In this document: piece after piece, positions 1-64,000 of the stretch
How the letters are laid out: every line of letters begins with the position of its first letter
Position numbering within the stretch: position 1 is the stretch's first letter
Assembly (NCBI GenBank): GCA_025041175.1
Contig: JAKCFJ010000002.1
Coordinates: 806,001 to 870,000 of the forward strand
DNA: 64,000 nt
Direction: 5' to 3'
From: Halobacteriales archaeon YIM A00010
GTDB lineage: Archaea; Halobacteriota; Halobacteria; Halobacteriales; Haloarculaceae
Notes under the pieces: generated by a model
Told to the model about the DNA's origin: nothing
What the model saw: the letters and a program-made list of their open reading frames with translations, nothing else
Databases searched by the model: none
Position numbers and translations under genes: made by a program

Positions 1-1122
1 TAGTTCGGGATTCCACCACGGCGACGTGACGTACCCACATTCCTCGCCGGTCTCCGGGTCGGAAATGAGCCAGAAGTCGGGCGCGTAGTCTCGGATCGGT
101 TCGCCAGCCATCTTCAGGCCGACCATTTTGAGGGCGAACGGATACTCGCCGTTCTCGAGCCGTCTCTTCTGGCGTTCGAGTTCCGCCTTGCCGATGTAGT
201 CGGCTTCCTTGTCATCGGGCACCTGATAGCCCAAGTTGACCTGGAACGGCGACGTCTCGTGGTCCATGTCCTGGCCCCACGAGAGGATGCCCGCCGCAAT
301 CCGACGGTGGTGGCCGGGAGCGATCTGCATCCCGCCGTGGTCCTTGACGGCCGCCAGAACCGGATCCCACACGGCTTCGGCGTTTTCCATCGCATCGCGC
401 ACGTAGATCTCAAAGCCCTTCTCGCCGGAGAAGCCGGTCTGGCTCACCAGCACCGAACAGCCGTTGATTTCAGCCTCCATCAGACCGTAGTACGGGATGT
501 CACTGACCGCTTCACCGACGACATCAACCATCACGTCCTCCGATAGCGGTCCCTGAATTTGCATCGGTGCGACGTCGATCTCGTCGATTTCGACATCGAA
601 GTCCATTCCGACGTTGACACCCTGTAGCCACTGCATGAGGGTGGAATCGGAGACGGAAAACCAGAACTCCTCTTCTCCGGGACGCAGCAGCACTGGATCG
701 TTCAGAATACCGCCGTCCTCGTTACAGAGAATAACGTACTTGCCGTGCATCGGCTCGATCTCGGTCGCATCGCGGGTGATGACGTGGTTGGTGAGGGCTT
801 CTGCGTCCGGTCCCTTCACCCGGATTTGGCGCTCGACGGCGACATCCCACAGCGTCACCTTGTTGACCAGCGCGTCGTATTCGGCCATCGCACCGCCGTC
901 CTCGGGTTCGACGAGACCGCGCGGATGATACAACCGATTGTACACCGTACACCGCCAGGCCCCTTCCTCGTTGAAGGACTTATGGAAGAAGGGAGATTTG
1001 CGAACACGCGTCGAAACCAGCATCTGGATGCCTGGATCGCCGCTCTGACGCAGGTTTCTCGGCAGCACGCGATCCGATTGATCGACACTCGGGTGGTTGG
1101 GGTGCTCGGTATTTCCTGTCAT
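1..1122 (-). CDS. GcvT/DmdA-like aminomethyltransferase family protein (3' end outside window)
   Basis: This open frame of 374 codons runs off the left edge, so the stop codon is not seen. I read it directly from the complementary strand, starting at an ATG at 1122. The product has the look of the folate-dependent GcvT/DMSP-demethylase (DmdA) superfamily. It has an N-terminal part with VYNRLYHPRGL, a central EYDALVNKVTLWDV stretch, then RQIRVKGPDAEALTN, QIQGPLSEDVM, QTGFSGEKGFEIYV and APGHHRRIAAG. These enzymes move a methyl or aminomethyl group from a small donor to tetrahydrofolate in the cytoplasm. It is probably not the T-protein of glycine cleavage itself, because the N-terminus is longer and the DmdA-like motifs are clear. 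The substrate cannot be told from sequence. A Bat-type regulator follows on the other strand. Confidence 0.8.
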   Translation of the reverse strand, partial: MTGNTEHPNHPSVDQSDRVLPRNLRQSGDPGIQMLVSTRVRKSPFFHKSFNEEGAWRCTVYNRLYHPRGLVEPEDGGAMAEYDALVNKVTLWDVAVERQIRVKGPDAEALTNHVITRDATEIEPMHGKYVILCNEDGGILNDPVLLRPGEEEFWFSVSDSTLMQWLQGVNVGMDFDVEIDEIDVAPMQIQGPLSEDVMVDVVGEAVSDIPYYGLMEAEINGCSVLVSQTGFSGEKGFEIYVRDAMENAEAVWDPVLAAVKDHGGMQIAPGHHRRIAAGILSWGQDMDHETSPFQVNLGYQVPDDKEADYIGKAELERQKRRLENGEYPFALKMVGLKMAGEPIRDYAPDFWLISDPETGEECGYVTSPWWNPEL

Positions 1123-1322
1123 GCAAGTGGATCAACTTTGTAGACGGCAATAAAAGACGATGCTAACATTCCATCCCATTTATATCCAGTCGTCTATCGG
1201 GCTATCTCGACCGCCGTGGTCTGTAGCGTGAGGCACCGGAATGACCGGCCATGGCTGCCCCTCCCGGCGGCCGTTTCGGAATCGCGTACCACGGCCGCCG
1301 AGTCGGCGTACGCACCGATCTC

Positions 1323-1419
1323 ATACTGTCGGACCTTCGGACGGCGTGCGACGGACGAGCCAGTTGCTGTCTGGCGGGTCACCAGCAGCCGAGACGCGAT
1401 CACCCCTGTCCGACAGTAT
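1323..1419. repeat. 97-bp MITE-like element, copy 1
   Basis: The 97-bp segment is bounded by a perfect 11-bp terminal inverted repeat, ATACTGTCGGA at the left and TCCGACAGTAT at the right. A second copy of exactly the same length lies at 2420-2516 and is nearly identical internally. It contains no plausible gene. A mobile miniature element (MITE) moved by a transposase elsewhere is the likeliest reading. No clear target duplication is visible. The rest of the 1123-1644 gap shows nothing I can name. Confidence 0.7.
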
Positions 1420-1644
1420 CAGTTCGCCGTAGATCCCACCGAAAACCGGGGAACGATGCGCTCACAACCATCCTCGAAACTGTGTTATGACCCACCAACA
1501 ATCCACGGCACAAGAGCGAAACACTGTTGTATACCCGGAGTGTACTTCTTACGGACATAATGATTCAATGTACTGTCATACCAAGGCATCCACACCCACT
1601 ATCCGTATGGGGCGGTGAAACGTTGTAGGAGAACCTAACGCCAC

Positions 1645-2304
1645 ATGTCTATTACAGCGAAAGTACACATCAAGCACGAACGACTCGCTCTCGTCCCCAC
1701 GTTGCGGAATCTCGACAATATCGAGATCAGGGTTATCGCACAGGGAAACACCAACCCAGGGGCGACTGTCTTCCCATTTCTCATCGAGTACACCGACCGC
1801 GCGGAACTCGAGAGGATGCTCGACGACGACTCGACGGTCAACAGCTATGAACTCGTAGATTGGACCGTCGAGACGGGTATCTACTATATCGAGCACACTC
1901 CAGAGACGAAACTCATCAGCACCGTGGTGACAGATGTGAACGGCTTTTTAGTTCACACTGAGACGAGAGGGAGAGGGTGGCTCGTTCGGCTACTCCTGCC
2001 CGGCAGAGAGGCACTCAACACTATCTGGAAGTACGCGAATGAGAACGATATCACGCTCGCTATCCTCGAGATGTACGGTAACGTCGACGCGGGGGGTGAG
2101 ATGTCCTACGGGCTGACCGACGAACAGAAGGCCGCTCTGACAATCGCCTACGAGAAGGGGTATTTCCGCGAGCCGCGCGATATCTCGCTCGATGAGGTGG
2201 CCGACGAGATCGGGCTGTCGTCGACGGCAATGAGTGGCCGACTTCGCCGCGGGATGCGGAATCTCATCGCCACGACGCTCGCAGATGACGGGTGCGAGGA
2301 GTGA
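1645..2304 (+). CDS. Bat/HTH_10-type transcriptional regulator
   Basis: The 219-residue protein has the layout of haloarchaeal bacterio-opsin-activator-like regulators. An N-terminal sensor-like half (about residues 1-150) is followed by a C-terminal HTH_10 domain. The C-terminal part reads LTDEQKAALTIAYEKGYF, then EPRDISLDEVADEIGLSSTAMSG, then RLRRGMRNLI, which is the diagnostic HTH_10 pattern. It is a cytoplasmic DNA-binding protein. The ATG at 1645 gives the normal family length. It stands alone between two MITE copies and diverges from the GcvT/DmdA-like gene, so control of that gene is a reasonable guess but nothing more. A truncated relative lies at 7091-7465 and a complete one at 26128-26763. 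Confidence 0.85.
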   Translation: MSITAKVHIKHERLALVPTLRNLDNIEIRVIAQGNTNPGATVFPFLIEYTDRAELERMLDDDSTVNSYELVDWTVETGIYYIEHTPETKLISTVVTDVNGFLVHTETRGRGWLVRLLLPGREALNTIWKYANENDITLAILEMYGNVDAGGEMSYGLTDEQKAALTIAYEKGYFREPRDISLDEVADEIGLSSTAMSGRLRRGMRNLIATTLADDGCEE

Positions 2305-2419
2305 AGCCGACGGCAGGACGCCGGACCGAGCAAGCCCCCCACGCTGTCCTTACTAATCGATACCATCTTGCCACCGCTGACTCGGCTTGGCTCTGGACCT
2401 CGTGCATACCCGTCACCTG

Positions 2420-2516
2420 ATACTATTGGCCCTGCGGACGGCGTGCAACGGACGGGCCAGTTGCTGTCTGGCGGGTCACCAGCAGCCGAGACGCGATCAC
2501 CGCTGTCCGACAGTAT
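2420..2516. repeat. 97-bp MITE-like element, copy 2
   Basis: This matches the element at 1323-1419 almost base for base over the inner about 80 bp, and its right end (TCCGACAGTAT) is identical. Its left end is decayed (ATACTATTGGC). The two copies flank the Bat-type regulator in direct orientation, so the regulator sits in a segment that could recombine out. Confidence 0.7.
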
Positions 2517-2849
2517 GACCATTCGATGTATTCGTATTCGACACCCGCGCGATTCTCCCTGCGGCATGCCACAGCCATCAGTGCCCGGAGTTCGGTGAAC
2601 CGGCTGTTGGGAGACATCGCATTCGCGGCGCGCCCGGAGTCGAACGCATCGAAGATCCGAGCGTGCCGGACGTGTCTCCGAATTGCTCGTCGGAGAACCC
2701 GCCAACGTGGCGTTCACGGAGGTCTGACCCAGACTCGTCTCATCGGGGGCTCCAAGCCGTTCAACACGTTGTGCGGACGGATGCCTACGAGAAGATCCAA
2801 CGCCTCGGTATCGCCTTGACAGTGAACGACCTCGGGGTCAAGTCAAAGG

Positions 2850-3378
2850 AAATCTTGGCTCTGTTTCACTGCTCCCGACTAACTGTGTTGCAGGGATTGA
2901 TACCTCGTGCTTCGACCGCAGTCACGCCTCGAAGCACTACACGAAACGGACGAAGCTGACGATCCAGCAGCTGAAAGTCACGCTCTTAGTTGATACGAGA
3001 GCAAACGCGATCCTCGATCTCCACATTACAACGACCCGCAAACACGATACACAGATCGCACCGTCACTCATCAACCGTAACACAGCTGAAGTTAATGTTC
3101 TTCTTGGAGACAAGGGATATGACGATCAGCAGATTCGGGCGATGGCCCGCGAGAATGGGATTCGTCCGCTGATCAAACACCGTGAGTTCTTGTCACTGCA
3201 GAAAGCGTGGAACGCTCGGCTGGATACTGAACTCTACGGCCAACGGAGCCAGAACGAAACGGTGAATTCTCGACTCAAGCGAAAATACGGTGCGTTCGTC
3301 CGTTCACGACGCTGGTGGAAGCAATTTCGTGAACTCGCCCTTGCGTGTATCGTTCACAATCTCGACCGAGCACTCTAA
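2850..3378 (+). pseudogene. IS5-family transposase, 5'-truncated
   Basis: The C-terminal two thirds of a haloarchaeal IS5-type DDE transposase is readable in one frame to the stop at 3376-3378. It includes LLPTN, AGIDTS with FDRSHASKHYTKRTKL (first Asp), LLGDKGYDD (second Asp), ETVNSRLKRKYGAF (Glu) and RRWWKQFRELA. The N-terminal third is missing. The DNA before about 2850 does not resemble the family in any frame and has no good start codon. The element is therefore dead. A shorter remnant of the same C-terminus lies at 19905-20024. Between the MITE at 2516 and this point I see no other gene. Confidence 0.8.
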
Positions 3379-3419
3379 CGATCAGTACAGGTGATTGAGG
3401 TAGTATTCTCTATAGTTCG

Positions 3420-3683
3420 TTAAACGAGGGGCGTCAATTGCTCCTCAATAGTTTCTTTTGGCTGAAACCCGGTCATCTGTGCCTGCACTTCGTCGTTACC
3501 TATAACAACTATTGTTGGAACAGCCTGCACACTGTATTTGTTTACCAGTTCTGTTTGCTCTTCAATATCGATATGTGAGAACTCTACCTCTTCGTATTCT
3601 TCATCGAGATTATCTAAAATCGGACGCAGCTGTTTGCATGGACCACACCACTCTGCACGGAAACCAAGTACTTCGACATCCAT
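3420..3683 (-). CDS. Thioredoxin
   Basis: A short thioredoxin of 87 residues from the ATG at 3683 (96 from an upstream GTG at 3710). It starts straight into the fold with MDVEVLGFRAEWCGPC, so the redox-active WCGPC site is at about residues 12-16, followed by the cis-proline stretch QAVPTIVV. It reduces disulfides in the cytoplasm. I prefer the internal ATG because haloarchaeal thioredoxins of this type begin that way. It is transcribed alone, towards the IS5 remnant, and is not close enough to the ABC exporter to be in one operon. Confidence 0.9.
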   Translation of the reverse strand: MDVEVLGFRAEWCGPCKQLRPILDNLDEEYEEVEFSHIDIEEQTELVNKYSVQAVPTIVVIGNDEVQAQMTGFQPKETIEEQLTPLV

Positions 3684-3851
3684 TCGATTCGTATTCCGTG
3701 TTGAGGACACGTAACACTATTGGATTAAGTCACTGATATAACTGATATTTTGCTAAGTATGCACCTGTAGTGTGCAGTAGATTCACGTGAATGAGTCCCT
3801 AAAGAAGAGAATTTCAACAGAGCAGAAATCTTCGGTTTTCCTGTATCCAGT

Positions 3852-3934
3852 AAATCACGTCGTGATTTGCGAGACCCCGAAGCACTCGCCTTGCGACGCT
3901 GTAGAACATAGGACTGAAACGTGGTTTCAGTCCT
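3852..3934. repeat. Pair of short 3-nt-loop hairpins (second may terminate the ABC gene)
   Basis: Two perfect hairpins stand about 40 bp apart. At 3852-3868 the arms AAATCAC/GTGATTT have loop GTC. At 3910-3934 the arms AGGACTGAAAC/GTTTCAGTCCT (11 bp) have loop GTG. Between them GCGAG and CTCGC can also pair. The 11-bp hairpin spans the stop codon of the leftward ABC exporter, so it could act as its terminator. It lacks a T-tract, which haloarchaea do not always need. The 3-nt loop style matches the arrays at 28774-28866 and 48032-48135. Confidence 0.6.
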
Positions 3935-5858
3935 CTTCGACAGCGTCGAGAGCCTGCTGGGCGACCCGCTCGCTGGCCTGCTCGACGAACTCCTCGGGGA
4001 GTTCCTCGATCTCGCCGGCCTGAACCCGCCAGAGGTTGGCGTACAGGCCGTCAGCTTCTAGGAGCCCTTCGTGAGTACCGTGCTCGACGATCTCGCCTTG
4101 CTCGACGACAAGAATCGTGTCGGCGTCCCGTACCGTCGAAAGTCGGTGGGCGATGATGAACGTCGTCCGGTCGGCTGCGAGCTGGTCGATCGAGCGCTGG
4201 ATGAGCAGTTCCGTCTCTGTGTCCACAGCGGAGGTCGCCTCGTCGAAGATCATGATTGACGGGCGCTGGAGAATTGTCCGTGCAATGGCGATGCGTTGGC
4301 GCTGCCCACCCGAGAGCTTCACGCCGCGCTCGCCAATGTCCTGATCGTACCCATCCTGGAGGTTGGTGATGAATTGGTGAGCCTCGGCCATCTTCGCGGC
4401 CTCAATGACTTCCTCCCGGCAGGTCTCGAACTGGCCGTACGTGATGTTCTCCTCGATCGTGCCGTCGAACAGGAAGTTGTCCTGACCGACGTAGCTCATC
4501 GAACCGCGCAGGCTGGCGAGGGTCACGTCGCGGATGTCGTGGCCGTCGATTCTGATGGCTCCGTCATTGACGTCGTAGAGACGCAAAAGTAGCTTGATGA
4601 TCGTCGTCTTGCCAGCGCCCGTGGGACCGACGAGACCAACCGTCTCACCCGGTTCGACGTCGATGTCGATATTCTCCAAGATGATCTCGTCCTCGTCGTA
4701 GGCGAAGGTGATGTCATCGAACTTGACATTCCCATCGACATCCGTGAGGTCGACAGCGTCGGGCGCGTCCTGGATGCGGATAGGTAGATTCATCAGCCCA
4801 AGGATCCGTTTCGTGGAGGCTTTGGCGTCCTCGTAGCGCTCGACGATGTTTCCCATCTGGGCGAGTGGATTGACCAGGCGCTGGGTCAACAAGAGGAATG
4901 TGACAAGCGTCCCGACGGTGAGTTCGCCCGATAGCGGACCTGGCGGCCCTTCGAGGATCCAGATGCCGCCGACGATGAACGTGGCGATGAAGGCCAGGGA
5001 GGTCAGCACCCGCAGCCCGGGCCGGTACACGAAGCCGAGACGCAGCGCAAGCCAGTCGAGCCGGAAGTACCGATAGGAGTGGTCCTCGACGCGCTCGTTT
5101 TCGTAGTCCTCCGTGTTAGAGGTCTTGATGACCTGGATACCGTTAAGGTTGTTCTCCAGGCGGCTGTTGAGGTCGCCGACCGACTCGCGGATGTCCGAGT
5201 AACGCTCCTCTGCGAGACGCATATACCAGTGGGTAAAAAGTGCCGACAGCGGGACGACCATCAGGGTGACGACGGCAAGCTGCAGATTGAGCCACGCTAG
5301 GATGACTGCGGTCCCAAGCATGAGGACAATCAACTGAATGGCTTCGCCCATCATCGAGTCGAGAAACTGCTCCAGCCGGTTGGTATCGTTCGAGAGAATG
5401 GAGATGAGTTCGCCCGTCTGGACTTCGTTGAAGAAGTCCATGTCGAGTCGTTGCATCTGCTGATAGGTCGCGCTCCGGGCCTCGTGTTTCACGCGGTGTG
5501 AGAAGAGATTGAGCGCGGTCGCCCGGACAAAGATGAGAAGCGCTTGGCCAACCATCGCGATGCCCATCGCACCGATGGCGAACCAAAACTGTCCCATCGT
5601 GGTGTCAGGGAGGTGAGCTGGCGGAATGAACGGTAACGTGAAGTCCGCAGAGTCATGGAAAATAGCGTCGATAGCCATCCCCAGAATAACCGGCGGGACC
5701 AGGGAGAGAAAGCGGGAGCCAATGCTTGCAAGGACACCGATGACGAACCAGCGCCGGTTCCCCTCACCGAACCGCATGAACAGCTGCCACAGCGGGTGCT
5801 CTATTTCTTCGCGATGTTTCTGGATGTATTCTGAGTCGATCGCAGGCCTAGTGCTCAT
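3927..5858 (-). CDS. ABC exporter, fused membrane and ATP-binding domains (MsbA/MdlB-like)
   Basis: The 643-residue half-transporter has a six-helix type I exporter membrane domain (about residues 25-340) followed by a nucleotide-binding domain. The NBD shows Walker A GPTGAGKTT near residue 412, signature LSGGQRQRIAIAR near 513, Walker B IMIFDEATSAVD near 535 and the H-loop AHRLST. It should act as a homodimer in the cell membrane and export a hydrophobic or lipid-like compound. The substrate cannot be deduced. The length is normal and the ATG at 5858 sits before MSTRPAIDSEY. No partner gene adjoins it. A strong hairpin lies at its 3' end. Confidence 0.9.
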   Translation of the reverse strand: MSTRPAIDSEYIQKHREEIEHPLWQLFMRFGEGNRRWFVIGVLASIGSRFLSLVPPVILGMAIDAIFHDSADFTLPFIPPAHLPDTTMGQFWFAIGAMGIAMVGQALLIFVRATALNLFSHRVKHEARSATYQQMQRLDMDFFNEVQTGELISILSNDTNRLEQFLDSMMGEAIQLIVLMLGTAVILAWLNLQLAVVTLMVVPLSALFTHWYMRLAEERYSDIRESVGDLNSRLENNLNGIQVIKTSNTEDYENERVEDHSYRYFRLDWLALRLGFVYRPGLRVLTSLAFIATFIVGGIWILEGPPGPLSGELTVGTLVTFLLLTQRLVNPLAQMGNIVERYEDAKASTKRILGLMNLPIRIQDAPDAVDLTDVDGNVKFDDITFAYDEDEIILENIDIDVEPGETVGLVGPTGAGKTTIIKLLLRLYDVNDGAIRIDGHDIRDVTLASLRGSMSYVGQDNFLFDGTIEENITYGQFETCREEVIEAAKMAEAHQFITNLQDGYDQDIGERGVKLSGGQRQRIAIARTILQRPSIMIFDEATSAVDTETELLIQRSIDQLAADRTTFIIAHRLSTVRDADTILVVEQGEIVEHGTHEGLLEADGLYANLWRVQAGEIEELPEEFVEQASERVAQQALDAVEED

Positions 5859-6356
5859 TTAGGTAGAGTTCCATAATTGCTTAGTAATGCCATTCCAAAA
5901 AGCACCTGATCACCTGCCTACCTTTCCGGTAGCGAGAGGTGCTCGTTCGAAACATTGGTAGCGCCCCACCGCGACAATCTCAACATCCTATTCATCGCGC
6001 ATCCGGATGCGGGGAGCGGGGGGATCCAATGAAAGCAGTGATAGAATTGCGGGCGTACTCGGTCCGTACATAGTCGGGCCACACCTGAGAAATCAATAAA
6101 CGACCACCCTCACACCGTTTATAATACGAGACGATGAAATAGTTGGCAGGTAATGCCAATCTACCAGACGAGTGAGAGCGATGAAGAATGTATACGGCAA
6201 ACATCGTGGATACAGAGATGTTTCGAATTTTTGTAAATATCCAAATGCGAAATTGTAGTCGCTCAAATACTATAAAACGACAGAACTTTGGGTGCCATCA
6301 ACCATCTACCGCGAGCTGGCGGGATTCCGGCGCATAAAGATGATCGCGGCTGTGGT
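5859..6356. other. Intergenic stretch without a recognisable gene
   Basis: About 500 bp between the ABC exporter start and the IS6 element. It is AT-rich around 6215-6290, where promoter-like sequence is plausible. A small inverted repeat (TGGCA/TGCCA) lies near 6142-6157. No credible coding frame was found on either strand. Confidence 0.5.
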
Positions 6357-7053
6357 GGTAGTGTTCAGATAAGCTGATTCCATGCGAATGCGAACGATCG
6401 AAGCCACTCGTTTGCAGTTTCTGCTTTGGCATTGCTGAAACAGTTTGAGAACAAAGAGGTACGTCGTTTTATTTCACGAAATATACGTTCGACGCTGTTC
6501 CGATTTCCGTGGCGTTCATATCTGACATCGAAGCCGTGTCGACGACACGCGTGTTGTAATGAATGCGAGCCATCAACGAGAAACACAGCCTCCTCAACAT
6601 CATGCTTCTCGGCGAGTGCAGTGAGAAACGATTGAGCGAGAACCGTGTTTGTCGTCGGTTCAAGCATTGTGTGAAGCAATTCGTTTGTTTCGGGATCAAC
6701 CGCAGCGTACAGCCAATACTGCTCGTCGTTCAGTCGGATCACGGTCTCGTCAACCGCAACGTGATCCGGGCTTCGTCCATTCTCGGGCTGTAGATCGGCC
6801 TTGTGAACCCAATTGTGAACGGTCGAACGAGCCCGTTCAACACCGAATATCTCAAGAATAGTAACGGTATTCGAAAGCGATAGACCAGCAAGGTGGAGCT
6901 GAATACCGAGCTTCATCAACAGTCGCGGTGTTGCTTCTCGCTCCATAAAATCCAAGTCGGTGTCGTCCAAACATCCATTGAGGCGGGCGTTTTCGGGCAT
7001 ATGACACTCAGAAAACGAACCGCCTCATACTTCATCCGTATCTGAACACCGCC
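6357..7053 (-). mobile_element. IS6-family insertion sequence, complete
   Basis: The element is bounded by imperfect 18-bp terminal inverted repeats. The left end is GGTAGTGTTCAGATAAGC at 6357-6374. The right end, read inward on the minus strand, is GGCGGTGTTCAGATACGG at 7036-7053, a 14/18 match. It encloses one transposase. The bases just outside the two ends do not form a target-site duplication. A simple insertion would have left one, so a deletion or recombination at the element is likely. A truncated Bat-type regulator directly beyond the right end fits this. Confidence 0.8.
6365..7000 (-). CDS. IS6-family transposase
   Basis: The 211-residue protein is full length for haloarchaeal IS6 transposases. 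It begins MPENARLNG and has an N-terminal helix-turn-helix part (TVTILEIFGVERARSTVHNWVHKA). The catalytic triad stretches are HVAVDETVIRLND (Asp), VFLVDGSHSL (Asp) and GNRNSVERIFREIKRR (Glu). It ends in the usual SFAFAWNQLI. All parts are intact, so the enzyme may be active, unlike the decayed relative at 47795-48305. Confidence 0.9.
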   Translation of the reverse strand: MPENARLNGCLDDTDLDFMEREATPRLLMKLGIQLHLAGLSLSNTVTILEIFGVERARSTVHNWVHKADLQPENGRSPDHVAVDETVIRLNDEQYWLYAAVDPETNELLHTMLEPTTNTVLAQSFLTALAEKHDVEEAVFLVDGSHSLQHACRRHGFDVRYERHGNRNSVERIFREIKRRTSLFSNCFSNAKAETANEWLRSFAFAWNQLI

Positions 7054-7090
7054 TTTGAGATCGAGTGAAAACTCTTGTTGCTGGGCATAG

Positions 7091-7465
7091 TCACTGGCTG
7101 CTTCGTTCCGGAAACAACACGCGCAGATGCCACTCCCTATTTCGTGCGATGGCTCGCTGGACGATCGCATCATGCTGGACGATCATGTGGCCGATGAGTC
7201 GAGCCTCGTCGGCCCATTCCATGCGATAGAACTGTTCATTCTCGTACTCAGCGAGTCGTTCGCTCTTCTCAACACTGGGATCATCATCGAGGATCGCGGG
7301 CAGATCCTCACTCCCCTCGCCCGACGCCCAGACGAACGGCAGTACGTGGGTCGCATTGTGGGCGACAACGCGATCGATCTCGATTGCAATCTCTGGCAGG
7401 CGCTCGAGCGTCTCCCGCAGCGCGAATTCATCGGCCGGAATCGAAAATTCCGCAATCGATGACAT
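7091..7465 (-). pseudogene. Bat-type regulator, C-terminally truncated
   Basis: This 124-residue frame matches only the N-terminal sensor half of the Bat/HTH_10 family (IDRVVAHNATHVLPFVWASG, then EWADEARLIGHMIVQHDAIV and WHLRVLFPERSS). It then stops abruptly where a further 90 or so residues, including the HTH_10 domain, should follow. The break lies within about 40 bp of the right end of the IS6 element. The missing C-terminus is not found on the other side of the element, so it was deleted rather than just interrupted. It cannot bind DNA in the family's usual way. Confidence 0.75.
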
Positions 7466-7720
7466 AGATAAAGAATATCGATGAGAGGGAAAGCTGTTGC
7501 TATACGACTGCGAGGCATCCGATCAGAGCTGCTCAGTTCTGCTGCTCGGGGGGATACCGTTTATCCCAGTCCGAAAGCCTCGTTCGTTATATGAATCAAT
7601 TCCAGCCAGTATACGTACCAAAATAGTTTGCTATATCATTTACACGCGTGCCTCATCTGACTCCAAGAGACTATCCACCAGTGTATCCCGATCACGTTCC
7701 TGCAAAGGACAGTCCCTTCG

Positions 7721-7905
7721 CTAGTCATCCCTCGGTGGTGCATTCCCACTCAGCAGCGTCTCCAGAATGATCGTGGCCGCGTCGAAGGCGTTCAGAGAGT
7801 GATTGATGGAGTTCCCGATCTCGTTGGCGAGTTCCTCAAGCTCGACCGCCTTCGTCAGGTTGTCGCGGGTGGAAAAACACCCGAAAACACCACCCTCGGT
7901 GTTCC
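7721..7905 (-). pseudogene. 3' fragment of an unidentified gene
   Basis: An open frame without a start codon reads, near its end, LTKAVELEELANEIGNS and then SINHSLNAFDAATIILETLL to a TAG at 7721-7723. It is closed upstream by an in-frame TAA. The residues look protein-like and helical rather than random, so it is probably the tail of a gene whose front has been lost. I do not recognise the family. The 7466-7720 gap before it shows nothing. Confidence 0.35.
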
Positions 7906-8119
7906 TATCGCGTTAAGAATCACTGTATTTTCCAGAAAGACAGATGCAAAGCCCCACCCTCAAGGAGTGCTGGGCGTCCGATTGAATCGACGCACTATGC
8001 TGATCGTGTGCTAGCAGGGAGGTGAAACAGCGAATAACAAGATCAGTGAAACCACCGCTCGAAAGTGTTATAATTTCGATTCGACGGAGACACCTCCGAG
8101 CTCCGCGTGACAGCAGTTT

Positions 8120-8214
8120 AGAGCTACGTGGGCACACGAACCCACAGGATATCTCCGTGGGTCGGTAAGCGATACCCTATCACGAGGAACCTCCAGTGTT
8201 AAGCCGGGGAGATG
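8120..8214 (+). other. Decayed right end of an IS200/IS605 (TnpB) element
   Basis: The stretch with CCGTGGGTCGGTAAGCGAT, then CGAGGAACCTCC, a decayed hairpin (CCTCC...GGGGAG) and ATGTCATTC looks like the right end of haloarchaeal IS1341/TnpB elements. In such elements the guide (omega) RNA is encoded across the end of tnpB, and a GC hairpin followed by GATGTCA marks the boundary. No tnpB frame is left. The call is from remembered family pattern, not alignment. Confidence 0.4.
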
Positions 8215-9324
8215 TCATTCATCGTCATTTTCCATTTTGTCGAACCGCGAGCCATACAGTCGGACATGACCCGGAGCGCTCGAATGGCGGACGTCGCGGG
8301 GAACAGTCGAAACCTTCGCCGCCGACCAATCACTCTTCTTCCAGCCCGAGACCATTGTCGAGTAGGCGGTCGGATTTCGGGAAGAAGGCTGGCCTGTTCC
8401 ACCACCAGTCGTCTCCTCAACAGCTGCTTGTGCTTCGTTGCGCGCTTCCTTCACCTGCTCGCGCACATCGAGAACAGAACTGCGGAATTCCTCGACAGCA
8501 TCCCGGAGCTTTGATTGAATGGCGGCCTGTATTGCTTGAGTCATCTGGCCGCCCAACTCACCACCCTCGCTATCTAGCGGCCCGAGTGAATCAGTCAGAG
8601 ACAAACCATCTGTCCCGTCTTCATCATCGCTATCCTTATCGTCCACGACGTCTTCGAGTTCCTCTTTGTTCCGCATGAATTCTCGAACCTCGACTGCATC
8701 CCAGAGGTCGTCGAACTCGATGAGTGACGCCAGATGTTTGAGTTCGACCGCTCGCTTGGGATCGGCGTTCGCAATCGCCGCCGGAATCTCCTTAAAATTG
8801 ATGGCTTTGGGTAATTTCCTCACGTCGATAGACCTTGATAGCTTTGTGACATCAATTGTTTCGAGAAGTTCTTTGGATTCTTTGATGAGTTGCTGCTCAT
8901 TCTCGATATCTTCTTTCGATAGTACACTATTGCGAGTTAATTCTTCAAAAAACGATTCGCTGTCCTTGCGTTCTAACAACTCAGACGAGACAAGATCGTC
9001 CGCATCCGCTTCACTTTCAGAATTCCGCAGTTCCCGTATCTGCTCCGTGAGTTTTCGCACGACCATCTCACCAAGTAGCCGACCAAACTGTTCTCCGAGA
9101 GTGCTTCCAACTGGTTCGGCTCTATCACTGAAGCTTTCGAACAGTCCATCCTGGAGTCCGTGTCGGATCCCTCGAATGAATTCGGAGGAAGCGTTACTGT
9201 CGGACTGTCCGTCTGATTCTTCGTTCTGTACTGTGTTCTTTTCATCATCAGACGGTGATTCGATTACGGATTCGAGCCTCGCTACAGTCTCAGCTAACCC
9301 CTCGTTTGATCTAGAGTTATTCAT
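8215..9324 (-). CDS. Long acidic helical protein of the gas-vesicle island, function unknown
   Basis: The 369-residue protein is very acidic and mostly helical. It has an N-terminal NEGLAETVARLES motif, a Gly-spaced amphipathic stretch near residues 73-95 (GSTLGEQFGRLLGEMVVRKL), a middle part rich in Leu/Asp/Glu, and a likely coiled coil near 265-305. I know no family for it. Its N-terminal motif closely matches that of the second GvpO (EEGMAETVTKLRS), and the Gly-spaced stretch resembles the start of the 103-residue protein at 15780-16091. Its start overlaps the upstream gvpH-like gene by ATGA, so the two are translationally coupled. It may occupy the role GvpC has elsewhere, but it lacks GvpC's repeats, so this is only a guess. 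The last about 55 residues look less constrained. Confidence 0.65.
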   Translation of the reverse strand: MNNSRSNEGLAETVARLESVIESPSDDEKNTVQNEESDGQSDSNASSEFIRGIRHGLQDGLFESFSDRAEPVGSTLGEQFGRLLGEMVVRKLTEQIRELRNSESEADADDLVSSELLERKDSESFFEELTRNSVLSKEDIENEQQLIKESKELLETIDVTKLSRSIDVRKLPKAINFKEIPAAIANADPKRAVELKHLASLIEFDDLWDAVEVREFMRNKEELEDVVDDKDSDDEDGTDGLSLTDSLGPLDSEGGELGGQMTQAIQAAIQSKLRDAVEEFRSSVLDVREQVKEARNEAQAAVEETTGGGTGQPSSRNPTAYSTMVSGWKKSDWSAAKVSTVPRDVRHSSAPGHVRLYGSRFDKMENDDE

Positions 9325-9707
9325 TTGGCTATTCTCCTGTAAAGGCGATCATCTAGGATATTATTGTTTGATGATATATCCCGGCTTTGAAGTCGACGCA
9401 AGGAAGAGGAACCTATGCGACCCCGCCATCGTGTCCGGTTACAAGCGTCCGAATCAACACCTGCTGAAAGCTCGGTTGGATCGGCCACAAGAAGATCAAG
9501 CATTATTGCATGTCCCTTGTCTATCGAGTGAATGATCGCAGCATGGCCTGTACTGGCTGACGCTGACAGTGTTTCAGGAGGGTTGCCGCGTTCTGGTTCT
9601 GTGGATTGGGGACCGATACCGACGGTAAACCCGTAGTCGAACGAGTTACCGCTATGTGGGCCTCCGGTTCTGGTTCGCGGTCGCTGGTTTCGGTCGTCTG
9701 TTGTCAT
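9321..9707 (-). CDS. Degenerate GvpH-like protein
   Basis: From ATG 9707 this gives 128 residues. FDYGFTVGIGPQ recalls the GvpH segment before the Hsp20-like domain. Further on, DLLVADPTELSAGVDSD and ISSNNNILDDRLYRR echo the family's pattern (DLPGVD...ELSAGVD...FNNGVLEVRL). The match is broken in the middle, so it is either highly diverged or decaying. GvpH in Halobacterium is an Hsp20-like accessory gas-vesicle protein. The stop overlaps the start of the next gene (ATGA at 9321-9324), which argues that the frame is still translated. A second gvpH, also unusual, lies in the rightward arm at 13296-13676. Confidence 0.5.
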   Translation of the reverse strand: MTTDDRNQRPRTRTGGPHSGNSFDYGFTVGIGPQSTEPERGNPPETLSASASTGHAAIIHSIDKGHAIMLDLLVADPTELSAGVDSDACNRTRWRGRIGSSSLRRLQSRDISSNNNILDDRLYRRIAK

Positions 9708-9929
9708 TAGCATTTTCCTCCACTTTGTCAGTGAATGTCTCAATGCGCTTTGCGCACTCCGTCGAGTTATGCCTCCAGTTTGCGGCGGCTGGTCTCGTAT
9801 TCTTTCCCAGCACGCTCGCCGCCGCGAACTGACTGCGCCCGAATTCTTGAGCACTAGCATGAATTCACGCCGCTGTTCAGTCTGTACTCTTTGCTTGCAC
9901 ATGACTACTAGAGGTGTTATAGAACTCTT

Positions 9930-10160
9930 GACACCATGATGGCCGTGCTTCCCGGATTGTCTCCGCGTTCATAGTTGGTGATAGCGATAGCGAGGCGCAG
10001 ATATAGTGTGAGGTCCTCGTTCCGCCGAGACGAACGCATCAAACTCTTCGAGAAACCCGAAGGAGAGATGCTCAAACAACGCTAGCGCCTCGGTCTCCAC
10101 GACATTGTAAGACGACGCTACCGAAGGGTCATCTTGCAGGGTCGCTGAGCACGTGCTATC
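9930..10160 (-). pseudogene. Internally deleted ISH8/ISH3-type transposase remnant
   Basis: Read leftward, the first part matches the N-terminus of a haloarchaeal ISH8-type transposase (LQDDPSVASSYNVVETEAL, then ALFEHLSFGFLEEFDAF). It is followed almost at once, in another frame, by the family's extreme C-terminus (LRLAIAITNYERGDNPGST). The whole catalytic middle, several hundred residues, has been lost. The element is dead. It lies between the two halves of the leftward gvp arm. Confidence 0.65.
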
Positions 10161-10498
10161 TCAGCGTTCACTCCGCTCTTTGAGGTGGGAATCGTTCTAT
10201 TAGATGCGACTCTTTCAAACGTCTTGTGCTACGTGCACATCGAACCATGTTTGTATACATACTTCTTGCTGTTACAGACATACATTTGTAACGGGCATAT
10301 TCGATGCTTACTACGACATCCATAGAAACGGGAGGATCTCGAATACTGGACAAGGAGAGTACGGCGAACGTTCTCAGGTGTTTGCGTTACTCTCGCCACC
10401 CCAACACGCAATTGAATTAACGTCATTTCTCTGCAGGAGCACGAAGCAAAGGAAGCACAACATCTCCCTTTCACTTCGATCGGTTCAGCGGTGTGCGA
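10161..10498. other. Intergenic stretch inside the gvp island
   Basis: About 340 bp between the ISH8 remnant and the second gvpO. The frames here are short and low in quality on both strands, and I see no repeat or structured element. Confidence 0.4.
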
Positions 10499-11071
10499 TT
10501 ACCACTCATTGTATCCGGTATCACCGCGACGATACCGACTCGAGCAGCTGTACTCTCGAATCTCACCATTCGGCTCGAGATGTATCTCGTAGCGTCCCAT
10601 GATGTCTTGGGTGTCCGGTACCGAGTGGCGCTCAACGACATCAACCGCGACCGTCCAGGTATCGTCGTTGCGGTGTATTGCCGCGATACCGTCGAGATCG
10701 CGGCCGATGATGTCTGCCGCCACCTCTCGAACGTGGTCACGAATTTCGATCAACCCCGCTTCATCTGTGCTGATTTCATCGGTACCTGCTTCGGTGGAGT
10801 TCTCCTCACCCTCTGTCTCTTCGTTCTCGGTGTCGCTGTCTTCGTTTTGTTCTTCATTTCCATTCCCTTCATTATTACCTTCAGTATCGCTCATTTTGGC
10901 ATCACTGTCTTTATTCTCCGATTCGTGGTCTTCATCGTTGCTTTCGCGTTCGTCTCTAGCTTCGGCACTATTCTGGGAATTGAGTGTGGATCTAAGTTTC
11001 GTTACAGTTTCGGCCATACCCTCTTCGCTGCTCGCTTCGTCACTCGTGGACGATTGGTTTGGGGGAATCAT
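10499..11071 (-). CDS. Second GvpO-like protein with an acidic N-terminal extension
   Basis: From the ATG at 11071 this is 190 residues. The last about 85 are a clear GvpO domain, closely similar to the gvpO next door (LIEIRDHVREVAADIIGRDL, then VVERHSVPDTQDIMGRYEIHL and SSRYRRGD). The first 20 residues carry EEGMAETVTKLRS, shared with the acidic protein at 8215-9324. Between lies about 70 residues of nearly pure Asp/Glu/Asn/Ser, probably disordered. I chose 11071 over the GTG at 11191 because a TATA-like AATATTTATCC lies at 11112-11122, which puts transcription start downstream of the GTG. GvpO is essential for gas vesicles in Halobacterium. A duplicate with a charged arm is unusual. Confidence 0.8.
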   Translation of the reverse strand: MIPPNQSSTSDEASSEEGMAETVTKLRSTLNSQNSAEARDERESNDEDHESENKDSDAKMSDTEGNNEGNGNEEQNEDSDTENEETEGEENSTEAGTDEISTDEAGLIEIRDHVREVAADIIGRDLDGIAAIHRNDDTWTVAVDVVERHSVPDTQDIMGRYEIHLEPNGEIREYSCSSRYRRGDTGYNEW

Positions 11072-11109
11072 TATTGTTCGGGAGTCTGTGATCGTGCGAT
11101 CGGCACAAC

Positions 11110-11124
11110 TGGGATAAATATTGG
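11110..11124 (-). promoter_or_regulatory. Likely promoter (TATA box) of the second gvpO
   Basis: Minus-strand AATATTTATCC lies about 45 bp before the ATG at 11071, which would give a leader of some 20 nt. It supports independent transcription from the gvpA-gvpO unit. Confidence 0.45.
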
Positions 11125-11234
11125 TTCGAAATATGTGATCATTGATATTTGCTCGAATCGGGTTAACTGCTAGGCTAGCGCTGGCAGGCACTCAGCGAAC
11201 CGGCTGAAGGATCTAAAAGGATGTTTCGGACCAC

Positions 11235-11735
11235 TCAGCACCATCCTTCGTAATCGGTATAGCTACGACGATACCGACTCAACCGGTGATAGCCGGTGAT
11301 CTCGCCGTCAGAGTCGAGGTGGACCTCATAGCGACCAATGATATCCTGGGTGTCCGGTACGGAGTGACGCTCGACGAGATTGACGACGGCAGTCCAGTTG
11401 TCCTCTTCGCGCCGAATCGCACTGATACCGTCGAGATCACGGCCGATGAGATCCGCTGCAACCTCTTGAACGCGGTTGCGGATCTCGATGAGATCCGCTT
11501 TTCTGTCCGCGAGATCTGACTCATCCATCCCAGAGTCGGTCTTCGTCGTCTTGCTCTCTTCTTCACTATCCTCGACTTCGCTCAGTCGATGCTCGATGAG
11601 CGCCTTCGCACCTTTTCGATCTTTGTTATCGGCTTCGGCATCGAGCATCGACCTGAGTTCATCTGGATCATCGATCGTTTCGATCCCGTTTTCCAGCTCG
11701 TCTATCGTATGTTCGCTCGGCTTGATGGCAGTCAT
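11235..11735 (-). CDS. gvpO: Gas vesicle protein GvpO
   Basis: The 166-residue protein has an N-terminal SAP/LEM-like acidic helix region (about 1-75) and a C-terminal GvpO domain. That domain reads LIEIRNRVQEVAADLIGRDL, then AIRREEDNWTAVVNLVERHS and PDTQDIIGRYEVHL, and ends SRYRRSYTDYEGWC. GvpO is one of the eight proteins needed for gas-vesicle formation in Halobacterium. There it lies directly behind gvpA and raises gas-vesicle gene expression or assembly. Here it also follows gvpA (122 bp gap), and no separate promoter is obvious, so co-transcription is likely. Confidence 0.9.
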   Translation of the reverse strand: MTAIKPSEHTIDELENGIETIDDPDELRSMLDAEADNKDRKGAKALIEHRLSEVEDSEEESKTTKTDSGMDESDLADRKADLIEIRNRVQEVAADLIGRDLDGISAIRREEDNWTAVVNLVERHSVPDTQDIIGRYEVHLDSDGEITGYHRLSRYRRSYTDYEGWC

Positions 11736-11857
11736 CGTCGCTTGTCCTTCATGACTGAGTGCACCACGCTCCAGTACTCACCCTGTTTTGGTCATACTAC
11801 TGCAGAGCGCAATGCCGTGCGTTCGATCTGGGCAGCCACGTGATCGTCGTCATACCT

Positions 11858-12193
11858 TTACTCTGACTCGGATCGCTCGATCTGCGGTTCGGACTTGTCC
11901 GGTGCCGACTGTACCATCGGTGATGTTCCAATCTCGAGGTTTTTGAGGTCCTCTAGGTCGCCGGATTCGCACACTTCCTCGAGTATCGAGATGTGCTTTG
12001 CATAGTGAAGGAACGTATCGACCGATGCAACGACGATCCGTGCTTCGACCGTGAGGATCTCGATGCCGACGACTGACACCCGAGCCCAGAGATCGATGAC
12101 GACTCCTTTGTCAAGGATACGATCGATGACCTCGACAAGGCTCGACGTATCTGGACGCTGACCTTGACATTGACTTGTTGTGTTTACACTCAT
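11858..12193 (-). CDS. gvpA: Gas vesicle major structural protein GvpA, C-terminally extended
   Basis: Residues about 14-70 match GvpA almost perfectly: [20 protein letters not shown], then [19 protein letters not shown] and [10 protein letters not shown]. This shell protein polymerises into the rib-like gas-vesicle wall. Normal haloarchaeal GvpA is 75-80 residues. This one is 111, with about 35 extra residues ending in a very acidic tail ([15 protein letters not shown]). The start ATG at 12193 is preceded by an A/T-rich TATA region. It is the only gvpA in the window and heads the leftward gvp arm, divergent from gvpF. Confidence 0.92.
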
Positions 12194-12214
12194 CTGGATC
12201 TAATTTTGTGCTAT

Positions 12215-12233
12215 GATTTTTTTATTTTTTATG
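12215..12233 (-). promoter_or_regulatory. gvpA promoter (TATA box)
   Basis: The run of A/T just upstream of gvpA reads CATAAAAAATAAAAAAATC on the minus strand. At 22-40 bp before the ATG it gives a very short leader, as is usual for a strong haloarchaeal promoter. No GvpE gene (the known activator) is present in the window. Confidence 0.5.
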
Positions 12234-12285
12234 GGAGCATATGCAAGCTATTCCATGAGGCTGGTAAATACAAGCTATTTGTTGG

Positions 12286-12300
12286 TGTAGTATATACAAA
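12286..12300 (+). promoter_or_regulatory. Possible gvpF-M promoter
   Basis: GTAGTATATACAAA is the best TATA-like stretch ahead of gvpF and would leave a leader of about 85 nt. A weaker alternative (ACATTATTACC) lies near 12343. The 216 bp between gvpA and gvpF is the divergent control region of the island. Confidence 0.35.
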
Positions 12301-12409
12301 CGCTCCAGAAATCGCGATTTGGGGCCTCGTTTGCTGGCACTACATTATTACCTACGAATTCACAGAGTACGTAGACAAGCAGCGATAGGCAATTCGAGGA
12401 AGACCGAGC

Positions 12410-13045
12410 ATGAGCGATTCACACTACTACGCATACGGGATTATCGAGGACGAAGAGTACGATCTCGACCTCGAGATCGTCGGCGTCGGTGGCGCGAACC
12501 GTGTGTATACGGTTAATCATCGGCCACTCGCAGCCGTCGTGAGTGACATCGATACGCTCGAGCCAGAGCAGACGGACGAGAACCTCCGTGCGCACGACAA
12601 TGCCCTGGGGGCGGTCATGGAGCACGGGAGACGAACAGTCGTTCCGATGCGCTTCGGGATGGTATTTAAGGACGGACGGACGCTTAAGAACGTGCTTCGC
12701 GGCGGTCGGGGAATGTTCAGTCGCGCGCTACACGAGATCGACGGGACGGTCGAACTCGGGGTGAAACTCATTGCTGACGAGGACACCACCTTTGATCAGG
12801 AGGCAATTCGCGAAGACATCGCTGATCGGCTCAGGGATATGAGCGTACAAGAGGCAGAAAACGGCCAATTCAGCGACCGTCTCGTCATGAATCGATCATA
12901 CCTCGTCGATCAGGATCAACAGGCCTCGTTCGGCGCGGCGATCGACGAGATCACTGAGGAACACGACGATCACCTGTCCGTCCAGTACAGCGGTCCTTGG
13001 GCACCGTATAACTTCATCGATATCGAGATTGGGACACAACAATGA
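12410..13045 (+). CDS. gvpF: Gas vesicle protein GvpF
   Basis: The 211-residue protein is a GvpF/GvpL-family member. It begins HYYAYGIIEDEEYD and has VVSDIDTLEPEQTDENLRAH, then VVPMRFGMVFKDG and LSVQYSGPWAPYNF, the closing motif of the family. GvpF is a minor component known to contact GvpA and other accessory proteins early in assembly. It opens the rightward operon F-G-H-J-(small ORF)-K-L-M. Its stop overlaps the start of gvpG (ATGA at 13042-13045), so translation is coupled. The length is normal. Confidence 0.92.
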   Translation: MSDSHYYAYGIIEDEEYDLDLEIVGVGGANRVYTVNHRPLAAVVSDIDTLEPEQTDENLRAHDNALGAVMEHGRRTVVPMRFGMVFKDGRTLKNVLRGGRGMFSRALHEIDGTVELGVKLIADEDTTFDQEAIREDIADRLRDMSVQEAENGQFSDRLVMNRSYLVDQDQQASFGAAIDEITEEHDDHLSVQYSGPWAPYNFIDIEIGTQQ

Positions 13046-13296
13046 CATTCATTATTGACGACCTACTCTTTCGACCGTTCATCTCACTCGCGGGCATTAT
13101 CCGGTCAACGGCGATCGACGAGTTGTACGACATCGACGAGATTCAGGACGACATCAAGGAAAATCGCCTCCTGTACGAACTCGGCGAACGCTCGCGCGAG
13201 GAGTACGACCAGCGACGGCTCGAACTGGAGAGCCAACTCGACGTCGCAAAACAGGCTCGCAAGACGATCAGCGGCAAAGTCACGGTGAAACAGTAA
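13042..13296 (+). CDS. gvpG: Gas vesicle protein GvpG
   Basis: The 84-residue protein has the GvpG pattern. A hydrophobic start (FIIDDLLFRPF) is followed by a charged helical part (LYDIDEIQDDIKENRLLYEL, then EYDQRRLELESQLDVA). GvpG is one of the essential accessory proteins. It overlaps gvpF in front and gvpH behind (TAATG at 13294-13298), so the three are translated in series. Confidence 0.9.
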   Translation: MTFIIDDLLFRPFISLAGIIRSTAIDELYDIDEIQDDIKENRLLYELGERSREEYDQRRLELESQLDVAKQARKTISGKVTVKQ

Positions 13297-13676
13297 TGGC
13301 GAACGACGACAATCAATCGGACCACAGCATCGGCTCGCTGCTCTGTGACCTGTTTGGAGTACTCACAGAAACGGATGGAAGCTGTCGGATAGTGGGTAGT
13401 GGACACAGAGACATCGGACGGACACACGTCGGTCACGAGTTCTCGCTGGGGATCGACACGTTAGTCGACAGCGAAATCGAACGGCGTTCGATCAGCGTAC
13501 CGACGCAGAGCAATCCAACAGCATACTTGTTGGCTATTGAGAAGAGGGATATCTTTCGACAATTTCTAAGACGGAGCAATATTCAACTGCGAAAGGCCAC
13601 CAACGCATCTACGATGACCGATCCGAAACTATTCGAAGTGATACCAATGAATAATCAAAGTGATACCAATGAGTAG
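13296..13676 (+). CDS. gvpH: GvpH-position protein with an altered Hsp20-like half
   Basis: Position (between gvpG and gvpJ) and the first half (SIGSLLCDLFGVLTETDG, then GHEFSLGIDTLVD) identify GvpH. Full GvpH proteins are about 180-200 residues and carry an Hsp20-like domain. Here the frame is only 126 residues. After NPTAYLLAIEKRDIF the sequence no longer follows the family and ends MNNQSDTNE. The 3' end carries a direct repeat that also forms the gvpJ start. The protein is probably truncated or decaying. gvpH is not in the minimal gas-vesicle set, so loss should be tolerated. Confidence 0.7.
   Translation: MANDDNQSDHSIGSLLCDLFGVLTETDGSCRIVGSGHRDIGRTHVGHEFSLGIDTLVDSEIERRSISVPTQSNPTAYLLAIEKRDIFRQFLRRSNIQLRKATNASTMTDPKLFEVIPMNNQSDTNE
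13636..13672 (+). repeat. 15-bp direct repeat at the gvpH/gvpJ junction
   Basis: AAGTGATACCAATGA occurs at 13636-13650 and again at 13658-13672, separated by 7 bp. Each copy holds an ATG. The second is the gvpJ start (13669) and the first is in the gvpH frame. A small tandem duplication appears to have built the present gene junction. Confidence 0.75.
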
Positions 13677-14121
13677 CCGACGCGGAAGCCGAAGCGGCGG
13701 TCCGACCCGGACACAGAACGACTTGGCGGACATCGTCGAGATGCTACTCGAGAAGGGCGTCGTCATTAACGCCGACATTGCGGTGACGATTGGCGATGCC
13801 GAACTCTTAGGAATTCAGCTCCGGGCGGCGCTCGCGTCGTTTGAGACGGCCGCGAAGTACGGTCTCGAGTTCCCCACTGGAACTGATATGGAATGCGTTG
13901 CGGAAGCCTCCGGGCAGAACGGGATTGACGCACGCAAAAAGAGCGACGAAGACGAGGAAATCCAGGCCTCTGAACTCGAAGACCAGGAGCAAGAACGGGA
14001 ACAGGAAGCGGACGGTGGCACACCCGTTGCACCGCTTTCCGAACCGCCGATCACAGAACACGCTCCGTGGCTGAAAACCCCACCGATCACCAGGGACCGA
14101 GACGACTCGAAGACAGAATAG
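13669..14121 (+). CDS. gvpJ: Gas vesicle protein GvpJ
   Basis: A GvpA-like domain covers about residues 17-70: LADIVEMLLEKGVVINADI, then AVTIGDAELLGIQLRAAL and SFETAAKYGLEF. It is followed by an acidic tail of about 80 residues (EDEEIQASELEDQEQERE). GvpJ, like GvpM, is a GvpA relative needed in small amounts, probably at the tips or during nucleation. I chose the ATG at 13669 (MSSRRGSRSG), which overlaps the gvpH stop. The frame also opens slightly upstream at 13660. Confidence 0.92.
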   Translation: MSSRRGSRSGGPTRTQNDLADIVEMLLEKGVVINADIAVTIGDAELLGIQLRAALASFETAAKYGLEFPTGTDMECVAEASGQNGIDARKKSDEDEEIQASELEDQEQEREQEADGGTPVAPLSEPPITEHAPWLKTPPITRDRDDSKTE

Positions 14122-14124
14122 AAG

Positions 14125-14292
14125 ATGTACTCTACGAACTGTCCTCGGATTGATCCGGCCGTATCGACGAGCCCCCGACAGCGACGCTTGGGCACTGATA
14201 TCACATCGATCCGATCTAACGAGTCCGAAGCGTCCAAACCGGACGAGATCGGGAGCACCGACGCATGGGACAAATCCACAGAAGAGCCATGA
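14125..14292 (+). CDS. Small ORF between gvpJ and gvpK, function unknown
   Basis: A 55-codon frame opens with ATG three bases after the gvpJ stop. It ends in TGA overlapping the preferred gvpK start by ATGA (14289-14292). The peptide starts MYSTNCPRIDPAVSTS and ends STDAWDKSTEEP. It has no recognisable domain and looks disordered. The evidence that it is translated is positional only: it fills the whole gap and keeps the overlapping-codon layout seen at F/G, G/H, H/J, K/L and L/M. I know of no standard gvp gene at this place. Confidence 0.45.
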   Translation: MYSTNCPRIDPAVSTSPRQRRLGTDITSIRSNESEASKPDEIGSTDAWDKSTEEP

Positions 14293-14618
14293 CGAGAATT
14301 AATGTCGACGGCGAGAACGCACGCGATGGCCTCATGACGATCGTCGTGACGCTCGTCGAGCTGCTGGTCGATGCGATGGAGCGCGAAGCAATCCGTCGAA
14401 TGGAGTCAGGGATGCTCACTGACAAGGAGGTAGAACGCCTCGGCACGCAGCTTGCTTCGCTCGAAGCGGAGATTGACCAGTTGAAAACCGACCAGGGAAT
14501 TGACGAATCAGTCGACGATCTTCGTGGCGAGCTAAACGAGCTCGTCGACGATCTCGTCAACCACGTCGACGAACCACGCCAACCACACCCCGGTTACAGC
14601 CTGTTCAAGGATGAATGA
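14289..14618 (+). CDS. gvpK: Gas vesicle protein GvpK
   Basis: From the ATG at 14289 this is 109 residues with the whole GvpK pattern. It starts MTRINVDGENARDGLMTIVV and continues LVELLVDAMEREAIRRMESG, LTDKEVERLGTQLASLEAEI and ESVDDLRGELNELVDD. It is an essential accessory protein of gas-vesicle assembly. An in-frame ATG 24 bp upstream exists, but the internal one matches the family start and is coupled to the small ORF. The 3' end overlaps gvpL by 8 bp. Confidence 0.92.
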   Translation: MTRINVDGENARDGLMTIVVTLVELLVDAMEREAIRRMESGMLTDKEVERLGTQLASLEAEIDQLKTDQGIDESVDDLRGELNELVDDLVNHVDEPRQPHPGYSLFKDE

Positions 14619-15459
14619 CGCCACCATCAAAGAGGGTCGCTACCTCTATTGTGCCGTATCAATTCCCGATCGAGAGTCCGATTTTTCGGTTACAGGTGTC
14701 GACGACGAGCCAACGGCACTCATCGCCATCGACGACGTGGGTCTGGTCGTTCACGAATGCAATAGCTTATACGATACTGACGAGGTGGACCTCCTTCGTA
14801 AATGGCTGCTCCAACACCAGCAGGTGGTCGACGCTGTGGGCGCGTGTTTTGGGACGCCACTGCCATTTCGATTCGATACGATTATTCGGGGAAACGACGA
14901 TCGCGTCCGCGAGTGGGCACATGAGCAGGCGGACGGACTCTCTCGTCATCTCGATACGCTTTCCGGCTTCTGGGAATATCACGTCGGTGTCACGGTCGAA
15001 GAACGCGAACTTGAAGCCGGTCTCGAAGCGAGAGACGAGCAGCTCCAAGAAATCACGACGCGTATCGACGAGTCCGAAACCGATGGCGGTACGAACTTTC
15101 TGCTCGAAAAGCAATACAAGCAGCGCCTCGCTGTGTTGAAGCGTCGGCGGCGCGACGAACGAGCGAGAACCCTTTGCGATCGTCTCGCGGACATCGCCCA
15201 CGAGGTACACGATCGAGACACCGGTCAACGGTCGATCGACCTCACAGACAGCAAGGATGACGAAGATGATCGAATGACCGCCCAGCTGGCTCGACTGACG
15301 CTGCTCGCACATGAAGACCGCGAAGAGGAGATTGGCGACATACTCGACGATGTCGCTGTAAAACCTGGGGTCACGGTTCGCTTTACTGGTCCGTGGCCGC
15401 CGTATACCTTCACACCAGCGATCGGAGACGAACAGGAGTGTAAAAATGCGACCAACTAA
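14611..15459 (+). CDS. gvpL: Gas vesicle protein GvpL
   Basis: The 282-residue GvpF/L-family protein begins EGRYLYCAVSIPDRESDF. It has FGTPLPFRFDTIIRG in the middle, a charged helical stretch near 155-215 (LEKQYKQRLAVLKRRRRDER), and the family ending VRFTGPWPPYTF. Halobacterial GvpL acts as an interaction hub for the other accessory proteins. It overlaps gvpK and gvpM at its two ends. The length is normal. Confidence 0.92.
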   Translation: MNDATIKEGRYLYCAVSIPDRESDFSVTGVDDEPTALIAIDDVGLVVHECNSLYDTDEVDLLRKWLLQHQQVVDAVGACFGTPLPFRFDTIIRGNDDRVREWAHEQADGLSRHLDTLSGFWEYHVGVTVEERELEAGLEARDEQLQEITTRIDESETDGGTNFLLEKQYKQRLAVLKRRRRDERARTLCDRLADIAHEVHDRDTGQRSIDLTDSKDDEDDRMTAQLARLTLLAHEDREEEIGDILDDVAVKPGVTVRFTGPWPPYTFTPAIGDEQECKNATN

Positions 15460-15709
15460 ACGGGACGATGACGCAGTCGTCGACTTACTCGACGTAATCC
15501 TTCGCGACGGAGCCGTTCTCGAAGCCGACGTTATCATCACCGTCGCTGACATCCCGCTCGTCGGACTCAAACTTCGAGCAGCGCTTGCAGGCATGACCAC
15601 GATGACCAAATACGGGATTTTTGAGGAATGGGACTGGCGATACCGTCATCGAGCTCGTGCCGAAATTACCGAAGAAAGTCACTCCCATTCTAAAAATACG
15701 AATGAATGA
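15446..15709 (+). CDS. gvpM: Gas vesicle protein GvpM
   Basis: The 87-residue GvpA-like protein has VVDLLDVILRDGAVLEADVI, then ITVADIPLVGLKLRAALAG and MTKYGIFEEWD. GvpM is related to GvpA and GvpJ and is part of the minimal gas-vesicle set. Its ATG lies inside the end of gvpL. It closes the rightward operon, and the roughly 70 bp behind it is AT-rich with no clear hairpin terminator. Confidence 0.92.
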   Translation: MRPTKRDDDAVVDLLDVILRDGAVLEADVIITVADIPLVGLKLRAALAGMTTMTKYGIFEEWDWRYRHRARAEITEESHSHSKNTNE

Positions 15710-15779
15710 TGTTCTAGTAATTTATCCCACCTATATAAGTTGGAAATATTATAATTCAATGATAGATTGACACTGGTGT

Positions 15780-16091
15780 TTAATCTGACTGTCGTTCGTC
15801 AAGTTCGTTAATGAGCTGATTCGCAAGCGATTGGAGATCTTCATCCGAGATGTCATCAAGATGTTCCGATGTCGCGTCCAGGGGTTCTTCGTCGTCCGAC
15901 TCACTTTCGGTGTCTGTCGTCTCTTCGTCCCCGTCGTCTCCGTCTCTGTCTTCGGTTTCAGATTCTTCCTCATCCGATTCGTCCGTACTCTGGAACGAAA
16001 TAGCCGCTTCGAGCTTTTGTCCGAGTACGTCACCTACTTTGCGCCCAAGAATCGATCCAATTGTGCTCGTAATCGTCCTCGTTACAGACAT
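15780..16091 (-). CDS. Small acidic protein at the edge of the gvp island
   Basis: The 103-residue protein has two parts. An N-terminal Gly-spaced amphipathic stretch (TSTIGSILGRKVGDVLGQKL) is followed by about 45 residues of nearly all Asp/Glu/Ser/Thr, then a short helical tail (EDLQSLANQLINEL). The first part resembles residues 73-95 of the long acidic protein at 8215-9324. I know no named family. It converges on gvpM. It could be an accessory gas-vesicle protein that fills a place taken by other gvp genes elsewhere, but this is inference from position and module sharing. Confidence 0.6.
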   Translation of the reverse strand: MSVTRTITSTIGSILGRKVGDVLGQKLEAAISFQSTDESDEEESETEDRDGDDGDEETTDTESESDDEEPLDATSEHLDDISDEDLQSLANQLINELDERQSD

Positions 16092-16378
16092 CTGTTACCT
16101 CCAGCGAGAGTATTAGCTACCCTCACATCAGCATAATCAGTGTCTCACAAAGCGTTTTCGACTACGTGAATAGTAGTGTTCGGTTAAAGATAATAGATGA
16201 AGTGATACAGTCACTGTGCGACCATTCTTAGAATCAACTTCCGCAGCGACGGTAGTAACTGGATCGTGCTCCTCCCGTATGTAGGTCTCAAACCGGGTTC
16301 CAGTGCACGTTCCCATAGTATCCAAACAACTCAACCATCCGTTCTAGGGTCTCGTTGACGGCGTCCAGCTGATGTCCG

Positions 16379-16741
16379 CTACTCCTGGGCAGCACTAACG
16401 AGCTCGGTGATCTCTGTTGTCCGGCTCTCTGATGTGATAAATCGTGATAATGTCCAGGAAAGCTGATTCAAAATGGCATCGTGGCCAGCTTCTGTCAATG
16501 CGTACTCGTTGGTCCGTTTGTCCAGTTCACTTTTCTCAACGAGCCCCATCTCGACGAGATCATCGAGGTTGGGATAGAGCCGCCCATGGTTGACATCCGA
16601 ACCGTAGTACTGTTCGAGCTCGCGTTTGATCGCCAGACCGTAGCGAGCCTCCTCCGAGAGAACGGTGAGGATTCGCTGTTGGAATGCCGTCAGCTCGTGT
16701 GCAATACCTGCATCGCTGTCGTCCGACACTGTTACCGACAT
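16379..16741 (-). CDS. PadR-family transcriptional regulator
   Basis: From the ATG at 16741 this is 120 residues, the normal size. The winged helix is clear: ELTAFQQRILTVLSEEARYG, then LAIKRELEQYYGSDVNHGRL and YPNLDDLVEMGLVEKSELDK. A C-terminal dimerisation helix follows. Haloarchaeal PadR proteins of this type are small DNA-binding repressors. I rejected the longer start at 16861 because the extra 40 residues do not fit the family. It lies 290 bp beyond the gvp island, so a role in gvp control is possible but unproved. Confidence 0.85.
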   Translation of the reverse strand: MSVTVSDDSDAGIAHELTAFQQRILTVLSEEARYGLAIKRELEQYYGSDVNHGRLYPNLDDLVEMGLVEKSELDKRTNEYALTEAGHDAILNQLSWTLSRFITSESRTTEITELVSAAQE

Positions 16742-16854
16742 ACTATGTTCGACTGTTCCATTATACATAATATTATCTGACCATCTCATGGGTATTTGAT
16801 CCATCCCCGAATGATGACGAATGCCCCAGACACGAATAAATGTACGTGTAGAGC

Positions 16855-16989
16855 CGACCATTGATCGTTCGCTAACCGAATTGAGACATCATGGACCCGT
16901 TTGGCATGGAACGGATCATGCGCTGGGAAGGCATCCTCGTAGTACGGTAAGGACAGTTCTTGAGCAAGGAGACCTAATTCCTGTGTCAT
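16855..16989 (-). pseudogene. N-terminal fragment of an HD-domain phosphohydrolase
   Basis: The first 45 residues of the frame starting at 16989 read LAQELSLPYYEDAFPAHDPF and then HAKRVHDVSIRLANDQ. This matches the start of haloarchaeal HD-superfamily hydrolases, where the first metal-binding His falls in HDPFHAKRV. The rest of the protein, including the HD motif itself, is missing, and the frame continues into unrelated residues. Confidence 0.5.
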
Positions 16990-17091
16990 TGGAAAGTGGT
17001 AGTTGACTTTCAGACGACATAGGAGCTATGAAATGCACAGCAAAAAGTCCAGCTGAGTAGCTGTTCCGTGGTATGGTAAATACGGTACGCG

Positions 17092-17114
17092 CGTCCCGAT
17101 GAGGCATCGGGACG
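17092..17114. repeat. 10-bp-arm hairpin with a 3-nt loop
   Basis: The arms CGTCCCGATG and CATCGGGACG pair perfectly around AGG. No gene adjoins it. It belongs to the same structural class as the hairpins at 3852-3934, 28774-28866 and 48032-48135, and shares the CGTCCCG/CGGGACG stem with the palindrome at 29882-29905. Confidence 0.6.
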
Positions 17115-18206
17115 TAAGCATCTATTCAAAACTGTCAGCAGAGTGAATCCGTGGCCGCACACACCGAGTGAGAGTTCATCGGGAGGAGCCAATACGGTAT
17201 CGAGAGGAAAGGTCATCTCCTCTATCCCGTTCCTGCGGCTAAACACGGCCCAAGCGACGACGCACTCCTGCTGTCACCCACTGTTTTATTTCATATATTT
17301 TTCTATAGACATAGAGGTTGTTAGAAATAACCACTCAGATTTGTACGGAGATTCAATCAAGCGTATCGTCGATTGCTGTAGTGTTTTCGGAGGGGTGAAG
17401 TGTCGGCTGTCGGCGTGACTTTCAGCTACCGCTACAACGTCGACCGTTCGGACGAATCCTCTGTCACTCTCACGATCACGAGAGCGAAGTCGCGACAGGT
17501 TGCTCCCCGAAGTCAGGGACAGCGATCGGTGCAGTTGTCAGGTCGGGGCAAGCTCACCGACTGGTCATGTCTAGTGCCCTACAGCGGTCCACTAATGGCT
17601 GTGTATCACCCGATATACGAGATCAGGTGGTGATCTATGAGGGCATCCAGTGGTTCCTCGTGAGAGGTAGTATGGAACACGGTTGTCCAGAGCGGTAGAT
17701 GCCAGCGCTATCCTGCGTAAACAGGCCTATTTCGTGATGGGAACAACAATCACCACTCGGACGCAGTCGCACAGACTACCGTAGGGATGGTTCATCAGGA
17801 TCGTCCATATTCAGTGTAGACACAGCCATCGTGATCGACACGACAGCGGCGTATGCGGGTCTTTCACTCCTCGGTAGACAGGTCATTTCGTGACATCGGT
17901 GAGAACGTGACGATTGCTCCGTGTGGGCGTCAGATCCGGTGCAGTATCGAGAAGATGGTTGGCTATCATTGTCCACGATTATGCTCCCTCGGATCATCAG
18001 TGAGATCACCTGTATGAGTGGATATTTCTCCAGTTATTATAGTCATCAGTAAAATATGAATATTCTCATAAATGTAGTGTTCTATCGAACACTTCGCAAG
18101 TGCTTTTGGTTCCATCGAGGACTTAATCCACGGAACGCGTTCATAGAGGTAGAGTCCTTCGTGAGAGCTGATCTCGCTCTATCTCGATCCCTGGTTAGTG
18201 ATCGAC

Positions 18207-18440
18207 GGTTTGGGTCGTCATCCAGATCGACGGGCGTATCTGCGATTCCGCAACGGCGGTCTGGCCTGAGCACCGCTCCAAGTGCACCGTCAGCTCCTCG
18301 GTCGAAACCGCGGACGTGGGGTGAACCGGCTCGAAGCCACACTGCTCACACTCCCAGACGTCGCCAGCGAACTCCTTGCAGTCTGAAGATGGGCAGATGG
18401 GAGTTCTAATGCATAGATCGAACCGAAATTTGGACCATCA
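18207..18440 (-). pseudogene. C-terminal fragment of a zinc-ribbon protein
   Basis: A frame with no start codon, closed upstream by TGA, reads CPSSDCKEFAGDVWECEQCG and later LTVHLERCSGQ to a stop near 18207. The four cysteines in CxxxxC...CxxC spacing make a zinc ribbon. It is the tail of a lost gene. I cannot name the family. Confidence 0.45.
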
Positions 18441-18812
18441 GGCTATATTTCGGGGCAAGTGGTGCATTGACAAACCATCCAGCCGACCTCTGTTAGCCAT
18501 AGACGGCTGCAAACGCTGGGTGATGTGCGAGATAGCAAGAGAGACGATACCTGAGAAGGTCTACCGAGCCGATTTTACGACTCGTCTGGAATACTAGTAA
18601 GTGATAGTATCCTCGGACCCATCAAACATTTCGAGAGAACTGAGCCAAGTGTCGGAGACCGAGTAGCATACCGAACGAAGCCCTCTATCGATGCTACACG
18701 GAAATTCCAGACCACTCCTAGTGAGAAATAGCCATTTACAGAACTCCATCCTCCAACGTTAGGAATATATTATCGACAAATTGAATATCCGTGAGTTCGG
18801 TGCATCGCTGGA

Positions 18813-19784
18813 TCAGAGCCACGCTACGGAGGTATCCACCGGCGACCGCGGCTCCTCGCCGGCCAGTACGCGGGCGACATCTCGGGCCACGTGCGTGCTC
18901 AAGTCGCGACGCGACGCTTCCGAGTACCAGCTGGTATGGGGTGTAACGATGACGTCTTCGCGGCCGAGCAAAGGTGACTCGTCCGGCGGCTCTGCTGCCA
19001 TCACGTCGATGCCGGCCCGAGCGATCTCGTCAGCATCGAGCGCGGTCAGGAGCGCCTCCTCGTCGATAACGGGACCTCGGGCGGTGTTTATCACAATTGC
19101 GTCGTTGCGCATCTGCTCAAATGCCGCCTCGTCGAAGAGATGTCGGGTATCCTCGTACAGCGGAACGTGAATGGAAACGTACACTGACCGAGCAAGCAGG
19201 TCCTCGAAACCAACCGGCTCGACATCGAAGTGCGCAAGCTCGTGGTCCGGGACGTAGGGATCGTGTGCGAGAACATCGAGTCCCATTCCCTGAACCATCG
19301 CCGCGAGACGACGCGAAATCTTTCCAAACCCGACCAGACCAAGTGTCGATCCGCGGAGGCGGTGGATCGGTCGGCCCTCCTTCCAGGTCCACTCCCCATC
19401 GGTGGTTTGACGGTCAAAAACGTGGACGTTCCGAGCCGCCGCAAGCAGTAACGCGAGCGCGTGGGTCGCCACTTCGTCCACGGAGTAAGCAGGGTCGTGA
19501 ACCACCGTAACGCCATAGGCTTCTGCCGCGTCGACATCGACATTGTCGACGCCGATGCCGGCCCGTCCAACCACTTGAAGCGAATCGACAGTCTCGAACA
19601 CGTCCGCGGTGACGGGCGTCGCCGCATCCACAATGAGTCCCTCCGCATCCTGAACTGCATCCACGACGGACTCTACCGTCCGTGCTTTGGCCTGTATTAC
19701 TTCGGCATCAACTTCGGCGAGAATCTCCTGTTGAACCGATGGATCGACAGTCTTGTCATCACTGATGAGAACCTCTCGCCTCAT
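18813..19784 (-). CDS. D-2-hydroxyacid dehydrogenase (PGDH/CtBP-like)
   Basis: The protein of 323 residues has the D-isomer-specific 2-hydroxyacid dehydrogenase layout. The substrate-binding half has AGIGVDNVDVDAAEAYGV. The Rossmann fold has LGLVGFGKISRRLAA. The catalytic stretches are NTARGPVIDEEAL (Arg), GIDVMAAEPPDESPLL (Glu) and VIVTPHTSWYSE (His). It reduces a 2-keto acid, or oxidises a hydroxy acid, with NAD(P). It lacks the ACT domain of long SerA proteins, so serine biosynthesis is less likely and the substrate is open. I chose the ATG at 19784 because a TATA-like sequence sits about 27 bp upstream, which gives a leaderless transcript. The GTG at 19796 is too close to it. Confidence 0.88.
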   Translation of the reverse strand: MRREVLISDDKTVDPSVQQEILAEVDAEVIQAKARTVESVVDAVQDAEGLIVDAATPVTADVFETVDSLQVVGRAGIGVDNVDVDAAEAYGVTVVHDPAYSVDEVATHALALLLAAARNVHVFDRQTTDGEWTWKEGRPIHRLRGSTLGLVGFGKISRRLAAMVQGMGLDVLAHDPYVPDHELAHFDVEPVGFEDLLARSVYVSIHVPLYEDTRHLFDEAAFEQMRNDAIVINTARGPVIDEEALLTALDADEIARAGIDVMAAEPPDESPLLGREDVIVTPHTSWYSEASRRDLSTHVARDVARVLAGEEPRSPVDTSVAWL

Positions 19785-19804
19785 ACTATGACGCACTGCT
19801 GTAG

Positions 19805-19818
19805 GAATATTATACTGT
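19805..19818 (-). promoter_or_regulatory. Promoter of the D-2-hydroxyacid dehydrogenase
   Basis: Minus-strand AGTATAATATTCC is centred about 27 bp before the ATG at 19784. This is the spacing expected between a TATA box and the first base of a leaderless haloarchaeal mRNA. Confidence 0.55.
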
Positions 19819-19904
19819 CGGCTGGACGTAATTGAACCCGAGGAGGGCGTAGGGCATGAGAGGTCCGTTACTGCCCTACACTCGATGGCATGGGTAACTT
19901 GTCG

Positions 19905-20024
19905 ACCGTTTCACTCCCGTTCCAATCGGAAATACGGTCGTTCATCCGTTCTCGACGCTGGTGGAAGCAGTTCCGCGAACTCGCCATCGGTTGTCTCACT
20001 CACAACCTCGATCAGACACTCTGA
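19905..20024 (+). pseudogene. C-terminal remnant of an IS5-family transposase
   Basis: The stretch encodes RKYG followed by FIRSRRWWKQFRELAIGCL and THNLDQTL to a TGA at 20022-20024. It corresponds to the last about 40 residues of the transposase seen at 2850-3378. One small indel lies after RKYG. Nothing of the rest of the element survives here. Confidence 0.7.
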
Positions 20025-20158
20025 TCAGTAGATGTAGACGAACCTATAATCTCTGCCGACTGTCAGAGCCCCTATAACTGATACAGAGGGTGGATTCAGC
20101 AGAGCGGTCGAATTAGCTGAGGCCGGTAGGTTATGGACTACTGGACTCGACGTACCGC

Positions 20159-20923
20159 TTAGGTGTCTGGTTCGAACTGGAGGTAGGTGACGACCGTCTC
20201 GAATCCCATCCTCTTGTAGAGTGGAGTATCCATCTCGGACGATTGCAACACCCCGACTTGTCAGCCAGCCTCGCGTCCGGCACGGAGCACCTCCCAACTC
20301 ATGGCTTCCCCGATCCCCCGTCGACGGAATTCCTCAACCACGCCGACCGAGTAGACGCCGGCCACGTGCCCGCTCTGTATCAAGAGCCCGCTAGCAGCGG
20401 GGTGTCCGTCCACTCTGCCAAGAAACAAGCGCACATCGTCTGCCGCCAAAGCGGCCTGATCGACCTGCTCTACGACATCCAGCGACCACTCGAAGGCCGA
20501 TGCCGTAACCGTGCTGAACGCGTCACGTTCGTCCGGGTCGGTCACCGCAGCGATCTCGGCGACCGAGTCTCGGGATGGTATCTCATCGAGTGAGGCCATC
20601 GCTATCCCAGGCTGCTCGGCGGCCGTCACGAGGTCGAGGTCGGCACGGTGGTTCGTGACTTCCTCGACCACGGGCTCGGTCACGGTGACCCAGAACGGTA
20701 CGTCACGCTCGGCCATCCACGCGACTGCCGCCGAAAGCTTACTAATGGGCGGAGTGTCGAAGACGAATACTCGATTGAAGATTGGGGCCGGAACCCCGGC
20801 GCAGGCCGCCGTGAGTGGCCCGAACTGTCGAACCTGGCCGGTTTGGGCTTCGTCTGCCAGTGTACCAACGGCACTCCGCAGGTTTTCGTTTGCATCAGTG
20901 ACAAAATCGCGCGTCACGAGCAC
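20159..20923 (-). pseudogene. GNAT-family acetyltransferase interrupted by one in-frame stop
   Basis: The frame from GTG 20923 encodes a GNAT protein with the acetyl-CoA-binding motif VYSVGVVEEFRRRGIGEAM near residues 193-211. It stops at a TGA at 20261-20263, after EVLRAGREAG. The same frame continues beyond that stop with QVGVLQSSEMDTPLYKRMGF and ETVVTYLQFEPDT to a TAA at 20159. That is exactly the expected end of a GNAT fold. A Cys codon (TGC or TGT) changed to TGA would explain it. The first 190 residues form an extra N-terminal domain common in haloarchaeal GNATs. Without the last beta strands the enzyme is probably inactive. Confidence 0.8.
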
Positions 20924-21091
20924 AGTTTCTCCGCATATCGTATTAATAGTTAGCGAGGGTAATTTCGAGAATGGAAAGACAATGTTCGAGATACACGCTC
21001 TCTATTCAGCACGTCCTCTTCGACCTAGCAACTGACAAAAGTTTCAGCAGAGCCGTTGTTTTTTATGGCCAAATCGGTTCACGAACGTGGA

Positions 21092-21343
21092 CTAGTTCGT
21101 ATCAGAAGGCTCTCTCCGGTGGTGCGTATTGTCTCCATCATCGAGTCGTCGCTCTCCATAAGTGGTAACATCGTAAATTCCGTGGCTAGATGTGGTGATA
21201 TAACCTTCCTCGTGGAGCTGGGCACATGCTTGATCCACTGTGAGGGGGTGCTCTTCGATCTGCTCAGCAAGATCCATTACGTGAAGCGCGGTCTGTTCGG
21301 ATAGCGCTCGCAGGATCGCTGCTTCAAGTTGTTTTTTGGGCAT
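21092..21343 (-). CDS. Small winged-helix protein coupled to TFB
   Basis: The 83-residue protein is a minimal winged helix: LEAAILRALSEQTALHVMDL, then AEQIEEHPLTVDQACAQLHE and EGYITTSSHGIYDVTTYG. Its ATG directly follows the TAG of the TFB gene with no gap, so the two are co-translated. It may bind DNA or modulate transcription with its TFB partner, which is inference from the pairing. I do not know a named family for it. Confidence 0.75.
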   Translation of the reverse strand: MPKKQLEAAILRALSEQTALHVMDLAEQIEEHPLTVDQACAQLHEEGYITTSSHGIYDVTTYGERRLDDGDNTHHRREPSDTN

Positions 21344-22321
21344 CTATCGATCACCGTGTTCGCCGTATACGGCAAGCAGTTCCTGGTATCGACTCCGAAT
21401 AGTAACTTTGCTAATATTTGTGGCATCACTCACCGTCGCTTGTGTGAGTCTCTCGTTCGCCAAGCGTGCCACGATGTAGACTGCTGCTGCTGCGAGACCT
21501 GCTGGATTCTTCCCACTATGAACATTCTGTGCCTTGCCTATTTCGAGTATGTTACGCGCGAGGCGCTCGGCTTCGTCGCTTACCTGGAGCTCCGATGCGT
21601 ATTGGCGGAGATACTGGACCGGATCTGTCGTCTCTATCGCAAGCTCAAGTTCCTGAGCGAGATATCGGTACGCACATTGAATCGGGAGCTTTTCCACTCG
21701 GCTCACCGACTCGAACACGGCCAACGTACGGGGTGTATCGTGTTGGTTGGCTGCCGCATACAGGCTGGCGGTCGTCATCGCTTCGATCGATCGACCAGGA
21801 AGCAATTCTTCGGCAACGGTCCGTCGGTAGAGAACCCCAGCTGTTTCGCGGCAGGGTCCTGGCAATCCGAGTGCGGATCCCATGCGGTCGATCTCACCGA
21901 AGGCTTGTTTCAGATTTCGCTCTTGGGGATTTTTGGTTCGGAAACGTTCGTTCCACGTCCGCAGGCGCTGTAGTTGTTCTTGCTTTCGCGGTGAAACACT
22001 GTTGCCGTGTGCGTCTTTGTCTTGCCAGCCAATGATTGTACTGAGTCCCTTGTCGTGCATGAGTTCGGTGACCAGTGCTCCAACTCGGCTTCGTTCGTCG
22101 GCTTCCTCTTCAGAGAACGATCGCCATTCGGGACCACGATCTATCTCACCATCGTCAAGTACTAATCCACGATCCCTACAGGTTCGTTCGCCGTGCTCCT
22201 CGACGACGCAGATTTGTCCATCACACTCGGGACATGTCGTGTATGCCTGGGCTGTGGTCCTATCGTTCTCTTGTTGTTCAGTGGCTTCGTGATCAGTTGC
22301 AGTGATAAGCATCTCGTTCAT
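21344..22321 (-). CDS. tfb: Transcription initiation factor TFB
   Basis: A general archaeal transcription factor. The N-terminal zinc ribbon near residues 30-52 reads CPECDGQICVVEEHGERTCR followed by DRGLVL, and the B-finger follows (GPEWRSFSEEEADERSRVGA). Two cyclin repeats carry the conserved LPGPCRETAGVLYRRTVAE and HSGKNPAGLAAAAVYIVARL. The second ribbon position normally held by a Cys pair reads CRDRG, so one zinc ligand is replaced. Haloarchaea carry many TFBs, and this looks like an accessory, gene-set-specific one. I chose ATG 22321. A GTG start at 22420 would suit a leaderless mRNA from the TATA box at 22440, but adds residues unlike the family. Confidence 0.88.
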   Translation of the reverse strand: MNEMLITATDHEATEQQENDRTTAQAYTTCPECDGQICVVEEHGERTCRDRGLVLDDGEIDRGPEWRSFSEEEADERSRVGALVTELMHDKGLSTIIGWQDKDAHGNSVSPRKQEQLQRLRTWNERFRTKNPQERNLKQAFGEIDRMGSALGLPGPCRETAGVLYRRTVAEELLPGRSIEAMTTASLYAAANQHDTPRTLAVFESVSRVEKLPIQCAYRYLAQELELAIETTDPVQYLRQYASELQVSDEAERLARNILEIGKAQNVHSGKNPAGLAAAAVYIVARLANERLTQATVSDATNISKVTIRSRYQELLAVYGEHGDR

Positions 22322-22437
22322 TGATGGATGGACGCCAGAGTGCCGTGAGCCTCTGATCGCGTGGAGTTGACTAGCAGTATTCAGAGATGCATCATGAACA
22401 GATGGCGGATTCCCATACACTGAGAATTCACCACGTC

Positions 22438-22449
22438 TCTTATATCTCG
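22438..22449 (-). promoter_or_regulatory. TFB gene promoter
   Basis: Minus-strand GAGATATAAGAG is a good haloarchaeal TATA box. It predicts a transcription start near 22418, about 95 bp before the preferred ATG. Confidence 0.5.
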
Positions 22450-22481
22450 CCGCGGACGGTCGCCACGATCAAACCGGCATT

Positions 22482-22627
22482 ATGCAAGGCCGGCTCACAA
22501 CGAATGTTGTTGATGAGGTTGTCGACGAACTCGAATCGTATATCGAGGATGATCAATGACTGACCCAATCCGTCACGAGCTCGCTGGACGCGTGTTATTC
22601 ATTGCTTTCACAACCAGAGCTGGCTGA
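22482..22627 (+). other. Two tiny overlapping ORFs upstream of the MutS-like gene
   Basis: An ORF of 25 codons (22482-22559, MQGRLTTNVVDEVVDELESY) overlaps by ATGA with one of 23 codons (22556-22627, MTDPIRHELAGRVLFIAF). The helical first peptide and the ATGA overlap recall the start of an antitoxin-toxin or transposon gene pair that has been cut short. Neither is long enough to identify. Confidence 0.25.
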
Positions 22628-22761
22628 GAGATCTGGCCGCGGAGACGGCTCGACTTGAGGGATGCATCATGGTGAGGAACCGGTGGGCACGGGGGCTAGT
22701 ACTCACCGATCGTGCTGTCACAGCCCGTAGCGTTAAGCGGCCCCGACTGATGCACAGTGAC

Positions 22762-24531
22762 ATGCGACTGGAGGATTACTGGGGCGTCGGGCCAAAGACT
22801 GCGACCCTGCTTCGCGAGGAACTGGGAGAGGCCGAGGCGGTCGCAGCAATCGAGGCGGTTGACAGCCGCCCGCTCGTGCAGGCAGGCGTGAGTCGCGGGC
22901 GAGCGACACGCATACTTCGGCGCGCCGAAGACAATGACGGGATAGACATCCTGGCGACACGTGACGCCCGCCAGGTGTACCGCGATGTGATCGACCTCGC
23001 AGAAGCATACGCAGTCACCGCACGCGCCGCGGACCGTATCCGTGTCCTGACGCCGTTAACCACTCGCTCAGCCATTGACAACCGGCTCGACGAGACGATG
23101 GCTGCCGTCGACACGTGGGCCGCGCTCACCGAGGAGACCCGCGAGGAGGTGCTCGCCGCGTTCGCAGCGTACGATCAACAAACCGGCGAGGCGGCGGCCG
23201 TCGAGACGGCGCTCGCGCTCCGCGAACTCGACCTGACCAACGGCGTGTTCGCCCCTCTTGTCGAGCTTGACCGTGACGTGCTCATGGATGCTGCACATGC
23301 ACTGCGGGCGCTTGAAACGGATGGATCGGGCATTGCAGACGACGCGGATGAGACGCTGGCCCGCCTGCGTACCGACCTCGGCACGGTCGAGGATCTAGCT
23401 GCCGACACTGAGCGTCTCCTCGAGACACTCGAGGCTGAGGCGCGTGATGCGAGCATGTTCCGCGACGCACTCATCCGACACATTACGGGTGAAACGACCC
23501 TCGACTCCGCGCTGATCCGTGACGCGATGCCCGGTGAGACGACTGACGCATCGATGTTCGTTACCGAGACACTGCGCACGCTCGCAGCGGATCTCCGCGA
23601 GCAGATCGCCGAGCGAGCGGCGACGGTTCGCGCGGACCTCGAAGCGACCGTCGAGCGGGTGGAGGAGGACGTGACCGCAGCCGTCTCAGCCGTCGATGAC
23701 ATCGCCCTACAGGTATCGCTCGCCAGATTCGCGCTCGCCTTCGATCTGCGACGGCCAACTCTCGTTGAAGGGCAGACTGTCCTCGCCGTTCAGGATGCCC
23801 GCAACCTCGATTTACTCGCGGCCGAGGAGGCGGTCCAGCCGATCACGTACGCAGTCGGCTCCCATGAGGGCAACATTGCCGCGCCCGCAACCGATCGCGT
23901 GGCTGTGCTCACAGGAGCGAACAGTGGCGGCAAAACGACACTGCTCGAAACGTTGTGTCAGGTGGCGCTGCTGGCGCACATGGGGTTGCCCGTCCCGGCC
24001 GAGGCAGCGTCAGTGAGCCTCACGAATGCACTCGTCCTTCACCAGCGCCACGCCTCGTTCAACGCAGGCGTGCTCGAAACGACGCTGCAGTCGGTCGTCC
24101 CTCCGCTGACGGATGGTGGCCGGACACTCATGCTGGTCGATGAGTTCGAGGCGATCACCGAGCCGGGGCGGGCAGCCGATCTCTTGCATGGACTCGTGAC
24201 ACTCACCGTCGAGCGTGAGGCGCTGGGAGTGTTCGTCACACACCTCGCGGAGGACCTCGAACCGCTTCCTCCGTCAGCGCGTGTCGACGGGATCTTCGCT
24301 GAAGGACTTACGGACGACTTGGACCTGAACGTCGATTACCAGCCTCGCTTTACCTCGCTCGGGCAGTCAACGCCGGAATTCATCGTCTCCCGACTTGTCG
24401 CCCAGGCGAACGACGCGAGCGAGCGCCTCGGATTCGAGACGCTCGCGCGGGCGGTTGGCCAAGAAGACGACCAGCGGACGCTCACTGATACGCAGTGGAC
24501 AGAGGCAAGCGCGCCGCCCTCCGACGGATAG
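22762..24531 (+). CDS. MutS-family ATPase (haloarchaeal MutS5/MutS2-like)
   Basis: The protein of about 589 residues begins MRLEDYWGVGPKTATLLREE, a helix-hairpin-helix start typical of haloarchaeal MutS-related proteins. A long helical clamp/lever part (about residues 80-330) follows, then the MutS ATPase. Walker A is GANSGGKTTLLETLCQVA near residue 385, the region after it is ASFNAGVLETTLQSVV, and the Walker B site is LMLVDEFEAITEPG near 456. There is no MutS domain I for mismatch binding and no C-terminal Smr nuclease. It therefore resembles MutS4/5-type proteins acting on branched DNA rather than mismatch repair MutS. I chose 22762 over the longer start at 22669 on family resemblance. No mutL lies nearby. 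Confidence 0.82.
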   Translation: MRLEDYWGVGPKTATLLREELGEAEAVAAIEAVDSRPLVQAGVSRGRATRILRRAEDNDGIDILATRDARQVYRDVIDLAEAYAVTARAADRIRVLTPLTTRSAIDNRLDETMAAVDTWAALTEETREEVLAAFAAYDQQTGEAAAVETALALRELDLTNGVFAPLVELDRDVLMDAAHALRALETDGSGIADDADETLARLRTDLGTVEDLAADTERLLETLEAEARDASMFRDALIRHITGETTLDSALIRDAMPGETTDASMFVTETLRTLAADLREQIAERAATVRADLEATVERVEEDVTAAVSAVDDIALQVSLARFALAFDLRRPTLVEGQTVLAVQDARNLDLLAAEEAVQPITYAVGSHEGNIAAPATDRVAVLTGANSGGKTTLLETLCQVALLAHMGLPVPAEAASVSLTNALVLHQRHASFNAGVLETTLQSVVPPLTDGGRTLMLVDEFEAITEPGRAADLLHGLVTLTVEREALGVFVTHLAEDLEPLPPSARVDGIFAEGLTDDLDLNVDYQPRFTSLGQSTPEFIVSRLVAQANDASERLGFETLARAVGQEDDQRTLTDTQWTEASAPPSDG

Positions 24532-24829
24532 TAGTGGTGAGTGATAAGAAGATCTAGTGTAAGCTCGGAAGGGGTTGTCGTGGCTCCAATCGGAGAGAGT
24601 CCATGCATGCATATATTGCACATTAGATTTAATATATTCTAATTTGCCGACAAACGTATCGTCGATATGCAACAGCAGATGGTCGCCATCTCCACTCTAC
24701 TGCTGGAGCGTGTGATCGACAAACCGCTGTACGAATACTTGAGCAGACCAGTTAGTACGGGTAAGAAAGGAGTCAGTAGCTTTGTTGAATTCACGGGTCT
24801 ACTACTCTTGGAGACTGGTAGAAGCGTCC

Positions 24830-25408
24830 CTACTCGGCGAGGTCGAGTAAGTCGTTAACCGACCACTGGTCGTCTACGTGCCGTCCGTATTTCGCTGCAA
24901 GGACTCGCCCGTCGGTACCGATTAGAAAATCCGCCGGGAGACCAAGATACTCTTCATCCGTGTTCGCAGCCCCACGCAAACTGCGCTGTTGCCGCACTAG
25001 CTCCCATGTCGATTTCGAGGTAATGGTGCGGCCAGCTGCCGCCAACGCCCGTGGATGCAGTACAGATTTGGGAGATGAGTTCACCCCAAACTCGGTATAG
25101 AGTTGCTTTTCAGGGTCTGCTATCATCGCGAACGGCAACTCTCCCTGTAACTCCAGCATCGTCTCGGCACTTGAGTGGAAGACGACGACCTCACGGACCC
25201 CGGCTGCGAGAATCTCATCATGCCGCTGCGCGATGGACCGCAAATGCAGATTGCAGACCGGGCAGCCCGCAAACCGGCGGAACTGCAGGTGTACGAGCCT
25301 CGCCGGGTCAGGTAACTGCACCGGATCGCCGTGGATGGTCTCTAGTTCATAGAAATCGAGGATATCACCTTCGGCAACCTCGGTCATGGTACGCTCTTTT
25401 GTGTCCAT
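24830..25408 (-). CDS. Peroxiredoxin-like (AhpC/TSA family) protein
   Basis: The 192-residue protein has a thioredoxin fold with the active-site stretch FRRFAGCPVCNLHLRSIAQR near residue 50. Further on are VREVVVFHSSAETMLELQG, FAMIADPEKQLYTEFGVN and FLIGTDGRVLAAKYGRHVDD. It belongs to the AhpC/TSA-like group with a CxxC, which reduces peroxides or transfers thiol electrons in the cytoplasm. A second possible ATG lies at 25387. Its start is 7 bp behind the NTF2-like gene, so they form an operon. An AT-rich stretch with inverted ATTAGA/TCTAAT follows it near 24624-24645. Confidence 0.82.
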   Translation of the reverse strand: MDTKERTMTEVAEGDILDFYELETIHGDPVQLPDPARLVHLQFRRFAGCPVCNLHLRSIAQRHDEILAAGVREVVVFHSSAETMLELQGELPFAMIADPEKQLYTEFGVNSSPKSVLHPRALAAAGRTITSKSTWELVRQQRSLRGAANTDEEYLGLPADFLIGTDGRVLAAKYGRHVDDQWSVNDLLDLAE

Positions 25409-25415
25409 CGTACTG

Positions 25416-25919
25416 CTATTGCTCGTTCTCCTCGAATCGCCCAGTGGCTAATTCGAACAGCTCTCCATTGCCTTCCGCCCAGAGACCAGTCATCGTGATT
25501 CCCGCGATGAGCCAATCTCCGTCCTCTCGCACGAGATCGAACCCAACGAATCCAGCGCCTTCCCAGAAATCGTCACCACGATCGTTCGAGAGATACATCG
25601 TCACCTGAATCGAAGTGTCACAGGTCGCTTCATCACCTTCGATTGTGACCACGTGACTACTCACCATGTGCTGGGTTGCATCGAAGCCACTAGACATTCG
25701 TCGCGATAGTTCGACCTGCTCATCCGCTGTCGGCGAAGTAGGCTCGCCTCCGAACATGGCGGTGAAATCTATGGCGAGTTCACCCTCAGCAAAACATGAC
25801 CCGAGTGTTTCCCACTCCCGTCGGTCGATGTATTGGAAGTATTGGTTAACCGTGTTGGTGATCGCCGCGCGATCGACTGCGTCCTGTTCTGACCGAACCG
25901 TTGTTGATTCACTGCTCAT
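25416..25919 (-). CDS. SnoaL/NTF2-like protein
   Basis: The 167-residue protein has the nuclear transport factor 2 (SnoaL-like) cone fold pattern. DRAAITNTVNQYFQYIDRRE is followed by WETLGSCFAEGELAIDFTAM, then MVSSHVVTIEGDEATCDTSI, VTMYLSNDRGDDFW and DWLIAGITMTGLWAEGN. Such proteins are small ligand-binding proteins or enzymes whose substrate cannot be read from sequence. It is the first gene of a pair with the peroxiredoxin-like protein, which may hint at an oxidative-stress or quinone/aromatic role. Confidence 0.8.
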   Translation of the reverse strand: MSSESTTVRSEQDAVDRAAITNTVNQYFQYIDRREWETLGSCFAEGELAIDFTAMFGGEPTSPTADEQVELSRRMSSGFDATQHMVSSHVVTIEGDEATCDTSIQVTMYLSNDRGDDFWEGAGFVGFDLVREDGDWLIAGITMTGLWAEGNGELFELATGRFEENEQ

Positions 25920-26127
25920 GCAACCGGATAATCGAGCCGAGTGATCGTGAATTGAATCCTAAACATGTTTAGTGCTCTATTCGATCTTCGATTTGCGCAA
26001 CGATTTCTTCTGTAGCTAGCGGAATACATCGACAGTAAGGCAGGCGATGAGACTGTAGACCGATGCAGAGATGAGAGTCAGGATACAGAAAACCCGTGGA
26101 TGGGTTGTTCCCATCCGTCAGTCTAGG

Positions 26128-26763
26128 TTAGACAGCTGGCTTGCCGAGAAAGGTCTTGATGATTCGTCGTTCGGCGCGGTGGAGTGTACCACTCGCGGCT
26201 CCTTTGGTGACATCCAGTGCAGCCGCGAGATCAGTGAGTGTGCATTCTCGTGGACTCTCATAGTATCCACGCTCAACGGCTTCAGTGATGAACTCTTGTT
26301 GTCTATCTGTCAATACCTCAGTTGAATCGGTTGATTGTACAACAGATATCACTTCGAGTGTGAACCCAGTCGATTCGAGTTCATCTCTGAACTGTGATAG
26401 ACGCTCTTGCGAGGTCGTCATCTCGCAAGTCATCCAACCATCTCGGATTGTAAAGGGAAATTGCGGTAAATTATCCGAGTCGAATATCGCACGGTACGGC
26501 GGGGGAATAAATGGGAGAACGTACTGGACTAGCACCATCTGTTCATCAGTGTGTAATATTTCATATGAATCAGAAATATGTGTTTCGTCAAAAAGATGGT
26601 CTATAGCAGCTAGATCCGCCATCTCTACTTCCAAGACTACATGCAATCCGTCCGAAGTAGGGTAGGAACTTAGGATTCGGATTTCGTCGTCCGGATGTTC
26701 AGTCGAGAATTTGTATAGCCCCCGGGGATAAGGAGGCTTAAATTTCACTCGTGCTCTCGGCAT
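26128..26763 (-). CDS. Bat/HTH_10-type transcriptional regulator
   Basis: A complete 211-residue family member. The N-terminal part starts MPRARVKFKPPYPRGLYKFS and includes ILHTDEQMVLVQYVLPF. The HTH_10 domain begins at about residue 150: LTDRQQEFITEAVERGYYES, then PRECTLTDLAAALDVTKGAA and SGTLHRAERRII. It stands alone, with a MITE-like element 36 bp upstream of its start. The alpha/beta hydrolase pseudogene lies divergently beyond that. Targets are unknown. Confidence 0.87.
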   Translation of the reverse strand: MPRARVKFKPPYPRGLYKFSTEHPDDEIRILSSYPTSDGLHVVLEVEMADLAAIDHLFDETHISDSYEILHTDEQMVLVQYVLPFIPPPYRAIFDSDNLPQFPFTIRDGWMTCEMTTSQERLSQFRDELESTGFTLEVISVVQSTDSTEVLTDRQQEFITEAVERGYYESPRECTLTDLAAALDVTKGAASGTLHRAERRIIKTFLGKPAV

Positions 26764-26798
26764 ATTGCCTCACTAGTGGCGTGGCGACCTTATCAACA

Positions 26799-26910
26799 TA
26801 TACCGTCGGTCATATCCATTGATACGCTACGACCGCTTGTTGGGTGCGTCGCGGTCGATCCCGTGGTGAACAGGCAACCGAGTGTTCCAAGGCCCATGAC
26901 CGACGGTATA
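26799..26910. repeat. 112-bp MITE-like element with 15-bp inverted ends
   Basis: TATACCGTCGGTCAT at 26799-26813 and its perfect inverse ATGACCGACGGTATA at 26896-26910 enclose about 80 bp without a gene. The ends resemble those of the 97-bp elements at 1323 and 2420 (ATACTGTCGGA), so the three may be mobilised by the same or a related transposase. It sits in the upstream region of the Bat-type regulator. From its right end to 27239 I see no other gene. Confidence 0.65.
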
Positions 26911-27239
26911 ACCACGCACATTTTCTGGCGACGGACACTTCTTGCAATCCTCCAAGAGTTTGCCACCCACCGATTAGTATTTCAAATCCTAGTTCTATAC
27001 CGTGAGATTCTTCCTGAATTTTTCTTAAAGCCATCATGTCCGTAGTTCACCGCAACGGATAGATAACAAATCAGTCGTGGAATGAATCTCCCAGGGTTTC
27101 GGAGCGATGAAAGTGCTTCAAGCAGATGGTTCCGGTCCATCTGTCGTACGATTTGTGAGAGACAATATCTATTACTGCAGTCTCATCAACCGCGGCGCTC
27201 CATCGAACGGCAGAATACGAGGGCCGTCCACGAGCGGAT

Positions 27240-28156
27240 ATGACGACACCGAATGCATCCGACGCCCCGTGGCGGCACGCGACAACGACAGCGAACGGAC
27301 TCACGTTTCACTACGTCGAAGCCGGCGACGGGCCGCTTGTGCTGTTATTACACGGCTTTCCCGAGTTCTGGTATGCGTGGCGTCACCAGATTCCCGTCCT
27401 CGCAGACGGGGGTATCACGTGGCTGCTCCCGACCTGCGCGGCTACAATCGCACGGACAAGCCGGCCGGCGTTGGCAACTACCTCATCGAACGTCTCACGA
27501 GCGACGTCACCGCTCTCATTAGGGCGCTCGGCCACGAGACGGCGATCATCGTCGGCCACGACTGGGGGAGTCTCATCGCGTGGGAAACCGCGATGCGCTC
27601 TCCCGCGTGCGTCGATCAGTTGGTAGTTATCAGTAGCACACATCCTGCCCTCTTCGACCGTGAACTAAGCCGCCCACGTGGGCTGGTCCGCGCGTGGTAC
27701 ATGTACGCCTTCCAGGTCCCTTGGCTTCCCGAACGCGCACTGACAGCCGGCGAGCACTACGTGCTCGAAAAGCTGTTCGACGCCACACTCGTGGACGAGG
27801 ACGCGTTCACTCGCACTGATCGCCAGCGATATCACGCTGCATGGGCACAGCCCGGCGCGCTGACGGCCATGCTCAACTATTATCGGGCCAATACGGCCAC
27901 GACGCTCGTCCGGTCGGTGCTCTGGTCGCGGCTTGGCCTCGGCGCGGTCCCAATGACGCGTCTGAGCCAGCAGCCCGTCACAGTCCCGACGCTCGTTCTC
28001 TGGGGCGACCATGCTCTCTACGAGCCAGTGGTGTTGAATGGGATCGAGAAATGGGTGACGGAGGTCGACATCGAACAGGTTGCCAACGCCGGCCACTGGC
28101 TGCACGCCGAACAGCCAGCCGCAGTGAATCAACTGCTTCTCGAAGCCCTTACCTGA
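27240..28156 (+). pseudogene. Alpha/beta hydrolase (epoxide-hydrolase-like), single frameshift
   Basis: The frame from ATG 27240 starts [20 protein letters not shown] and continues [20 protein letters not shown], the oxyanion-hole HGFP motif, then [18 protein letters not shown]. There it goes out of frame. The protein resumes one frame over as [33 protein letters not shown] (nucleophile Asp in GHDWG), VTVPTLVLWGDHALYEP (acid) and ANAGHWLHAEQP (His). The break falls within GACGGGGGTATCAC near 27406-27415, where one base appears to be missing. Every catalytic residue is otherwise present. It is either a recent pseudogene or a sequencing error in the G-run. Confidence 0.82.
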
Positions 28157-28389
28157 GTGTGAGCGTAGCATGTATTTTAGTAGGAGTGATGGATCGTCCA
28201 GGTGCGCTTCTCGCTATTTCATTCCTTTTCACATCAGTAATTCAAGTATAGGTACAGCGAGTACAAAAGGGATGATCCCGAATGCGACCACTTCGAGCAC
28301 CGGGAGTTACTGATACCAATTGAGATCGTGTGGGGGTTTCTTCCCAGGGGTGCCTGTCGGATGTTCGTAACCCGGATTAGTCATCGCGG

Positions 28390-28446
28390 TAGTTATACAA
28401 ACTCAAGGAGAATACCTGTCCCTTCAGGGGCAGGATGAATCTGCCA
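28390..28446 (+). other. Right-end-like remnant of an IS200/IS605 (TnpB) element
   Basis: AAACTCAAGGAGAAT is followed by a near-perfect hairpin (CCTGTCCC TTCA GGGGCAGG) and ATGA. This is the pattern at the right boundary of haloarchaeal TnpB elements, where the omega RNA scaffold ends. The preceding 28157-28390 holds no readable tnpB. Confidence 0.4.
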
Positions 28447-28489
28447 ATGGAGACCTATTCTACGATCGATCGCCAGTCCGATTGTAATC

Positions 28490-28770
28490 ACTATCTTGAA
28501 GTAACAGGCCATCGGACATAGAACTGGGGATCAGATGGAACCAGAGCGATTTCTATCAGTCCTACGATGGCGGCCTGTCCGCCCCAAGCAACCAAGCAAT
28601 AATCGGAACCAGGCAATGACCGCCCAATTCTCACAGAATTGCTGCGGAGTTGACTGCTGTAAGCACACCGCAAGTAACTCCGAGTCTGATGACGCCGCCG
28701 TGAGTCTCGATGGGCACAAATAACCACGAGACCCACCAACGCAAAGGATAGGAGTACCGGGGGCTTGGCA
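28490..28770 (-). pseudogene. Possible decayed membrane-protein gene
   Basis: Pieces in different minus-strand frames read VLLSFALVGLVVI, then THGGVIRLGVTCGVLTAVNS, ENWAVIAWFRLLLG and AIVGLIEIALVP. They are hydrophobic and helix-like, as if one membrane protein had suffered several frameshifts. The family is not recognised. Confidence 0.25.
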
Positions 28771-28773
28771 TCA

Positions 28774-28866
28774 CCAGAACGCATAGCGTTCTGGTTAGCA
28801 GCCGAGCTTCGCTCGGCGACATCGCCAAAACCGAAGGTTTTGGCTAGCAGCCGGACGTAGTCCGGC
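28774..28866. repeat. Ordered array of four 3-nt-loop hairpins
   Basis: Four perfect hairpins follow each other with 6-7 bp between them: CCAGAACGC/GCGTTCTGG (loop ATA), GCCGAGC/GCTCGGC (loop TTC), CCAAAACC/GGTTTTGG (loop GAA) and GCCGGAC/GTCCGGC (loop GTA). Hairpins 1-2 and 3-4 form two repeats of a roughly 50-bp unit. Linker TAGCA follows the first hairpin of each unit and GACA follows the second. The stems differ between units but stay paired. The array lies just before a TnpB-element right end. Confidence 0.8.
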
Positions 28867-29010
28867 GACACTCCCAGCAGTCCCACCCGCTACAGTCCAG
28901 GAGCATCCCTTCGGATTCTCACCGGTTGGGTGCTTGGTGAGACTGTCAACCTGAAATCTCCAACGCTCAGGATTCCTCCGCGTTCACGCGGAGGAGGATG
29001 TCAATCATCC
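28867..29010 (+). other. Right end of an IS200/IS605 (TnpB) element, omega-RNA-like
   Basis: The segment runs through GGGTGCTTGGTGAGACTGT and CCAACGCTCAGGATT to a strong hairpin (CCTCCGCG TTCA CGCGGAGG at about 28975-28994) followed by AGGATGTCAATC. This is the layout of the right end of haloarchaeal TnpB elements, where the guide-RNA scaffold ends in a GC hairpin and GATGTCA. No tnpB frame lies upstream, so it would be a solo end. Called from remembered pattern. Confidence 0.5.
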
Positions 29011-29194
29011 AGTGCCAGCCGAAACCGTGCGGTTTCTTCCTCGGCTAACACCCACCTACTGAGACGGAGAGGACGCCACGAATCGATGCCGGATTCCCTC
29101 GCGATCGAGCGACGATCACTTTCGGGTGGCGGCGAATAGTTATGCGGTTCAGCGGCGTTGGAGTGAACGTGGGCGGCGATCCACCATAGAACGA

Positions 29195-29638
29195 ATGTCA
29201 GTACCCATGAACGTAGATATTTTCGAATCCACCGTCACGATCGATGACTCCTGTATCACTGAACCACCCGCCGTCATCCGCGAGCAAGTACGCGAGTACG
29301 AGCGCGGTGACCGCCACACGTTCGACCTGACGGTCACCATTCCGGAGAAGATGACGGGCAAGGTGATGACCGCAGTGCTCGATATTCCGTACGGGAAGAC
29401 GCGCACGTATGGCGCGCTCGCGTCGGACCTCGACACCACACCCATCGCCGTAGGACAAGCGTGCGCACGCAACCCCGTGCCGCTGGTCGTCCCCTGTCAC
29501 CGCGTCGTGGGGAGCGACGGTGATCTCAAAGGGTATTCGGCGGCTGACGGCATCACCACGAAGCGCCAGCTACTCGATCTCGAAGCGCGCGAAGAGGGAA
29601 CAGAACCGATGCAGACCCGGTTACCGACGCAGACGTAG
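29195..29638 (+). CDS. ogt: Methylated-DNA-protein-cysteine methyltransferase
   Basis: From ATG 29195 this is 147 residues. The C-terminal active-site domain is complete: VMTAVLDIPYGKTRTYGALA, then ARNPVPLVVPCHRVVGSDGD and LKGYSAADGITTKRQLLDLE. The PCHRV cysteine (near residue 100) takes the alkyl group from O6-methylguanine in a one-time repair reaction. The N-terminal part is short, as in small archaeal Ogt proteins. Another ATG at 29207 is possible. It is transcribed alone. Confidence 0.9.
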   Translation: MSVPMNVDIFESTVTIDDSCITEPPAVIREQVREYERGDRHTFDLTVTIPEKMTGKVMTAVLDIPYGKTRTYGALASDLDTTPIAVGQACARNPVPLVVPCHRVVGSDGDLKGYSAADGITTKRQLLDLEAREEGTEPMQTRLPTQT

Positions 29639-30073
29639 GAACGATCGCCGGCTCAGGAACCCGGCGAAGCGGTCATATCCGTCGCTTCCGGCCCTCGACG
29701 TATGGCGAACGATCGTTCGCCGCCAGTTTCGATCAATCAACGTCATCGAGCAGCATCCGCTGTTACCTCCGATTCTCACCCGATGTAGGTTACAACACGA
29801 CGGGTGCCAGCACCAACTGTACTGTGCGGTGCGTCCCATGGCTTGGTCTGGTGTCACGTCGCGATTGGGCGTGAACGCGGCGTACGTCCCGTCGACGGGA
29901 CGTACAGCTGATGGCGGCTAGATAGCCAATCAATGCACAGGTCCGATATTCGTTCCAGCAGACTCTAATAAACGCCAATTTCACGAGTGTAACAAAGTTG
30001 AGGAGCTGTCTCTATCGATCCTGGTTTTGGGATCTAGCCTGCGAACACGACTGAATCGCTTGGAAGCGGCCCA
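29639..30073. other. Intergenic stretch with a 24-bp perfect palindrome
   Basis: No convincing gene lies in these 435 bp. At 29882-29905 a 24-bp palindrome has arms GTACGTCCCGTC and GACGGGACGTAC. Around 29800-29850 the plus strand weakly resembles the YWLYAAVDP region of the IS6 transposase, so a very old IS6 remnant is possible. Confidence 0.4.
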
Positions 30074-31564
30074 TCAGTCGTCCCGCTGAGCGAACCTCCG
30101 TCCGAGCCAAACGAGCGCAAACAGGTGTGTAACAACGCCGACGAACAGGTACAGCGGCCAGATAGGCTCGCCAGCAGTGCCTGCTACAAAGAGTTTTACC
30201 GGCCAGTAGGTGGGGAGTACGCCTATGGCGAACTGGAGTGGCTCTGGAACGACGGCGATGACGACCGCCGGTACGAGGACGACGACGTTGACGAGTTTAC
30301 TGAGAGCGAGTCCTTCGATGGAGTTCGACGCCAGCGTGCCAAACGCCAGGGTGAGGACTGGCCCCCCGAGAGCACCGACAACCGCCGTCCCGATCAGGAC
30401 CGCCGGTGAAACCGGAACCAAGCCGATAGCGATCAGTGCCGGGAGCGTCGCCAGCAGACTCAGGGCGTACGCCGTCACACCTCGATACAGCAGGTATCCA
30501 CGGGTCGACAGCGGACTCACACGGTAGGCGCTGAGCACGCCCTGTTCGCGGTCCTCAAGGACGAACATTCCAACGATGAACCCATAGAGAGACGGTCCGA
30601 ACACCGCCATCGCTCCCGCAATCACCGGATAGTACGAAGACAACACAAGAACCGGCGTTGCCATATCCGCCACGGTCGTGGCTCCGAACCGGATGATCGC
30701 CGCGAGCACGAGCGGGCCGACCGCGGCGATCAGTAACATCGGATCTCGCACCCAGTTGCGGAGATCCGCGAGTGCCAGCCCAATAACCGGCGAGTGAGAT
30801 GCGAGCCAGCCCCGATCGGTACGTTGCCGGCTACCGGGACCCTCGTCCCGACCGAACTGACTCCCGGGGTCACCACCACGGACAATGTGCTGCCGGAACG
30901 TCCGACGCGCCCATACGTACGCGACGGTGTTGCCGAGCAGCAGATAGCCGATCCCGTAGGCCATCTGCCACGCGGCCAGCGGCTGGAAGCCGCCCTTGAC
31001 GAGCACCAGTGTCGGTTGAGCGGGCAACAGGTAGAACAGGCGTGTTTCAACGACCCCAATGTAGCCGAACAGCGGCAGAAACAGGATCGATCCCCAGCCG
31101 ACAGCACTGATGAAGTACTCGTTGATGGAATCAAACCGGGCGACAGCCACGAACCCCACGAGGACAAACAGCGACGCCGACAGCGCGACGCCGACAACCA
31201 GTATCGCCAGCCCTGACGTTGAACCGTGTCCCAAGACGGCGACCAAGGTGGCAGCGACGACCGCCAGCAGCGATAGGGTGATCACCTTCGAGGCGAGGTA
31301 ACCGTGGTCGCCCAGCGGCGATACTACCAGCGCATCCAGCACGCCTTCTTCCTTCTCGAACAGCACCAGCGAGGCGATGAAGTAGAACCCCAGCACCGTT
31401 GGGTCGATAACGATCAACAGCACCGCGGCGTCCGTCCGGAGTTCCGGTCCCAACGTCCGGAGGCCGAGAACGAATACCATGGTGAGAACCACGTAGACCG
31501 CGTAGAAGCCGTAGCGGCGCTGTAAGCGGACGTCCCACGCCAGCATCGATCGGAGTGCGTTCAC
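30074..31564 (-). CDS. ABC export permease, two fused membrane units
   Basis: The 496-residue protein consists of two similar halves, each about six helices. Half 1 includes VVLTMVFVLGLRTLGPELRT and FEKEEGVLDALVVSPL. Half 2 (from about residue 265) includes IAAVGPLVLAAIIRFGATTV and LEDREQGVLSAYRVSPLSTR. The EKEEGVLDAL/EDREQGVLSAYRVSP motifs are the coupling region of ABC-2-type exporters. It resembles a fusion of the two permease subunits of the fluoroquinolone-export type systems. The ATPase gene lies upstream in the same direction with a 58-bp gap. The start is GTG at 31564. Confidence 0.85.
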   Translation of the reverse strand: MNALRSMLAWDVRLQRRYGFYAVYVVLTMVFVLGLRTLGPELRTDAAVLLIVIDPTVLGFYFIASLVLFEKEEGVLDALVVSPLGDHGYLASKVITLSLLAVVAATLVAVLGHGSTSGLAILVVGVALSASLFVLVGFVAVARFDSINEYFISAVGWGSILFLPLFGYIGVVETRLFYLLPAQPTLVLVKGGFQPLAAWQMAYGIGYLLLGNTVAYVWARRTFRQHIVRGGDPGSQFGRDEGPGSRQRTDRGWLASHSPVIGLALADLRNWVRDPMLLIAAVGPLVLAAIIRFGATTVADMATPVLVLSSYYPVIAGAMAVFGPSLYGFIVGMFVLEDREQGVLSAYRVSPLSTRGYLLYRGVTAYALSLLATLPALIAIGLVPVSPAVLIGTAVVGALGGPVLTLAFGTLASNSIEGLALSKLVNVVVLVPAVVIAVVPEPLQFAIGVLPTYWPVKLFVAGTAGEPIWPLYLFVGVVTHLFALVWLGRRFAQRDD

Positions 31565-31622
31565 GCTGACGCCTCCGGTGTCGGGGACTCGATGGCTACG
31601 ACACCTCCATTTGGGTCTCCCG

Positions 31623-32477
31623 TCACGTTAGCTCCTCTCCAGTCACGGTGATAAACACGTCCTCGAGGGATGCCTCCTCGGTGTGGAGGGTCTCGATGTG
31701 GCCGGTCTGCAACAGATCGTGGAACGTATCATTGTCGCCGAGGGTGGCCAGCGAGAACGTCCTGCTCTCGAGCGTCCCGTCGGCGCGGTACTCTACATCA
31801 ACGATCGGTTCACCGTGCTCAAGTTTCAGCGTCCGGGGCGCGTCTATCACCGAAATTCGGCCGTCGACGATGAACGCCACACGGTCACACAACTGGTCGG
31901 CGACGGTCATGTCGTGTGTGGTGAGGAAGACAGTTACACCCTCTTCCCTGAGATCTTCGACGATGGCCTTCACCGCGCGGGCGTTACCCGGGTCGATCCC
32001 GGCGGTAGGCTCGTCGAGGAACACCAATTCAGGATCGTGAATCAGCGCGCGGACGAAGTTCAGACGCATTTGCATGCCTTTTGAGTAGGCGCCGACTCGA
32101 CGGTCAATCGCGTCGACCATCCCAACGCGCTCGAGTAATGCAAGCGGGTCACGAACCGCACCGCCGTAGAGTGAGGCGAACAGTTCGAGGTTCTCCCGTC
32201 CAGTCAGCTTGCGGTAGTGATTCGGTGTCTCGGTGGAAACGCCGATCCGCTCGTACAAATCTCGTCCCCATTCGCTGACCTCTTGGTCGAAAACCCGAAC
32301 CTCTCCCGAGTAGTCATCCAGTAAGCCGATCAGCACCTTCTGAGTCGTTGTCTTGCCAGCCCCACTCGGGCCGAGGAATCCGAACACCTCGCCGTCCTCA
32401 ACGTCGAAATCGAGTCCGTGGAGTGCGGGCTCATTCGCCCCGGCGTAATTGTACTGGAGATCCCGGACGCCAATCAT
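31623..32477 (-). CDS. ABC transporter ATP-binding protein (drug-export type)
   Basis: From the ATG at 32477 this is 284 residues. Walker A is GFLGPSGAGKTTTQKVLIGL near residue 38. The signature is YSKGMQMRLNFVRALIHDPE near 135, a CcmA/DrrA-like form rather than LSGGQ. Walker B is LVFLDEPTAGIDPGNARAVK, followed by FLTTHDMTVADQLCDRVAFI. It powers the fused permease encoded next. I rejected the longer start at 32675, because the added 66 residues are not family-like. Confidence 0.9.
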   Translation of the reverse strand: MIGVRDLQYNYAGANEPALHGLDFDVEDGEVFGFLGPSGAGKTTTQKVLIGLLDDYSGEVRVFDQEVSEWGRDLYERIGVSTETPNHYRKLTGRENLELFASLYGGAVRDPLALLERVGMVDAIDRRVGAYSKGMQMRLNFVRALIHDPELVFLDEPTAGIDPGNARAVKAIVEDLREEGVTVFLTTHDMTVADQLCDRVAFIVDGRISVIDAPRTLKLEHGEPIVDVEYRADGTLESRTFSLATLGDNDTFHDLLQTGHIETLHTEEASLEDVFITVTGEELT

Positions 32478-32984
32478 CAACTGTCCACATGAGACTTGGG
32501 GAGAAAGAGGTGACGCCGAATGGAACACGGTTAACGACCAATGAATTAGTGAATCCGACCCACAAGAGCCACGCACTGTGTATCTTGTACGCTGTTCACA
32601 CAAATGAGCTGTGTCACGAAGTAGGTGGATCCCGGCGACGTAGGACGAGTACGAGCACATGCACGCCGATCTCATCGATACGGAACGCTCGAACCAGTAG
32701 CGCCATCGAATATGACCCCGAGTATGGTGCAGAGGAACCGTGTGCGACGAACATGAGATGGTCGATCAGGAGCCGACAGACCAGTGTCTCGATGTCGGCG
32801 TAGTCTGTGGCGTGCTCGCGTGTGGCCGAGCGATGGTGATGACAGCAGAGACGAATTCGTCGAGAGTCCCGCCGGACTCTTCAAAATCGCCGGAAAACAA
32901 ACGGAGAGACAGTCTGACGAGACCCATCTAGCAACTCAGTTGACTCGTGAACTCGCTACGCGTCGCAACAAGACGACAGCGATC
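32478..32984. other. Intergenic stretch, possible small remnant
   Basis: About 500 bp with no complete gene. On the minus strand near 32690-32800 one frame reads TDYADIETLVCRLLIDHLMF and then VAHGSSAPYSGSYSMALLVR. This looks protein-like but has no start or family I know, so a gene fragment is possible. Confidence 0.3.
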
Positions 32985-33740
32985 CCACCGAGCACGAGGT
33001 CTCGGCTTCGAGATCGCCTGTGGCCCGCTCCTCGGCGCACAGTCGTGGCGACTACCGTTCGAGGGGACCAGCGTCCTGATGATCATCGTATTCGGGTTCG
33101 TCGTCCACACGGTGAGCGAGCCGGAGACGGAACGCGAGCAAGGCGTTCGCGACGTTGTCGGGACGTTCCACCACACGGGCGTGCTCACGAACGCGGTCGT
33201 CGGCTTGCTCTACACCTTCGGCTTCTTCACGTTGCTCGCGTACACTCCGCTCATCCTCGGCCTCACCACGCTCCAACCGGGTTCGTGTTCTTCGCGTGGG
33301 GGCTGTTACTGATCGTTGGGTCGGCCGTTCTCTCGCCCCGCCTGAACCGGCGGTTCGGGACGCCCGAGGTCACCGGTGGCGCGCTCGCCGTCTTCGCGGG
33401 GATTTTATGTTTGATGTGGCTGTCGAGCACGAGCAGTGGAACGCTCGCCGGGCTCGTCGTCGCTGGTGGCGTCCTCTGTGGGATCTTGAACGCGAATCTA
33501 TCGACGCTCGCGATGGGCATTTCGGCCCACGGCCGGTCCGTTGCTTCGGGCGCGTTCAACAGTCTCCGGTTCATCGGTGGCGCGTTCGCGCCGATTACGG
33601 CGGGGTATCTCGGCCAGCACTACGGCGTGACAGTGCCGTTCTTACTCGGCGCGATCGCCGTCGGCGTCGGACTCGTCGTACTCCTAGGTCGGTTCGGAGC
33701 GTTCGGGGTCTCCGAACCGGAACCGGCCACCGGCGACTGA
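32985..33740 (+). pseudogene. MFS transporter, N-terminal half missing and frameshifted
   Basis: The readable protein begins inside helix 5 of a major-facilitator drug/proton antiporter (GLGFEIACGPLLGAQSWRLP, then LMIIVFGFVV). It passes LTNAVVGLLYTFGFFTLLAY and breaks near 33278. It resumes in the next frame as TGFVFFAWGLLLIVGSAVLS and ends with the normal C-terminal helices (GAFNSLRFIGGAFAPITAGY, AIAVGVGLVVLLG). The first five helices are missing and one frameshift is present. It is non-functional. Confidence 0.75.
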
Positions 33741-34181
33741 TCGGATCCCAGGCCAATCTCTCCGACGATAACCGGACTCGACAGTCGACTCGAGCGGAAA
33801 AAGTGCATCCGTTCAGTAGTGAAACTTGAACGCAGTGACAATGACCACTCTTCGAGAAACGTTCTGCGTCGGTGTTCGACCACCGAATCCGATGTAGCCA
33901 CCGAGTGCACCAAAATAATCATTTGCAAACGAGTAAGATAGTCCTGTAGAATACAATGATCCCAACCACAACCTCCCGTCGAACGTTTGTAAAGGCAGTA
34001 GCCGTCGGGTACGAAACCATCGGAACGATTGGAAGGCGACGAAACGAGTAGGCAGGAGTGGTTCCCGAAATTCATCCGATATGTGTCGTGTACCAGGTCT
34101 GAGTATCGATCGGGAGTTGCCGAGATCGAACCAAGCACCGAAGCACATAGATAGCCGTCGACCAATACTGGTTGTATCCGC
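33741..34181. other. Intergenic stretch without a recognisable gene
   Basis: The 440 bp between the MFS remnant and the small membrane-protein gene carries only a long minus-strand open frame with no family resemblance. I regard that frame as chance. Confidence 0.4.
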
Positions 34182-34526
34182 ATGCTCGCTTCGAGCTCGA
34201 TCGGTCGAACGTGGCTGGATCCACAGCTAGCGCCGGTTCTCATCGTGATAATCGTCCTCGCAGTCATCGGGACGATCCTCCTCTTCGGTGTTAGCCTCAT
34301 CGCGTATTCGAGGCGACGAACGACCCGGTACCTCCTGATCACGGCCGTGCTTGGAATGCTTGTGGCCCGCTCCGTCGTCGGGCTCGGTACCGTTTTCGGG
34401 CTGGTACCGATGACAGTCCACCACCTCGTCGAACACAGCTTCGACTTCCTGATCGCTGTCGTTGTGCTCTACACAGTGTATCGAAGCGGACCGACAACTG
34501 ATCTGCATTCCCTCAGAACCGAATGA
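34182..34526 (+). CDS. Small membrane protein with three helices
   Basis: The 114-residue protein has an N-terminal helix (APVLIVIIVLAVIGTILLFG), a basic loop (YSRRRTTRYLL), a second helix (LITAVLGMLVARSVVGLGTV) and a third (FDFLIAVVVLYTVY). Proteins of this shape occur widely in haloarchaea, often beside a small winged-helix regulator, and their role is not known. Here the downstream partner gene overlaps by ATGA but seems decayed. Confidence 0.7.
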   Translation: MLASSSIGRTWLDPQLAPVLIVIIVLAVIGTILLFGVSLIAYSRRRTTRYLLITAVLGMLVARSVVGLGTVFGLVPMTVHHLVEHSFDFLIAVVVLYTVYRSGPTTDLHSLRTE

Positions 34527-34774
34527 AACGAAGCACACGACGCATCAAACCATGTGTCTGTCTGACATCATCGCCTCTCTCCCGAGGACAGCGGTATCGA
34601 CACTCGCGTGGCTATCGGGGGCGCTCGTCAAGTTCCGATCGCGTCGCTCGGGCCGACCACCACTCATCTCGAAAGCGACGAGGAACTACTATCCTAGAAG
34701 TTGAGACTGATGTTCTCAATACGTATCTTCAGTCTATGAGTAGCGCCTTGCGGAAAAAGAGCAGAAGATCCTAG
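34523..34774 (+). pseudogene. Small gene coupled to the membrane protein, probably frameshifted
   Basis: An 83-codon frame starts by ATGA overlap with the previous gene and ends with ILEVETDVLNTYLQSMSSAL. In the middle, a different frame reads more like protein (CLSDIIASLPRTAVSTLAWL, then SGALVKF). The likeliest reading is one small protein with two compensating indels, or a decaying partner gene. Family unknown. Confidence 0.35.
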
Positions 34775-34820
34775 ACATAATTGTATATTTGGTATTAATT
34801 GATTTGGTCGTATACTGATT

Positions 34821-36293
34821 CTAGTCCGCGTCTGCGAGCCGGGCGTGGTCGTTCTCGAGAACGTTCTCCGACCATCGGCCACGAATGAAACAGACGCCCC
34901 CAGCGATGGCGGCAATGACGTTCGAGAGAGCGATGCCGTACCATACCCCTGTCGCGCCGAACCCGAGGATAGCTACCAACCCGATCGCGATAGCAGCACG
35001 CATTCCCCACAGCGTTACCACCCCAAGAACCATTGACAATCGAGTCGAGCCAGCGCCGTAGAACGCGCCGTTCATGATGTGGAACGCTGCCATAACGGCC
35101 CACGTGGGTGCGATAATCCGAAGATAGTCGACGCCGTACCGAACAACAGCGTCTGCTTCTTGACCAGTAACGAATAGGTTTACAATCGGCTGCGCGAACC
35201 AAACGGTCGCTACACTGATACCGAGAAAGATCGTCGCACAGAGCGCAATAGCGACGTACACCGTTCGTCGAGCACGGTCGCGGCGCGCGTCCCCGAGGTT
35301 CTGCCCAACCATTGTCTCGACTGCCATTCCCATGGCGACGGTCGGGAGCCAGACTAGTGTCGTGAAGCGGTTGCCGATGCCGTACGCGGCGACTGCGTTT
35401 GCTCCAGCGAACGCCGCAAGCGCAGTCATGACAGTAACCGAAACCGCCTGTGTACTCTGATCGATACTCGCCGGAACCCCGAGTCTGAGGAGCTTCCGAA
35501 CCGTTTCCAACCGGAGTCGGAGGTCCGCCACCGTGAGATGGAGGCCAGTACGACCACTGAAGAGCAGCCACAGACCGACGGCCGCAGCCACACCGCGCGA
35601 GATCACCGTCGCAACAGCGGCCCCTTCGACGCCGAACCCAGTAAACCCAGTGACCGTGAACAGCCACGCCTGCAGACTGTCGAGTCCGAGCCATCCAAAC
35701 AGTGGGTTCCCATCGAATCCAAGAAGGAAGAACGGATCTAGAACGATATTGAGGAAAACACTTCCTGTTACGAGATACAGCGGCGTCGTGACGTCGCCCC
35801 AGCCCCGGAGGAGCGATTGAAAGATAAAGAACCCAAACGTGAACGGGAGGCCCAGAAAGACGATCCGCGTATAGGTCACGGCAAGGTGGTGAATATCCGT
35901 CCCAGGTGTGGTACCAACGAGCGCCAGCAACTGCGGGACGAGGGCCACACCGAGAATCGAGAGACCGACCGCAAGCAGGCTCACGAACGCCAGCGTCTGC
36001 CCAGCAATGTGAGTGACTTGTTCGTCGTCGCCCGCACCGGTATTCTGGGAGACGAGAATCGTCCCAGCGTTCGTGATCCCACCGCCAACGCTGATCACCA
36101 GCAGTACGAGCGGCCACGAAAAAGACAGTGCGCTGACGGCGTCAGCACCTAACTGTCCAACCCAGAACGTGTCGGTGAAGTTGTAAGCGACCTGTAGGAG
36201 TTGGATACCCACGAGCGGACCAGCAAGCGCCAACAGTGGCCACAGGATCGCCCCATCGGTGAACCGCTCGGCCCGGTCGGTGCTGCCACTCAT
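34821..36293 (-). CDS. MATE-family multidrug efflux transporter
   Basis: From ATG 36293 the protein is 490 residues with twelve predicted helices in two homologous halves. Half 1 starts ILWPLLALAGPLVGIQLLQV, then AYNFTDTFWVGQLGADAVSA. Half 2 has LLRLGVPASIDQSTQAVSVT and later MNGAFYGAGSTRLSMVLGVV. It exports cationic compounds across the cell membrane in exchange for Na+ or H+. Its start lies inside the end of the tetR gene, so the two form a coupled operon and TetR probably represses both. Confidence 0.92.
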   Translation of the reverse strand: MSGSTDRAERFTDGAILWPLLALAGPLVGIQLLQVAYNFTDTFWVGQLGADAVSALSFSWPLVLLVISVGGGITNAGTILVSQNTGAGDDEQVTHIAGQTLAFVSLLAVGLSILGVALVPQLLALVGTTPGTDIHHLAVTYTRIVFLGLPFTFGFFIFQSLLRGWGDVTTPLYLVTGSVFLNIVLDPFFLLGFDGNPLFGWLGLDSLQAWLFTVTGFTGFGVEGAAVATVISRGVAAAVGLWLLFSGRTGLHLTVADLRLRLETVRKLLRLGVPASIDQSTQAVSVTVMTALAAFAGANAVAAYGIGNRFTTLVWLPTVAMGMAVETMVGQNLGDARRDRARRTVYVAIALCATIFLGISVATVWFAQPIVNLFVTGQEADAVVRYGVDYLRIIAPTWAVMAAFHIMNGAFYGAGSTRLSMVLGVVTLWGMRAAIAIGLVAILGFGATGVWYGIALSNVIAAIAGGVCFIRGRWSENVLENDHARLADAD

Positions 36294-36901
36294 GCTCGCA
36301 ACCACTCTGTGACCACCGTCTCGATCGCGTCAAGGACGAGATCGTCTCGGGCGTCGGCACCATAAATCGCCCCCCAGGTCTGTGCGCCGTCGACGGCCGC
36401 GACCAGTAACGCAGTTGTGGCAGCCGGATCAACGTCGCGGAAGACGCCCTGCTCGATGCCCTCGCGGATCGTCGCCTCGACGCGGTCCCAGAAGTACTCG
36501 AGGTCGACAGCGGTCGCCTCGCGGAGATCCGGGTCGTAGGCGGCCTGGGCGTCGAGCCAGAGGAGCCCTCGCTTGAACTCGATTGCTTCCTCGGTCGAAG
36601 CCGGCCCGCCTGGCTCGGTCGGATCCGCCCAGAGGAGGAAGGACAGGAGGGCCACGAGACGATCAGCCGGATCGTCCTCGTCGGCGGCCGCCGCGAGTTC
36701 CTCTGCTGTCTCCTTCTGGAGATACTCGAACAGCTCGATCACGAGGTCGTGCTTGGTGTCGAAGTAATAGTGGATGAGCGCCTGATTTCTGTCTGCCTCC
36801 TCAGCGACCGCGGCCGTCGTGAAGCCCTCGTACTCGGAATCGACGAGCACCGTTTTAGCCGCTTCGAGCAGGTCCTCGCGGGTGGAGCTATCGTCGGTCA
36901 C
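36290..36901 (-). CDS. TetR-family transcriptional regulator
   Basis: The 203-residue protein has the N-terminal TetR helix-turn-helix: TREDLLEAAKTVLVDSEYEG, then FTTAAVAEEADRNQALIHYY and FDTKHDLVIELFEYLQ. A helical ligand-binding domain (about 55-200) follows. It starts with GTG at 36901. It overlaps the MATE gene and almost surely controls it, with inducer release when the exported drug binds. The AT-rich dyad directly upstream is a good operator candidate. Confidence 0.9.
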   Translation of the reverse strand: MTDDSSTREDLLEAAKTVLVDSEYEGFTTAAVAEEADRNQALIHYYFDTKHDLVIELFEYLQKETAEELAAAADEDDPADRLVALLSFLLWADPTEPGGPASTEEAIEFKRGLLWLDAQAAYDPDLREATAVDLEYFWDRVEATIREGIEQGVFRDVDPAATTALLVAAVDGAQTWGAIYGADARDDLVLDAIETVVTEWLRA

Positions 36902-36902
36902 G

Positions 36903-36925
36903 ATTTAATTAATTGATTAATGAAT
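36903..36925 (-). promoter_or_regulatory. Promoter/operator of the tetR-MATE operon
   Basis: ATTAATTGATTAAT (36908-36921) is a 6-2-6 dyad inside an A/T block 7 bp upstream of the GTG start. TetR dimers bind such symmetric sites, and its place so close to the start fits autorepression of a leaderless or short-leader mRNA. Confidence 0.5.
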
Positions 36926-37133
36926 AATAGACGTTTGGGTCCGGCGAGCTGTCGCCAGCCATCGGGACGATCTCATTCTGCGATTCGGAATGGGTTCCCA
37001 GAGCTGAAGATTCGAAGTGTATCGCGTGAAAAATAGCGCACTAGTATGATTTCTAATGCACGATCCGATTCGATATCATCCTAACATCCACATTTCACGA
37101 ATGCCCATGCATTAGGAATCTTACCCGTCTATC

Positions 37134-39542
37134 TCAATCGTCGCCGGTTTCGACGGCGAGCGCCTGCTGGTCGAGCCAGTCTTGGAGACCCGAGTCGGGA
37201 ATAGTCAGCGAGTGCGTGGTTCCCCCGTGATCCGGGTAGCCGCCGGCTTCGCTCACGCTGTCGGGAATGTCCGAGTCTGCAGCCGAGTCCTCCGGTGGAA
37301 CGTCCGTGTCCAGCGACCGGTTTCGGATCTCGTCGAGGACGCGCGTTTCCGTGTCGATCCGTTCGGCTGGCCAAGCGCCAGCGTAGCTGATGTTGTGGCT
37401 CTCGACGTCGCCCGACGGCATCGCTTCGAACCCGCTCGGCCACAGCGGTTGTGAGGAGAGCTCGGTCGCGACGTTCTGGAACGCGCGTCCGTCCAGCCCG
37501 GGATCGGTCACGAAGTTGTCCTCGAAGTAGGCGCTGCCGTCGCCCCAGACGACGGCATCCGACCAATCGAACCGTCCGATGTAGCCACAGCCGACGATTG
37601 ACGCTGTCGAGCCACTGGACATCCAGGAGGCCTTATCGAAGTAGTAGGTGAGGTTGTTAGCGAGCACGGCGTCCGTATCGTCCTTGTGTCGCGGGTTGCG
37701 GTCGTTGTTCTTCGCGTATAGCGTGCCCATGATGGCGACGTTCGTCGCGCCGTTGCCGATGAGCGTCCCGTTGGAGTTCTCCTCGGGATCCTCTAGCCCC
37801 TCGGCGACGAAACAGTTCGACATCGTCGTATCGGTGCTGTCGTAGCCGATCGAGAGATTCTCATCGCGCCCCCAGAACGCTGTGCAGTGGTCGAAAATGA
37901 CGTTTTGTGTGCCGTCAGCGCTGTTCATTGGATCGGTCCCTTCGCCGCCGCTCTCGTCACCACGGAAAACGCGAATGTGCTGGACGATACAGTCATCCGC
38001 GTCGACCTGGAAAAACCCATTGGTGAACGTGACGCCTGGCGAGGGAGCGGTCTGGCCCGCCACCCAGCAGTGAGGTTCGGTGATTTCGAGCGTTTGGTTT
38101 TCCATATCGAGGACACCGCTCTCCTCGAAGACGATCAGACGCGGCCCTGTGGTGTCCAGTGCGGCCTGGATGTTGCTCACGGAGAGACTCCGAATCGTGA
38201 TGACCTGTACGCTGTCGTCGAACCACGACACGCCGGCGAAGCCGTCCTCGTAGTCGACGTGTGAGCCGCCCCCGATCCCCGCCGTCGTCGAGAACGTCGC
38301 TATCTCGCCAGTGTCCATATCGCCGTCTTCGGCGGAGAGCGCCGCGCGGAACTCGTAATCGGTGTCGCTCGCCAGTCCAAACTCGGTTTGCTCGAACTCG
38401 CCGGTCTCGGACAGATTCCGGGATGCTGTCGCGGTCCACGAGGAGCCACCGGATTCCCGGTATTCGAAGAAAACGTCCGCGTCGAATGCACCGCCGAGGT
38501 CGTCGAGGGATCCAGAGAACGTTGCCGCTGCCGAGGAGACGTCCGACACCGCTCCCGTCGAGACGACCGGCTGCGTATCCGGCGGTCGCGTCGTAATCGT
38601 CTCGACGAAGCCGGTATCGGCATCGCCGTCGCTGGCGTTTGCGACCCCACGGTACACGTACTCCGTCTCGTTCGTGAGATCCGAGACATCGATGCTGAAC
38701 GATCCTGCCGAGGAGAGCGTCCGCGTCTCGGAACTGCTCCACGAGGAGCTACCGCGTTCCCGGTGCTCGAAAAAGACTGTGGCTGACGATGCGTTCCCGA
38801 GCGAGTCGAGCGAAGCCGACAGCGTCACGCTGGTAGCCTCGACGTTCGACGCCGATCCCGTCGAAACGAGCGGTAACGGGTCGTCCCCACCAGCACCACC
38901 GGAGACGCTTCCGGAGACATCGGGGGTGCCCAAATCCTGGTTGTTCGTCAGAGTGACGCCCGCGAGGCCGGTGAATTCGCTCGTACACAGCGTTCCAGTG
39001 TTCGCGCTCGTCACACCGAGACCGAGGTAGCCATCGGTCGTGAAATCCACCGAGGACAGTTCGGCGATGAGCGTCCAGTTGCTACCGTCGGTCGAGAGAT
39101 ACGCCTGGAGCGTATCGCCCGTCCGGACGAGGCGCTGCCAGTCGGCAGCCATCTGTCCACCGTTCCGAATGACATCCCCACCGTCCGAGGTTGTACTCTC
39201 CGTCGGACCGCCGGTGTTCGCGCGCCAGGAGAACGACGAATCGTTCCCAGGGGTCTTCCGGACCATGACGTTTTTCGCGTCGGCTGCAAGTGATTCACGG
39301 AACAGCAGGCCAGCCTTGGCCCACCCGTCCGTGTCTTCGATGCTCGTGGCGTTGACGACCGCGTCGAAGTCACCTCGAACGTCGGTGAAGTAGTAGTGGC
39401 CCTCATCAGCCTCGTTCCAAATGTCCTCACCACCACCCTCGATCGTAACGTCGGAGGCTGCGGTGGCTGTCCCGCCGAGCATAGCGGTGCCGATACTCCC
39501 TGCTGCGATCGCGCGTAGAAACGCGCGTCTGTTGTGTGCCAT
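37134..39542 (-). CDS. Secreted pectate-lyase-like protein with two Fn3-type domains
   Basis: From ATG 39542 this is 802 residues. The Tat signal (MAHNRRAFLRAIAAGSIG, cleavage near 30) sends it out folded. Then come a beta-sandwich DUF1349/concanavalin-like domain (about 35-210), two fibronectin-type-III-like domains (about 225-415) and a right-handed beta-helix lyase domain. The lyase part shows WVAGQTAPSPGVTFTNGFFQ, then VDADDCIVQHIRVFRG, NVIFDHCTAFWGRDENLSIG and NPRHKDDTDAVLANNL, as in PL1-type pectate lyases. It should cleave an acidic polysaccharide outside the cell. The upstream ATG at 39563 is less likely. It is a paralogue of the next gene. Confidence 0.82.
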   Translation of the reverse strand: MAHNRRAFLRAIAAGSIGTAMLGGTATAASDVTIEGGGEDIWNEADEGHYYFTDVRGDFDAVVNATSIEDTDGWAKAGLLFRESLAADAKNVMVRKTPGNDSSFSWRANTGGPTESTTSDGGDVIRNGGQMAADWQRLVRTGDTLQAYLSTDGSNWTLIAELSSVDFTTDGYLGLGVTSANTGTLCTSEFTGLAGVTLTNNQDLGTPDVSGSVSGGAGGDDPLPLVSTGSASNVEATSVTLSASLDSLGNASSATVFFEHRERGSSSWSSSETRTLSSAGSFSIDVSDLTNETEYVYRGVANASDGDADTGFVETITTRPPDTQPVVSTGAVSDVSSAAATFSGSLDDLGGAFDADVFFEYRESGGSSWTATASRNLSETGEFEQTEFGLASDTDYEFRAALSAEDGDMDTGEIATFSTTAGIGGGSHVDYEDGFAGVSWFDDSVQVITIRSLSVSNIQAALDTTGPRLIVFEESGVLDMENQTLEITEPHCWVAGQTAPSPGVTFTNGFFQVDADDCIVQHIRVFRGDESGGEGTDPMNSADGTQNVIFDHCTAFWGRDENLSIGYDSTDTTMSNCFVAEGLEDPEENSNGTLIGNGATNVAIMGTLYAKNNDRNPRHKDDTDAVLANNLTYYFDKASWMSSGSTASIVGCGYIGRFDWSDAVVWGDGSAYFEDNFVTDPGLDGRAFQNVATELSSQPLWPSGFEAMPSGDVESHNISYAGAWPAERIDTETRVLDEIRNRSLDTDVPPEDSAADSDIPDSVSEAGGYPDHGGTTHSLTIPDSGLQDWLDQQALAVETGDD

Positions 39543-39554
39543 CAATAGACACCA
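39507..39554. repeat. 48-bp block identical to 42019-42066 across the lyase gene starts
   Basis: The block covers the start codon, the first codons of the Tat signal and 12 bp of leader. It is identical in both lyase genes, although the proteins have diverged elsewhere. It contains a perfect hairpin (CGCGCGT/ACGCGCG, loop AGAA, 39510-39527) just inside the coding region. Upstream of it, the promoter core TTATTCTAGTAA is also shared. Confidence 0.75.
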
Positions 39555-39563
39555 GGACGACAA

Positions 39564-39900
39564 TATACAAACAAGATAATAAAGTTATTCTAGTAATAAT
39601 TACCATTATACAGCTATTGGATTGGTAAGAAGCAATCGAGGGGGAGGGTGCCGTTCGCACGAGAAAGATCGAGTGGCGATCGTCATCAGTTCCCGCGTTG
39701 GGAAAGATTACATCCCCCGGTCGTAATGGTCCGTGTGTTCCTCGATCAGGATGTCCTAGTGACGATTCATCACCACCAGGCGGAATCGCACGATCACGTA
39801 CGCACGTCGAGAAACATCCTAAAAAACACCCGACAGCAACCGTTCCCTTCGACAGGCTCCACGAACAGGGAACGCATTCGATCGGAGAGTCGGACAGCGA
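39564..39900. promoter_or_regulatory. Intergenic region with the promoter of the first lyase gene
   Basis: Near 39570-39605, AATAAAGTTATTCTAGTAAT carries a TATA-like core for the leftward lyase gene. It matches the same region of the paralogue (42090-42115). The remaining 300 bp, behind the second lyase gene, holds no gene. Confidence 0.5.
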
Positions 39901-42054
39901 TCAAGGCGGGTTCGCGCTCGCTTCTTCGACGGAAAGCGCCCACTGTTCGAGCCAGTCGCGGAGACCACTACTTGGCACCGACAGCGAGTGGGTGTTTTCG
40001 GGGAGGCTTGGATAGCCGCCAACAGCGTCGTGGTCGGGAAGCCAGTAATCGTATTCCGAATCGAGACGGTCGTTTCCAGCTCGATCGGTGATCTCTCGAA
40101 CGATGCGCTGGTCGTTTTCGGTTCGATCGGCTGGCCGTGCACCAGCGTAAGTGAGATTGTGACCCTCGACATCGGTAGACGGCATAGCGGTCAAATCATC
40201 CGGCCACAGCGGTTTCGAGTCCGTTGTCCCCTCCTCGACGAACGGAACGTCCGAGTCGATGGGTGGATCAGCCGTGATGTTGTCCTCGCCGTACACCGTT
40301 CCACTGCCTTCGACGATCGATTCACCAGTGGCGGTCACACCGGTGTACTTGTTTCCGACCCACGTCGTCTCGGCCGATCCGTCGGTGTTCGTTGCCTCGT
40401 CGAAGAAGTAACAGAAGTTGTTTGCGACGACGGTTCGCGTGTCGCTTTTGAGCCGTGGGATCCGGCTGCGGGCTTTCGCCCAGACGTTGCCGAGCAACGC
40501 GACGTGGTCGGCCCCATCACCGATCAGCGTGCAGTAATTATGATCGGATCCGTCGCCGTACGGATCGTACAATCCCTCGTAGATCAGGTTGTTCGAGTAC
40601 GTCGTCTCGTCGGTGTCATATCCGACGGACATGCATTCATCGACGCCCCACGAGGCCGTACAGTGGTCGATGACGTTGTTGACCGTCTCGTCCTGGGTGT
40701 TCAGGGAATCGTTGCCCTGAATGTTACCATCCGGGCCAGGACCGATACGGGATCGAATGTGCTGGACGACGCAGTTGTCGGCATCGACCTGCACCATCCC
40801 ACTGATGAAGGTGATCCCCGGCGAGGGGGCGGTCTGGCCCGCCACCCAGCAGTTGTCCTCCGTGATCCGTAACGTCTCGCCGCCCAGATCGATGGTGCCG
40901 CTGGTTTCGAAGACGATCACGCGTGGACCGCTGGTGTGGAATGCGTTTTCGACAGCGCTGCGGGTCGGCTCCGTCACCGTGACGACTTGTGTGCTGTCAT
41001 CGAGCCACGCTGTCGATGCGAAACCGTCCTCTCCGTCGAAGTACGATCCGCCGGAACTTCCACCACCATCCTCGGAGGCTGTGAATGCGTTTATTGAACC
41101 GGTAGCGGAATCACCATCGCTGGCGTCCGTCATAGCCCGAAACTCGTAGTCGGCTCCCGACGACAGTCCCGACACGTCCTGGCTGAACGAATCGGTCGTG
41201 GTGAGCGTCTGTACGTCTGTAGCTGTCCACGAAGCGCCGCTCTCGCGGTATTCGAAGAAGACGTTCGCCGAGGACGCCCCACCCAACCCCCCGAGAGCGC
41301 CGTTCAGTGTCGCCGACGTGTTGGTTACGTTCGACGCCGAGCCCGTCGACACGATCGGATCAGTGTCGCCACCGCTGGTCGAGACACTCCCCGCCACTTC
41401 GACGGCTCCGATATCCTGATTACTGCTCGGAGCAACGCCCGAAAGGTTCGAGAACGACGCCGTACAGAGGGTGCCCGAGTTGTGACTCGTGACGGCCAGA
41501 CCGAGATACCCGCTTTCGGCGAGATCGATCGCGTCTGACGTGAGTTCCGCCATGAGCGTCCAAGCACTCCCGTCGGTCGAACCGTACGCGAGGATCGCGT
41601 CCCCACTCCGGACCAATCGCTGATAATTGGCCGTCATCGTGCCGCCCGAGATCTCGCTCTCGCTTTCACCCGCGTCGGACGTCAGACTCGTCGATGCACC
41701 ACCCGTCTCGGGACGCCATTGGACCGACGTGTCGTGTCCAGGGGTGTTCCTGATCAGTACGTTCTTCGCGTCCCCAGCAAGCGACTCGCGGAACAGCAAT
41801 CCACCCTTGGCGTATTCGTCGGTGTCCGCTACGTCGTCCACCCGGACGACGGCATCGAACTCGCCGCTGACATCGGTGAAGTAGTAGTGGCACTCATCGG
41901 TCTCGTTCCAGATGTCTGTGCCTGCACCCTCGATCGTAATGTCGGCCGTCGCTAACGCATTGCTAGCGGTGGCCGTTACTGTGCTGCCTATCGCTACTGC
42001 GCCAATACCTCCTGCTCCGATCGCGCGTAGAAACGCGCGTCTGTTGTGTGCCAT
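39901..42054 (-). CDS. Secreted pectate-lyase-like protein with one Fn3-type domain
   Basis: The 717-residue paralogue of the previous gene. It has a Tat signal (MAHNRRAFLRAIGAGGIG), a beta-sandwich domain (about 40-215), one fibronectin-type-III-like domain (about 235-325) and the beta-helix lyase domain. The lyase part shows WVAGQTAPSPGITFISGMVQ, VDADNCVVQHIRSRIGPG, NVIDHCTASWGVDECMSVGY and RIPRLKSDTRTVVANNF. Compared with its neighbour it lacks one Fn3 unit, so the genes differ by a domain gain or loss after duplication. I chose ATG 42054 over the TTG before it. Expected role: extracellular breakdown of pectin-like or other uronic-acid polymers. Confidence 0.82.
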   Translation of the reverse strand: MAHNRRAFLRAIGAGGIGAVAIGSTVTATASNALATADITIEGAGTDIWNETDECHYYFTDVSGEFDAVVRVDDVADTDEYAKGGLLFRESLAGDAKNVLIRNTPGHDTSVQWRPETGGASTSLTSDAGESESEISGGTMTANYQRLVRSGDAILAYGSTDGSAWTLMAELTSDAIDLAESGYLGLAVTSHNSGTLCTASFSNLSGVAPSSNQDIGAVEVAGSVSTSGGDTDPIVSTGSASNVTNTSATLNGALGGLGGASSANVFFEYRESGASWTATDVQTLTTTDSFSQDVSGLSSGADYEFRAMTDASDGDSATGSINAFTASEDGGGSSGGSYFDGEDGFASTAWLDDSTQVVTVTEPTRSAVENAFHTSGPRVIVFETSGTIDLGGETLRITEDNCWVAGQTAPSPGITFISGMVQVDADNCVVQHIRSRIGPGPDGNIQGNDSLNTQDETVNNVIDHCTASWGVDECMSVGYDTDETTYSNNLIYEGLYDPYGDGSDHNYCTLIGDGADHVALLGNVWAKARSRIPRLKSDTRTVVANNFCYFFDEATNTDGSAETTWVGNKYTGVTATGESIVEGSGTVYGEDNITADPPIDSDVPFVEEGTTDSKPLWPDDLTAMPSTDVEGHNLTYAGARPADRTENDQRIVREITDRAGNDRLDSEYDYWLPDHDAVGGYPSLPENTHSLSVPSSGLRDWLEQWALSVEEASANPP

Positions 42055-42066
42055 CAATAGACACCA

Positions 42067-43295
42067 ACTGGTTCAAATTCCTGTACAATAATAAATTTAT
42101 TCTAGTAACAATTACTGTTTTATCGTTTGTGGGGTCAAGAGCACGGCTCACGACCCAGTCCAACGGATCGGGAGCGTCGTTCGACAGGAAATCTCCGGTT
42201 CCCGTGTGCCGAAGGATTACAACGATACAATTGTAATATGCCAGTGCGTTTTCCAGTCGAACGTTGCGATCCCGACGCTGACTGGGAACCCAACTGCGGC
42301 GTGTCAACACCATCACCGAACATCCTGATTCGCCGAAGGCCACGAGAACAGACGGTCGAGGGGAATCCCAACGCACCGAGCCGCGATTCGATACGTACAG
42401 CGTATCGGCCGGGTGAGACGTCAGGTACGTTCGGACACGAACGATCGTGAACCGTTCGTTTGTCAGGAACGGAATTCGGTGTCTTGCTCTCGCGGCCGAA
42501 GTGTATCGCAACGTTTCACCGGGACGGTTCGCCCGTGTCGGTTAGCGGACGCGCTCGATCGCTTTCGAGCGCGAGCAGGATCGCCAGCGCGTCATCACAG
42601 CGGGATCAGCGTCGATTAGAATCGATACGACCCAGCAACGACCGTCAGTGGTTAAAATCCTCTCGCAGTAGGCTACCACAAAGACCGAGGGGTGCCCGGT
42701 GGCTGTTAGCGCCACTCGCTCCGGGTGGTCTCGATTACGAGGCCTCGTGGGAGAGAGTACGACGCGTCTATTACATACGTAATATTGTAACGCCATCGAG
42801 CGTTCCCTCTTTCAGCGCGGATAGAGGCAGTTTTCGGTCTCGAAGAATCACCGCACGGTGGTGGATTCACGGCCGCGTGGCTCGCTTGTTGTCGTGAATG
42901 AGGCGCGCGCGATGTCCACGAACCGCACGTCCAGTGCGACGAAGCGGAATCTCGCTCACCCACCGTATCCACACTAACGCTGTGAGGTAATCGCCGCCCG
43001 AGTTAGATGTTGGGCTTCAAACGATACATGATAGAATTTGTCTATTATCCACATATTAGACAGAATATTTATACATTTAATCGACCTTAGTGTGCTTATT
43101 CTGAGCTAAACAGACGAAATAAATACATGAATTATTTAACACATGATTCAACAATAGTAGGATAAATATCAACTGTGGGTGTCGGATCCCTCGACAAACG
43201 TCTTTTGCGCGGGGGTTCTAGTCAGCGTCGGTCGTCGATGAGGTCCCCGCTGGTTCGACCGGCACAACGATCTGACGACACTTCGTTGATGCGAA
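42067..43295. other. 1.2-kb intergenic region upstream of the lyase genes
   Basis: The part near 42085-42120 is the promoter of the second lyase gene (TTTATTCTAGTAAC). A hairpin with 8-bp arms (GCGCTCGA/TCGAGCGC) lies at 42551-42572. From 43020 to 43165 the DNA turns very AT-rich and has small inverted repeats (GTCTA/TAGAC near 43040-43060). No coding frame resembles a protein I know. Confidence 0.45.
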
Positions 43296-44420
43296 TCACC
43301 ACGTCCGCGTCGAGGCGGTGTCCTGCGCGCCGTCGGCGTCTATACTCGTCGGTTCGTCGAATTCGATAGCATCGAGGGAGATCCGGACCGCCTCAATCTC
43401 CTCGTAAACTGTGCCCCACCCGCCGACGCTGTACAGGTCGCCGTCAGCGGCGAGCTCCAGCCGCAAGAATCCGGCCAGCTCCTCGAACGACGGGCGTCCC
43501 TCGGGGCGGTAAACGTCCGGGTACGCAATGTCGGTGACGCGCCCGGAGATCTCACAGGGTTCGTTCGTGTCGACCCACGCCCCCTCGATCGTCACAGCGA
43601 CGCTCGCTCCGTCCTCCCACAGCGGCGCCACGTCCCGAACGAACTCCTCGAGGGTCATGTAGACGTACGGTGGATCAGTGTCCTCATAAACAGTCTCCCA
43701 GAGGGTCCAGACGCCCGTCTGGAAGTACCAGTGGAAGATAAACGAGAGGATGTAGTCGTCGATCAGGACGCCGAACGGCCTGTTGGCCCAGTCGTTCGGC
43801 GTGAAGCACGTCCACGTGCGGTCGGCCACGAGCAGGAACGGTCCCGGGATCCGGCACGCGCGGAGTTCCGTCACCGTTCCCTCGAGGGACACGTCCGCGA
43901 GTCTCTCCTCCAGATCGACTCCGTATACGGCCACCTTCGTGACGACACCACAGTCGTGGGCATCCTCCAGGGCACTCGTCAGTGCCCGGAACTGGTCGAC
44001 AGTCGCCGACAGTTCGATGAAGCTCTCCGCGTCCCGGATCAGGTCGCGCGCCCGGTCGACGACCGTCTCCTCGTGCTTGACGACGCTGACCGTGTGGTCG
44101 CTGACCGCCGGCTGCTCCCACCGGTTCTCGATCGCGTCCGCCGCCTCGTTCATCAGCTTCCCCCGGGACCGAAGGTCCCGGAGAACGTCGATCGGCTCCC
44201 GTGGACGGGCGTGGAGTTTATCCTGGTCGAACGTCTCGATGTAGCTCATCCGCTCGAGAGCGCGGAGAACGTCGTAGATCTGGGACACTGGAACGGAACA
44301 CCGCTTGGCGACCTTCACCGCTGGCATCATTCCCTGCTCGAGCAGCGTGATGTAGGCGTCAGCCTGGTACGAGGTCAATCCTGCTTCCTGTAGCGCGTCT
44401 CTGAGGGGGTCCCGATCCAT
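43296..44420 (-). CDS. TrmB-family sugar-responsive transcriptional regulator
   Basis: The 374-residue protein starts with a TrmB winged helix (LREALQ-like start, then AGLTSYQADAYITLLEQGMM, VAKRCSVPVSQIYDVLRALE and MSYIETF). A short linker helix and the phospholipase-D-like/sugar-binding C-terminal domain follow (ESFIELSATVDQFRALTSAL, then LLVADRTWTCFTPNDWANRP and FGVLIDDYILSFIFHWYFQT). TrmB proteins bind sugars and switch transport and catabolic genes. It lies between the lyases and the GH81 gene, all on one strand, and is the obvious candidate to control them. Its inducer is unknown. Confidence 0.88.
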   Translation of the reverse strand: MDRDPLRDALQEAGLTSYQADAYITLLEQGMMPAVKVAKRCSVPVSQIYDVLRALERMSYIETFDQDKLHARPREPIDVLRDLRSRGKLMNEAADAIENRWEQPAVSDHTVSVVKHEETVVDRARDLIRDAESFIELSATVDQFRALTSALEDAHDCGVVTKVAVYGVDLEERLADVSLEGTVTELRACRIPGPFLLVADRTWTCFTPNDWANRPFGVLIDDYILSFIFHWYFQTGVWTLWETVYEDTDPPYVYMTLEEFVRDVAPLWEDGASVAVTIEGAWVDTNEPCEISGRVTDIAYPDVYRPEGRPSFEELAGFLRLELAADGDLYSVGGWGTVYEEIEAVRISLDAIEFDEPTSIDADGAQDTASTRTW

Positions 44421-44509
44421 GCTTCATAACGACAATAATTGCTAATCAGTCTTTTGCAAAGCCGGGGCGAGCGGATCGACGCCGCCGATCCGACGGTCGA
44501 GACGGTCGG

Positions 44510-47104
44510 TCAGTATTCGTGGGTGAACGCGTCGGAGACGTACTGTCCACCAGCGCCGTCGTCCCAGACGAAGCGGACGTCGATCGCGCTGGCGGCGTCG
44601 TGCGTGTGACGGTGGATCCCCCCGTCGGACTCCATGCGGTAGCCGACCCAGCCGCCGTCGTCGAACTGGATGTCCGCCCAGTCGGCGTCGTTGTTCGGAT
44701 CGAACTCCCAGTGGCTGGCGTCGCCGTCGTCGGTGACGGTGGCGGTCCAGCCGTCGCCGGAGTAAGTGGTCTCACCGTCACCGTTGCCATCGTCACCGTC
44801 GTCACCGCCGTCGCCGGTGTCAGCGGACGTGGCCATCGAGTTCGGGGGGACATCCAGCTGCGCGCCGTCGGAGAAGGTCACGGTCGCGGCGGAATCACCG
44901 GCGTTGTAGGCCGCGTAGGTCCGCTGGCTGCCGTGGCTAAACACCTGGTAGAACGGCGTGTCCGCGGTGACGGTGCCGTCCGGTGGACCCATCTCGTGGA
45001 GGTTGTAGATCCAGTGGTACGTCTGGGCGCGCGTGTGGCCGCCTTCGATCTCGTAGGTGTTCTTCCGTGCTTCAAACTTCTCGACGGCGTCCTGTCCGTC
45101 CGAGAACGCCCGATACATCCACATGATGTCCGGCCAGTAGTCGAATTCGTCGGTGCCCTTGTTCTCGACGAGTTCGTCGTAGTTCTCTGCCGGCACCGCG
45201 TCGTCCCAGCCCAAATGCAGCGAGTAGCCGGCGAGTGGCAGCCAGTTGATGCCGTGGATCGCTTCCTCGTCGGCGGTCCACCAGGTGGCGTAGGCGTAAC
45301 CGTTGCCCCACACCATCCCGGCGGTCCCGTAGTCCCACGAGTCGGGGTGGTTGGCGTCGTCGGCGTCAAACCAGTACTCGTGGACAGCGTGGAGTTCAGT
45401 CGTGTAGAGGAAGACACCGAAGTCGCGCAGTTCCTCGTTGCCCGTGTACTCGCCCCACTCGATGATCGCCGCGTACGCGTTGAGCGCCTCGGACGAGGAT
45501 TCCTGGTTGTTGCCGTCAGCGAACTCGGCGCCGCCGCCCTCCGCCCACGAGTGTCCGCAGTACGGGCTGAAGTTGCGCGCAAACGGGAACATGTCGTCCT
45601 CGCGGCGAGGGTTGGCGTAGTCGCGGATCAGGTGCTCGATCATCCCTCCCCACTGGTCCTGGGCGCCCCAGTCGGGGTCGGTGCGCGCGATTTCGGCGGC
45701 AGCGCGCACGTAGTACCCGTAGTGGAAGTGGTGATCGGACAGCGACGATGCCGACCCGTGGCTCTCGGGATACCCCAGCAGTGATCCCCAGTTGTCGTCG
45801 TAGTAGAACAGTTCCGCTTCGCCGCTCTCGGCTTGGAGCCACCCCTCGAGGTGGTTTCGCAGCGAGCCGACGACGGCGTCGCGCTTGCCGCTCAGGCCGA
45901 ACTGCTCGGCCAGCGCTTTGCTTTCGACCAGCCGTCCGTAGTCCTTGCCGACGTTGTACGTGTCGGGTCCCTCGATCGAGGTGTCGATCTCCTCGATGTA
46001 CCCTTGGATCTCTGCGGTGTCGTAACCGCCCTCGTCGGGCAGGAACGGGAGCATGCCGCCGTAGTCGTAGGTCGTCGAGAACGACGACCCGGCGACGACG
46101 CGCATCTCCCCGCGCGGGGACGTGTAGGTCGTCTCCAGCGTGTCGTCGTCGCTGTGCTTCCACTGGTGGGGATGCAGGGCGGTGATCGTCCCCGCGGCCG
46201 CGCTCTCGGACATCTCATCCGTCTCGAAGTTGTAGGTGGTGTGGACCGCGGCGTTGGCCTGGTCGTACTCCCAGTCGGTCCGGGTGTCGGTGACGAAGTT
46301 GTACGCGTAGTCCTCGAACGTGTCGAGGAAAGCGGTTCCGGGCAGGGCAGCGATCGAACAGTAGCCGGCGCCGCCGAGGTCGTTGGTGAGCGAACCGGTG
46401 CCGACGCCCGACCAGGTCGTTCCGGACGGGGCGAACAGCCCGTAGTGGTGCCCATCGATGGTGACGCCGAGGACGTTCCCCTCCTCAGCCCAGACCTCCG
46501 GTGCGCCGTCGAATGTGATCTCGGCGCCGCCGCCTTCGTACTCGCAGAACACGAAGGGTAAACCCTGGGCGAACGTCGCGCGCAGCGTCGTGGCGCTCCC
46601 CTCCCCCCAGAGCGCGTCGACCGACCAGTCGCCGTGGCCGTCCACGCGCGCAGCGGCGAAACTGTCGGTGCCAGCGTGTCCGATCGTCAAGTCACGACCG
46701 CTGTTGTCCATCACCGTCGTCGTGCCGTCAACCCAGTTGGTCGGGTTCTTGACGAGGAGTCCGTCGTCCTCCGCCCGGAGCATCAGCGGCTGGGCGAACA
46801 TGTTCTCCGAGAACGCGTTCCAGACCAGACTCGACCACCAGTCGTTGGTCGGAACCGGCCCACTACCGAATCCAGTGGTCGTCCAGACCGTGTCCTGGGG
46901 CGCTTGCGCACCCGAGGGCAACGCTGTGGTGTAACTGCCATTGCCGACCGGCACGTGGTTGCTCGCACTGGCAGTGCCGGTCCCGCCGACTGTCCAAGCC
47001 GCCGAGGCGGCGCCGACCAGCTTGCAGTAGTCCCTGCGCGATACGTCGCTCGATTGCGCTTGGCTGTCGATCGCTTCGTCGTTCGAGGGTCGTTCGTTAC
47101 TCAT
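44510..47104 (-). CDS. Secreted GH81 endo-beta-1,3-glucanase
   Basis: From ATG 47104 this is 864 residues. A Tat signal (SRRDYCKLVGAASAAW) is followed by the GH81 N-terminal beta-sandwich, then the alpha/alpha-toroid catalytic domain. Typical marks are PVPTNDWWSSLVWN, SLSDHHFHYGYYVRAAAEIA, FSPYCGHSWAEGGGAEFADG and NNQESSSEALNAYAAI, the last carrying the catalytic Glu residues. A Gly/Asp linker (DGGDDGDDGNGDG) leads to a C-terminal beta-rich module of about 85 residues, probably a glycan-binding domain. The enzyme would cut laminarin- or curdlan-like glucans outside the cell. The TATA region is near 47262-47272. Confidence 0.9.
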   Translation of the reverse strand: MSNERPSNDEAIDSQAQSSDVSRRDYCKLVGAASAAWTVGGTGTASASNHVPVGNGSYTTALPSGAQAPQDTVWTTTGFGSGPVPTNDWWSSLVWNAFSENMFAQPLMLRAEDDGLLVKNPTNWVDGTTTVMDNSGRDLTIGHAGTDSFAAARVDGHGDWSVDALWGEGSATTLRATFAQGLPFVFCEYEGGGAEITFDGAPEVWAEEGNVLGVTIDGHHYGLFAPSGTTWSGVGTGSLTNDLGGAGYCSIAALPGTAFLDTFEDYAYNFVTDTRTDWEYDQANAAVHTTYNFETDEMSESAAAGTITALHPHQWKHSDDDTLETTYTSPRGEMRVVAGSSFSTTYDYGGMLPFLPDEGGYDTAEIQGYIEEIDTSIEGPDTYNVGKDYGRLVESKALAEQFGLSGKRDAVVGSLRNHLEGWLQAESGEAELFYYDDNWGSLLGYPESHGSASSLSDHHFHYGYYVRAAAEIARTDPDWGAQDQWGGMIEHLIRDYANPRREDDMFPFARNFSPYCGHSWAEGGGAEFADGNNQESSSEALNAYAAIIEWGEYTGNEELRDFGVFLYTTELHAVHEYWFDADDANHPDSWDYGTAGMVWGNGYAYATWWTADEEAIHGINWLPLAGYSLHLGWDDAVPAENYDELVENKGTDEFDYWPDIMWMYRAFSDGQDAVEKFEARKNTYEIEGGHTRAQTYHWIYNLHEMGPPDGTVTADTPFYQVFSHGSQRTYAAYNAGDSAATVTFSDGAQLDVPPNSMATSADTGDGGDDGDDGNGDGETTYSGDGWTATVTDDGDASHWEFDPNNDADWADIQFDDGGWVGYRMESDGGIHRHTHDAASAIDVRFVWDDGAGGQYVSDAFTHEY

Positions 47105-47331
47105 GGTTGCTACTGATAGCGTCTCGGTGTGACGTCTCTGCGACGGCGAGCACAGTCTACGACGGTCTCCCCGCTTCAGTGACCTCGCGTTCCGGCGCGT
47201 AGCCGCTGTGCCACCTGCTCGTTCCCCACCGACGCACGCTATCATCAAAACGTTGTAGTGATATCTATTATATCTTTTCACTAGAAATGTTTACATCATC
47301 GGAGTAGACGGCGATTCGGCGTTTGGGGGTA

Positions 47332-47613
47332 CTAGTATTCTCGAGCTACACTACGCCGACCGTGTTCGTTGACCTTGCTGCCGTAGCCGAACTCCGAGAA
47401 CCGGCGGACGCTGTCAGCGTCGCTATCGGAACTCGCTCGCGTGTACTCGAGGTCGGGAACGAGAAGCCGAACCGCTCCGCCGGTGTACAGCGTGACGGAG
47501 CTACCGCGGAACCCCGAGAGGTAGTACTGGTTGCTGTCCTCGCCGTCGATCAGATACCCGTCGGTTCCGGCCGCGTCGAGGAACCGCGTTAGCTGTGGAT
47601 AGGCGGGTGCCAT
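47332..47613 (-). pseudogene. Xaa-Pro peptidase (M24) N-terminal fragment
   Basis: The 93-residue frame starts MAPAYPQLTRFLDAAGTDGY and continues LIDGEDSNQYYLSGFRG, SSVTLYTGGAVRLLVPDLEY and TRASSDSD. That is the first third of the creatinase-type N-terminal domain of haloarchaeal Xaa-Pro aminopeptidases (about 390 residues). The catalytic metal-binding part is absent, and the reading frame ends in unrelated residues. It is a remnant, probably cut by past IS activity like the IS6 remnant nearby. Confidence 0.7.
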
Positions 47614-47794
47614 GTGACGAAATCGAAAGAACTGAACAATAAAAAGTATTGAACGGTGTCACCAACCACCGCGCATCGTGCAGCGCCACCCAGCGGTTGC
47701 TGCGGCCCGAATCATTGACCACCCATAAGCGGTCGGTCAGTGCATTAATATGCTGTTTCACGCGGAGAACGATCGTAACCACTCATCAACAGTT

Positions 47795-48305
47795 TCTGTG
47801 TCGGCGCTGTTGAAATAGTTTGGAAAACAGAAAGTTTGTTGTTTTACCCCGTGAGAAATACGTTCGTCGCAGACACCGAATCCGTGGCGGGAGCAGGCCG
47901 TGGAGCGGAGTCACTTCATACGAGAACCACGGCGTTCTCGGGACATCGTCGACGGCGGGCCGCAGAAAGCTCGGCAACGCGACCCACGTTTGGGCTGTAG
48001 CAACTCGTTTGATTCGGGATCGATAGCGTTCACGAGACGTGGAGCGTCTCGTTCGCACACCAGAATCCGAAGGATTCTGGGGACGTTCACGAGAGCGCAG
48101 CTCTCGTGGGCCAGCCAAAACGCGAAGCGTTTTGGTGACTACGTACAGCCAGTAGCGTTCCGCACCCAGTTGTGAACGGTCGAACATATCTATTCGACAC
48201 CAAAACATATCAGTAGTAATTGTTGTATTTTAAATCTATGATTTAGCAAGGTAGAGCTACATACCGAGCATCATAAACAGTTTCGGCGTTGTTTCTCTCC
48301 AACGT
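47795..48305 (-). pseudogene. Decayed IS6-family transposase, split by a hairpin array
   Basis: Both ends align by eye with the intact IS6 transposase at 6365-7000. The piece at about 47795-47900 matches the C-terminal codons (KLFQQ..., corresponding to SNCFSNA). The piece at about 48165-48305 matches the N-terminal third (TVHNWV region and start). The middle contains many changes and the four-hairpin array at 48032-48135. No frame is open throughout. Confidence 0.65.
48032..48135. repeat. Ordered array of four hairpins inside the IS6 remnant
   Basis: Four perfect hairpins occur in a row: ACGAGACG/CGTCTCGT (loop TGGAG), CCAGAATCC/GGATTCTGG (loop GAA), CACGAGAGC/GCTCTCGTG (loop GCA) and CCAAAACGC/GCGTTTTGG (loop GAA). 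They form two copies of a 55-56-bp unit, each beginning GTTCACGAG and ending TGG plus GAC. The CCAGAA/CCAAAA hairpins match, in order and sequence style, those at 28774-28866. Confidence 0.8.
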
Positions 48306-48330
48306 TCACTCGACGAAGCTGCACCGATGG

Positions 48331-49137
48331 CTACTGGAGGTTACCACCACCGCTCACCCGAACGGTCGTTCCAACGACGTACGATGCGGCGTCGCTACAA
48401 AGATACAGTACCGCGTTGGCGATGTCTTCGGGGTCGCCGAGACGACCGAGGGGACGGTCGTTTCCCCATTCTTCGAGAACATCGTCAGTCGTCCGATCCG
48501 GGCGTTCGTCCGCAACTCGACGGGCTTCGTGCCGGAGCTGTCTCGACACAGTCACGTCGGTCGAGACGGCGTTCATCCGAATTCCCTCTTGTGCCAGATC
48601 GTACGCCATCCGCCACGTGAGTCCGTTGATCGCGGTCTTCGACGCACCGTACAACCCGCGTCCACCGGTTCGACGATCACCGGTTTGACTCGTGACATTC
48701 ACGATCGAGCCACCGACATCGCGTTCGATCATGTGTCGTGCGACGAGTTTCGATGCGTAGAACTGCGACCGAACGTTGACGTTCATCGTGAACTCCCAGT
48801 CCTCGAGGGGAGCAGCGACCATCGACTCCTCTTCGGGCCAGACGGCGGCGTTGTTGACGAGCACGTCAATTTCCTCGAATTCGGCGATAGACCGGTCGAC
48901 CAACCGCTCGATATCCGCCGGCTGAGACAGATCGGCCGGGACCCCGATCACGGCTCCGTCGCCGAGCTCATCGAGTTCCACGACCGTCGATTCGACGTCG
49001 GACTCGGTGCGCGAATTAACGGCGATGTTGGCGTCCGCGCGTGCGAGCACCTCGGCAATCCCACGGCCGATACCGCTGGTCGATCCAGTGACGATAGCCG
49101 ACTCACCACTGTAATCATACACCGCGTGTCCAGTCAT
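48331..49137 (-). CDS. Short-chain dehydrogenase/reductase (SDR)
   Basis: The 268-residue classical SDR has the cofactor motif VTGSTSGIGRGIAEVLA near residue 17, then VLVNNAAVWPEE, catalytic Ser in GSIVNVTSQTGDR, Tyr-Lys in GLYGASKTAINGL, and the usual C-terminal VLYLCSDAASYVVGTTVRVS. It oxidises or reduces a hydroxyl group with NAD(P). In this island it could act as a sugar dehydrogenase or as the dehydrogenase of a 2-keto-3-deoxy-sugar acid. It is co-directional with the sugar importer genes 75 bp upstream and may be the last gene of that operon. Confidence 0.88.
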   Translation of the reverse strand: MTGHAVYDYSGESAIVTGSTSGIGRGIAEVLARADANIAVNSRTESDVESTVVELDELGDGAVIGVPADLSQPADIERLVDRSIAEFEEIDVLVNNAAVWPEEESMVAAPLEDWEFTMNVNVRSQFYASKLVARHMIERDVGGSIVNVTSQTGDRRTGGRGLYGASKTAINGLTWRMAYDLAQEGIRMNAVSTDVTVSRQLRHEARRVADERPDRTTDDVLEEWGNDRPLGRLGDPEDIANAVLYLCSDAASYVVGTTVRVSGGGNLQ

Positions 49138-49212
49138 AACAGCCGTAAGAACAGATGACGTAAATATCTATGTCCGGCTGTGGACGGAGAGATGGATCAG
49201 TCGTGACACCGA

Positions 49213-50007
49213 CTACGACCGCTCACCGGACACCATCAACGAACTGAGATCGTCTTTCGTCACCGAGTCCGTGCTTGCTACCTCGACGATCTCACCCTGA
49301 TAGAGAACGCCGACCCGATCGGCGAGTTGGAAGATTTCGTCGAGGCTGTGGCTAACGACGATGATCGTCTTTCCGTTGTCGCGCAGGTTTCGAACTGTCT
49401 CCCGGACGAGTGCAGTCGCGTCGACTGAAAGCGCGCTCGTCGGTTCGTCCAGAATGACGATGTCCGGATCGAATGCGAGCGCTCGTGCGATAGCGACCAG
49501 CTGCCGCTCCCCACCGGAGTGAAACGCGACCTCGGCGTGTGGATCGATGTCTCGCTTGAGATGCGTCTCGATGATCGCTTCGGCTCTCTCGTAGGTTTCA
49601 TCCCAGTCGATCGATCGAAACGGACCGATCTCCGTGGCTGGAAAGTTACCCATAAAAATGTTCGTTGCCACGTCGAGATCATCCATCAGTGCCAGATCCT
49701 GATACACCGTCTCGATGCCCCGATTGCGGGCGCTTTCTGGACTATCGAACTCGACGGACTCGCCGTCAAGATAGATCTCTCCGCTGGTCGGTTCGTGAAC
49801 GCCGCTGAGAACGTTCATCAAGGTCGATTTGCCGGCACCGTTGTCGCCGACGAGAGCGAGGATCTCGTTTTCGCGGATGGACAGAGTGACGTTCTCGAGT
49901 GCGACAATGCGTCCGAAGACCTTTTGGACGTTTTCGACCGCTATCTTTCCTGTCGGTTCGTGTGCTGGATCGCGGCCGTCGGTGGTATCGGGTGGTTCGC
50001 TACTCAT
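49213..50007 (-). CDS. Sugar ABC importer, ATP-binding protein (Rbs-type, single domain)
   Basis: The 264-residue protein has Walker A GDNGAGKSTLMNVLSGVHEP near residue 54. The signature region is FHSGGERQLVAIARALAFDP near 160, and Walker B is IVILDEPTSALSVDATALVR. A hallmark of the RbsA/XylG group is the helix-rich MDDLDVATNIFMGNFP part. Bacterial RbsA proteins carry two such domains in about 500 residues. This one has one, so it probably works as a homodimer. It overlaps the permease gene by ATGA (50004-50007). Confidence 0.9.
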   Translation of the reverse strand: MSSEPPDTTDGRDPAHEPTGKIAVENVQKVFGRIVALENVTLSIRENEILALVGDNGAGKSTLMNVLSGVHEPTSGEIYLDGESVEFDSPESARNRGIETVYQDLALMDDLDVATNIFMGNFPATEIGPFRSIDWDETYERAEAIIETHLKRDIDPHAEVAFHSGGERQLVAIARALAFDPDIVILDEPTSALSVDATALVRETVRNLRDNGKTIIVVSHSLDEIFQLADRVGVLYQGEIVEVASTDSVTKDDLSSLMVSGERS

Positions 50008-51008
50008 GTACTGGCCCCCGCCGAAAGGACTCGATCGCGGATGTTTGCTTTGGTGTTGTACAGCAAGATCGCGATCAGAAGCACGATACCGTTGACGACC
50101 TCGATGAGCGTCGGATCGAATCCGGCGACGTTGAGCGACGTTTCGATGAGACTGAGGAGCAACACGCCGCCGAGAGCACCGAGTAACTTTCCACGCCCAC
50201 CAAAGAGGCTGATCCCACCGATGATCGCCGCTGCGAACGCAGAGAACACCATATCGTCGGCGATATCGGGCGAAACGAGTCCGGTGTAGCCGGTCAACAT
50301 CAACCCTGCGAGCGCACAGAAGAAGCCACTCAGTGTGTAGACCAGGATGATCGTCCGTTCGGTGTTGATCCCGACGGCGCGGGCAGCTTCCTTGTCACTG
50401 CCGACCGCGTACACGGCCTGTCCGAAATGCGTGTATCGGAAAATCACCGCCATGAAGACGAACGACGCGAGCAGAACGCCGATCGCGACGATCGGGCTGC
50501 TCCCGAGTGCGGTGTATCCGTCTGGAAGGCCCGAAATGGGTTGAGTCGTTAACGCGAGCTTTCCACCGCCGAAGATAACGAAAAACGCCAGCGTCTGGAG
50601 GAACGGATTCACTCCGAACGTGGCGATCATGATCCCATTTGTCGCGCCGATCACGCATCCGACCGCAACGACAATGACGACGCCGAGAATGGGATTCGAG
50701 ACGAGACTCCATTCGGCAAGGATCATTGCAGTGAGCACGGCCGAGAACCCGGCGATCGCACCGACCGAGAGATCGAAGTGTCCGGACAACAGACAGACGC
50801 TCTCTGCGAGAACGATGAGTCCGAGTGGAACCGCTGCGAACAACATCAGTTGGAGCGTGGCTGTGTTCGTAAAGACCCGTGGAACGAACGCCAGCACCAA
50901 CAGGGAGATGACGGCCAGAATCGGCCAGATCATGTTTTCGAGCAGAATCAGCACTGACTGTTCGGGGAGCCGATCGAACTGCCGTGTTACAATGTTGGAA
51001 GTGCGCAT
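50004..51008 (-). CDS. Sugar ABC importer, permease (RbsC-like)
   Basis: From ATG 51008 this is 334 residues with about nine helices. It carries the RbsC family marks: GLIVLAESVCLLSGHFDLSV, then GAIAGFSAVLTAMILAEW, IGATNGIMIATFGVNPFLQT, AVYAVGSDKEAARAVGINTE and AIIGGISLFGGRGKLLGALG. It forms the membrane channel of the importer. It lies between the binding-protein gene (15 bp upstream) and the ATPase gene. Confidence 0.9.
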   Translation of the reverse strand: MRTSNIVTRQFDRLPEQSVLILLENMIWPILAVISLLVLAFVPRVFTNTATLQLMLFAAVPLGLIVLAESVCLLSGHFDLSVGAIAGFSAVLTAMILAEWSLVSNPILGVVIVVAVGCVIGATNGIMIATFGVNPFLQTLAFFVIFGGGKLALTTQPISGLPDGYTALGSSPIVAIGVLLASFVFMAVIFRYTHFGQAVYAVGSDKEAARAVGINTERTIILVYTLSGFFCALAGLMLTGYTGLVSPDIADDMVFSAFAAAIIGGISLFGGRGKLLGALGGVLLLSLIETSLNVAGFDPTLIEVVNGIVLLIAILLYNTKANIRDRVLSAGAST

Positions 51009-51022
51009 GGATAGCGATAATG

Positions 51023-52132
51023 TTATCCCCAAATGTTCCCCCAGAGTCCTGGGTTGTCGACGTTTTCGTCAGTAACGACGATACCGGCGGTCAGAACGTG
51101 TGTATGTCCGTCCTGTTCCTCGACGGTCGCGGGCGCCCAGATCGGATCCTCCCAGAGCTGCGTTCCGTTGTACTCGATCGGATCGAACGAGTAGTCGTTC
51201 TGGTCGACGGTATCGCCGGGCTGGGGCAGCGCGTCGTCACCGCTATCGATGTAATCGAGCAGCTGTTGGATCGCCAGGGGAATGTAGAAGTGCACCGGTT
51301 GGTCGACGGCAGCGTCGACGTATCCCTCTTTGATCAGTGGGTTCACATCCGGTCCAGCATCGGGTTGCGTCTGAACGATGTGATCGCTCTCCCCAGCAGG
51401 AGACTGGAGATCCAACTGCTCGAACGCGTTCTGGACGCCGATCCCGCACGTCATGTTCGTCGGGTACACCCCGTCAGGAGCGTCGTTTGCGCTCAGGTAA
51501 TCCTCGGTCGTCGACTGTGAATCGTCGATACTCCAATCCGTCTGGATCGTATCGACGACTTCGACGCCGTCTTGCTCTGCGATGTACTCGTCGAACCCGT
51601 CCGTCCGGGCGTTCGACTGCTGGTTGAAGGCACCACGGACGTGGAGCACGGAAAATTCGTCCTGGTCGGGATTCTGCTCCTCGAGGGTTTCGACCATCAG
51701 TTCGGCACACGTCGCTCCCGCCTCGGTGTTCCCGAACGCGGTAAACGTCTTGATCGAATCGGTCGTCCCCGGATCGTTAACTGTGAAGACAGGAATGCCC
51801 TCCTCCGCGGCCTCGTCGATCGCCTCATCGACCGCTTCGTCGAACGGTGCGGCGATGATCGCGTCGTACCCCTCGGCAACGAACTGGCGGATGTCAGTCA
51901 CCTGCTCGGCCGAGTCCTGGTCGTGGCTAACGATGTTGTAATCGAGTCCCTGTTCTTCGGCGTACAGTTCACCAGCCTCGTAGAAGGCAGTCACCCAGTC
52001 ACCGCCAACGAGGTGCTGTGAAACACCCACCCGAAGCGAGTCGTCGTCCTCGGAGCCCATACACCCGGCTACTCCGACCGCGCTGGCAGCGACTACCGAC
52101 CGCAGGTAGCCGCGCCTGCTAGTAATGTGCAT
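51023..52132 (-). CDS. Sugar ABC importer, substrate-binding lipoprotein
   Basis: The 369-residue protein has a Tat-type lipoprotein signal (RRGYLRSVVAASAVGVAGCM, with lipobox VAGC near residue 23). After cleavage it is anchored on the outside of the membrane. The body is a type I periplasmic binding fold: LRVGVSQHLVGGDWVTAFYE, then DYNIVSHDQDSAEQVTDIRQ, GYDAIIAAPFDEAVDEAIDE and YVDAAVDQPVHFYIPLAIQQ. It belongs to the ribose/deoxysugar-binding type. The ligand is not known. L-fucose or another hexose released nearby is the guess. TATA-like sequences lie at 52143-52170. Confidence 0.9.
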   Translation of the reverse strand: MHITSRRGYLRSVVAASAVGVAGCMGSEDDDSLRVGVSQHLVGGDWVTAFYEAGELYAEEQGLDYNIVSHDQDSAEQVTDIRQFVAEGYDAIIAAPFDEAVDEAIDEAAEEGIPVFTVNDPGTTDSIKTFTAFGNTEAGATCAELMVETLEEQNPDQDEFSVLHVRGAFNQQSNARTDGFDEYIAEQDGVEVVDTIQTDWSIDDSQSTTEDYLSANDAPDGVYPTNMTCGIGVQNAFEQLDLQSPAGESDHIVQTQPDAGPDVNPLIKEGYVDAAVDQPVHFYIPLAIQQLLDYIDSGDDALPQPGDTVDQNDYSFDPIEYNGTQLWEDPIWAPATVEEQDGHTHVLTAGIVVTDENVDNPGLWGNIWG

Positions 52133-52385
52133 ACGAACCTAAACAATATACCACTTCAAATAAAGGTTATCGTTCTTACCAGACACTCATCCAAAATTGA
52201 TAAAAAATGTTGGAAATATGTGAAGATGTGAGGAGCACCGGTAGCGACGAAGGGAGCATCACCGCCCGCCTATCGTCCCGAAACGAGCACGAGCTCGACG
52301 AGAGGGTAGAACGACGTCGCGGCCCCGGATGAAAGCGGAGTCGCCTCCCCAGTGGTGTGGTCTCGCTGTGAGCGTTCACACCACA

Positions 52386-52400
52386 TCTTTATTATATTCT
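52386..52400 (+). promoter_or_regulatory. Promoter of the amidohydrolase gene
   Basis: TTTATTATATT at 52388-52398 is centred 26 bp before the GTG at 52419, which predicts a leaderless mRNA and supports that start. The 285-bp gap also holds the leftward promoter of the importer operon. Confidence 0.6.
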
Positions 52401-52418
52401 TATCCATAGTGGCTGCGC

Positions 52419-53288
52419 GTGAAGATTATTGATACACACACCCACGCGTGGGGTGCGCCGACCGACGAACTCCCGTGGCAGGCGGAGGTGCTCCCACCCG
52501 GATGGACCGGTCCGTACGCGCACCACGACCTCGTCGCGGACATGGACAGCGCAGGCATCTCCGAGGCGGTCGTCGTAACGACGCCGCTGTACGGGCGCAG
52601 CGCGCGGGCCAACGAATACACCATGCGCAGCATCGAAGCCCATCCGGACCGCCTCTACGGCGTCGGTCTGATGGACTTCTTCCAAGCGGACGCCGACACC
52701 GTCGTCGCATCGCTGGAGCGCGTGACGGGCCACCCCCGGATGCTCGGCGTCCGGATGCACGCTGCGCTCGAGTACGAGGCGGTTCCGACGGTGCTCGACC
52801 GTCACGGTGACTGGATCCTCGACGACCGCCTCGATCCGGTTTGGCGGGCGATTGGTGATCTCGATGCGTGTCTGTTCGTCTTTCCGAAGGCCCAGCAGCT
52901 CGAACAGCTCGCGACGCTCGCCGACCGCTACCCGGAGACGACCATCGTCGTCGACCACATGGCGTGGCCCGACGGAACGACGAGCCCCGACGAGAAACCG
53001 TGGACCACGTTCTCCGAGCTCGCAGAACGCGATAACGTCTACGCGAAAGTGAGCTCCGTTCCGCGGTCGGCGGACGAACCCTGGCCCTACGAGGACACCC
53101 ACGGATACGTAACGAACCTCGTCGACTGGTTCGGTCCCGAACGGTTGCTGCTCGGGTCGGACTACCCGTGGATGGACCAGTGGGCGGCGTACGACGACTG
53201 CCTCTCGTGGCTCGAAACGGTCGAAACGCTCTCCCGACGAGATCGGGCGTTCATCTCACACCGGACGTTCGAACGACTCCACGGCTGA
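52419..53288 (+). CDS. Amidohydrolase-family lactonase (COG3618 type)
   Basis: The 289-residue protein starts (GTG) KIIDTHTHAWGAP, with the metal-binding HxH of the amidohydrolase TIM barrel. VVTTPLYGRSARANEYTMRS, TIVVDHMAWPDGTTSPDEKP (His) and LLLGSDYPWMDQWAAYDDC (Asp) follow. Members of this group include L-fuconolactonase, L-rhamnonolactonase and 2-pyrone-4,6-dicarboxylate hydrolase. Next to a fucosidase-like gene and an acid-sugar dehydratase, sugar lactonase is the best reading. It opens a two-gene rightward unit with the GH95 gene, though a 120-bp gap leaves room for a second promoter. Confidence 0.8.
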   Translation: MKIIDTHTHAWGAPTDELPWQAEVLPPGWTGPYAHHDLVADMDSAGISEAVVVTTPLYGRSARANEYTMRSIEAHPDRLYGVGLMDFFQADADTVVASLERVTGHPRMLGVRMHAALEYEAVPTVLDRHGDWILDDRLDPVWRAIGDLDACLFVFPKAQQLEQLATLADRYPETTIVVDHMAWPDGTTSPDEKPWTTFSELAERDNVYAKVSSVPRSADEPWPYEDTHGYVTNLVDWFGPERLLLGSDYPWMDQWAAYDDCLSWLETVETLSRRDRAFISHRTFERLHG

Positions 53289-53408
53289 CCCAACTCCGTC
53301 CCCCGATCACCGGAAACGTGGCTGCATCATATTTTTCCACGCGATAGTGATAATTTTTTGATGGAAATGTTTATGCTCGTGTATGAATATTTCTCGGTCG
53401 AGATACCA

Positions 53409-56264
53409 ATGGCGGCTGATCAGTCGGCGGAGACAGCGGCAGAGTCGAACAGGCACGGTGATGGAGATGGATCAGGTTCCGACGTTTCTCGGCGAACGAT
53501 ACTGGCGGGGGTGGGGATGCTTCTGTTCGCAGATAGAATAACCGGTTCGGTCGGGGCCCGTGAGACAGACGAGTTCGAGGACTACGACGAGGAGGAGACG
53601 CCGAAACTCTGGTACACTCAGCCGGCCGAGGACTGGGAATCAGAGGCACTCCCGCTCGGGAACGGACGGATGGGCGCGATGGTTTTCGGCCGGACCGAGG
53701 AGGAGCGGATTCAACTCAACGAGGAAAGTCTCTGGGCGGGTGGCCATCACGAACCGGATGGGAACAATCCGATGGCGGCCGAGGTGCTTCCCGATGTCCG
53801 CGAACACCTATTAGATGGCGAACACGAAGAGGCGGAAGCGCTTATCGATCCGCACATAATGGGGGAACCCCCCGATTACGAGACGCTGGTGCGGCCGTAT
53901 CAATCGTTCGGCGACCTGTTTATCGATGTTGGACACACAGACGTCTCGGAGTACCACCGCGAGTTGGATCTCGACGCGGGCGTTTCGCGGGTACGCTACC
54001 GGAACGGTCGGACGAAATACGAACGGGAAGCGTTTGTTTCCGCTCCCGACGACGTCCTCGTGGTCCGACTCACGGCTCAGGGGCCGGATTCGGTTTCCGC
54101 CTCCGTTTCGCTGACGCGCGAACGAGACGCCGAAACAGTGGCCGACGGCGACGACCTCGTCCTTCGGGGTCAAATCCAAGACGATCCGTCGATCGACTTC
54201 GAGGGACCGGGGCTCGAGTTCGAGGGACGCCTGCGAGCGATTCCACAGACGACGGGGACCGTTTCGACGAACGATGACCGGATGGAGATCGAAGACAGGA
54301 CTGCAGTCACGCTGCTCTTTACGGGGGCGACGAGTTTTCGAACGGAGACCGATCCGGCTGACGCTGTCGAGAGCCTACTCACTGAGGCAGCAACCAAATC
54401 GTACGGGCGGTTACGGGACACCCACGTCACCGATCACCGCGCGTTGTTCCGGCGGGTCGAACTCGAACTCGGTGGGACTGAAACGCAAATACCGACCGAC
54501 GAACGACTCGACGCCGTTCAGGACGGCGACATCGATCTAACGTTGACGGAACTCTACTTCCAATACGGTCGGTACCTGTTAATGGGTAGCTCCCGGCCAA
54601 ATGGCACGCTCCCGGCGAATCTACAGGGCATTTGGAACGAAGAGATGTACCCACCCTGGCAGAGTGATTACCACATGAACGTCAATCTTCAGATGAATTA
54701 CTGGCCAGCGGACGCTTGCAACCTCTCTGAATGCGTCTCCCCCCTGGTCAACTGGTTCGATGCTCAGCGTGAATCGGGGCGGAAAACGGCAGCAATCCAT
54801 TACGAAAGTGATGGGTTCGTCGACCACGTTTCTAGCGACATCTGGGGGAGTACCCCGCCGGAAGGCTGGTTCGGAGCCGTTTGGCCGATGGGAGCAGTCT
54901 GGCAGTGTCGGGCGCTCTGGGAGCACTACGCAAAGACCGGCGATCGTGCGTTTCTTCGAGAGGAGGGGTATCCGATCATGAAGGACGCTGCCCGGTTCGT
55001 CCTCGATTTCCTCATCGAGGACGATCACGGCAGACTCGTTACCGCTCCATCGAACTCGCCCGAAAACTCGTTCATCAACGATAACGGGTATACGGCGCTC
55101 TACGACGTTGCACCGACGATGGACGTTCAACTCATCCACAGCCTATTCAATAACTGTATGGAGTCAGCGGACATACTCGGACTCGACGATTCGTTTAGCG
55201 AGGAGCTTTCGGAGGCGGTAGCGCGGCTGCCGTCGTATCAGATCGGGGGCGACGGCACGCTACAGGAGTGGATAAACGATTACGAGGAAGCGGAACCGGG
55301 ACATCGACACATCTCTCACTTGTTCGCGTTCCATCCGGGGAACCAGTTCACGCTGCGTGAGACCCCTGTTCTGAGCCAGGCCGTGCGAAACGCGCTCGAA
55401 CGCCGGCTCGAACACGGTGGCGGTCACACGGGCTGGAGCCGGGCGTGGCTCATAAACCAGTGGGCGCGTTTCGAGGAAGGGGAGTTAGCCCACGAAAACC
55501 TCCTGGCGTTGTTCGGGCAGTCCACGCTGCCGAATCTCTTCGACACGCATCCGCCGTTTCAGATCGACGGCAACTTCGGCGGAGCTGCCGGAATCGTCGA
55601 GATGCTGTTGCACGACCACGCCGGTGAGCTGAGCCTCCTCCCCGCTCTCCCCGAACAGTGGGCCGACGGCGAAGTGACAGGACTACGGGCTCGCGGCGGA
55701 TTCGAGGTCGATATGGCGTGGTCCGATGGGCGCCTAGACGCGACGACGATCCACTCGGCTACCGGCGGTGAGTGTCGGGTCCGTACGCACGGCGTCCAGC
55801 TCTCGATCGAGGAGGTGAATCGCGGGAGCCAGCCCGGCGTGAGCCGGCCGGCGGAGCAGGTCATCGAGTTCACGACCGAACCGGGCCAGACGCTCTCTCT
55901 CGAGGCCGATCCCGCGTCCGTTGCCAACCTCACGATCGATTCGTCCGGGATCGCTCTCGATCGAAACGAGGGGCACGTCGAGGTCACTGTTCCAGTACGC
56001 AACACCGGCACCGCTCCGTCGGGAGACACTGTCGTCCGCCTCGTAAACGTGAGCGACGAACGAGAGCCGATCGGAGACGATCTACCCGTTCCGTCGCTCG
56101 CCGTCGACGAAACTGTCGAGATCGTCACCGAAATCGGTAGCGGGGAGCTTCCGGTCGGCGACCATCAGATCTGGGCAGTGGTCGATCCGGAGAACACGGC
56201 CAGCGAACTGGAGAAAAACGACAACGTCGAAACCGTCGGAACGGTCAGTATCGGTCCGGACTAA
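53409..56264 (+). CDS. Secreted GH95 alpha-L-fucosidase-like enzyme
   Basis: From ATG 53409 this is 951 residues. A Tat signal (DVSRRTILAGVGMLLFAD) precedes the GH95 N-terminal beta domain (PLGNGRMGAMVFGRTEEERI, QLNEESLWAGG), then the alpha/alpha-barrel. Catalytic-region marks are HMNVNLQMNYWPADACNL (the two Asn near 424/426), TAPSNSPENSF (Glu near 552) and PPFQIDGNFGGAAGIVEMLL (Asp near 720). About 110 C-terminal residues form a CARDB-like beta domain. GH95 enzymes remove terminal alpha-1,2-L-fucose (some act on L-galactose) from glycans. The sugar would be released outside and taken up by the nearby importer. Confidence 0.9.
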   Translation: MAADQSAETAAESNRHGDGDGSGSDVSRRTILAGVGMLLFADRITGSVGARETDEFEDYDEEETPKLWYTQPAEDWESEALPLGNGRMGAMVFGRTEEERIQLNEESLWAGGHHEPDGNNPMAAEVLPDVREHLLDGEHEEAEALIDPHIMGEPPDYETLVRPYQSFGDLFIDVGHTDVSEYHRELDLDAGVSRVRYRNGRTKYEREAFVSAPDDVLVVRLTAQGPDSVSASVSLTRERDAETVADGDDLVLRGQIQDDPSIDFEGPGLEFEGRLRAIPQTTGTVSTNDDRMEIEDRTAVTLLFTGATSFRTETDPADAVESLLTEAATKSYGRLRDTHVTDHRALFRRVELELGGTETQIPTDERLDAVQDGDIDLTLTELYFQYGRYLLMGSSRPNGTLPANLQGIWNEEMYPPWQSDYHMNVNLQMNYWPADACNLSECVSPLVNWFDAQRESGRKTAAIHYESDGFVDHVSSDIWGSTPPEGWFGAVWPMGAVWQCRALWEHYAKTGDRAFLREEGYPIMKDAARFVLDFLIEDDHGRLVTAPSNSPENSFINDNGYTALYDVAPTMDVQLIHSLFNNCMESADILGLDDSFSEELSEAVARLPSYQIGGDGTLQEWINDYEEAEPGHRHISHLFAFHPGNQFTLRETPVLSQAVRNALERRLEHGGGHTGWSRAWLINQWARFEEGELAHENLLALFGQSTLPNLFDTHPPFQIDGNFGGAAGIVEMLLHDHAGELSLLPALPEQWADGEVTGLRARGGFEVDMAWSDGRLDATTIHSATGGECRVRTHGVQLSIEEVNRGSQPGVSRPAEQVIEFTTEPGQTLSLEADPASVANLTIDSSGIALDRNEGHVEVTVPVRNTGTAPSGDTVVRLVNVSDEREPIGDDLPVPSLAVDETVEIVTEIGSGELPVGDHQIWAVVDPENTASELEKNDNVETVGTVSIGPD

Positions 56265-56298
56265 CCACAGTCATTTGGGTTGGATCGCTTCGAGAGAG

Positions 56299-57396
56299 TC
56301 ACCACGACGTCACGCGAACGTCACGAAGCGGTCTCGGTAGCGGGATTTCGATCTGTCCACCGGTATGGTGTGAGAGGTAGAATCCGATGATGATCTCTAT
56401 CGATCTGATCGCCTCTTCGCCCGGCGATCCGTTCTCGGCGCGTCCGTCGAGAACGTCGACGATGTGAGCGGCCGCGTTTTCGAACGCCTGCTGGTAGTCG
56501 TCCTCCCACGTCCACGCCCCGTCGATTCCCGGCAGCGCGTGCTCGACGTGCTCACCGTCCTCTAACCGCCAGTACCGCCACTCGCCGTCGTCGTTGTTCA
56601 TGTACAGTTTCCCCTCGCTGCCGATGAACTGCAGCGTCATCGACGAACTCTCGCGTGGAATCGTACAGTCGACGGTGACGAACGTTCCATCGTCCAGTAC
56701 GACGAACCCACCGCCGCCGGCATCGTCGACCTCCTGGCCGGCGTCGAGGCTGTCGACAGCCTCGTTTTCACCGGAGAGATACCCGGAGACGATCTCCGCG
56801 CGGGCGTCGAGCAGGTAGACAAGCGTATCGAGCAAGTGCGTCGAGTTGCGAAGCAATTCCATTCGAAACTGGGTCGTCACCGACTGGAGTTCCCCGAGAA
56901 TTTCCTCTTCCTGAACGAGTGTACGCAGCCTCTGGAGCTTGTCAGTAAACCGGAACGAGTGGTTCACGAGCAGTTCGGTGTCCGTCTCCGCACAGACATC
57001 GACCATCTCGAGCGCCCCAGTAACCCCCGAAGCGATCGGTTTTTCACACCAGATCAGATCCGGATCCGCGGCGGATCGAGCCGCATCGATCACGTGCCGG
57101 TCGTGGAGATACGACGGCGTACAGACCGAGACGACATCGAGCGATTCGGTCTCGAGCATTGTTTCGTGACCCGCGTACTGCCGGTCCGGATCGATCTCCC
57201 ACGCCGCTCCGAAGCGTTCGAGTTTCTCTTCATCGACGTCGGCGACCGCAACGAGTTCGATCTCGTCCTGAGCGTCGAAACCGCCGGCGTGACTGGCCCT
57301 GATCTTCTCGTTCCCGATCTTCGATTCAGCGTGCATTCCGAGAATACCCATCCCAGCAATGCCGCCCGAACCGATGATTCCGGCGTTGTACGTCAT
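56299..57396 (-). CDS. Gfo/Idh/MocA-family sugar oxidoreductase
   Basis: The 365-residue protein has an N-terminal Rossmann fold (AGIIGSGGIAGMGILGMHAE, then VAVADVDEEKLERFGAAWEI) and the EKP motif LIWCEKPIASGVTGALEMVD. The C-terminal alpha/beta substrate domain reads LLRNSTHLLDTLVYLLDARA, GGGFVVLDDGTFVTVDCT and AIRSIEIIIGFYLSHHTGGQ. Such enzymes oxidise sugars or sugar derivatives with NAD(P). It starts 6 bp behind the dehydratase, so both are one operon. It could be the sugar 1-dehydrogenase that feeds the lactonase. Confidence 0.85.
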   Translation of the reverse strand: MTYNAGIIGSGGIAGMGILGMHAESKIGNEKIRASHAGGFDAQDEIELVAVADVDEEKLERFGAAWEIDPDRQYAGHETMLETESLDVVSVCTPSYLHDRHVIDAARSAADPDLIWCEKPIASGVTGALEMVDVCAETDTELLVNHSFRFTDKLQRLRTLVQEEEILGELQSVTTQFRMELLRNSTHLLDTLVYLLDARAEIVSGYLSGENEAVDSLDAGQEVDDAGGGGFVVLDDGTFVTVDCTIPRESSSMTLQFIGSEGKLYMNNDDGEWRYWRLEDGEHVEHALPGIDGAWTWEDDYQQAFENAAAHIVDVLDGRAENGSPGEEAIRSIEIIIGFYLSHHTGGQIEIPLPRPLRDVRVTSW

Positions 57397-57402
57397 TGGT
57401 AC

Positions 57403-58578
57403 TCACTCGTAGACGTGAAGAGATCCGGTCTGATTCTCCTCGATGTAGTCCCAATCGTAGTCGACGCCGAGACCAGGGCCGTCCGGAACGGTAACGCAAC
57501 CGTTCTCGTCGACGGTGTCGATCATGTCCGAGTAGTCTCCGTTATAAACCGGCGGTTGTGTGTTCTGGCAGTTCGGGTGGAGGAGAGCCAGTTCGTAGTA
57601 GTTCGTGTTCCGCGTCGCAGCGATACAGTGTCGCTGTGCCGGACCCGGAGCGTGGAATTCGACGTCGAGACCGAACGATTCGGCCATATGGACGATCTTC
57701 ATCGCGCCCGTAATCCCCGCGTCGTACTCGGGATCAGCGCGGACGAAGTCGGTTCCCTCGCCGACGACGAAATCAGCGTGGGGTTCGAGACCGCGAACGT
57801 GTTCCGTCTGCAAGATCGGCGTCTCGAGTTTGTCGCGGAGCCGACGGTGTCCCTGCTGTGAGATCCCGCCATCGCGGTAGGGATCCTCGTACCAGAAAAA
57901 GTTATGATCGTCGAGTTCTCGTCCGACCCTGAGCGCGTCACCGAACGTCTCGTACTCACACGCCGGATCGAACATGAGATCCATTTCGTCGCCGACACGT
58001 TCACCGACGGCGGTTATCGACTCGATCTCACGGTCGATGTTACGGCTCGCGTCGCTTCCACCCCAGCCGTGGATCTTGTACCCAGGAAAGCCACGCTCGA
58101 GACACGCTTGGGCGAAGTCAGCGAAGGCCTCCGGCGAATCGAGACCGCCGTTTTCGTCGCCGTGATACGTCGATGCGTACGCCGGGATCGACGTGCGGTA
58201 GGTTCCGAGCAGTTCGTGAATCGGGGCGTCGTAGTACTTCCCGGCGAGATCCCAGAGAGCGATATCGATCGGTCCCATCCCCATCCGGTCGTACTTCCGC
58301 AGCGCCCGTTTGATCTCACTCCAATGTTTCTCGCGTTTGAGCGGATTCGTGCCGACGAGATAGTCGGCAAACATGTTTATCTGGGCTGCGCCTGGGGAGT
58401 TGCCGCCGACGTACTCCCCTGTAACCCCACTGTCGGTGTGGATCTTGATACCAAACAGGTTTCGCCACGTCGTCTCACCCGGCTCGTAGACGAGATTGAA
58501 TCCGTTTCGATCCGTCCCAAGATCCTCGAGCGGATACTGAAACTCACGGCTTTCTATCCGCGTTATCGTCGGCACCAT
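57403..58578 (-). CDS. Enolase-superfamily acid-sugar dehydratase
   Basis: From ATG 58578 this is 391 residues, the size of mandelate-racemase-type dehydratases. Catalytic marks are the KxH motif GYKIHGWGGSDASRN, metal ligands in DLMFDPACEYETFGD, FWYEDPYRDGGISQQG and PILQTEHVRGLEPH, and a closing His in VEFHAPGPAQRHCIAATRNT. These enzymes dehydrate sugar acids such as fuconate, rhamnonate, galactonate or glucarate to 2-keto-3-deoxy acids. The exact substrate is not given by the motifs. I chose 58578 because the TATA-like ATTTATAAC at 58600-58612 makes the start at 58599 too early. 58587 is also possible. Confidence 0.83.
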   Translation of the reverse strand: MVPTITRIESREFQYPLEDLGTDRNGFNLVYEPGETTWRNLFGIKIHTDSGVTGEYVGGNSPGAAQINMFADYLVGTNPLKREKHWSEIKRALRKYDRMGMGPIDIALWDLAGKYYDAPIHELLGTYRTSIPAYASTYHGDENGGLDSPEAFADFAQACLERGFPGYKIHGWGGSDASRNIDREIESITAVGERVGDEMDLMFDPACEYETFGDALRVGRELDDHNFFWYEDPYRDGGISQQGHRRLRDKLETPILQTEHVRGLEPHADFVVGEGTDFVRADPEYDAGITGAMKIVHMAESFGLDVEFHAPGPAQRHCIAATRNTNYYELALLHPNCQNTQPPVYNGDYSDMIDTVDENGCVTVPDGPGLGVDYDWDYIEENQTGSLHVYE

Positions 58579-58597
58579 ACCACGCATTCTGCCGACC

Positions 58598-58614
58598 AAC
58601 GTTATAAATCCCCC
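58598..58614 (-). promoter_or_regulatory. Promoter of the dehydratase operon
   Basis: Minus-strand GGATTTATAACG lies about 28 bp before the preferred ATG at 58578, the spacing for a leaderless or very short leader. Confidence 0.5.
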
Positions 58615-58762
58615 TGAACTGCCTGTCTAAGCATGGTATGCTCTTCGAGCACACGATGGCGTCGTACAGCGTTCTGTTCAGACATCTAGAACATAGTTCT
58701 CGTGCGTGATGTTGCATACACACTAAATGCCGTATCCCCCACATATTTTCAACCCCCCTTAG

Positions 58763-58856
58763 CATCTGAATTACAGATGTACTGCTGTAACCAACAGATC
58801 TAATATGTATCATAAATATTTATCATTCATAAACTACGGGACCCTCGTATACGAGG
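58763..58856. promoter_or_regulatory. Operator-like inverted repeats in the IclR/dehydratase intergenic region
   Basis: The 450-bp divergent gap contains CATCTG/CAGATG (5-nt spacer, 58763-58779) and a 14-bp perfect palindrome CCTCGTATACGAGG (58843-58856). Between them, near 58808-58828, is an AT-rich TATA-like block (ATAAATATTTAT). These are the best candidates for IclR binding. Confidence 0.45.
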
Positions 58857-59031
58857 ATCTCGCTGTAGGATTTAGTATGTATGAACGCGAGTTCTCCCCG
58901 CATCAGTTTGATCGGCCCTCATCCGATATCAGGGATCAATGCTCACCCCAAAATCGTACTGACCGATGGTGGTTTCCGAGTTCTACATACTAGAACAACA
59001 ATTTTGTACACCGAGCGCATTTCTCACGATT

Positions 59032-59799
59032 ATGGACACAGAACCAAAACATCCAGTTCGCACGACGGCGCGCTCGTTCGAGATTCTCGAGTTTCTCAAG
59101 GAGAATCACGGCGCAGGGATAACCGAAACAGCGGACGCACTCGATATGAGCAAAGGAGTGGTACACAATCACTTAAACACGCTCAAAGCGTCCGAGTACG
59201 TCGTGAAAGAAAACGACAAGTACCGATTGTCGTTACGATTCCTCGGATTCGGAGAATACCAGCGAAATCAGACACGGCTGTACACGATCGGGAAAGAGCA
59301 CGTCGAGGAGCTCGCTGAAAAAACCGGCGAGTTAGTAAACCTCGCCACGGAGGAGCACGGCCGGTGTGTGTATCTGTCCCTCTCGAGAGGCGACCGGGCG
59401 GTCGAAGTAGACATTCACGCCGGGTGCCGTCCGCCCCTCCACAACACCGCACTCGGCAAAGCAATTCTCGCACACCTCCCGGAATCCCGGGTCGAACGTA
59501 CTCTCGACGCCCACGGAATGGCACGGTCGACCGAACACTCGATCACGGATCGTGACACGCTGTTTTCGGAGCTCGAGCAGATTCGGGAGAACGGTGTCGC
59601 GTTCGATCGCGAAGAGCGACTTCCCGGGTTGCGGTGTGTCGCTGCACCGATCGAGAAAAACAATGGCGAGGTCGCTGGCGCGATCAGCGTTTCCGGCCCG
59701 ATGACCCGCCTCCAAGGAGAGCGGTTCGAACAAACACTGCCCGATCTGGTCCGTAGCACTGCGAACGTGATCGAGCTTAACTTAGCATATTCCAATTGA
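59032..59799 (+). CDS. IclR-family transcriptional regulator
   Basis: From ATG 59032 this is 255 residues. The N-terminal winged helix reads TTARSFEILEFLKENHGAGI, then TETADALDMSKGVVHNHLNT and LKASEYVVKENDKYRLSLRF. The C-terminal effector domain reads IGKEHVEELAEKTGELVNLA, GCRPPLHNTALGKAILAHLP and LPGLRCVAAPIEKNNGEVAG. IclR proteins usually bind a small acid or sugar acid and control a neighbouring catabolic operon, here the divergent dehydratase/oxidoreductase pair. I rejected the start at 58966, because the 22 added residues are not family-like. Confidence 0.88.
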   Translation: MDTEPKHPVRTTARSFEILEFLKENHGAGITETADALDMSKGVVHNHLNTLKASEYVVKENDKYRLSLRFLGFGEYQRNQTRLYTIGKEHVEELAEKTGELVNLATEEHGRCVYLSLSRGDRAVEVDIHAGCRPPLHNTALGKAILAHLPESRVERTLDAHGMARSTEHSITDRDTLFSELEQIRENGVAFDREERLPGLRCVAAPIEKNNGEVAGAISVSGPMTRLQGERFEQTLPDLVRSTANVIELNLAYSN

Positions 59800-59864
59800 A
59801 TATATACTATTTTTCTTACCCGAATGCAATTACGACAACATACAATCATAAGAGTGGTGTAAGC

Positions 59865-59905
59865 GAACTGGCTCGAGCGCGTTTGCGAAAGCGCACTCGG
59901 GCACA
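59865..59905. terminator. GC-rich imperfect hairpin behind iclR
   Basis: CTCGAGCGCGTTTGCG and GAAAGCGCACTCGGG can pair imperfectly through GAGCGC/GCGCACTC. Placed about 75 bp behind the iclR stop and just before the convergent LSm-like gene, it may separate the two transcripts. Confidence 0.35.
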
Positions 59906-59954
59906 GGCTGCGTCCTCGACGCGGTCCGCTTGCTCTGTGACTGTCTACGTATAG

Positions 59955-60347
59955 TCAATCAGTGAGGAGCTGTTCGAGGTGCTTACGGTGGAGACCATCG
60001 CCCTCGACGGTGCCATCGGGGTAGATGCGATATCGGGGTTGGTGCGCGGCGCTCCCCTGGTTCGAGTTTGGCGGCGAGCGAGCGTTTCTCCGCTGGCGTC
60101 CGTCGTCGACGGCGCGGCTCGGCCCGAGCTGGCTCAGCGCGGTCGATCGGTTGGCGACGGCGTCTCGTGGCTCGTCGGTGTCGCGGTCGTCGGTGGCCGG
60201 GCCGGCCTCGAGGGTCAGATTCAGGTGCTCGTCGTAGCCGGCGAGCGTCCCTTGAACGTGCTGCCCGGCTTTCGTCCGGACGGTAACGGGTTTACTGAGC
60301 ATCGTGTCGAGGACTGCCAACGGTGCAGCGGGATCTGTCTCGCTCAT
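59955..60347 (-). CDS. LSm-like domain protein with an insert
   Basis: The 130-residue protein starts with a clear Sm1 motif (APLAVLDTMLSKPVTVRTKA, then GQHVQGTLAGYDEHLNLTLE), as in archaeal LSm (Hfq-like RNA-binding) proteins. A polar, low-complexity stretch of about 50 residues follows. The short ending (RYRIYPDGTVEGDGLHRKHL) does not match a standard Sm2 strand pair. Archaeal LSm proteins are about 75 residues and bind U-rich RNA as rings. This variant may not form a normal ring. A role in RNA binding is likely but unproved. Confidence 0.65.
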   Translation of the reverse strand: MSETDPAAPLAVLDTMLSKPVTVRTKAGQHVQGTLAGYDEHLNLTLEAGPATDDRDTDEPRDAVANRSTALSQLGPSRAVDDGRQRRNARSPPNSNQGSAAHQPRYRIYPDGTVEGDGLHRKHLEQLLTD

Positions 60348-60554
60348 AGCCTGTGTCCGAAGATAATCGCCGTAAGTGTACCGACTGTGACGCAGAGGTT
60401 GGGTGATTGCCGCCTGGCGATCGTTGCAAAGGATGCCTAGACCGATCTAGGTGAGAAATGGCCAAGGAAGGCGCACCCCCGATACCGACGGTTCACTTTC
60501 ACACCGCTTGGCGTATCTATACAACGCCACCCACTCAACGAGACTGTGACCACG

Positions 60555-60947
60555 ATGTCCGAGAACTACGGATTCGTCGACGTGGAGACAGTCGAGCACG
60601 ACCCGAACCCGGACCCGTCATCCGACATGCGGTTCGGGAAGTTGACTGCGGCGTTAGGTTGTGAAGAGATGCGGCTCAACACCTGTACGATTCCACCCGG
60701 GGATGAAAGCTTCTATCACAAGCACGAATCCCAGGAAGAGGTGTACGTCCTCCTCGACGGTCCCAGCCGCGTGAAAATCGACGGCGAACTAGTCGATGTG
60801 CCAGAGGGGGGCGTCGTTCGCGTTCCAGCAGATCTTCCGCGGAAGTTCGTCAACGATTCCGACGCGGAGGTTCGCTGGCTGATGATCGGCGCACCGCCCG
60901 TGGGAATGCTCGAGGATCTGGGCAACTTCGTCACGGTCGAAGAATAG
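60555..60947 (+). CDS. Cupin-domain protein
   Basis: The 130-residue single cupin has motif 1 GDESFYHKHESQEEVYVLLD near residues 49-68 (His-His-Glu metal ligands) and motif 2 LPRKFVNDSDAEVRWLMIGA near 96-115. The fold binds a metal and a small acid or sugar. Possible roles range from isomerase to sensor, and the sequence does not decide. TATCTATACAAC at 60511-60522 is a likely TATA box about 33 bp before the ATG at 60555. A GTG start at 60546 is less likely. Confidence 0.82.
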   Translation: MSENYGFVDVETVEHDPNPDPSSDMRFGKLTAALGCEEMRLNTCTIPPGDESFYHKHESQEEVYVLLDGPSRVKIDGELVDVPEGGVVRVPADLPRKFVNDSDAEVRWLMIGAPPVGMLEDLGNFVTVEE

Positions 60948-61112
60948 AACGGATGCGAAACCACGAGCAGGCGGCAGAACGCGACGACACCCACCGAACG
61001 CCAGAAACGACCCCACAAACTCCACGAATGCGGGGAGACCGACGACGGAGCAACCGCACTCACAGACGATCCGAGCCGTTACGCTCTCCTCCGAGGCCGG
61101 ATACCCACTCCA

Positions 61113-62108
61113 TCAGTAGGTTTCTCCGGTTTCGATCGGACCGCTGAACGCCGAATAGAGCACCACGAAATACGCGAGGACAATCGGGAGCAAAACACCC
61201 GCCATGATCGACATGAGTGTGAGTGGAAGTGTAGACACGACGGTCTCTCGGACGGTAAGCCCCGCTGCTCGGTCGATGAATGGGAACATGAGCCACCCAA
61301 TAAGTCCGACAAACACGAACACGAGCGCAGCCGCCGCTCCGAGCACCACGTAGTATCGACGCCTGCGGAGGGCGACGATGTAGCCGGCAGTGAAAACGCC
61401 AGTCGCGAGAACGAGTGCACTGACGAGGGGCGACTGGAACGACGCGCGCAGGCTCGGTTCTGCCGCGTATACAGTCCCCAACGTGAGAACCGTGAGTCCG
61501 AGATAGCTCGCGGCAGCTCGAACGCCGTACACCCTCGCGTCGTCTCGAAGCGATCCGCGCGTTTTCAGACCGAGGAATGCCACGCCGTCGACCACAGTTA
61601 GCAGGAGGACGGTGACGCCCCCAAAGATGCTAGCGGGGGTAACGAGTCCAGTCACTCCGAGCAGCCAGTTCATCACGAACACCCCCAGCAAGAACGGCGT
61701 CATCGTGCTCCCGATGACGAACGAGTAGCCCCAGAACCGCCGCCATCGATCGTCCGCTCGCTCCTCGTACATCTCGGGTGCGAGTCCTCGAAGCCCCAGG
61801 GCGGCGAGAATCGCGAACAGCAGCAGATAGTGTCGGCTGAACAGGTTCGCGTATGCGGACGGAAAGGATGCGAACAGCGCGCCCCCAAACACGACGAGCC
61901 AGACCTCATTACCGTCCCAGAACGGACCGATAGCGGCGAGTAGTTGCTCTTTCTCGTTGTCGTCGCGCGTTGCAAACAGGACGCCAACGCCAAAGTCAAA
62001 GCCATCCAGAAAGAGGAACATCCCGAAGAGAAAGAACAGAAGCGCAAACCAGAGCTCTGCGAGCGGTAGCCTGAGCGGCTGGCCGACTAGTGATACGACG
62101 TCAGTCAT
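61113..62108 (-). CDS. cydB: Cytochrome bd oxidase subunit II
   Basis: The 331-residue membrane protein has about eight helices and the CydB marks: LPLAELWFALLFFLFGMFLF followed by LDGFDFGVGVLF, then IGPFWDGNEVWLVVFGGALF and ASFPSAYANLFSRHYLLLF. It pairs with CydA in the quinol-oxidising, oxygen-reducing bd oxidase, which has high oxygen affinity and resists cyanide or peroxide stress. It overlaps cydA by 8 bp. Low-oxygen respiration fits a floating or brine-dwelling cell. Confidence 0.93.
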   Translation of the reverse strand: MTDVVSLVGQPLRLPLAELWFALLFFLFGMFLFLDGFDFGVGVLFATRDDNEKEQLLAAIGPFWDGNEVWLVVFGGALFASFPSAYANLFSRHYLLLFAILAALGLRGLAPEMYEERADDRWRRFWGYSFVIGSTMTPFLLGVFVMNWLLGVTGLVTPASIFGGVTVLLLTVVDGVAFLGLKTRGSLRDDARVYGVRAAASYLGLTVLTLGTVYAAEPSLRASFQSPLVSALVLATGVFTAGYIVALRRRRYYVVLGAAAALVFVFVGLIGWLMFPFIDRAAGLTVRETVVSTLPLTLMSIMAGVLLPIVLAYFVVLYSAFSGPIETGETY

Positions 62109-63525
62109 TCGTGGTCACCTCAGATTCCGGTGGCGGTGATCGGGGCTGATCGGCGAGGTCGTCGTGGGGCGGCGGTCCCTCCCTGATAATCCGACTGACG
62201 ACGTAGGTGTACAGTCCGAGCAACAACGCGTACCCGGTGGCGAACCCGAGAAGGGTGACGGTCGCTTCGGTGGCTGTCAATCCGGGTGAAACGCTGGCTG
62301 AAGTCTTCATGACGCCTTGGATGACCCAGGGCTGGCGCCCGACTTCTGTAACGATCCACCCCACCTCGACGGCAACGAAGCCCAGCAGTGACGATAGCAT
62401 TAGAGCCTTGTGGAGGAGATCGTCCTCGAACAGTTCGCCGCGCCACCAGCGATACGCACCCCACAGTGCGAGCAGAACGAACCAAAAGCCGAGCGCGACC
62501 ATGATCCGGAACGCCCAGAACACGATCGCTACCGGGGGTGCTTGCGTCGAGAACGACGCAAGTCCGCGTATCGTCGCCTGTGGGTCCCCACCGCTCGCAA
62601 GCCACGAGGCACCGCCCGGGATGCCGACGCCGAAGAGACTCTCGGTTCGGGGGTTCAGTAGATCAGCAACGTTCGTGGGGAACGCGACGATGTACTCCGG
62701 AACGGACGAGTCGGTCTCCCAGACGGCCTCCATTGCGGCGAACTTCTGCGGTTGGGTCTCCGAAACGTGGCGAGCGTACGCGTCGCCCTGGATCACCTGC
62801 AACGGCGCCGTGATGAGAAGCGCCACGAGCGCGATCTTGAGCGTCGTTTCCCAGAAGCCGATGTGTTGGATCGAGTAGCCCCAGACGTGGTGCCGGAAGA
62901 CGTAGTAAGCGGCGACACCAGCCATGAACAAGGCGACCGCCTCGACTGCAGCATTCTGCATGTGGACGAACATGTATGGAAATCTTGGATTGAGGTAGGC
63001 CGCGAGTGGATCGGTGAGTTTCACGACGCGGTGGCCGTTCTCGACAACGATCTCGAAGCCACGCGGGGTCTGCATCCACGAGTTCGCGATGAGAATCCAA
63101 ACGGCTGAGAGCCACGTTCCAAGCCCGACAGCGATACTCGATAAGAAGTAGAGACGGTCAGACACGCGGTCACGGCCGTAGACGAAAATGCCGAGGAACG
63201 TCGCTTCGAGCATGAACGCCATCATTCCTTCGAGGGCGAGTGGTCCACCGAACAGTTCGCCAGCAGTCGTCGAGAACGCCGCGAAGTTGGTTCCGAACTC
63301 GAATTCGAGAACGAGCCCCGTTACTGTGCCGACCACGAAGCTCACCGCGAAGATGCGCGTCCAGAACCGGCGGAGCTGCTCATAAATCGCCTCACCCGTA
63401 CGAACCTCTTTCCACGTGAAGTAGACGAGGAACGGGGCGAGACCCATACTCATCACGGGAAAGATGATGTGAACGATCGTGGTGAGCGCAAACTGAAGCC
63501 GGCTGGCGGTGACGGGATCAACCAT
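62101..63525 (-). CDS. cydA: Cytochrome bd oxidase subunit I
   Basis: From ATG 63525 this is 474 residues. Marks are the first helix with a haem-ligand His (SRLQFALTTIVHIIFPVMSM), FAAFSTTAGELFGGPLALEG (MMAFMLEATFLG next), and the conserved GRQPW stretch in VEVGWIVTEVGRQPWVIQGV. It lacks the long Q-loop of E. coli CydA, so it is the short, CIO-like form. It holds the haems and the quinol site. A cydX-like peptide or the cydDC exporter is not seen. I rejected the start at 63579. Confidence 0.93.
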   Translation of the reverse strand: MVDPVTASRLQFALTTIVHIIFPVMSMGLAPFLVYFTWKEVRTGEAIYEQLRRFWTRIFAVSFVVGTVTGLVLEFEFGTNFAAFSTTAGELFGGPLALEGMMAFMLEATFLGIFVYGRDRVSDRLYFLSSIAVGLGTWLSAVWILIANSWMQTPRGFEIVVENGHRVVKLTDPLAAYLNPRFPYMFVHMQNAAVEAVALFMAGVAAYYVFRHHVWGYSIQHIGFWETTLKIALVALLITAPLQVIQGDAYARHVSETQPQKFAAMEAVWETDSSVPEYIVAFPTNVADLLNPRTESLFGVGIPGGASWLASGGDPQATIRGLASFSTQAPPVAIVFWAFRIMVALGFWFVLLALWGAYRWWRGELFEDDLLHKALMLSSLLGFVAVEVGWIVTEVGRQPWVIQGVMKTSASVSPGLTATEATVTLLGFATGYALLLGLYTYVVSRIIREGPPPHDDLADQPRSPPPESEVTTND

Positions 63526-63778
63526 CGAAACCACCGCCTTGTCGGCTGTCTTCCACGAGGTGCGGGCGACCGGAACCATGTCGGTTTGCCATCAGTGGCG
63601 CTATGCTGGGTGCCCAGGTCAATCGACGGTGGATTCCTATCGAGAGAGAATCCGCCCAAGTGGTCCATCAATGGGATGCGTAGTTCTGCGGAGCTGGTTT
63701 GTTCCCGGATCGTTTTCACACCCCGCTGTTCGAGCCGTAATCGGGTAGCATATCCCGGGTAACTTCCAACATCGGATA

Positions 63779-64000
63779 ATGGTGAGCGATTCAGTGTCAT
63801 CCGAGGACGCTCCCTCGTTGCAGGATGTCCTCGATGCGCTGGATGATCCCGACTGTCGGAAGATCCTCCGTGAAACAACTGAACCCATGACTGCGAACGA
63901 ACTCATCGATGCCTGTGACATCCCCAAATCGACAGTGTATCGCAAACTGGAACTCCTCGCCCGAGCCTCGCTCGTCCACGAACGGGACACGATCAATCCC
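63779..64000 (+). CDS. Winged-helix (ArsR-like) regulator, 3' end outside window
   Basis: A frame opens at ATG 63779 and runs off the right edge after 74 codons. The peptide reads PSLQDVLDALDDPDCRKILR, then ETTEPMTANELIDACDIPKS and TVYRKLELLARASLVHERDT. That is a standard haloarchaeal ArsR/HTH_20-type winged helix, with a DNA-reading helix at KSTVYRKLELL. It diverges from cydAB by about 250 bp and could control it. Confidence 0.8.
   Translation, partial: MVSDSVSSEDAPSLQDVLDALDDPDCRKILRETTEPMTANELIDACDIPKSTVYRKLELLARASLVHERDTINP

Follow-up and report, generated by a model that had tools for sequence, protein, structure and literature searches.

The closest match to the DNA element described here, judged by description and among the open-access literature, is the SMR-A group of Haloquadratum. 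The SMR-A elements of Haloquadratum walsbyi (HqIRS42, HqIRS43, and HqIRS55) are short, transposase-free sequences of ~110 bp that occur in many copies, have terminal inverted repeats, and commonly share >95% identity within a type (PMC3119063). They insert in the near-terminal palindromes of PATEs (palindrome-associated transposable elements) and IS605-type elements without target duplication, and their mobilization was termed enigmatic by the authors (PMC3119063). More distant comparisons are offered by the CGTC class of REP sequences, which have stems of 8–9 bp, A-T first pairs, and loops of 4–5 nt (PMC3733652), and by the Rickettsia palindromic elements, which are ~150 bp long and lie mostly in frame within unrelated genes (PMC10969869).

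The window analyzed here, a stretch of 64,000 nucleotides from the genome of a Halocatena-like haloarchaeon, contains four perfect hairpins, each with a 3-nt loop, which together form a 100-bp block of two two-hairpin units (Table 1). Read on the minus strand, the block has the layout TGTC-hairpin A-TGCTA-hairpin B-GA, twice over, and the linkers between successive hairpins are TAGCA, GACATC, and TAGCA. The first-pass annotation of this DNA had described four hairpins with conserved linkers and changing, still-paired stems, grouped in two units of ~50 bp, and this description was borne out in each part. The units are 51 and 49 bp in length and agree in layout; they are 76% identical, and their stems differ in a compensated manner with 100% pairing retained. 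The folding energy of the whole block lies far beyond that of shuffled sequences, with z = -7.4 for DNA and, for RNA of the two strands, z = -6.6 and z = -6.4. Both units are recognized by a covariance model from whose training set they were absent, and a second double-hairpin array is present in the window, as the label “locus 1” in the annotation had implied. We regard it as probable that the block consists of a double-hairpin DNA element of ~45–59 bp, present twice in tandem, which is mobile but non-autonomous and is kept paired at the DNA level.

Table 1. Hairpin arrays, host element, and related sites in the window.
Feature	Positions	Strand	Basis or remark
Host element, non-coding, IS605/TnpB-type (PATE-like)	28390..29004		Same-genome copies share both ends; ends from alignment and sequence
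Host element left-end hairpin	28415-28434		Alignment and sequence
Host element right-end hairpin	28974-28995		Alignment and sequence; element end at ~29004
Inserted block, two double-hairpin units	28770..28869	-	Alignment with paralogs whose site is filled, empty, or occupied by another hairpin pair; missing from C3:293.9k
Unit 1, stems of 7 and 10 bp	28771..28821	-	Covariance model, 59.8 bits, E 3.9e-15
Unit 2, stems of 7 and 9 bp	28822..28870	-	Covariance model, 48.0 bits, E 8.3e-12
Hairpin ACCAGAACGC-ata-GCGTTCTGGT	28773..28795		Window sequence
Hairpin GCCGAGC-ttc-GCTCGGC	28801..28817		Window sequence
Hairpin GCCAAAACC-gaa-GGTTTTGGC	28824..28844		Window sequence
Hairpin GCCGGAC-gta-GTCCGGC	28850..28866		Window sequence
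Second double-hairpin array, variant linker class	48030..48140	-	Covariance model, 39.0 and 32.3 bits
Intact IS240-type transposase, empty site	6365-7000	-	Pfam PF13610; one of three hairpin-free copies
Intact palindrome arm TTGAGGGTGGGGCTTT, unit-bearing site in other genera	7948-7963	-	Palindrome comparison

The block lies inside a TnpB-less element of 615 bp with IS605-type ends. The first-pass annotation had placed it directly before the right end of a TnpB element; that end is indeed near, but the array sits within the element. A further possibility raised there, that the array belongs to a known tnpB coding sequence, was rejected, as the minus-strand open reading frame that spans the array and overlaps the host element has no Pfam match. 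Other copies in the same genome provide the filled and empty states of the site. In the paralog at C3:293.9k, the letters CTTGGC are followed directly by ACTCCC, whereas in the window the two are separated by exactly the 100 bp of the block. The paralog at C3:666.8k carries another hairpin pair between the same flanking letters, and the same four hairpins recur at C1:1081k (99% identity over 121 bp) in a host copy that is much more diverged.

Filled and empty sites were found at other loci as well. The inserts cluster in size at about 45–59, 100–102, and 161–164 bp, their right junction starts with TG in most cases and with CG in one class, and no target duplication exceeds an ambiguity of 1–2 bp. 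Seven paralogs of one gene, with flanks ~78–86% identical pairwise to the C1:931k copy, include five that are filled and two that are empty at a single point. The 45-bp block of the filled copies is identical in three and loop-inverted (gaa/ttc) in a fourth, while the fifth has another B stem, altered in both of its arms (CCAGAAATC to CCGAAACTC), together with unchanged linkers and full pairing. This multi-copy gene (C1:23k, 931k, 1278k, 1637k, 1735k, 2059k, and 2632k; motif WCRPCQSTGCAH) has no Pfam match and is apparently a dispersed repeat itself. Among the copies of an IS240-type transposase, five bear hairpins at the codons for QYWLY/QYWLS, whereas three, including the window copy, are free of them. 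The palindrome CCCCACCCT...AGGGTGGGG is split by a unit at AGGG^TGGGG in six copies (C4:228k of the same genome, Halorubrum amylolyticum, Halogranum amylolyticum, and three further genomes), whereas five empty copies, one of them in the window, have it whole or almost whole; judging by their general appearance, we take these palindromes to be the ends of haloarchaeal IS605/tnpB elements. Further pairs with clean insertions are found at C1:1612k, C1:1637k, C2:14.5k, C2:101k, C2:220.4k, and C2:220.8k.

The insertions concentrate in mobile elements, namely IS240-type transposases, tnpB, tnpA, and IS605 ends, and some genes are disrupted. Three of 27 arrays lie within 300 bp of TnpB zinc-domain genes (0.13 expected), and many arrays lie outside IS605/PATE palindromes. 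Two inserts maintain the reading frame: a 51-bp unit in a tnpB gene of 417 aa (...TAM[SPSEARLLTRNRRFLVM]SWYE..., L012 about 285-335) and one of 45 bp in the gene of a Y1 transposase (...FVWC[RKSKIYCSQISDLRC]PKYRH..., L228 about 1820-1880). Other inserts in genes introduce stops or frame shifts. Several arrays of different linker classes stand in a row within ~1 kb at C1:931.0-932.0 kb, a hot spot of nested insertion.

These comparisons show that insertion points are exact, that whole units are either there or missing, singly or in multiples, and that the points lie mostly beside TG or CG. They show mobility in the evolutionary sense, read from filled and empty sites among diverged paralogs and other species, where gain and precise loss look alike in any one case. 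The units may spread as single-stranded or cruciform DNA that is recognized through the linkers together with the hairpin fold. New units would insert in phase at the TG of the linker GATGTC, leading to array growth; because this linker also carries TG, nested insertion is expected to yield in-phase arrays. A more specific proposal, which we advance tentatively, is that of an archaeal class of transposable element defined by a fold and two linkers, in which a putative recombinase or transposase would read the linkers and the paired hairpins of extruded or single-stranded DNA but ignore the sequence of the arms, the arms would drift by template switching while movement continues, and in-phase arrays would build up at TG/CG targets inside mobile elements.

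The mobile-element reading can be narrowed by naming an enzyme, with the units as minimal IS605 ends, resembling REP/REPIN sequences, that are moved in trans by Y1 (HUH) transposases of the IS200/IS605 type. Such transposition would agree with the absence of target duplication and with the insertions beside IS605 ends, and the right end of the window element, which is of IS605 type (GGAGGATGTCAA), is similar in arrangement to a hairpin with GATGTC after it. Hairpin pairs also occur at two of the four Y1 loci of the same genome, where they sit inside or beside Y1 genes or in the partner tnpB, but none of these Y1 genes is flanked by units as an intact RAYT/REP pair. Nor does the host element share the target preference of the units, since its own insertion point resembles TTAT rather than TG. 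Co-occurrence did not support a resident Y1 transposase as the mobilizer: a Y1_Tnp match was missing in 7 of 16 array-positive genomes and present in 13 of 16 pattern-negative genomes, the latter being negative for the exact pattern described below and not for the covariance model. Y1 transposases are therefore not needed where arrays persist, and arrays in Y1-free genomes could be relics. On balance, we consider this assignment of the enzyme unlikely.

The extent of the family was explored at several levels. A scan of 864 kb of the same genome (C2 1-400 kb, C1 0.9-1.3 Mb, and the window) that demanded no linker detected 30 clusters of at least two hairpins, compared with a total of 5 in three replicates generated from this DNA by a first-order Markov model (1.7 by chance), and linkers emerged from it nonetheless: TAGCA (9), GGCA (9), AAGCA (6), and GACATC (5). 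With a query of 121 bp, 53 matches were obtained in this genome (5.97 Mb, 7 contigs). The exact pattern GTCRCCN{9,17}GGYTGCTARCC occurred 41 times and its backward control not at all; it was found in 18 of the 146 genomes examined for the family and, at the level of the class, in 38 of 391, representing 16 of 84 genera, counts that include a few single matches that form no hairpin and are due to chance. Hosts of real hairpins include Halorubrum amylolyticum, H. alkaliphilum, Halolamina salifodinae, Halomarina oriensis, Halocatena pleomorpha, and Halogranum amylolyticum. Three matches were on plasmids, all of Halocatena, and 22 pattern matches in viral contigs contained no hairpin array when checked. 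Positions 1-50000 of a Halocatena marina plasmid contained no array; on a plasmid of this species, a gene annotated as an ABC transporter ATPase contains a unit (L185 5001-5058) in its 3' part. The covariance-model search of haloarchaea that the first-pass annotation had proposed was extended to a phylum-wide sample, in which, at E <= 1e-5, matches were obtained in 16 of 22 haloarchaea and, as one weak match each, in 2 of 97 other archaea, this 22/97 split being taken from listing order with 81 of the no-match genomes not itemized. Compensated copies exist in many genomes, contrary to the annotation's own caveat that there might be none.

Maintenance of pairing was assessed with 32 distinct units having 10-bp stems, collected by a script that required TGCTA, a GT[CT] foot, and near-hairpins; 31 of these equal-length units were aligned after exclusion of one (locus L262) with 3 + 3 mismatches. 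Standard pairs occupy 98.2% of the 620 cells, and 14 of the 20 pairs have changed on both sides. Among changed cells, 82 are altered on both sides and 4 on one side yet still paired. In controls with partners slid by 1–3 columns, 1–5 both-sided pairs were left and pairing fell to 24–44%. The level of pairing is partly selected because near-hairpins were required, whereas the kinds of stem change were not selected. Maintenance of pairing, as first proposed from the window alone, is confirmed by these 31 units from many genomes, which were also used to build the covariance model. Sequence comparison further shows that the linkers do not change from one haloarchaeal genus to another, whereas the two arms of a stem change together.

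Certain features of the hairpins are general. Stems are 7–10 bp long and vary freely, with stem pairs 2 and 3 mostly C-G. The loops of all arrays exhibit a striking triloop preference, being mostly GNA or its complement TNC and closed by C-G; of 151 perfect hairpins, 146 have this closing pair. In DNA, triloops of the form C-GNA-G show unusual stability. Against the reading as two-hairpin units, an odd number of hairpins was detected in 10 of 48 oriented arrays, a count in which imperfect hairpins may have been missed.

The arrays might also have arisen without any movement between sites, as neutral palindromes made and lengthened by replication slippage and template switching alone, and the perfection of the arms, the inversion of loops, and the joint changes of the arms would agree with this. 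Homogenized arms and inverted spacers are indeed described as marks of template switching (PMC8604942, PMC8794818). Slippage, however, would not protect the linkers, which stay the same as the stems change; identical kinds of unit are found at unrelated sites and in many genera; and in the paralog alignments the junctions of empty sites contain no seed palindrome. We judge a purely neutral origin to be distinctly improbable. Within the mobile-element reading, template switching may instead account for upkeep: it, or gene conversion, would copy one arm into the other, inverting the loop and keeping the arms perfect.

A benefit to the host has even less to recommend it. The units could serve as binding sites, for example in chromosome structure or as terminators, or as a brake on IS elements, and for SMR-A a role in defense was proposed by the authors who described it (PMC3119063). 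The clustering of insertions in mobile elements is in keeping with such a role, but tolerance alone would also yield it. Copy number varies widely among congeners, with 9 to 152 covariance-model matches per Halocatena genome, a range in which both strands are counted and at most 150 candidates were scored per genome, so that 152 is not a number of places. A function of this kind seems highly unlikely.

The explanation with the poorest prospects among those considered seriously is a structured RNA undergoing compensatory evolution, whether a small RNA, an mRNA 3' element, or part of a TnpB guide RNA. The strong fold on either strand and the strong covariation are what an RNA would display. G-U pairs, however, should then be favored over their complements on the functional strand, and no such bias exists: mismatches on the linker-defined strand comprised 11 of G-U type and 10 of A-C type among 88 distinct hairpins across genomes (94 distinct pattern strings less 6 without a hairpin), and 6 of each type in arrays of the same genome, with 29 of 77 clusters excluded from the strand tests for lack of linker orientation. 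This equality argues against RNA, as do the scarcity of one-sided intermediates, the insertion of units in several kinds of coding sequence, and the failure of an Rfam search of positions 27500-30000 to return a match up to E = 1. Loops are likewise balanced between strands across genomes (26 GNA, 26 TNC). The single opposing observation is a lean in the same genome, with loops of 72 TNC, 40 GNA, and 39 others among copies that are not independent, and this could arise from related copies or a strand preference. The RNA reading was rejected and appears very improbable. Of the two causes of pairing offered by the first-pass annotation, the folded transcript thus loses ground and the DNA-level alternative is favored. 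A CRISPR array was dismissed because the constant parts are linkers of 4–6 nt and the remainder is palindromic, with no constant repeats separated by unrelated spacers.

A mobile double-hairpin DNA element would have several consequences. The loosely grouped “enigmatic” small mobile repeats of haloarchaea are now tied to a defined unit, for which any genome can be scanned with a covariance model. Units that occupy the same site with swapped arms constitute many natural replicates for testing the upkeep of DNA hairpins by template switching, a process that is usually debated from RNA genes. Strong covariation by itself should not be regarded as proof of an RNA. A structure-reading enzyme, if one exists, would represent a recombination system of a new kind, and in archaea that are genetically tractable.

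Among known systems, the double-hairpin elements of fungal mitochondria also consist of two hairpins, and their mobility was inferred from presence or absence; they are organellar, and we know of no link between them and the haloarchaeal units. By analogy, the attC-like sites of integrons, in which a folded single strand serves as the recombination site for an integrase, may provide a functional parallel. REP/BIME sequences and CGTC/TGTC-tagged palindromes are, like the units, short hairpins with a tag (CGTC, often TGTC) at their foot that form dimers and clusters and occur in many copies, but differ in that the present stems vary at 7–10 bp with pairs 2 and 3 mostly C-G and the loops have 3 nt (PMC3733652). 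TGTC precedes hairpin A, yet the GTAG or CGTC tag with its class stem and loop is absent, hairpin B lacks an inverted copy of the tag, and no cognate Y1 transposase flanked by the repeats accompanies them as a RAYT. The two frame-keeping inserts recall the Rickettsia palindromic elements (PMC10969869), whereas several double-hairpin inserts disrupt transposon genes.

By their description, the SMR-A elements of Haloquadratum and the present units differ in that the latter measure 45–59 bp, contain two hairpins, and occur singly or in any number up to many, without the ~110-bp length, >95% identity, or terminal inverted repeats, and in their freely changing stems, tandem growth, and occurrence in many genera (PMC3119063). 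No such array was found in positions 1-46000 of the 46867 of Haloquadratum plasmid PL47. The similarities are nevertheless extensive: the double-hairpin units are short, transposase-free, and multi-copy, they cause no target duplication, and they follow the same target rule by inserting at the AGGG^TGGGG palindrome and in the PATE-like element of the window (PMC3119063). That host element itself fits the PATEs in its near-terminal palindromes, lack of coding capacity, and IS605-like ends, and the window array is a guest within it that is missing from a sister copy (PMC3119063).

Follow-up and report, generated by a model that had tools for sequence, protein, structure and literature searches.

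Bacterial REP dimers (the GTAG and CGTC families; BIMEs and REPINs) are tagged palindromes with 8-10 bp stems and the tags on the outside, which form hetero-dimers and clusters and whose intragenic copies encode 20-80 amino acids (PMC3733652). The palindromic elements of Rickettsia (RPE), about 150 bp long, are found in frame within unrelated genes, some of them housekeeping genes (PMC10969869). Among haloarchaea, the Haloquadratum SMR-A and PATE sequences are short, transposase-free repeats; SMR-A is frequently found inserted into other mobile elements, and how it is mobilised has been called enigmatic (PMC3119063). RepRanger (PMC12306157) covers archaea in a text without any word beginning "halo", and our search of open-licence papers turned up no previous account of REP-like or in-frame palindromes in haloarchaea.

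Dimers of the REP kind and palindromic elements lying in frame are already known from bacteria; here we show an order-wide archaeal version, backed by pairs of empty and occupied genes that include the single-copy gene purL. Our starting point is an array of four hairpins (locus 2) in a 64,000-nt stretch of the genome of Halobacteriales archaeon YIM A00010, to which all simple coordinates refer and which we call the window. The array is one member of a family of very small paired-hairpin elements that is widespread among haloarchaea.

An insertion in a decayed IS6 transposase gene

The array occupies positions 48032-48135, with a period of about 28 nt, inside a decayed IS6-family (ISH15/ISH29-like) transposase gene on the minus strand (47779-48297; blastn to an intact copy aligns 47779-47889 and 48164-48297). 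Hairpins 1 (48032-48052, ACGAGACG TGGAG CGTCTCGT) and 3 (48088-48108, CACGAGAGC GCA GCTCTCGTG) are of B type; hairpins 2 (48060-48080, CCAGAATCC GAA GGATTCTGG) and 4 (48115-48135, CCAAAACGC GAA GCGTTTTGG) are of A type. Hairpins 3 and 4 together make up a doublet unit (48086-48139, plus strand) that is matched by R1, a covariance model trained on type I doublets (see below), at G000:C2:854086-854139 (35.8 bits, E = 9.4e-5). The array folds with z = -7.7 as DNA and -8.0 as RNA, with none of 200 shuffles equally good, and the pattern CCARAANNNNNANNNTTYTGG has six matches in the window (at most one mismatch; three places, both strands) where 0.06 are expected. Tandem Repeats Finder misses the array because its units differ from one another, and an Rfam scan of the window gave no match. 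The four hairpins that a preliminary description of this DNA had reported are confirmed.

That the locus 2 hairpins are an insertion into IS6, as that description also proposed, is confirmed. The whole insert, comprising the array, flanking linker and duplicated bases, spans 48029-48143, between the IS6 bases GCG (48026-48028) and TACAGCC (from 48144); it is somewhat larger than first given, and because it measures 115 nt it shifts the IS6 reading frame. The empty-site reference is an intact IS6 copy at 6400-7000 (minus strand), which does lack hairpins at the insert position, and nine further copies (L078-L085 and L091) are likewise empty, making ten uninterrupted copies in this genome. At the empty site GGATCRACMGCNGCG runs directly into TACAGCC, and across the uninterrupted copies the junction joins GCAGCG to TACAGCC or is a close variant of this.

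Other IS6 copies are occupied. At least seven more in this genome carry arrays at the site used at locus 2, each with a hairpin set of its own that numbers 2 to about 11, and an IS6 copy of Halomicrobium urmianum holds yet another doublet there; at least two starting configurations exist among the carriers at this first site. A second IS6 site contains a 57-nt doublet in five copies, and the transposase frame is open through the doublet in L086 and L087. Compared with a hairpin-bearing copy, IS6 relatives on other haloarchaeal plasmids (some annotated as ISH15, some as ISH29) fall short by about 57 nt. A plasmid search with the window's neighbourhood returned distant matches only and so yielded no close strain.

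Doublet anatomy and distribution

The unit of the family is a doublet of about 45-57 nt, in which two different palindromes, hairpin A and then hairpin B, are joined by a conserved linker of 5-8 nt and carry tags on the outside. The type I consensus is ATC[ACCAGAANNC nnn GNNTTCTGGT]TAGCA[GYCAGAANNC nnn GNNTTCTGRC]GAC (45-57 nt); the unit lengths 45, 51 and 57 nt are all divisible by three, and the consensus as read is open in 4 of 6 frames. Type II is laid out as GTCACC-hairpin-TTGGCTAAC (or similar)-hairpin-GTGAACG, its units starting with TCAC, ending with GTGA and showing an ACG duplication. Locus 2 belongs to the type II linker subfamily TCGCACA/GACGTTC, and a related but separate four-hairpin array at 28773-28866 on the plus strand (locus 1) to the type I subfamily TTAGCAG/GACATC. 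The two loci had been linked through a shared stem in the same order, which is uninformative since CCAGAA is the commonest stem genome-wide and the loci fall in different linker subfamilies. The locus 1 array recurs in an identical 110-nt stretch at C1:1081.8k (L245 2326-2419), probably having moved with its tnpB neighbourhood.

The tags are RTC in type I and CGTC or CGTTC in type II; among 146 ends, GTC accounts for 55 and ATC for 51 (106/146 together), the ATC share being inflated by the search pattern. The stems are compensatory: all three inner stem pairs are complementary at bases left free by the search in 61/66 cases here and 53/57 in GTDB, against a chance level of 1/64. Pair counting in alignment A1 also gives very high covariation, but A1 units were selected as palindromic, and we therefore prefer the free-base count. 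Triloops are GNA (or TNC, on the opposite strand) in 134 of the 187 hairpins here and 65 of 121 in other genomes, where 12.5% is expected by chance; the second figure is the fairer one, as the search required an A in loop position three of the anchor hairpins in the first set. DNA minihairpins closed by GNA triloops are unusually stable. The strand of the loop relative to the linker is not fixed and is nearly random, so that the loops do not demonstrate a strand-specific recogniser. Other paired-hairpin types, with linkers tggatac and tgatga, adjoin tnpA and tnpB (L067 2998-3044 and 13060-13106; L068 783-829; L029 1058-1101).

In the clear cases, short duplications flank the inserts: ACG (in TnpB and at L012, L005 and L018), CAG (in IS6 at L099 and L105, and in GH3), CGG (L025), TGT (in TnpA, L067), CA or longer (L037, L013, L061), and GGCG or ACGGCG (in IS6 at L042 and in Halomicrobium). 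Type II units are often located between ACG and CCG. As duplication length varies between 2 and 6 nt and a few events are unclear, with L147 and L061 having no clean duplication, we claim no fixed target duplication.

Arrays are mosaics of such units. Next-but-one hairpins have a common half-stem in 0 of 84 pairs, compared with about 3% of random pairs, and identical blocks of doublet length (51-63 nt) recur between unrelated flanks (L049/L050, 63 nt; L073/L034 and L227/L250, 55 nt each). Together these observations fit repeated insertion from a pool of doublets and not slippage; tandem duplication as the origin of the arrays is rejected by the same count of next-but-one hairpins.

Genome-wide, CCARAANNNNNANNNTTYTGG has 66 exact matches and its reversed control none. 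In the order sample at least one match occurs in 163/293 genomes and 64/87 genera, although single matches per genome may be due to chance, the control giving one or two in some genomes. The more specific 32-nt type I pattern ATCACCAGAA-N9-TTCTGGTTAGCAG, searched in 84,980 species (GTDB), is found in 52 stretches, all from haloarchaea (Halorubrum and Halolamina strains among them) or from records titled archaeal MAGs; it has no match in bacteria among the GTDB genomes. R1 has at least 133 matches in this genome (both strands counted), a lower bound as 150 of 2125 candidates were scored, and the genome holds about 70 arrays or more. The family of paired-hairpin elements proposed from two loci, with behaviour like that of mobile or expanding DNA, is upheld on a far larger scale. 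Applied to the phylum sample, R1 has matches in the order and in one other genus, whose doublets differ in sequence. Outside the order but in the same phylum, genomes G334 and G350 (L271-L274) contain several occurrences of a separate doublet family, TCGGAAATCnnnGATTTCCG-TATCy-CAAAAATCnnnGATTTTTG-AGGAC.

Inserts inside genes

In-frame inserts lengthen host proteins by about 16 to 75 amino acids. In purL, of which one copy was found in the genome, 17 additional residues (KGLRPSGSQKPEASGDS) follow FDS in frame, and 29 orthologs are without them. A GH3 glucosidase gains about 75 residues, in frame, from eight or so hairpins, while two orthologs from the same genus read ...LDGDSEGALDT with no insert, and the 19-residue insert of an acyl-CoA synthetase (AMP-binding) coincides with an exact gap in the solved homolog 8wev. 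A doublet also lies in frame in an arsenate-reductase-like LMWPc protein of Halobacteriales archaeon YIM A00013, an array in an NCBI-annotated GH2 gene of Halocatena salina, and further doublets in TnpB, TnpA and IS6 transposases. Some haloarchaeal proteins therefore contain insertions encoded by mobile elements, which should be borne in mind in annotation.

Common hosts are the IS6 and tnpB genes, both of them present in many copies and non-essential. The suggestion that IS DNA is a specific target nevertheless does not hold, given the in-frame copies in non-IS genes and a codon model that places most arrays outside strong coding context, which also makes the in-frame cases a minority. When the flanks were tested with the codon model, 8/13 were in phase (about 0.035, binomial with 1/3, calculated by hand), an excess that is only suggestive because some arrays sit in one shared gene. 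In one tnpB lineage the TTAGCAG linker of a 3' doublet can supply the stop codon (L061 1500-1548; many among L137-L188), so that the protein terminus lies inside the element. A Y1 transposase (TnpA) gene at L067 3395-3461 contains an in-frame doublet of another type with TGT repeats on either side.

Proposed mobilisation and relation to known elements

Our preferred explanation, which we consider probable, is that non-autonomous paired-hairpin insertion elements have piled up to form the array, each likely moved in trans as a unit of folded DNA. On single-stranded DNA, either the lagging strand or an extruded cruciform, each of the two palindromes would form a stable minihairpin. The folded pair with its tags would be recognised by a trans-acting enzyme, which would attach a copy at a short target site (ACG, CAG, GAC or similar; for type II often between ACG and CCG) and so create a duplication of 2-3 bp or occasionally more. 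Every doublet end would restore a junction resembling a target, so that later doublets may land beside earlier ones, and mosaic arrays with a 56-nt period (approximately) would grow in this way. The type I lengths in multiples of three, with their open frames, imply that some insertions in genes would be tolerated as peptides of about 16-19 amino acids.

No mobilising gene was found among the candidates compared, namely IS605 terminal hairpins and Y1_Tnp. The IS605 terminal hairpins examined here are of the CCTCGGGG-TCAAG-CCCCGAGG type, unlike the doublets, and are not supported as their source. Of the hairpin-rich genomes 11/14 have Y1_Tnp, as do 8/14 of the hairpin-poor ones, and the three rich genomes that lack it are at least 95% complete; Y1_Tnp is thus not supported as an obligatory mobiliser. 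This genome has four Y1_Tnp genes, short IS200-like ORFs of 113-155 aa, two of them within 2 kb of a family hairpin; on present evidence its Y1 transposases are not good candidates. A bolder form of the trans-mobilisation reading, possible if somewhat doubtful, is a haloarchaeal class of folded-DNA doublets served by an enzyme unrelated to Y1/RAYT, inserting beside its own kind and having lengths and frames suited to decorating host proteins; if this were true, haloarchaeal proteins would amount to a natural peptide-insertion library. What moves the folded doublets is a testable question in culturable haloarchaea.

These data also bear on other origins. If the doublets were strictly REP elements, mobilised by an HUH tyrosine transposase (IS200/IS605-type or RAYT) that nicks at the tag, one would expect the tagged palindromes, head-to-head dimers, clusters and intragenic copies that we find and that match REP/REPIN descriptions (PMC3733652, PMC3116915), and the four Y1_Tnp genes, two of them close to family hairpins, would fit. 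Such an origin is nonetheless unlikely: Y1 is missing from the three near-complete hairpin-rich genomes and does not track hairpin number, the Y1 ORFs are short and IS200-like, the examined IS605 ends do not resemble doublets, and the short flanking duplications are unexpected for Y1 insertion. An origin in which the hairpins belong to the structure of TnpB/IS605 or IS6 itself, for instance as omega-RNA or as recognition hairpins at the termini, and owe their spread entirely to the host IS, is in our view improbable. Many species share one type I doublet at the same 3' tnpB position with TTAGCAG as a possible stop, locus 1 has its 110-nt identical copy elsewhere, and one 57-nt doublet recurs in five IS6 copies, all of which such spread would explain; but intact IS6 copies, ISH15/ISH29 relatives included, are free of hairpins, the IS605 ends here are of the TCAAG type described above, and doublets in purL, GH3, acyl-CoA synthetase and arsenate-reductase-like genes refute it as a full explanation.

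The strong RNA fold (z = -8.0) and regular 28-nt spacing could instead point to arrays that act as functional RNA or in regulation (as terminators, or as guide-RNA precursors such as TIGR or CRISPR-like arrays) and whose placement in IS6 is incidental. This is very improbable, because the variable part is palindromic and would make a poor guide, positions vary among IS6 copies and among genomes, several copies lie in frame within coding sequence, and Rfam offers no match. Spontaneous quasi-palindromes or slippage products without dedicated mobility would account for perfect stems of changing sequence, through template-switch correction, and for the nearly random loop strand. Conserved linkers and outer tags across genera, identical doublets at unrelated sites and, for slippage, the 0/84 match of next-but-one units make this origin very improbable as well.

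The doublets can be set beside the known systems. They share with bacterial REP dimers the tagged palindromes, stem lengths, outside tags, hetero-dimers, clusters and intragenic copies, as well as termini able to supply a TAG stop (PMC3733652). A short foot-tagged palindrome occurs at high copy (RTC at 106/146 ends; 66 pattern and at least 133 model matches), and head-to-head doublets are the unit of dispersal, as seen in the doublet consensus and the identical 51-63 nt blocks. They differ in having GNA triloops where REP loops are 4-5 nt and linkers of 5-8 nt where those of REP are mostly 20-100 bp, and in arrays that avoid identical neighbours; haloarchaea are absent from the phyla, all bacterial, named in the REP survey (PMC3733652). 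We do not file the doublets as REPINs because the RAYT/Y1 association was tested and is lacking, with Y1_Tnp missing from three hairpin-rich genomes and IS605 ends that differ. With RPE they share palindromic repeats in frame in unrelated genes (here purL, GH3, AMP-binding, LMWPc, GH2, TnpB, TnpA and IS6), a likeness drawn by description, RPE being about 150 bp and known from Rickettsia (PMC10969869) whereas the doublets are 45-57 nt and range across an archaeal order. Among haloarchaeal elements the closest described are the SMR and PATE repeats of Haloquadratum, from which, going by the published descriptions, the doublets seem distinct: SMR-A is about 110 bp long, has terminal inverted repeats, makes no target duplication and strongly targets PATE/IS605 palindromes, and PATEs resemble IS605 ends (PMC3119063). 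The near-terminal palindromes without target duplication that characterise IS200/IS605 and PATE elements are not what we find, the doublets having short duplications at clear sites and differing from the terminal hairpins. These doublets are best read as a haloarchaeal counterpart to two bacterial systems, the head-to-head REP dimers/REPINs and the palindromic elements of Rickettsia.

Follow-up and report, generated by a model that had tools for sequence, protein, structure and literature searches.

Glycans of algae, plants, and animals are often capped with L-fucose, which is also the main sugar of fucoidan. Xanthomonas and Burkholderia are said to carry an oxidative, non-phosphorylating L-fucose pathway with a diketo-acid hydrolase, and Haloferax volcanii reportedly oxidizes a 6-deoxyhexose, L-rhamnose, by a haloarchaeal pathway attributed to Reinhardt et al. 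2019. The excerpts of PMC8305020 and PMC11519228 cite this L-rhamnose pathway. The bacterial oxidative L-fucose route (Route III of PMC6336799) runs through a dehydrogenase, a COG3618 lactonase, an enolase-superfamily dehydratase, a 4-dehydrogenase, and a FAH hydrolase to pyruvate and lactate. According to the excerpted text of that paper, a dehydrogenase and a hydrolase of bacteria and/or archaea take both L-KDR and L-KDF to these two products. We found no haloarchaeal L-fucose route in the literature searched, which consisted of openly licensed PMC papers.

We analyzed a stretch of 64,000 nucleotides from Halobacteriales archaeon YIM A00010 (the window) and found at 48331-58578 a set of genes that probably serves L-fucose scavenging and oxidative breakdown. 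All of the genes and families named by the first-pass annotation were recovered, with intact reading frames and families matched by Pfam. The minus strand carries an SDR dehydrogenase (48331..49137; adh_short_C2, 1.9e-55) followed by an Rbs-type ABC transporter, comprising a 264-aa RbsA/AlsA-like ATPase with a single nucleotide-binding domain (49213..50007; ABC_tran), an AraH/RbsC-like permease (50004..51032; BPD_transp_2), and a sugar-binding lipoprotein with a twin-arginine motif and the lipobox VAGC (51023..52132; Peripla_BP_4). The best NCBIfam matches of the ATPase were sugar ABC ATPases, under the cut-off. On the plus strand are a COG3618 amidohydrolase, a candidate L-fuconolactonase (52419..53288; Amidohydro_2, 1.5e-33), and an exported GH95 protein with a C-terminal CARDB, a candidate alpha-L-fucosidase (53358..56264; Glyco_hydro_95_cat, 2.8e-165). 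These are followed on the minus strand by a Gfo/Idh/MocA dehydrogenase, a candidate L-fucose 1-dehydrogenase (56299..57396), and an MR_MLE enolase-superfamily protein, a candidate L-fuconate dehydratase (ORF 57403-58599; 57403..58578 from the likely start), both matched by Pfam. An IclR-family protein, which may regulate the locus, is encoded divergently from the enolase on the plus strand (58966..59799, likely start 59032; IclR_C and HTH_IclR). A regulator motif common to both divergent intergenic regions was ruled out, as a single 9-mer was common to them in the same orientation and a single one in the opposite orientation.

The proposed pathway would begin outside the cell, where the exported GH95 enzyme would free L-fucose from glycans for uptake by the RbsB/C/A-type importer. 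One of the two dehydrogenases, with the Gfo slightly likelier, would oxidize L-fucose to L-fuconolactone, the COG3618 enzyme would open the lactone ring to give L-fuconate, and the enolase-superfamily enzyme would dehydrate this to 2-keto-3-deoxy-L-fuconate. The other dehydrogenase, with the SDR slightly likelier, would oxidize C4 to yield the 2,4-diketo-3-deoxy acid. A FAH hydrolase encoded elsewhere in the genome would split this acid into pyruvate and L-lactate, and LutBC, encoded beside it, would oxidize the lactate.

This chemistry is that of Route III, but the locus differs from that route in several respects. The dehydratase of the window appears to belong to another branch of the enolase superfamily (closest structures 1rvk and 4hch), a Gfo-family dehydrogenase is present, uptake would use an Rbs-type ABC importer, the hydrolase is remote, and the lactonase candidate reaches 48.7 bits where the L-fucono-1,5-lactonase equivalog NF052480 (FuconLaconase) requires 400. 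The Sulfolobus L-fucose/D-arabinose pathway, as excerpted in PMC6336799, is alike in that an archaeon oxidizes L-fucose by way of an enolase-superfamily dehydratase; it differs in the family of its dehydrogenase and in following an aldolase route (Route I). The excerpted account of the H. volcanii L-rhamnose pathway shares with our reading 6-deoxyhexose oxidation, an IclR activator, lactate oxidation by LudBC, and a presumed common last intermediate. The genome's own rhamnose-type cluster differs from the window in having another COG3618 protein (40% identical to that of the window) and another enolase, whose best model is L-rhamnonate dehydratase, and no exported fucosidase was seen in that cluster. 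The gene set is, judged from its families and context, probably a haloarchaeal variant of the L-fucose pathway that we have not found described in the openly licensed PMC literature.

None of the catabolic enzymes of the window reached the cut-off of an NCBIfam equivalog, whether of the fucose pathway or another, so that the proposed substrates rest on context. The COG3618 protein has the HxH metal motif (THTHAW) and is a COG3618 relative rather than a member of the NF052480 equivalog. The structure model of the Gfo protein (pLDDT 84.9) matched only generic Gfo-fold oxidoreductases, with a best Z of 33.2 at 18% identity, and was uninformative as to sugar specificity. PDB comparison of the SDR likewise gave generic SDRs. 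The SDR is a candidate for either L-fucose 1-dehydrogenase or 2-keto-3-deoxy-L-fuconate 4-dehydrogenase, and we lean slightly toward the Gfo as the enzyme of L-fucose 1-oxidation and the SDR as the C4 dehydrogenase.

To place the locus in context, we compared 78 haloarchaeal loci with a window-type Gfo; a fucosidase of family GH29 or GH95 is present at 10 of them and absent from 68. The window-type COG3618 was present in 10/10 of the fucosidase-bearing loci vs 7/68 of the fucosidase-free loci, and window-type SDR orthologs in 10/10 vs 4/68. The window-type enolase was carried by nine of the ten fucosidase-bearing loci, an IclR match by eight, and a RhaM-family mutarotase (PF05336) also by eight. 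This mutarotase is absent from the window, and the genome's only PF05336 copy lies in the rhamnose-type cluster. The locus had been proposed as a complete front end of the pathway; the listed families are there, but "complete" is too strong, because a mutarotase common at fucosidase-bearing Gfo loci is missing.

The same association was found at the level of genomes. The window-type COG3618 occurred in 9/10 haloarchaeal genomes with GH29 vs 14/282 others (Fisher 2e-10, with relatedness ignored), and counted by genus in 9/9 with GH29 vs 8/68 without. The GH29 and COG3618 genes were 0.5-4.3 kb apart in all eight genomes having both, our own genome excluded. At three loci (L192, L193, and L195), an Rbs-type importer and the SDR adjoin a secreted GH29, the importer being 73-78% (ATPase), 83-84% (permease), and 75-83% (binding lipoprotein) identical to that of the window. 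GH29 and GH95 are unrelated fucosidase families, and both accompany the gene set. The neighborhood is more than chance, because the set recurs across haloarchaeal families. Linkage of the gene set to fucosidases across genomes, which we had taken as the mark of an oxidative L-fucose pathway, was thus found, and the repeated occurrence of the same SDR, COG3618, Gfo, and enolase with GH29 or GH95 supports L-fucose as the probable sugar, as first proposed. GH95 by itself was ruled out as a general haloarchaeal marker of the set, which was absent from 9/9 other GH95 neighborhoods fetched. Counting against the L-fucose reading, two genomes of the same genus (G003 and G005) keep the GH95 and the enolase and lack the window-type COG3618, having only 37-38% relatives, and G005 additionally has no close Gfo. 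The recurring, defined gene set makes haloarchaeal fucose use directly testable and offers a candidate function for the Gfo, enolase, and COG3618 families that are widespread in haloarchaea.

The first-pass annotation had suggested looking elsewhere in the genome for a FAH-type diketo-acid hydrolase, and one was found, with lactate-oxidizing LutCB partners, ~370 kb from the locus (G000:C2, ~482.7-483.5 kb). It lies in the rhamnose-type cluster (C2:481-486 kb) with an SDR, LutC, and LutB. Its best model is 2,4-didehydro-3-deoxy-L-rhamnonate hydrolase (NF053535; 215.9 bits, under the cut-off of 500), and LutB best matches the L-lactate dehydrogenase LdhH. At family level, the genome has all steps of the diketo-hydrolase route (dehydrogenase, lactonase, dehydratase, 4-dehydrogenase, and FAH). 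L-Fucose and L-rhamnose would give the same 2,4-diketo-3-deoxy acid because C5, the sole remaining stereocenter, is identical, and therefore the FAH of the rhamnose cluster could split the fucose product too. According to the excerpts of PMC8305020, deletion of LudBC impairs growth of H. volcanii on rhamnose, which is catabolized to pyruvate and lactate. A broader reading, which we hold tentatively as a real possibility, is that the haloarchaeal L-fucose pathway acts on L-fuconate with a non-FucD dehydratase, whose recruitment or movement in the tree happened on more than one occasion, and that its fucose branch, having no hydrolase of its own, joins the L-rhamnose route at the identical acid. 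This would predict one back end for both common 6-deoxyhexoses.

Alternatively, 2-keto-3-deoxy-L-fuconate could be cleaved by an aldolase to pyruvate and L-lactaldehyde, with the Gfo and SDR serving as alternative sugar dehydrogenases. We consider this unlikely, though with some chance of being right. L-Fucose aldolase routes are known in other organisms (PMC6336799, as excerpted), a DapA-family protein occurs in L046/L089 and has a 42% relative in our genome, and enrichment of FAH1 or LutB at fucosidase loci was ruled out, since FAH1 adjoins 2/10 of the fucosidase-bearing loci vs 27/68 of the others and LutB 0/10. However, DapA was found in only 1/10 fucosidase loci vs 8/68 others, which rules it out as the standard end of the pathway, and the FAH-LutCB back end exists in the genome.

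The pathway could also act on D-arabinose, or on D-arabinose and L-fucose together, with 2-keto-3-deoxy-pentonate leaving via a FAH-family dehydratase (FAH2) and an aldehyde dehydrogenase. Since C2-C4 of L-fucose are in the D-arabino configuration, one dehydrogenase, one lactonase, and one dehydratase could handle either sugar; Sulfolobus uses a common dehydrogenase and dehydratase for the two (PMC6336799, in the excerpted text). FAH2 was found at 15/68 fucosidase-free Gfo loci, with the aldehyde dehydrogenase in L070, L074, and L096, and our genome has such a pair at C4 ~269 kb. We regard D-arabinose as improbable here, however, as FAH2 was in 0/10 fucosidase-bearing loci and an exported fucosidase would supply L-fucose rather than D-arabinose.

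The start of the enolase at 58578 was placed by alignment with relatives. K175, H177, D211, E238, E266, D284, and H316, which we take to be the metal ligands and the Lys / His-Asp acid-base residues, were invariant in 18/18 alignment rows, as in acid-sugar dehydratases of the mandelate-racemase type. The closest structures were 4hch and 1rvk (4hch_A: Z 44.5, 373 residues, rmsd 2.7), and the archaeal arabinonate dehydratase model, with its cut-off at 650 bits, scored only 89. No "fuconate dehydratase" entry was among the best 60 of 138 PDB sequences or the 10 listed NCBIfam models, which is not proof of distance from FucD. The dehydratase branch of the broader reading consists of haloarchaeal enolases that also have members beside nucleoside hydrolases (ribonate-dehydratase-like).

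We considered that the genes might be neighbors with no common pathway, the enolase being a D-ribonate-type dehydratase and the GH95 working with other enzymes. Close relatives of the window enolase do occur in nucleoside/ribose-type loci: enolases 72-77% identical to it, including a 75% copy in this genome (L049), adjoin nucleoside hydrolases, a likeness to the oxidative D-ribose pathway of Haloarcula, which in the excerpts of PMC8551123 has a haloarchaeal enolase-superfamily ribonate dehydratase. A single clade of fucose-context enolases was unsupported in the tree, where copies are scattered across a single enolase family (6 changes, 5 forced). We nevertheless judge this quite improbable, as the enolase pairs with the fucose set in 9/10 fucosidase-bearing Gfo loci and adjoins GH95 in two further species of the same genus (L039, L040).

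The GH95 protein, from its likely true start at 53409, has a Tat signal with the twin-arginine motif SRRTILAGVG. The catalytic, N-terminal, and C-terminal domains were all found (PF22124, 550.6 bits; PF14498, 232.4; PF21307, 90.2), as was the HxNxN motif with the catalytic Asn pair, and its PDB relatives were 2rdy, 7kmq, and FucOB. Since GH95 includes an alpha-L-galactosidase (PMC4491172, as excerpted) and L-galactose is also accepted by an L-fucose/D-arabinose dehydrogenase (excerpts of PMC6336799), the locus might instead degrade L-galactose, with the downstream enzymes acting on L-galactose or L-galactonate, but this is very improbable, as GH29 accompanies the same enzymes elsewhere and the window GH95 has His instead of Thr at the debated Fuc/L-Gal position (C6 subsite). 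The other surveyed haloarchaeal GH95s have Thr there (10/10). The excerpts of PMC8245568 and PMC4491172 indicate that this position alone is not decisive for GH95 specificity, and the His is a suggestive hint of an alpha-L-fucosidase over an alpha-L-galactosidase.

The window (C2:806001-870000) is part of a 5.97-Mb haloarchaeal genome, and a Pfam family could be given to every gene of the locus, from the SDR to IclR. Within 48.3-59.8 kb of the window, the SDR and the importer genes RbsA, RbsC and RbsB lie on the minus strand, COG3618 (a candidate L-fuconolactonase) and GH95 on the plus strand, the Gfo/Idh/MocA dehydrogenase (Gfo) and the enolase-superfamily candidate dehydratase (enolase) on the minus strand with 6 bp between them, and IclR, the last gene, on the plus strand. 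Open frames and Pfam confirmed the coordinates and family calls of the first-pass annotation. By sequence reading, GH95 carries a twin-arginine signal and the RbsB-type binding protein a twin-arginine motif and a lipobox. To the left are two large secreted proteins (window 37134-39563 and 39901-42057, minus strand), one of which has a stretch resembling a pectate lyase (9buj_A, 3.4e-14), and a Tat-type GH81 (44510-47281, minus strand). In the genome G003 (locus L039), GH95 and enolase likewise have relatives of the two large proteins no more than 20 kb away, hinting at a larger polysaccharide locus.

None of the locus proteins reached an NCBIfam equivalog cut-off, so no single protein names the sugar, and comparative evidence names it instead. 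We compared 78 Gfo loci, 77 from homologs in named genomes plus the window, with thresholds set in the script and loci from one genome or close species counted separately. Ten contained a gene of the fucosidase families GH29 or GH95: Natrialba asiatica, Haloterrigena salina, Halovivax (two), Salinarchaeum laminariae, Halocatena marina, Haladaptatus halobius, Halegenticoccus tardaugens, Halogeometricum pallidum and the window. All four representative GH29 proteins matched PF01120. Window-type COG3618 was present in 10/10 of these loci versus 7/68 others, window-type SDR in 10/10 versus 4/68, the RhaM-type mutarotase in 8/10 versus 2/68, and enolase in 9/10 versus 29/68. The fucosidase-specific pair is SDR and COG3618, while Gfo and enolase are more widespread. 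In four loci lacking a fucosidase (L063, L066, L077 and L083), the same Gfo adjoins a GH88-family protein, a LarA-like protein and an AKR, and the family is predicted to serve another sugar context there.

The linkage was also seen from the GH29 genomes. Few genomes of the class have GH29 (10 of 292). Strong GH95 matches occur in 11 of 292; at E<=0.001 there are 26 matching genomes, of which 12 exceed the cut-off and the remainder have short weak matches. Window-type COG3618, counted at E<=1e-60, is present in 23 of 292. COG3618 was found in 9/10 genomes with GH29 versus 14/282 without (Fisher 2e-10) and, by genus, in 9/9 versus 8/68 (1.5e-7), both values ignoring relatedness. The two genes are 0.5-4.3 kb apart in all 8 genomes with both other than the window's own. 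The window's own genome has only one GH29 (C3:257 kb), no gene of the fucose set lies in the 20-kb region of that GH29, and the place beside COG3618 is taken by GH95. In the exceptional genome G110, which lacks window-type COG3618, one GH29 lies near Gfo, IclR, LarA and FAH1, the diketo-acid-hydrolase type (L191). L-fucose, originally proposed with similar deoxysugars as alternatives, is well supported by both lines of comparison and is probably the substrate.

Some relatives depart from this pattern and count against the reading. In the same-genus genomes G003 and G005, GH95 still adjoins enolase; window-type COG3618 was found in neither, and no close Gfo was found in G005. The Haloterrigena salina enolase frame (L061, 9566-9994) encodes only 142 aa with N- and C-terminal parts joined, as if an internal deletion had shortened it; the remainder of the fucose set is kept there. 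Parts of the set thus move or disappear often.

The window GH95 is likely a fucosidase. Its motif reads DYHMNVNLQM and that of FucOB DYHNNINVQM; its closest solved structures (2rdy, 7kmq and 8zbv) have Thr at the position of its His. The His is shared with two same-genus GH95s, whereas 10/10 other surveyed haloarchaeal GH95s have Thr (9/9 in neighbourhood regions, plus G018), which marks the window GH95 as a different type. Thr370 of an L-galactosidase has been set against His419 of the fucosidase AfcA, a difference called not conclusive in that report (PMC4491172), and another describes a Thr-bearing enzyme specific for fucose (PMC8245568).

The structures nearest to the enolase are Agrobacterium 4hch and 1rvk (30-31% identity, Z about 44). 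The Lys-x-His motif and the metal ligands do not vary in the alignment, nor do an Asp and a His further along, and we take all of these to have the catalytic and metal roles typical of the family. In a 54-row tree, fucose-context rows needed six changes, five forced by starred branches, and four nucleoside-hydrolase-context rows formed a separate supported branch. Two close paralogs of the enolase are encoded in the same genome (75% and 71%). The 75% one adjoins a nucleoside hydrolase and a further Gfo/Idh/MocA protein; next to the 71% one is a second enolase-superfamily frame, interrupted by one TAG stop (C3:470483-471571). An enolase-superfamily ribonate dehydratase is mentioned for Haloarcula in PMC8551123.

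COG3618 occurs with Gfo and no SDR (L126, L194, L207 and L210) or with SDR and no Gfo (L195, L209 and L212), so either of the two dehydrogenases could act first. We lean slightly towards Gfo for the first oxidation.

The genome has ten PF01557 genes, none within the 64-kb window. One, at C2:482.7-483.5 kb, about 370 kb from the locus, is flanked by an SDR and LutC-LutB (lactate oxidation), so that the FAH-type gene sought elsewhere by the first-pass annotation is present. At 11-14 kb beyond it are the one RhaM gene of the genome, a second COG3618 and an enolase resembling L-rhamnonate dehydratase. L-rhamnose and L-fucose have C5 in common; dehydration removes C2 and C3 as stereocentres and oxidation removes C4, and the diketo acids of both sugars are therefore one compound. 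The fucose branch could use a back end shared with this rhamnose-type cluster, which would fit the scarcity of FAH1 (2/10) and LutB (0/10) beside the fucosidase-bearing Gfo loci. A fucose pathway ending in an aldolase fits these counts as well. SDR, COG3618, enolase, Gfo, FAH1, FAH2 (the FAH-family dehydratase type), ALDH, LutB and LutC were found together in L070 and L208. These and L074 are Haloarcula-type loci, each holding SDR, COG3618, two enolases, FAH2, ALDH and LutBC as well as dehydrogenases of the Gfo and Gfo6-like kinds, and they look like an island for oxidising pentoses and 6-deoxyhexoses jointly.

With enzyme roles predicted from sequence, the locus would be a new haloarchaeal form of an already known oxidative pathway. 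We found no paper on haloarchaeal L-fucose breakdown among the titles and abstract beginnings retrieved on haloarchaea in combination with L-fucose, fucosidase or fucoidan, on 2-keto-3-deoxy-L-fuconate with archaea, and on two broader topics, for which 25 of 1,352 and 25 of 125 papers were covered. One report lists fucoidan among polysaccharides its haloarchaeal isolates do not use (PMC13260240). In Salinarchaeum laminariae (L087), the fucose set, two sulfatase genes and a heparinase II/III-like protein lie beside GH29; this is a candidate archaeal fucoidan locus, with sulfatases such as a fucoidan user might have.
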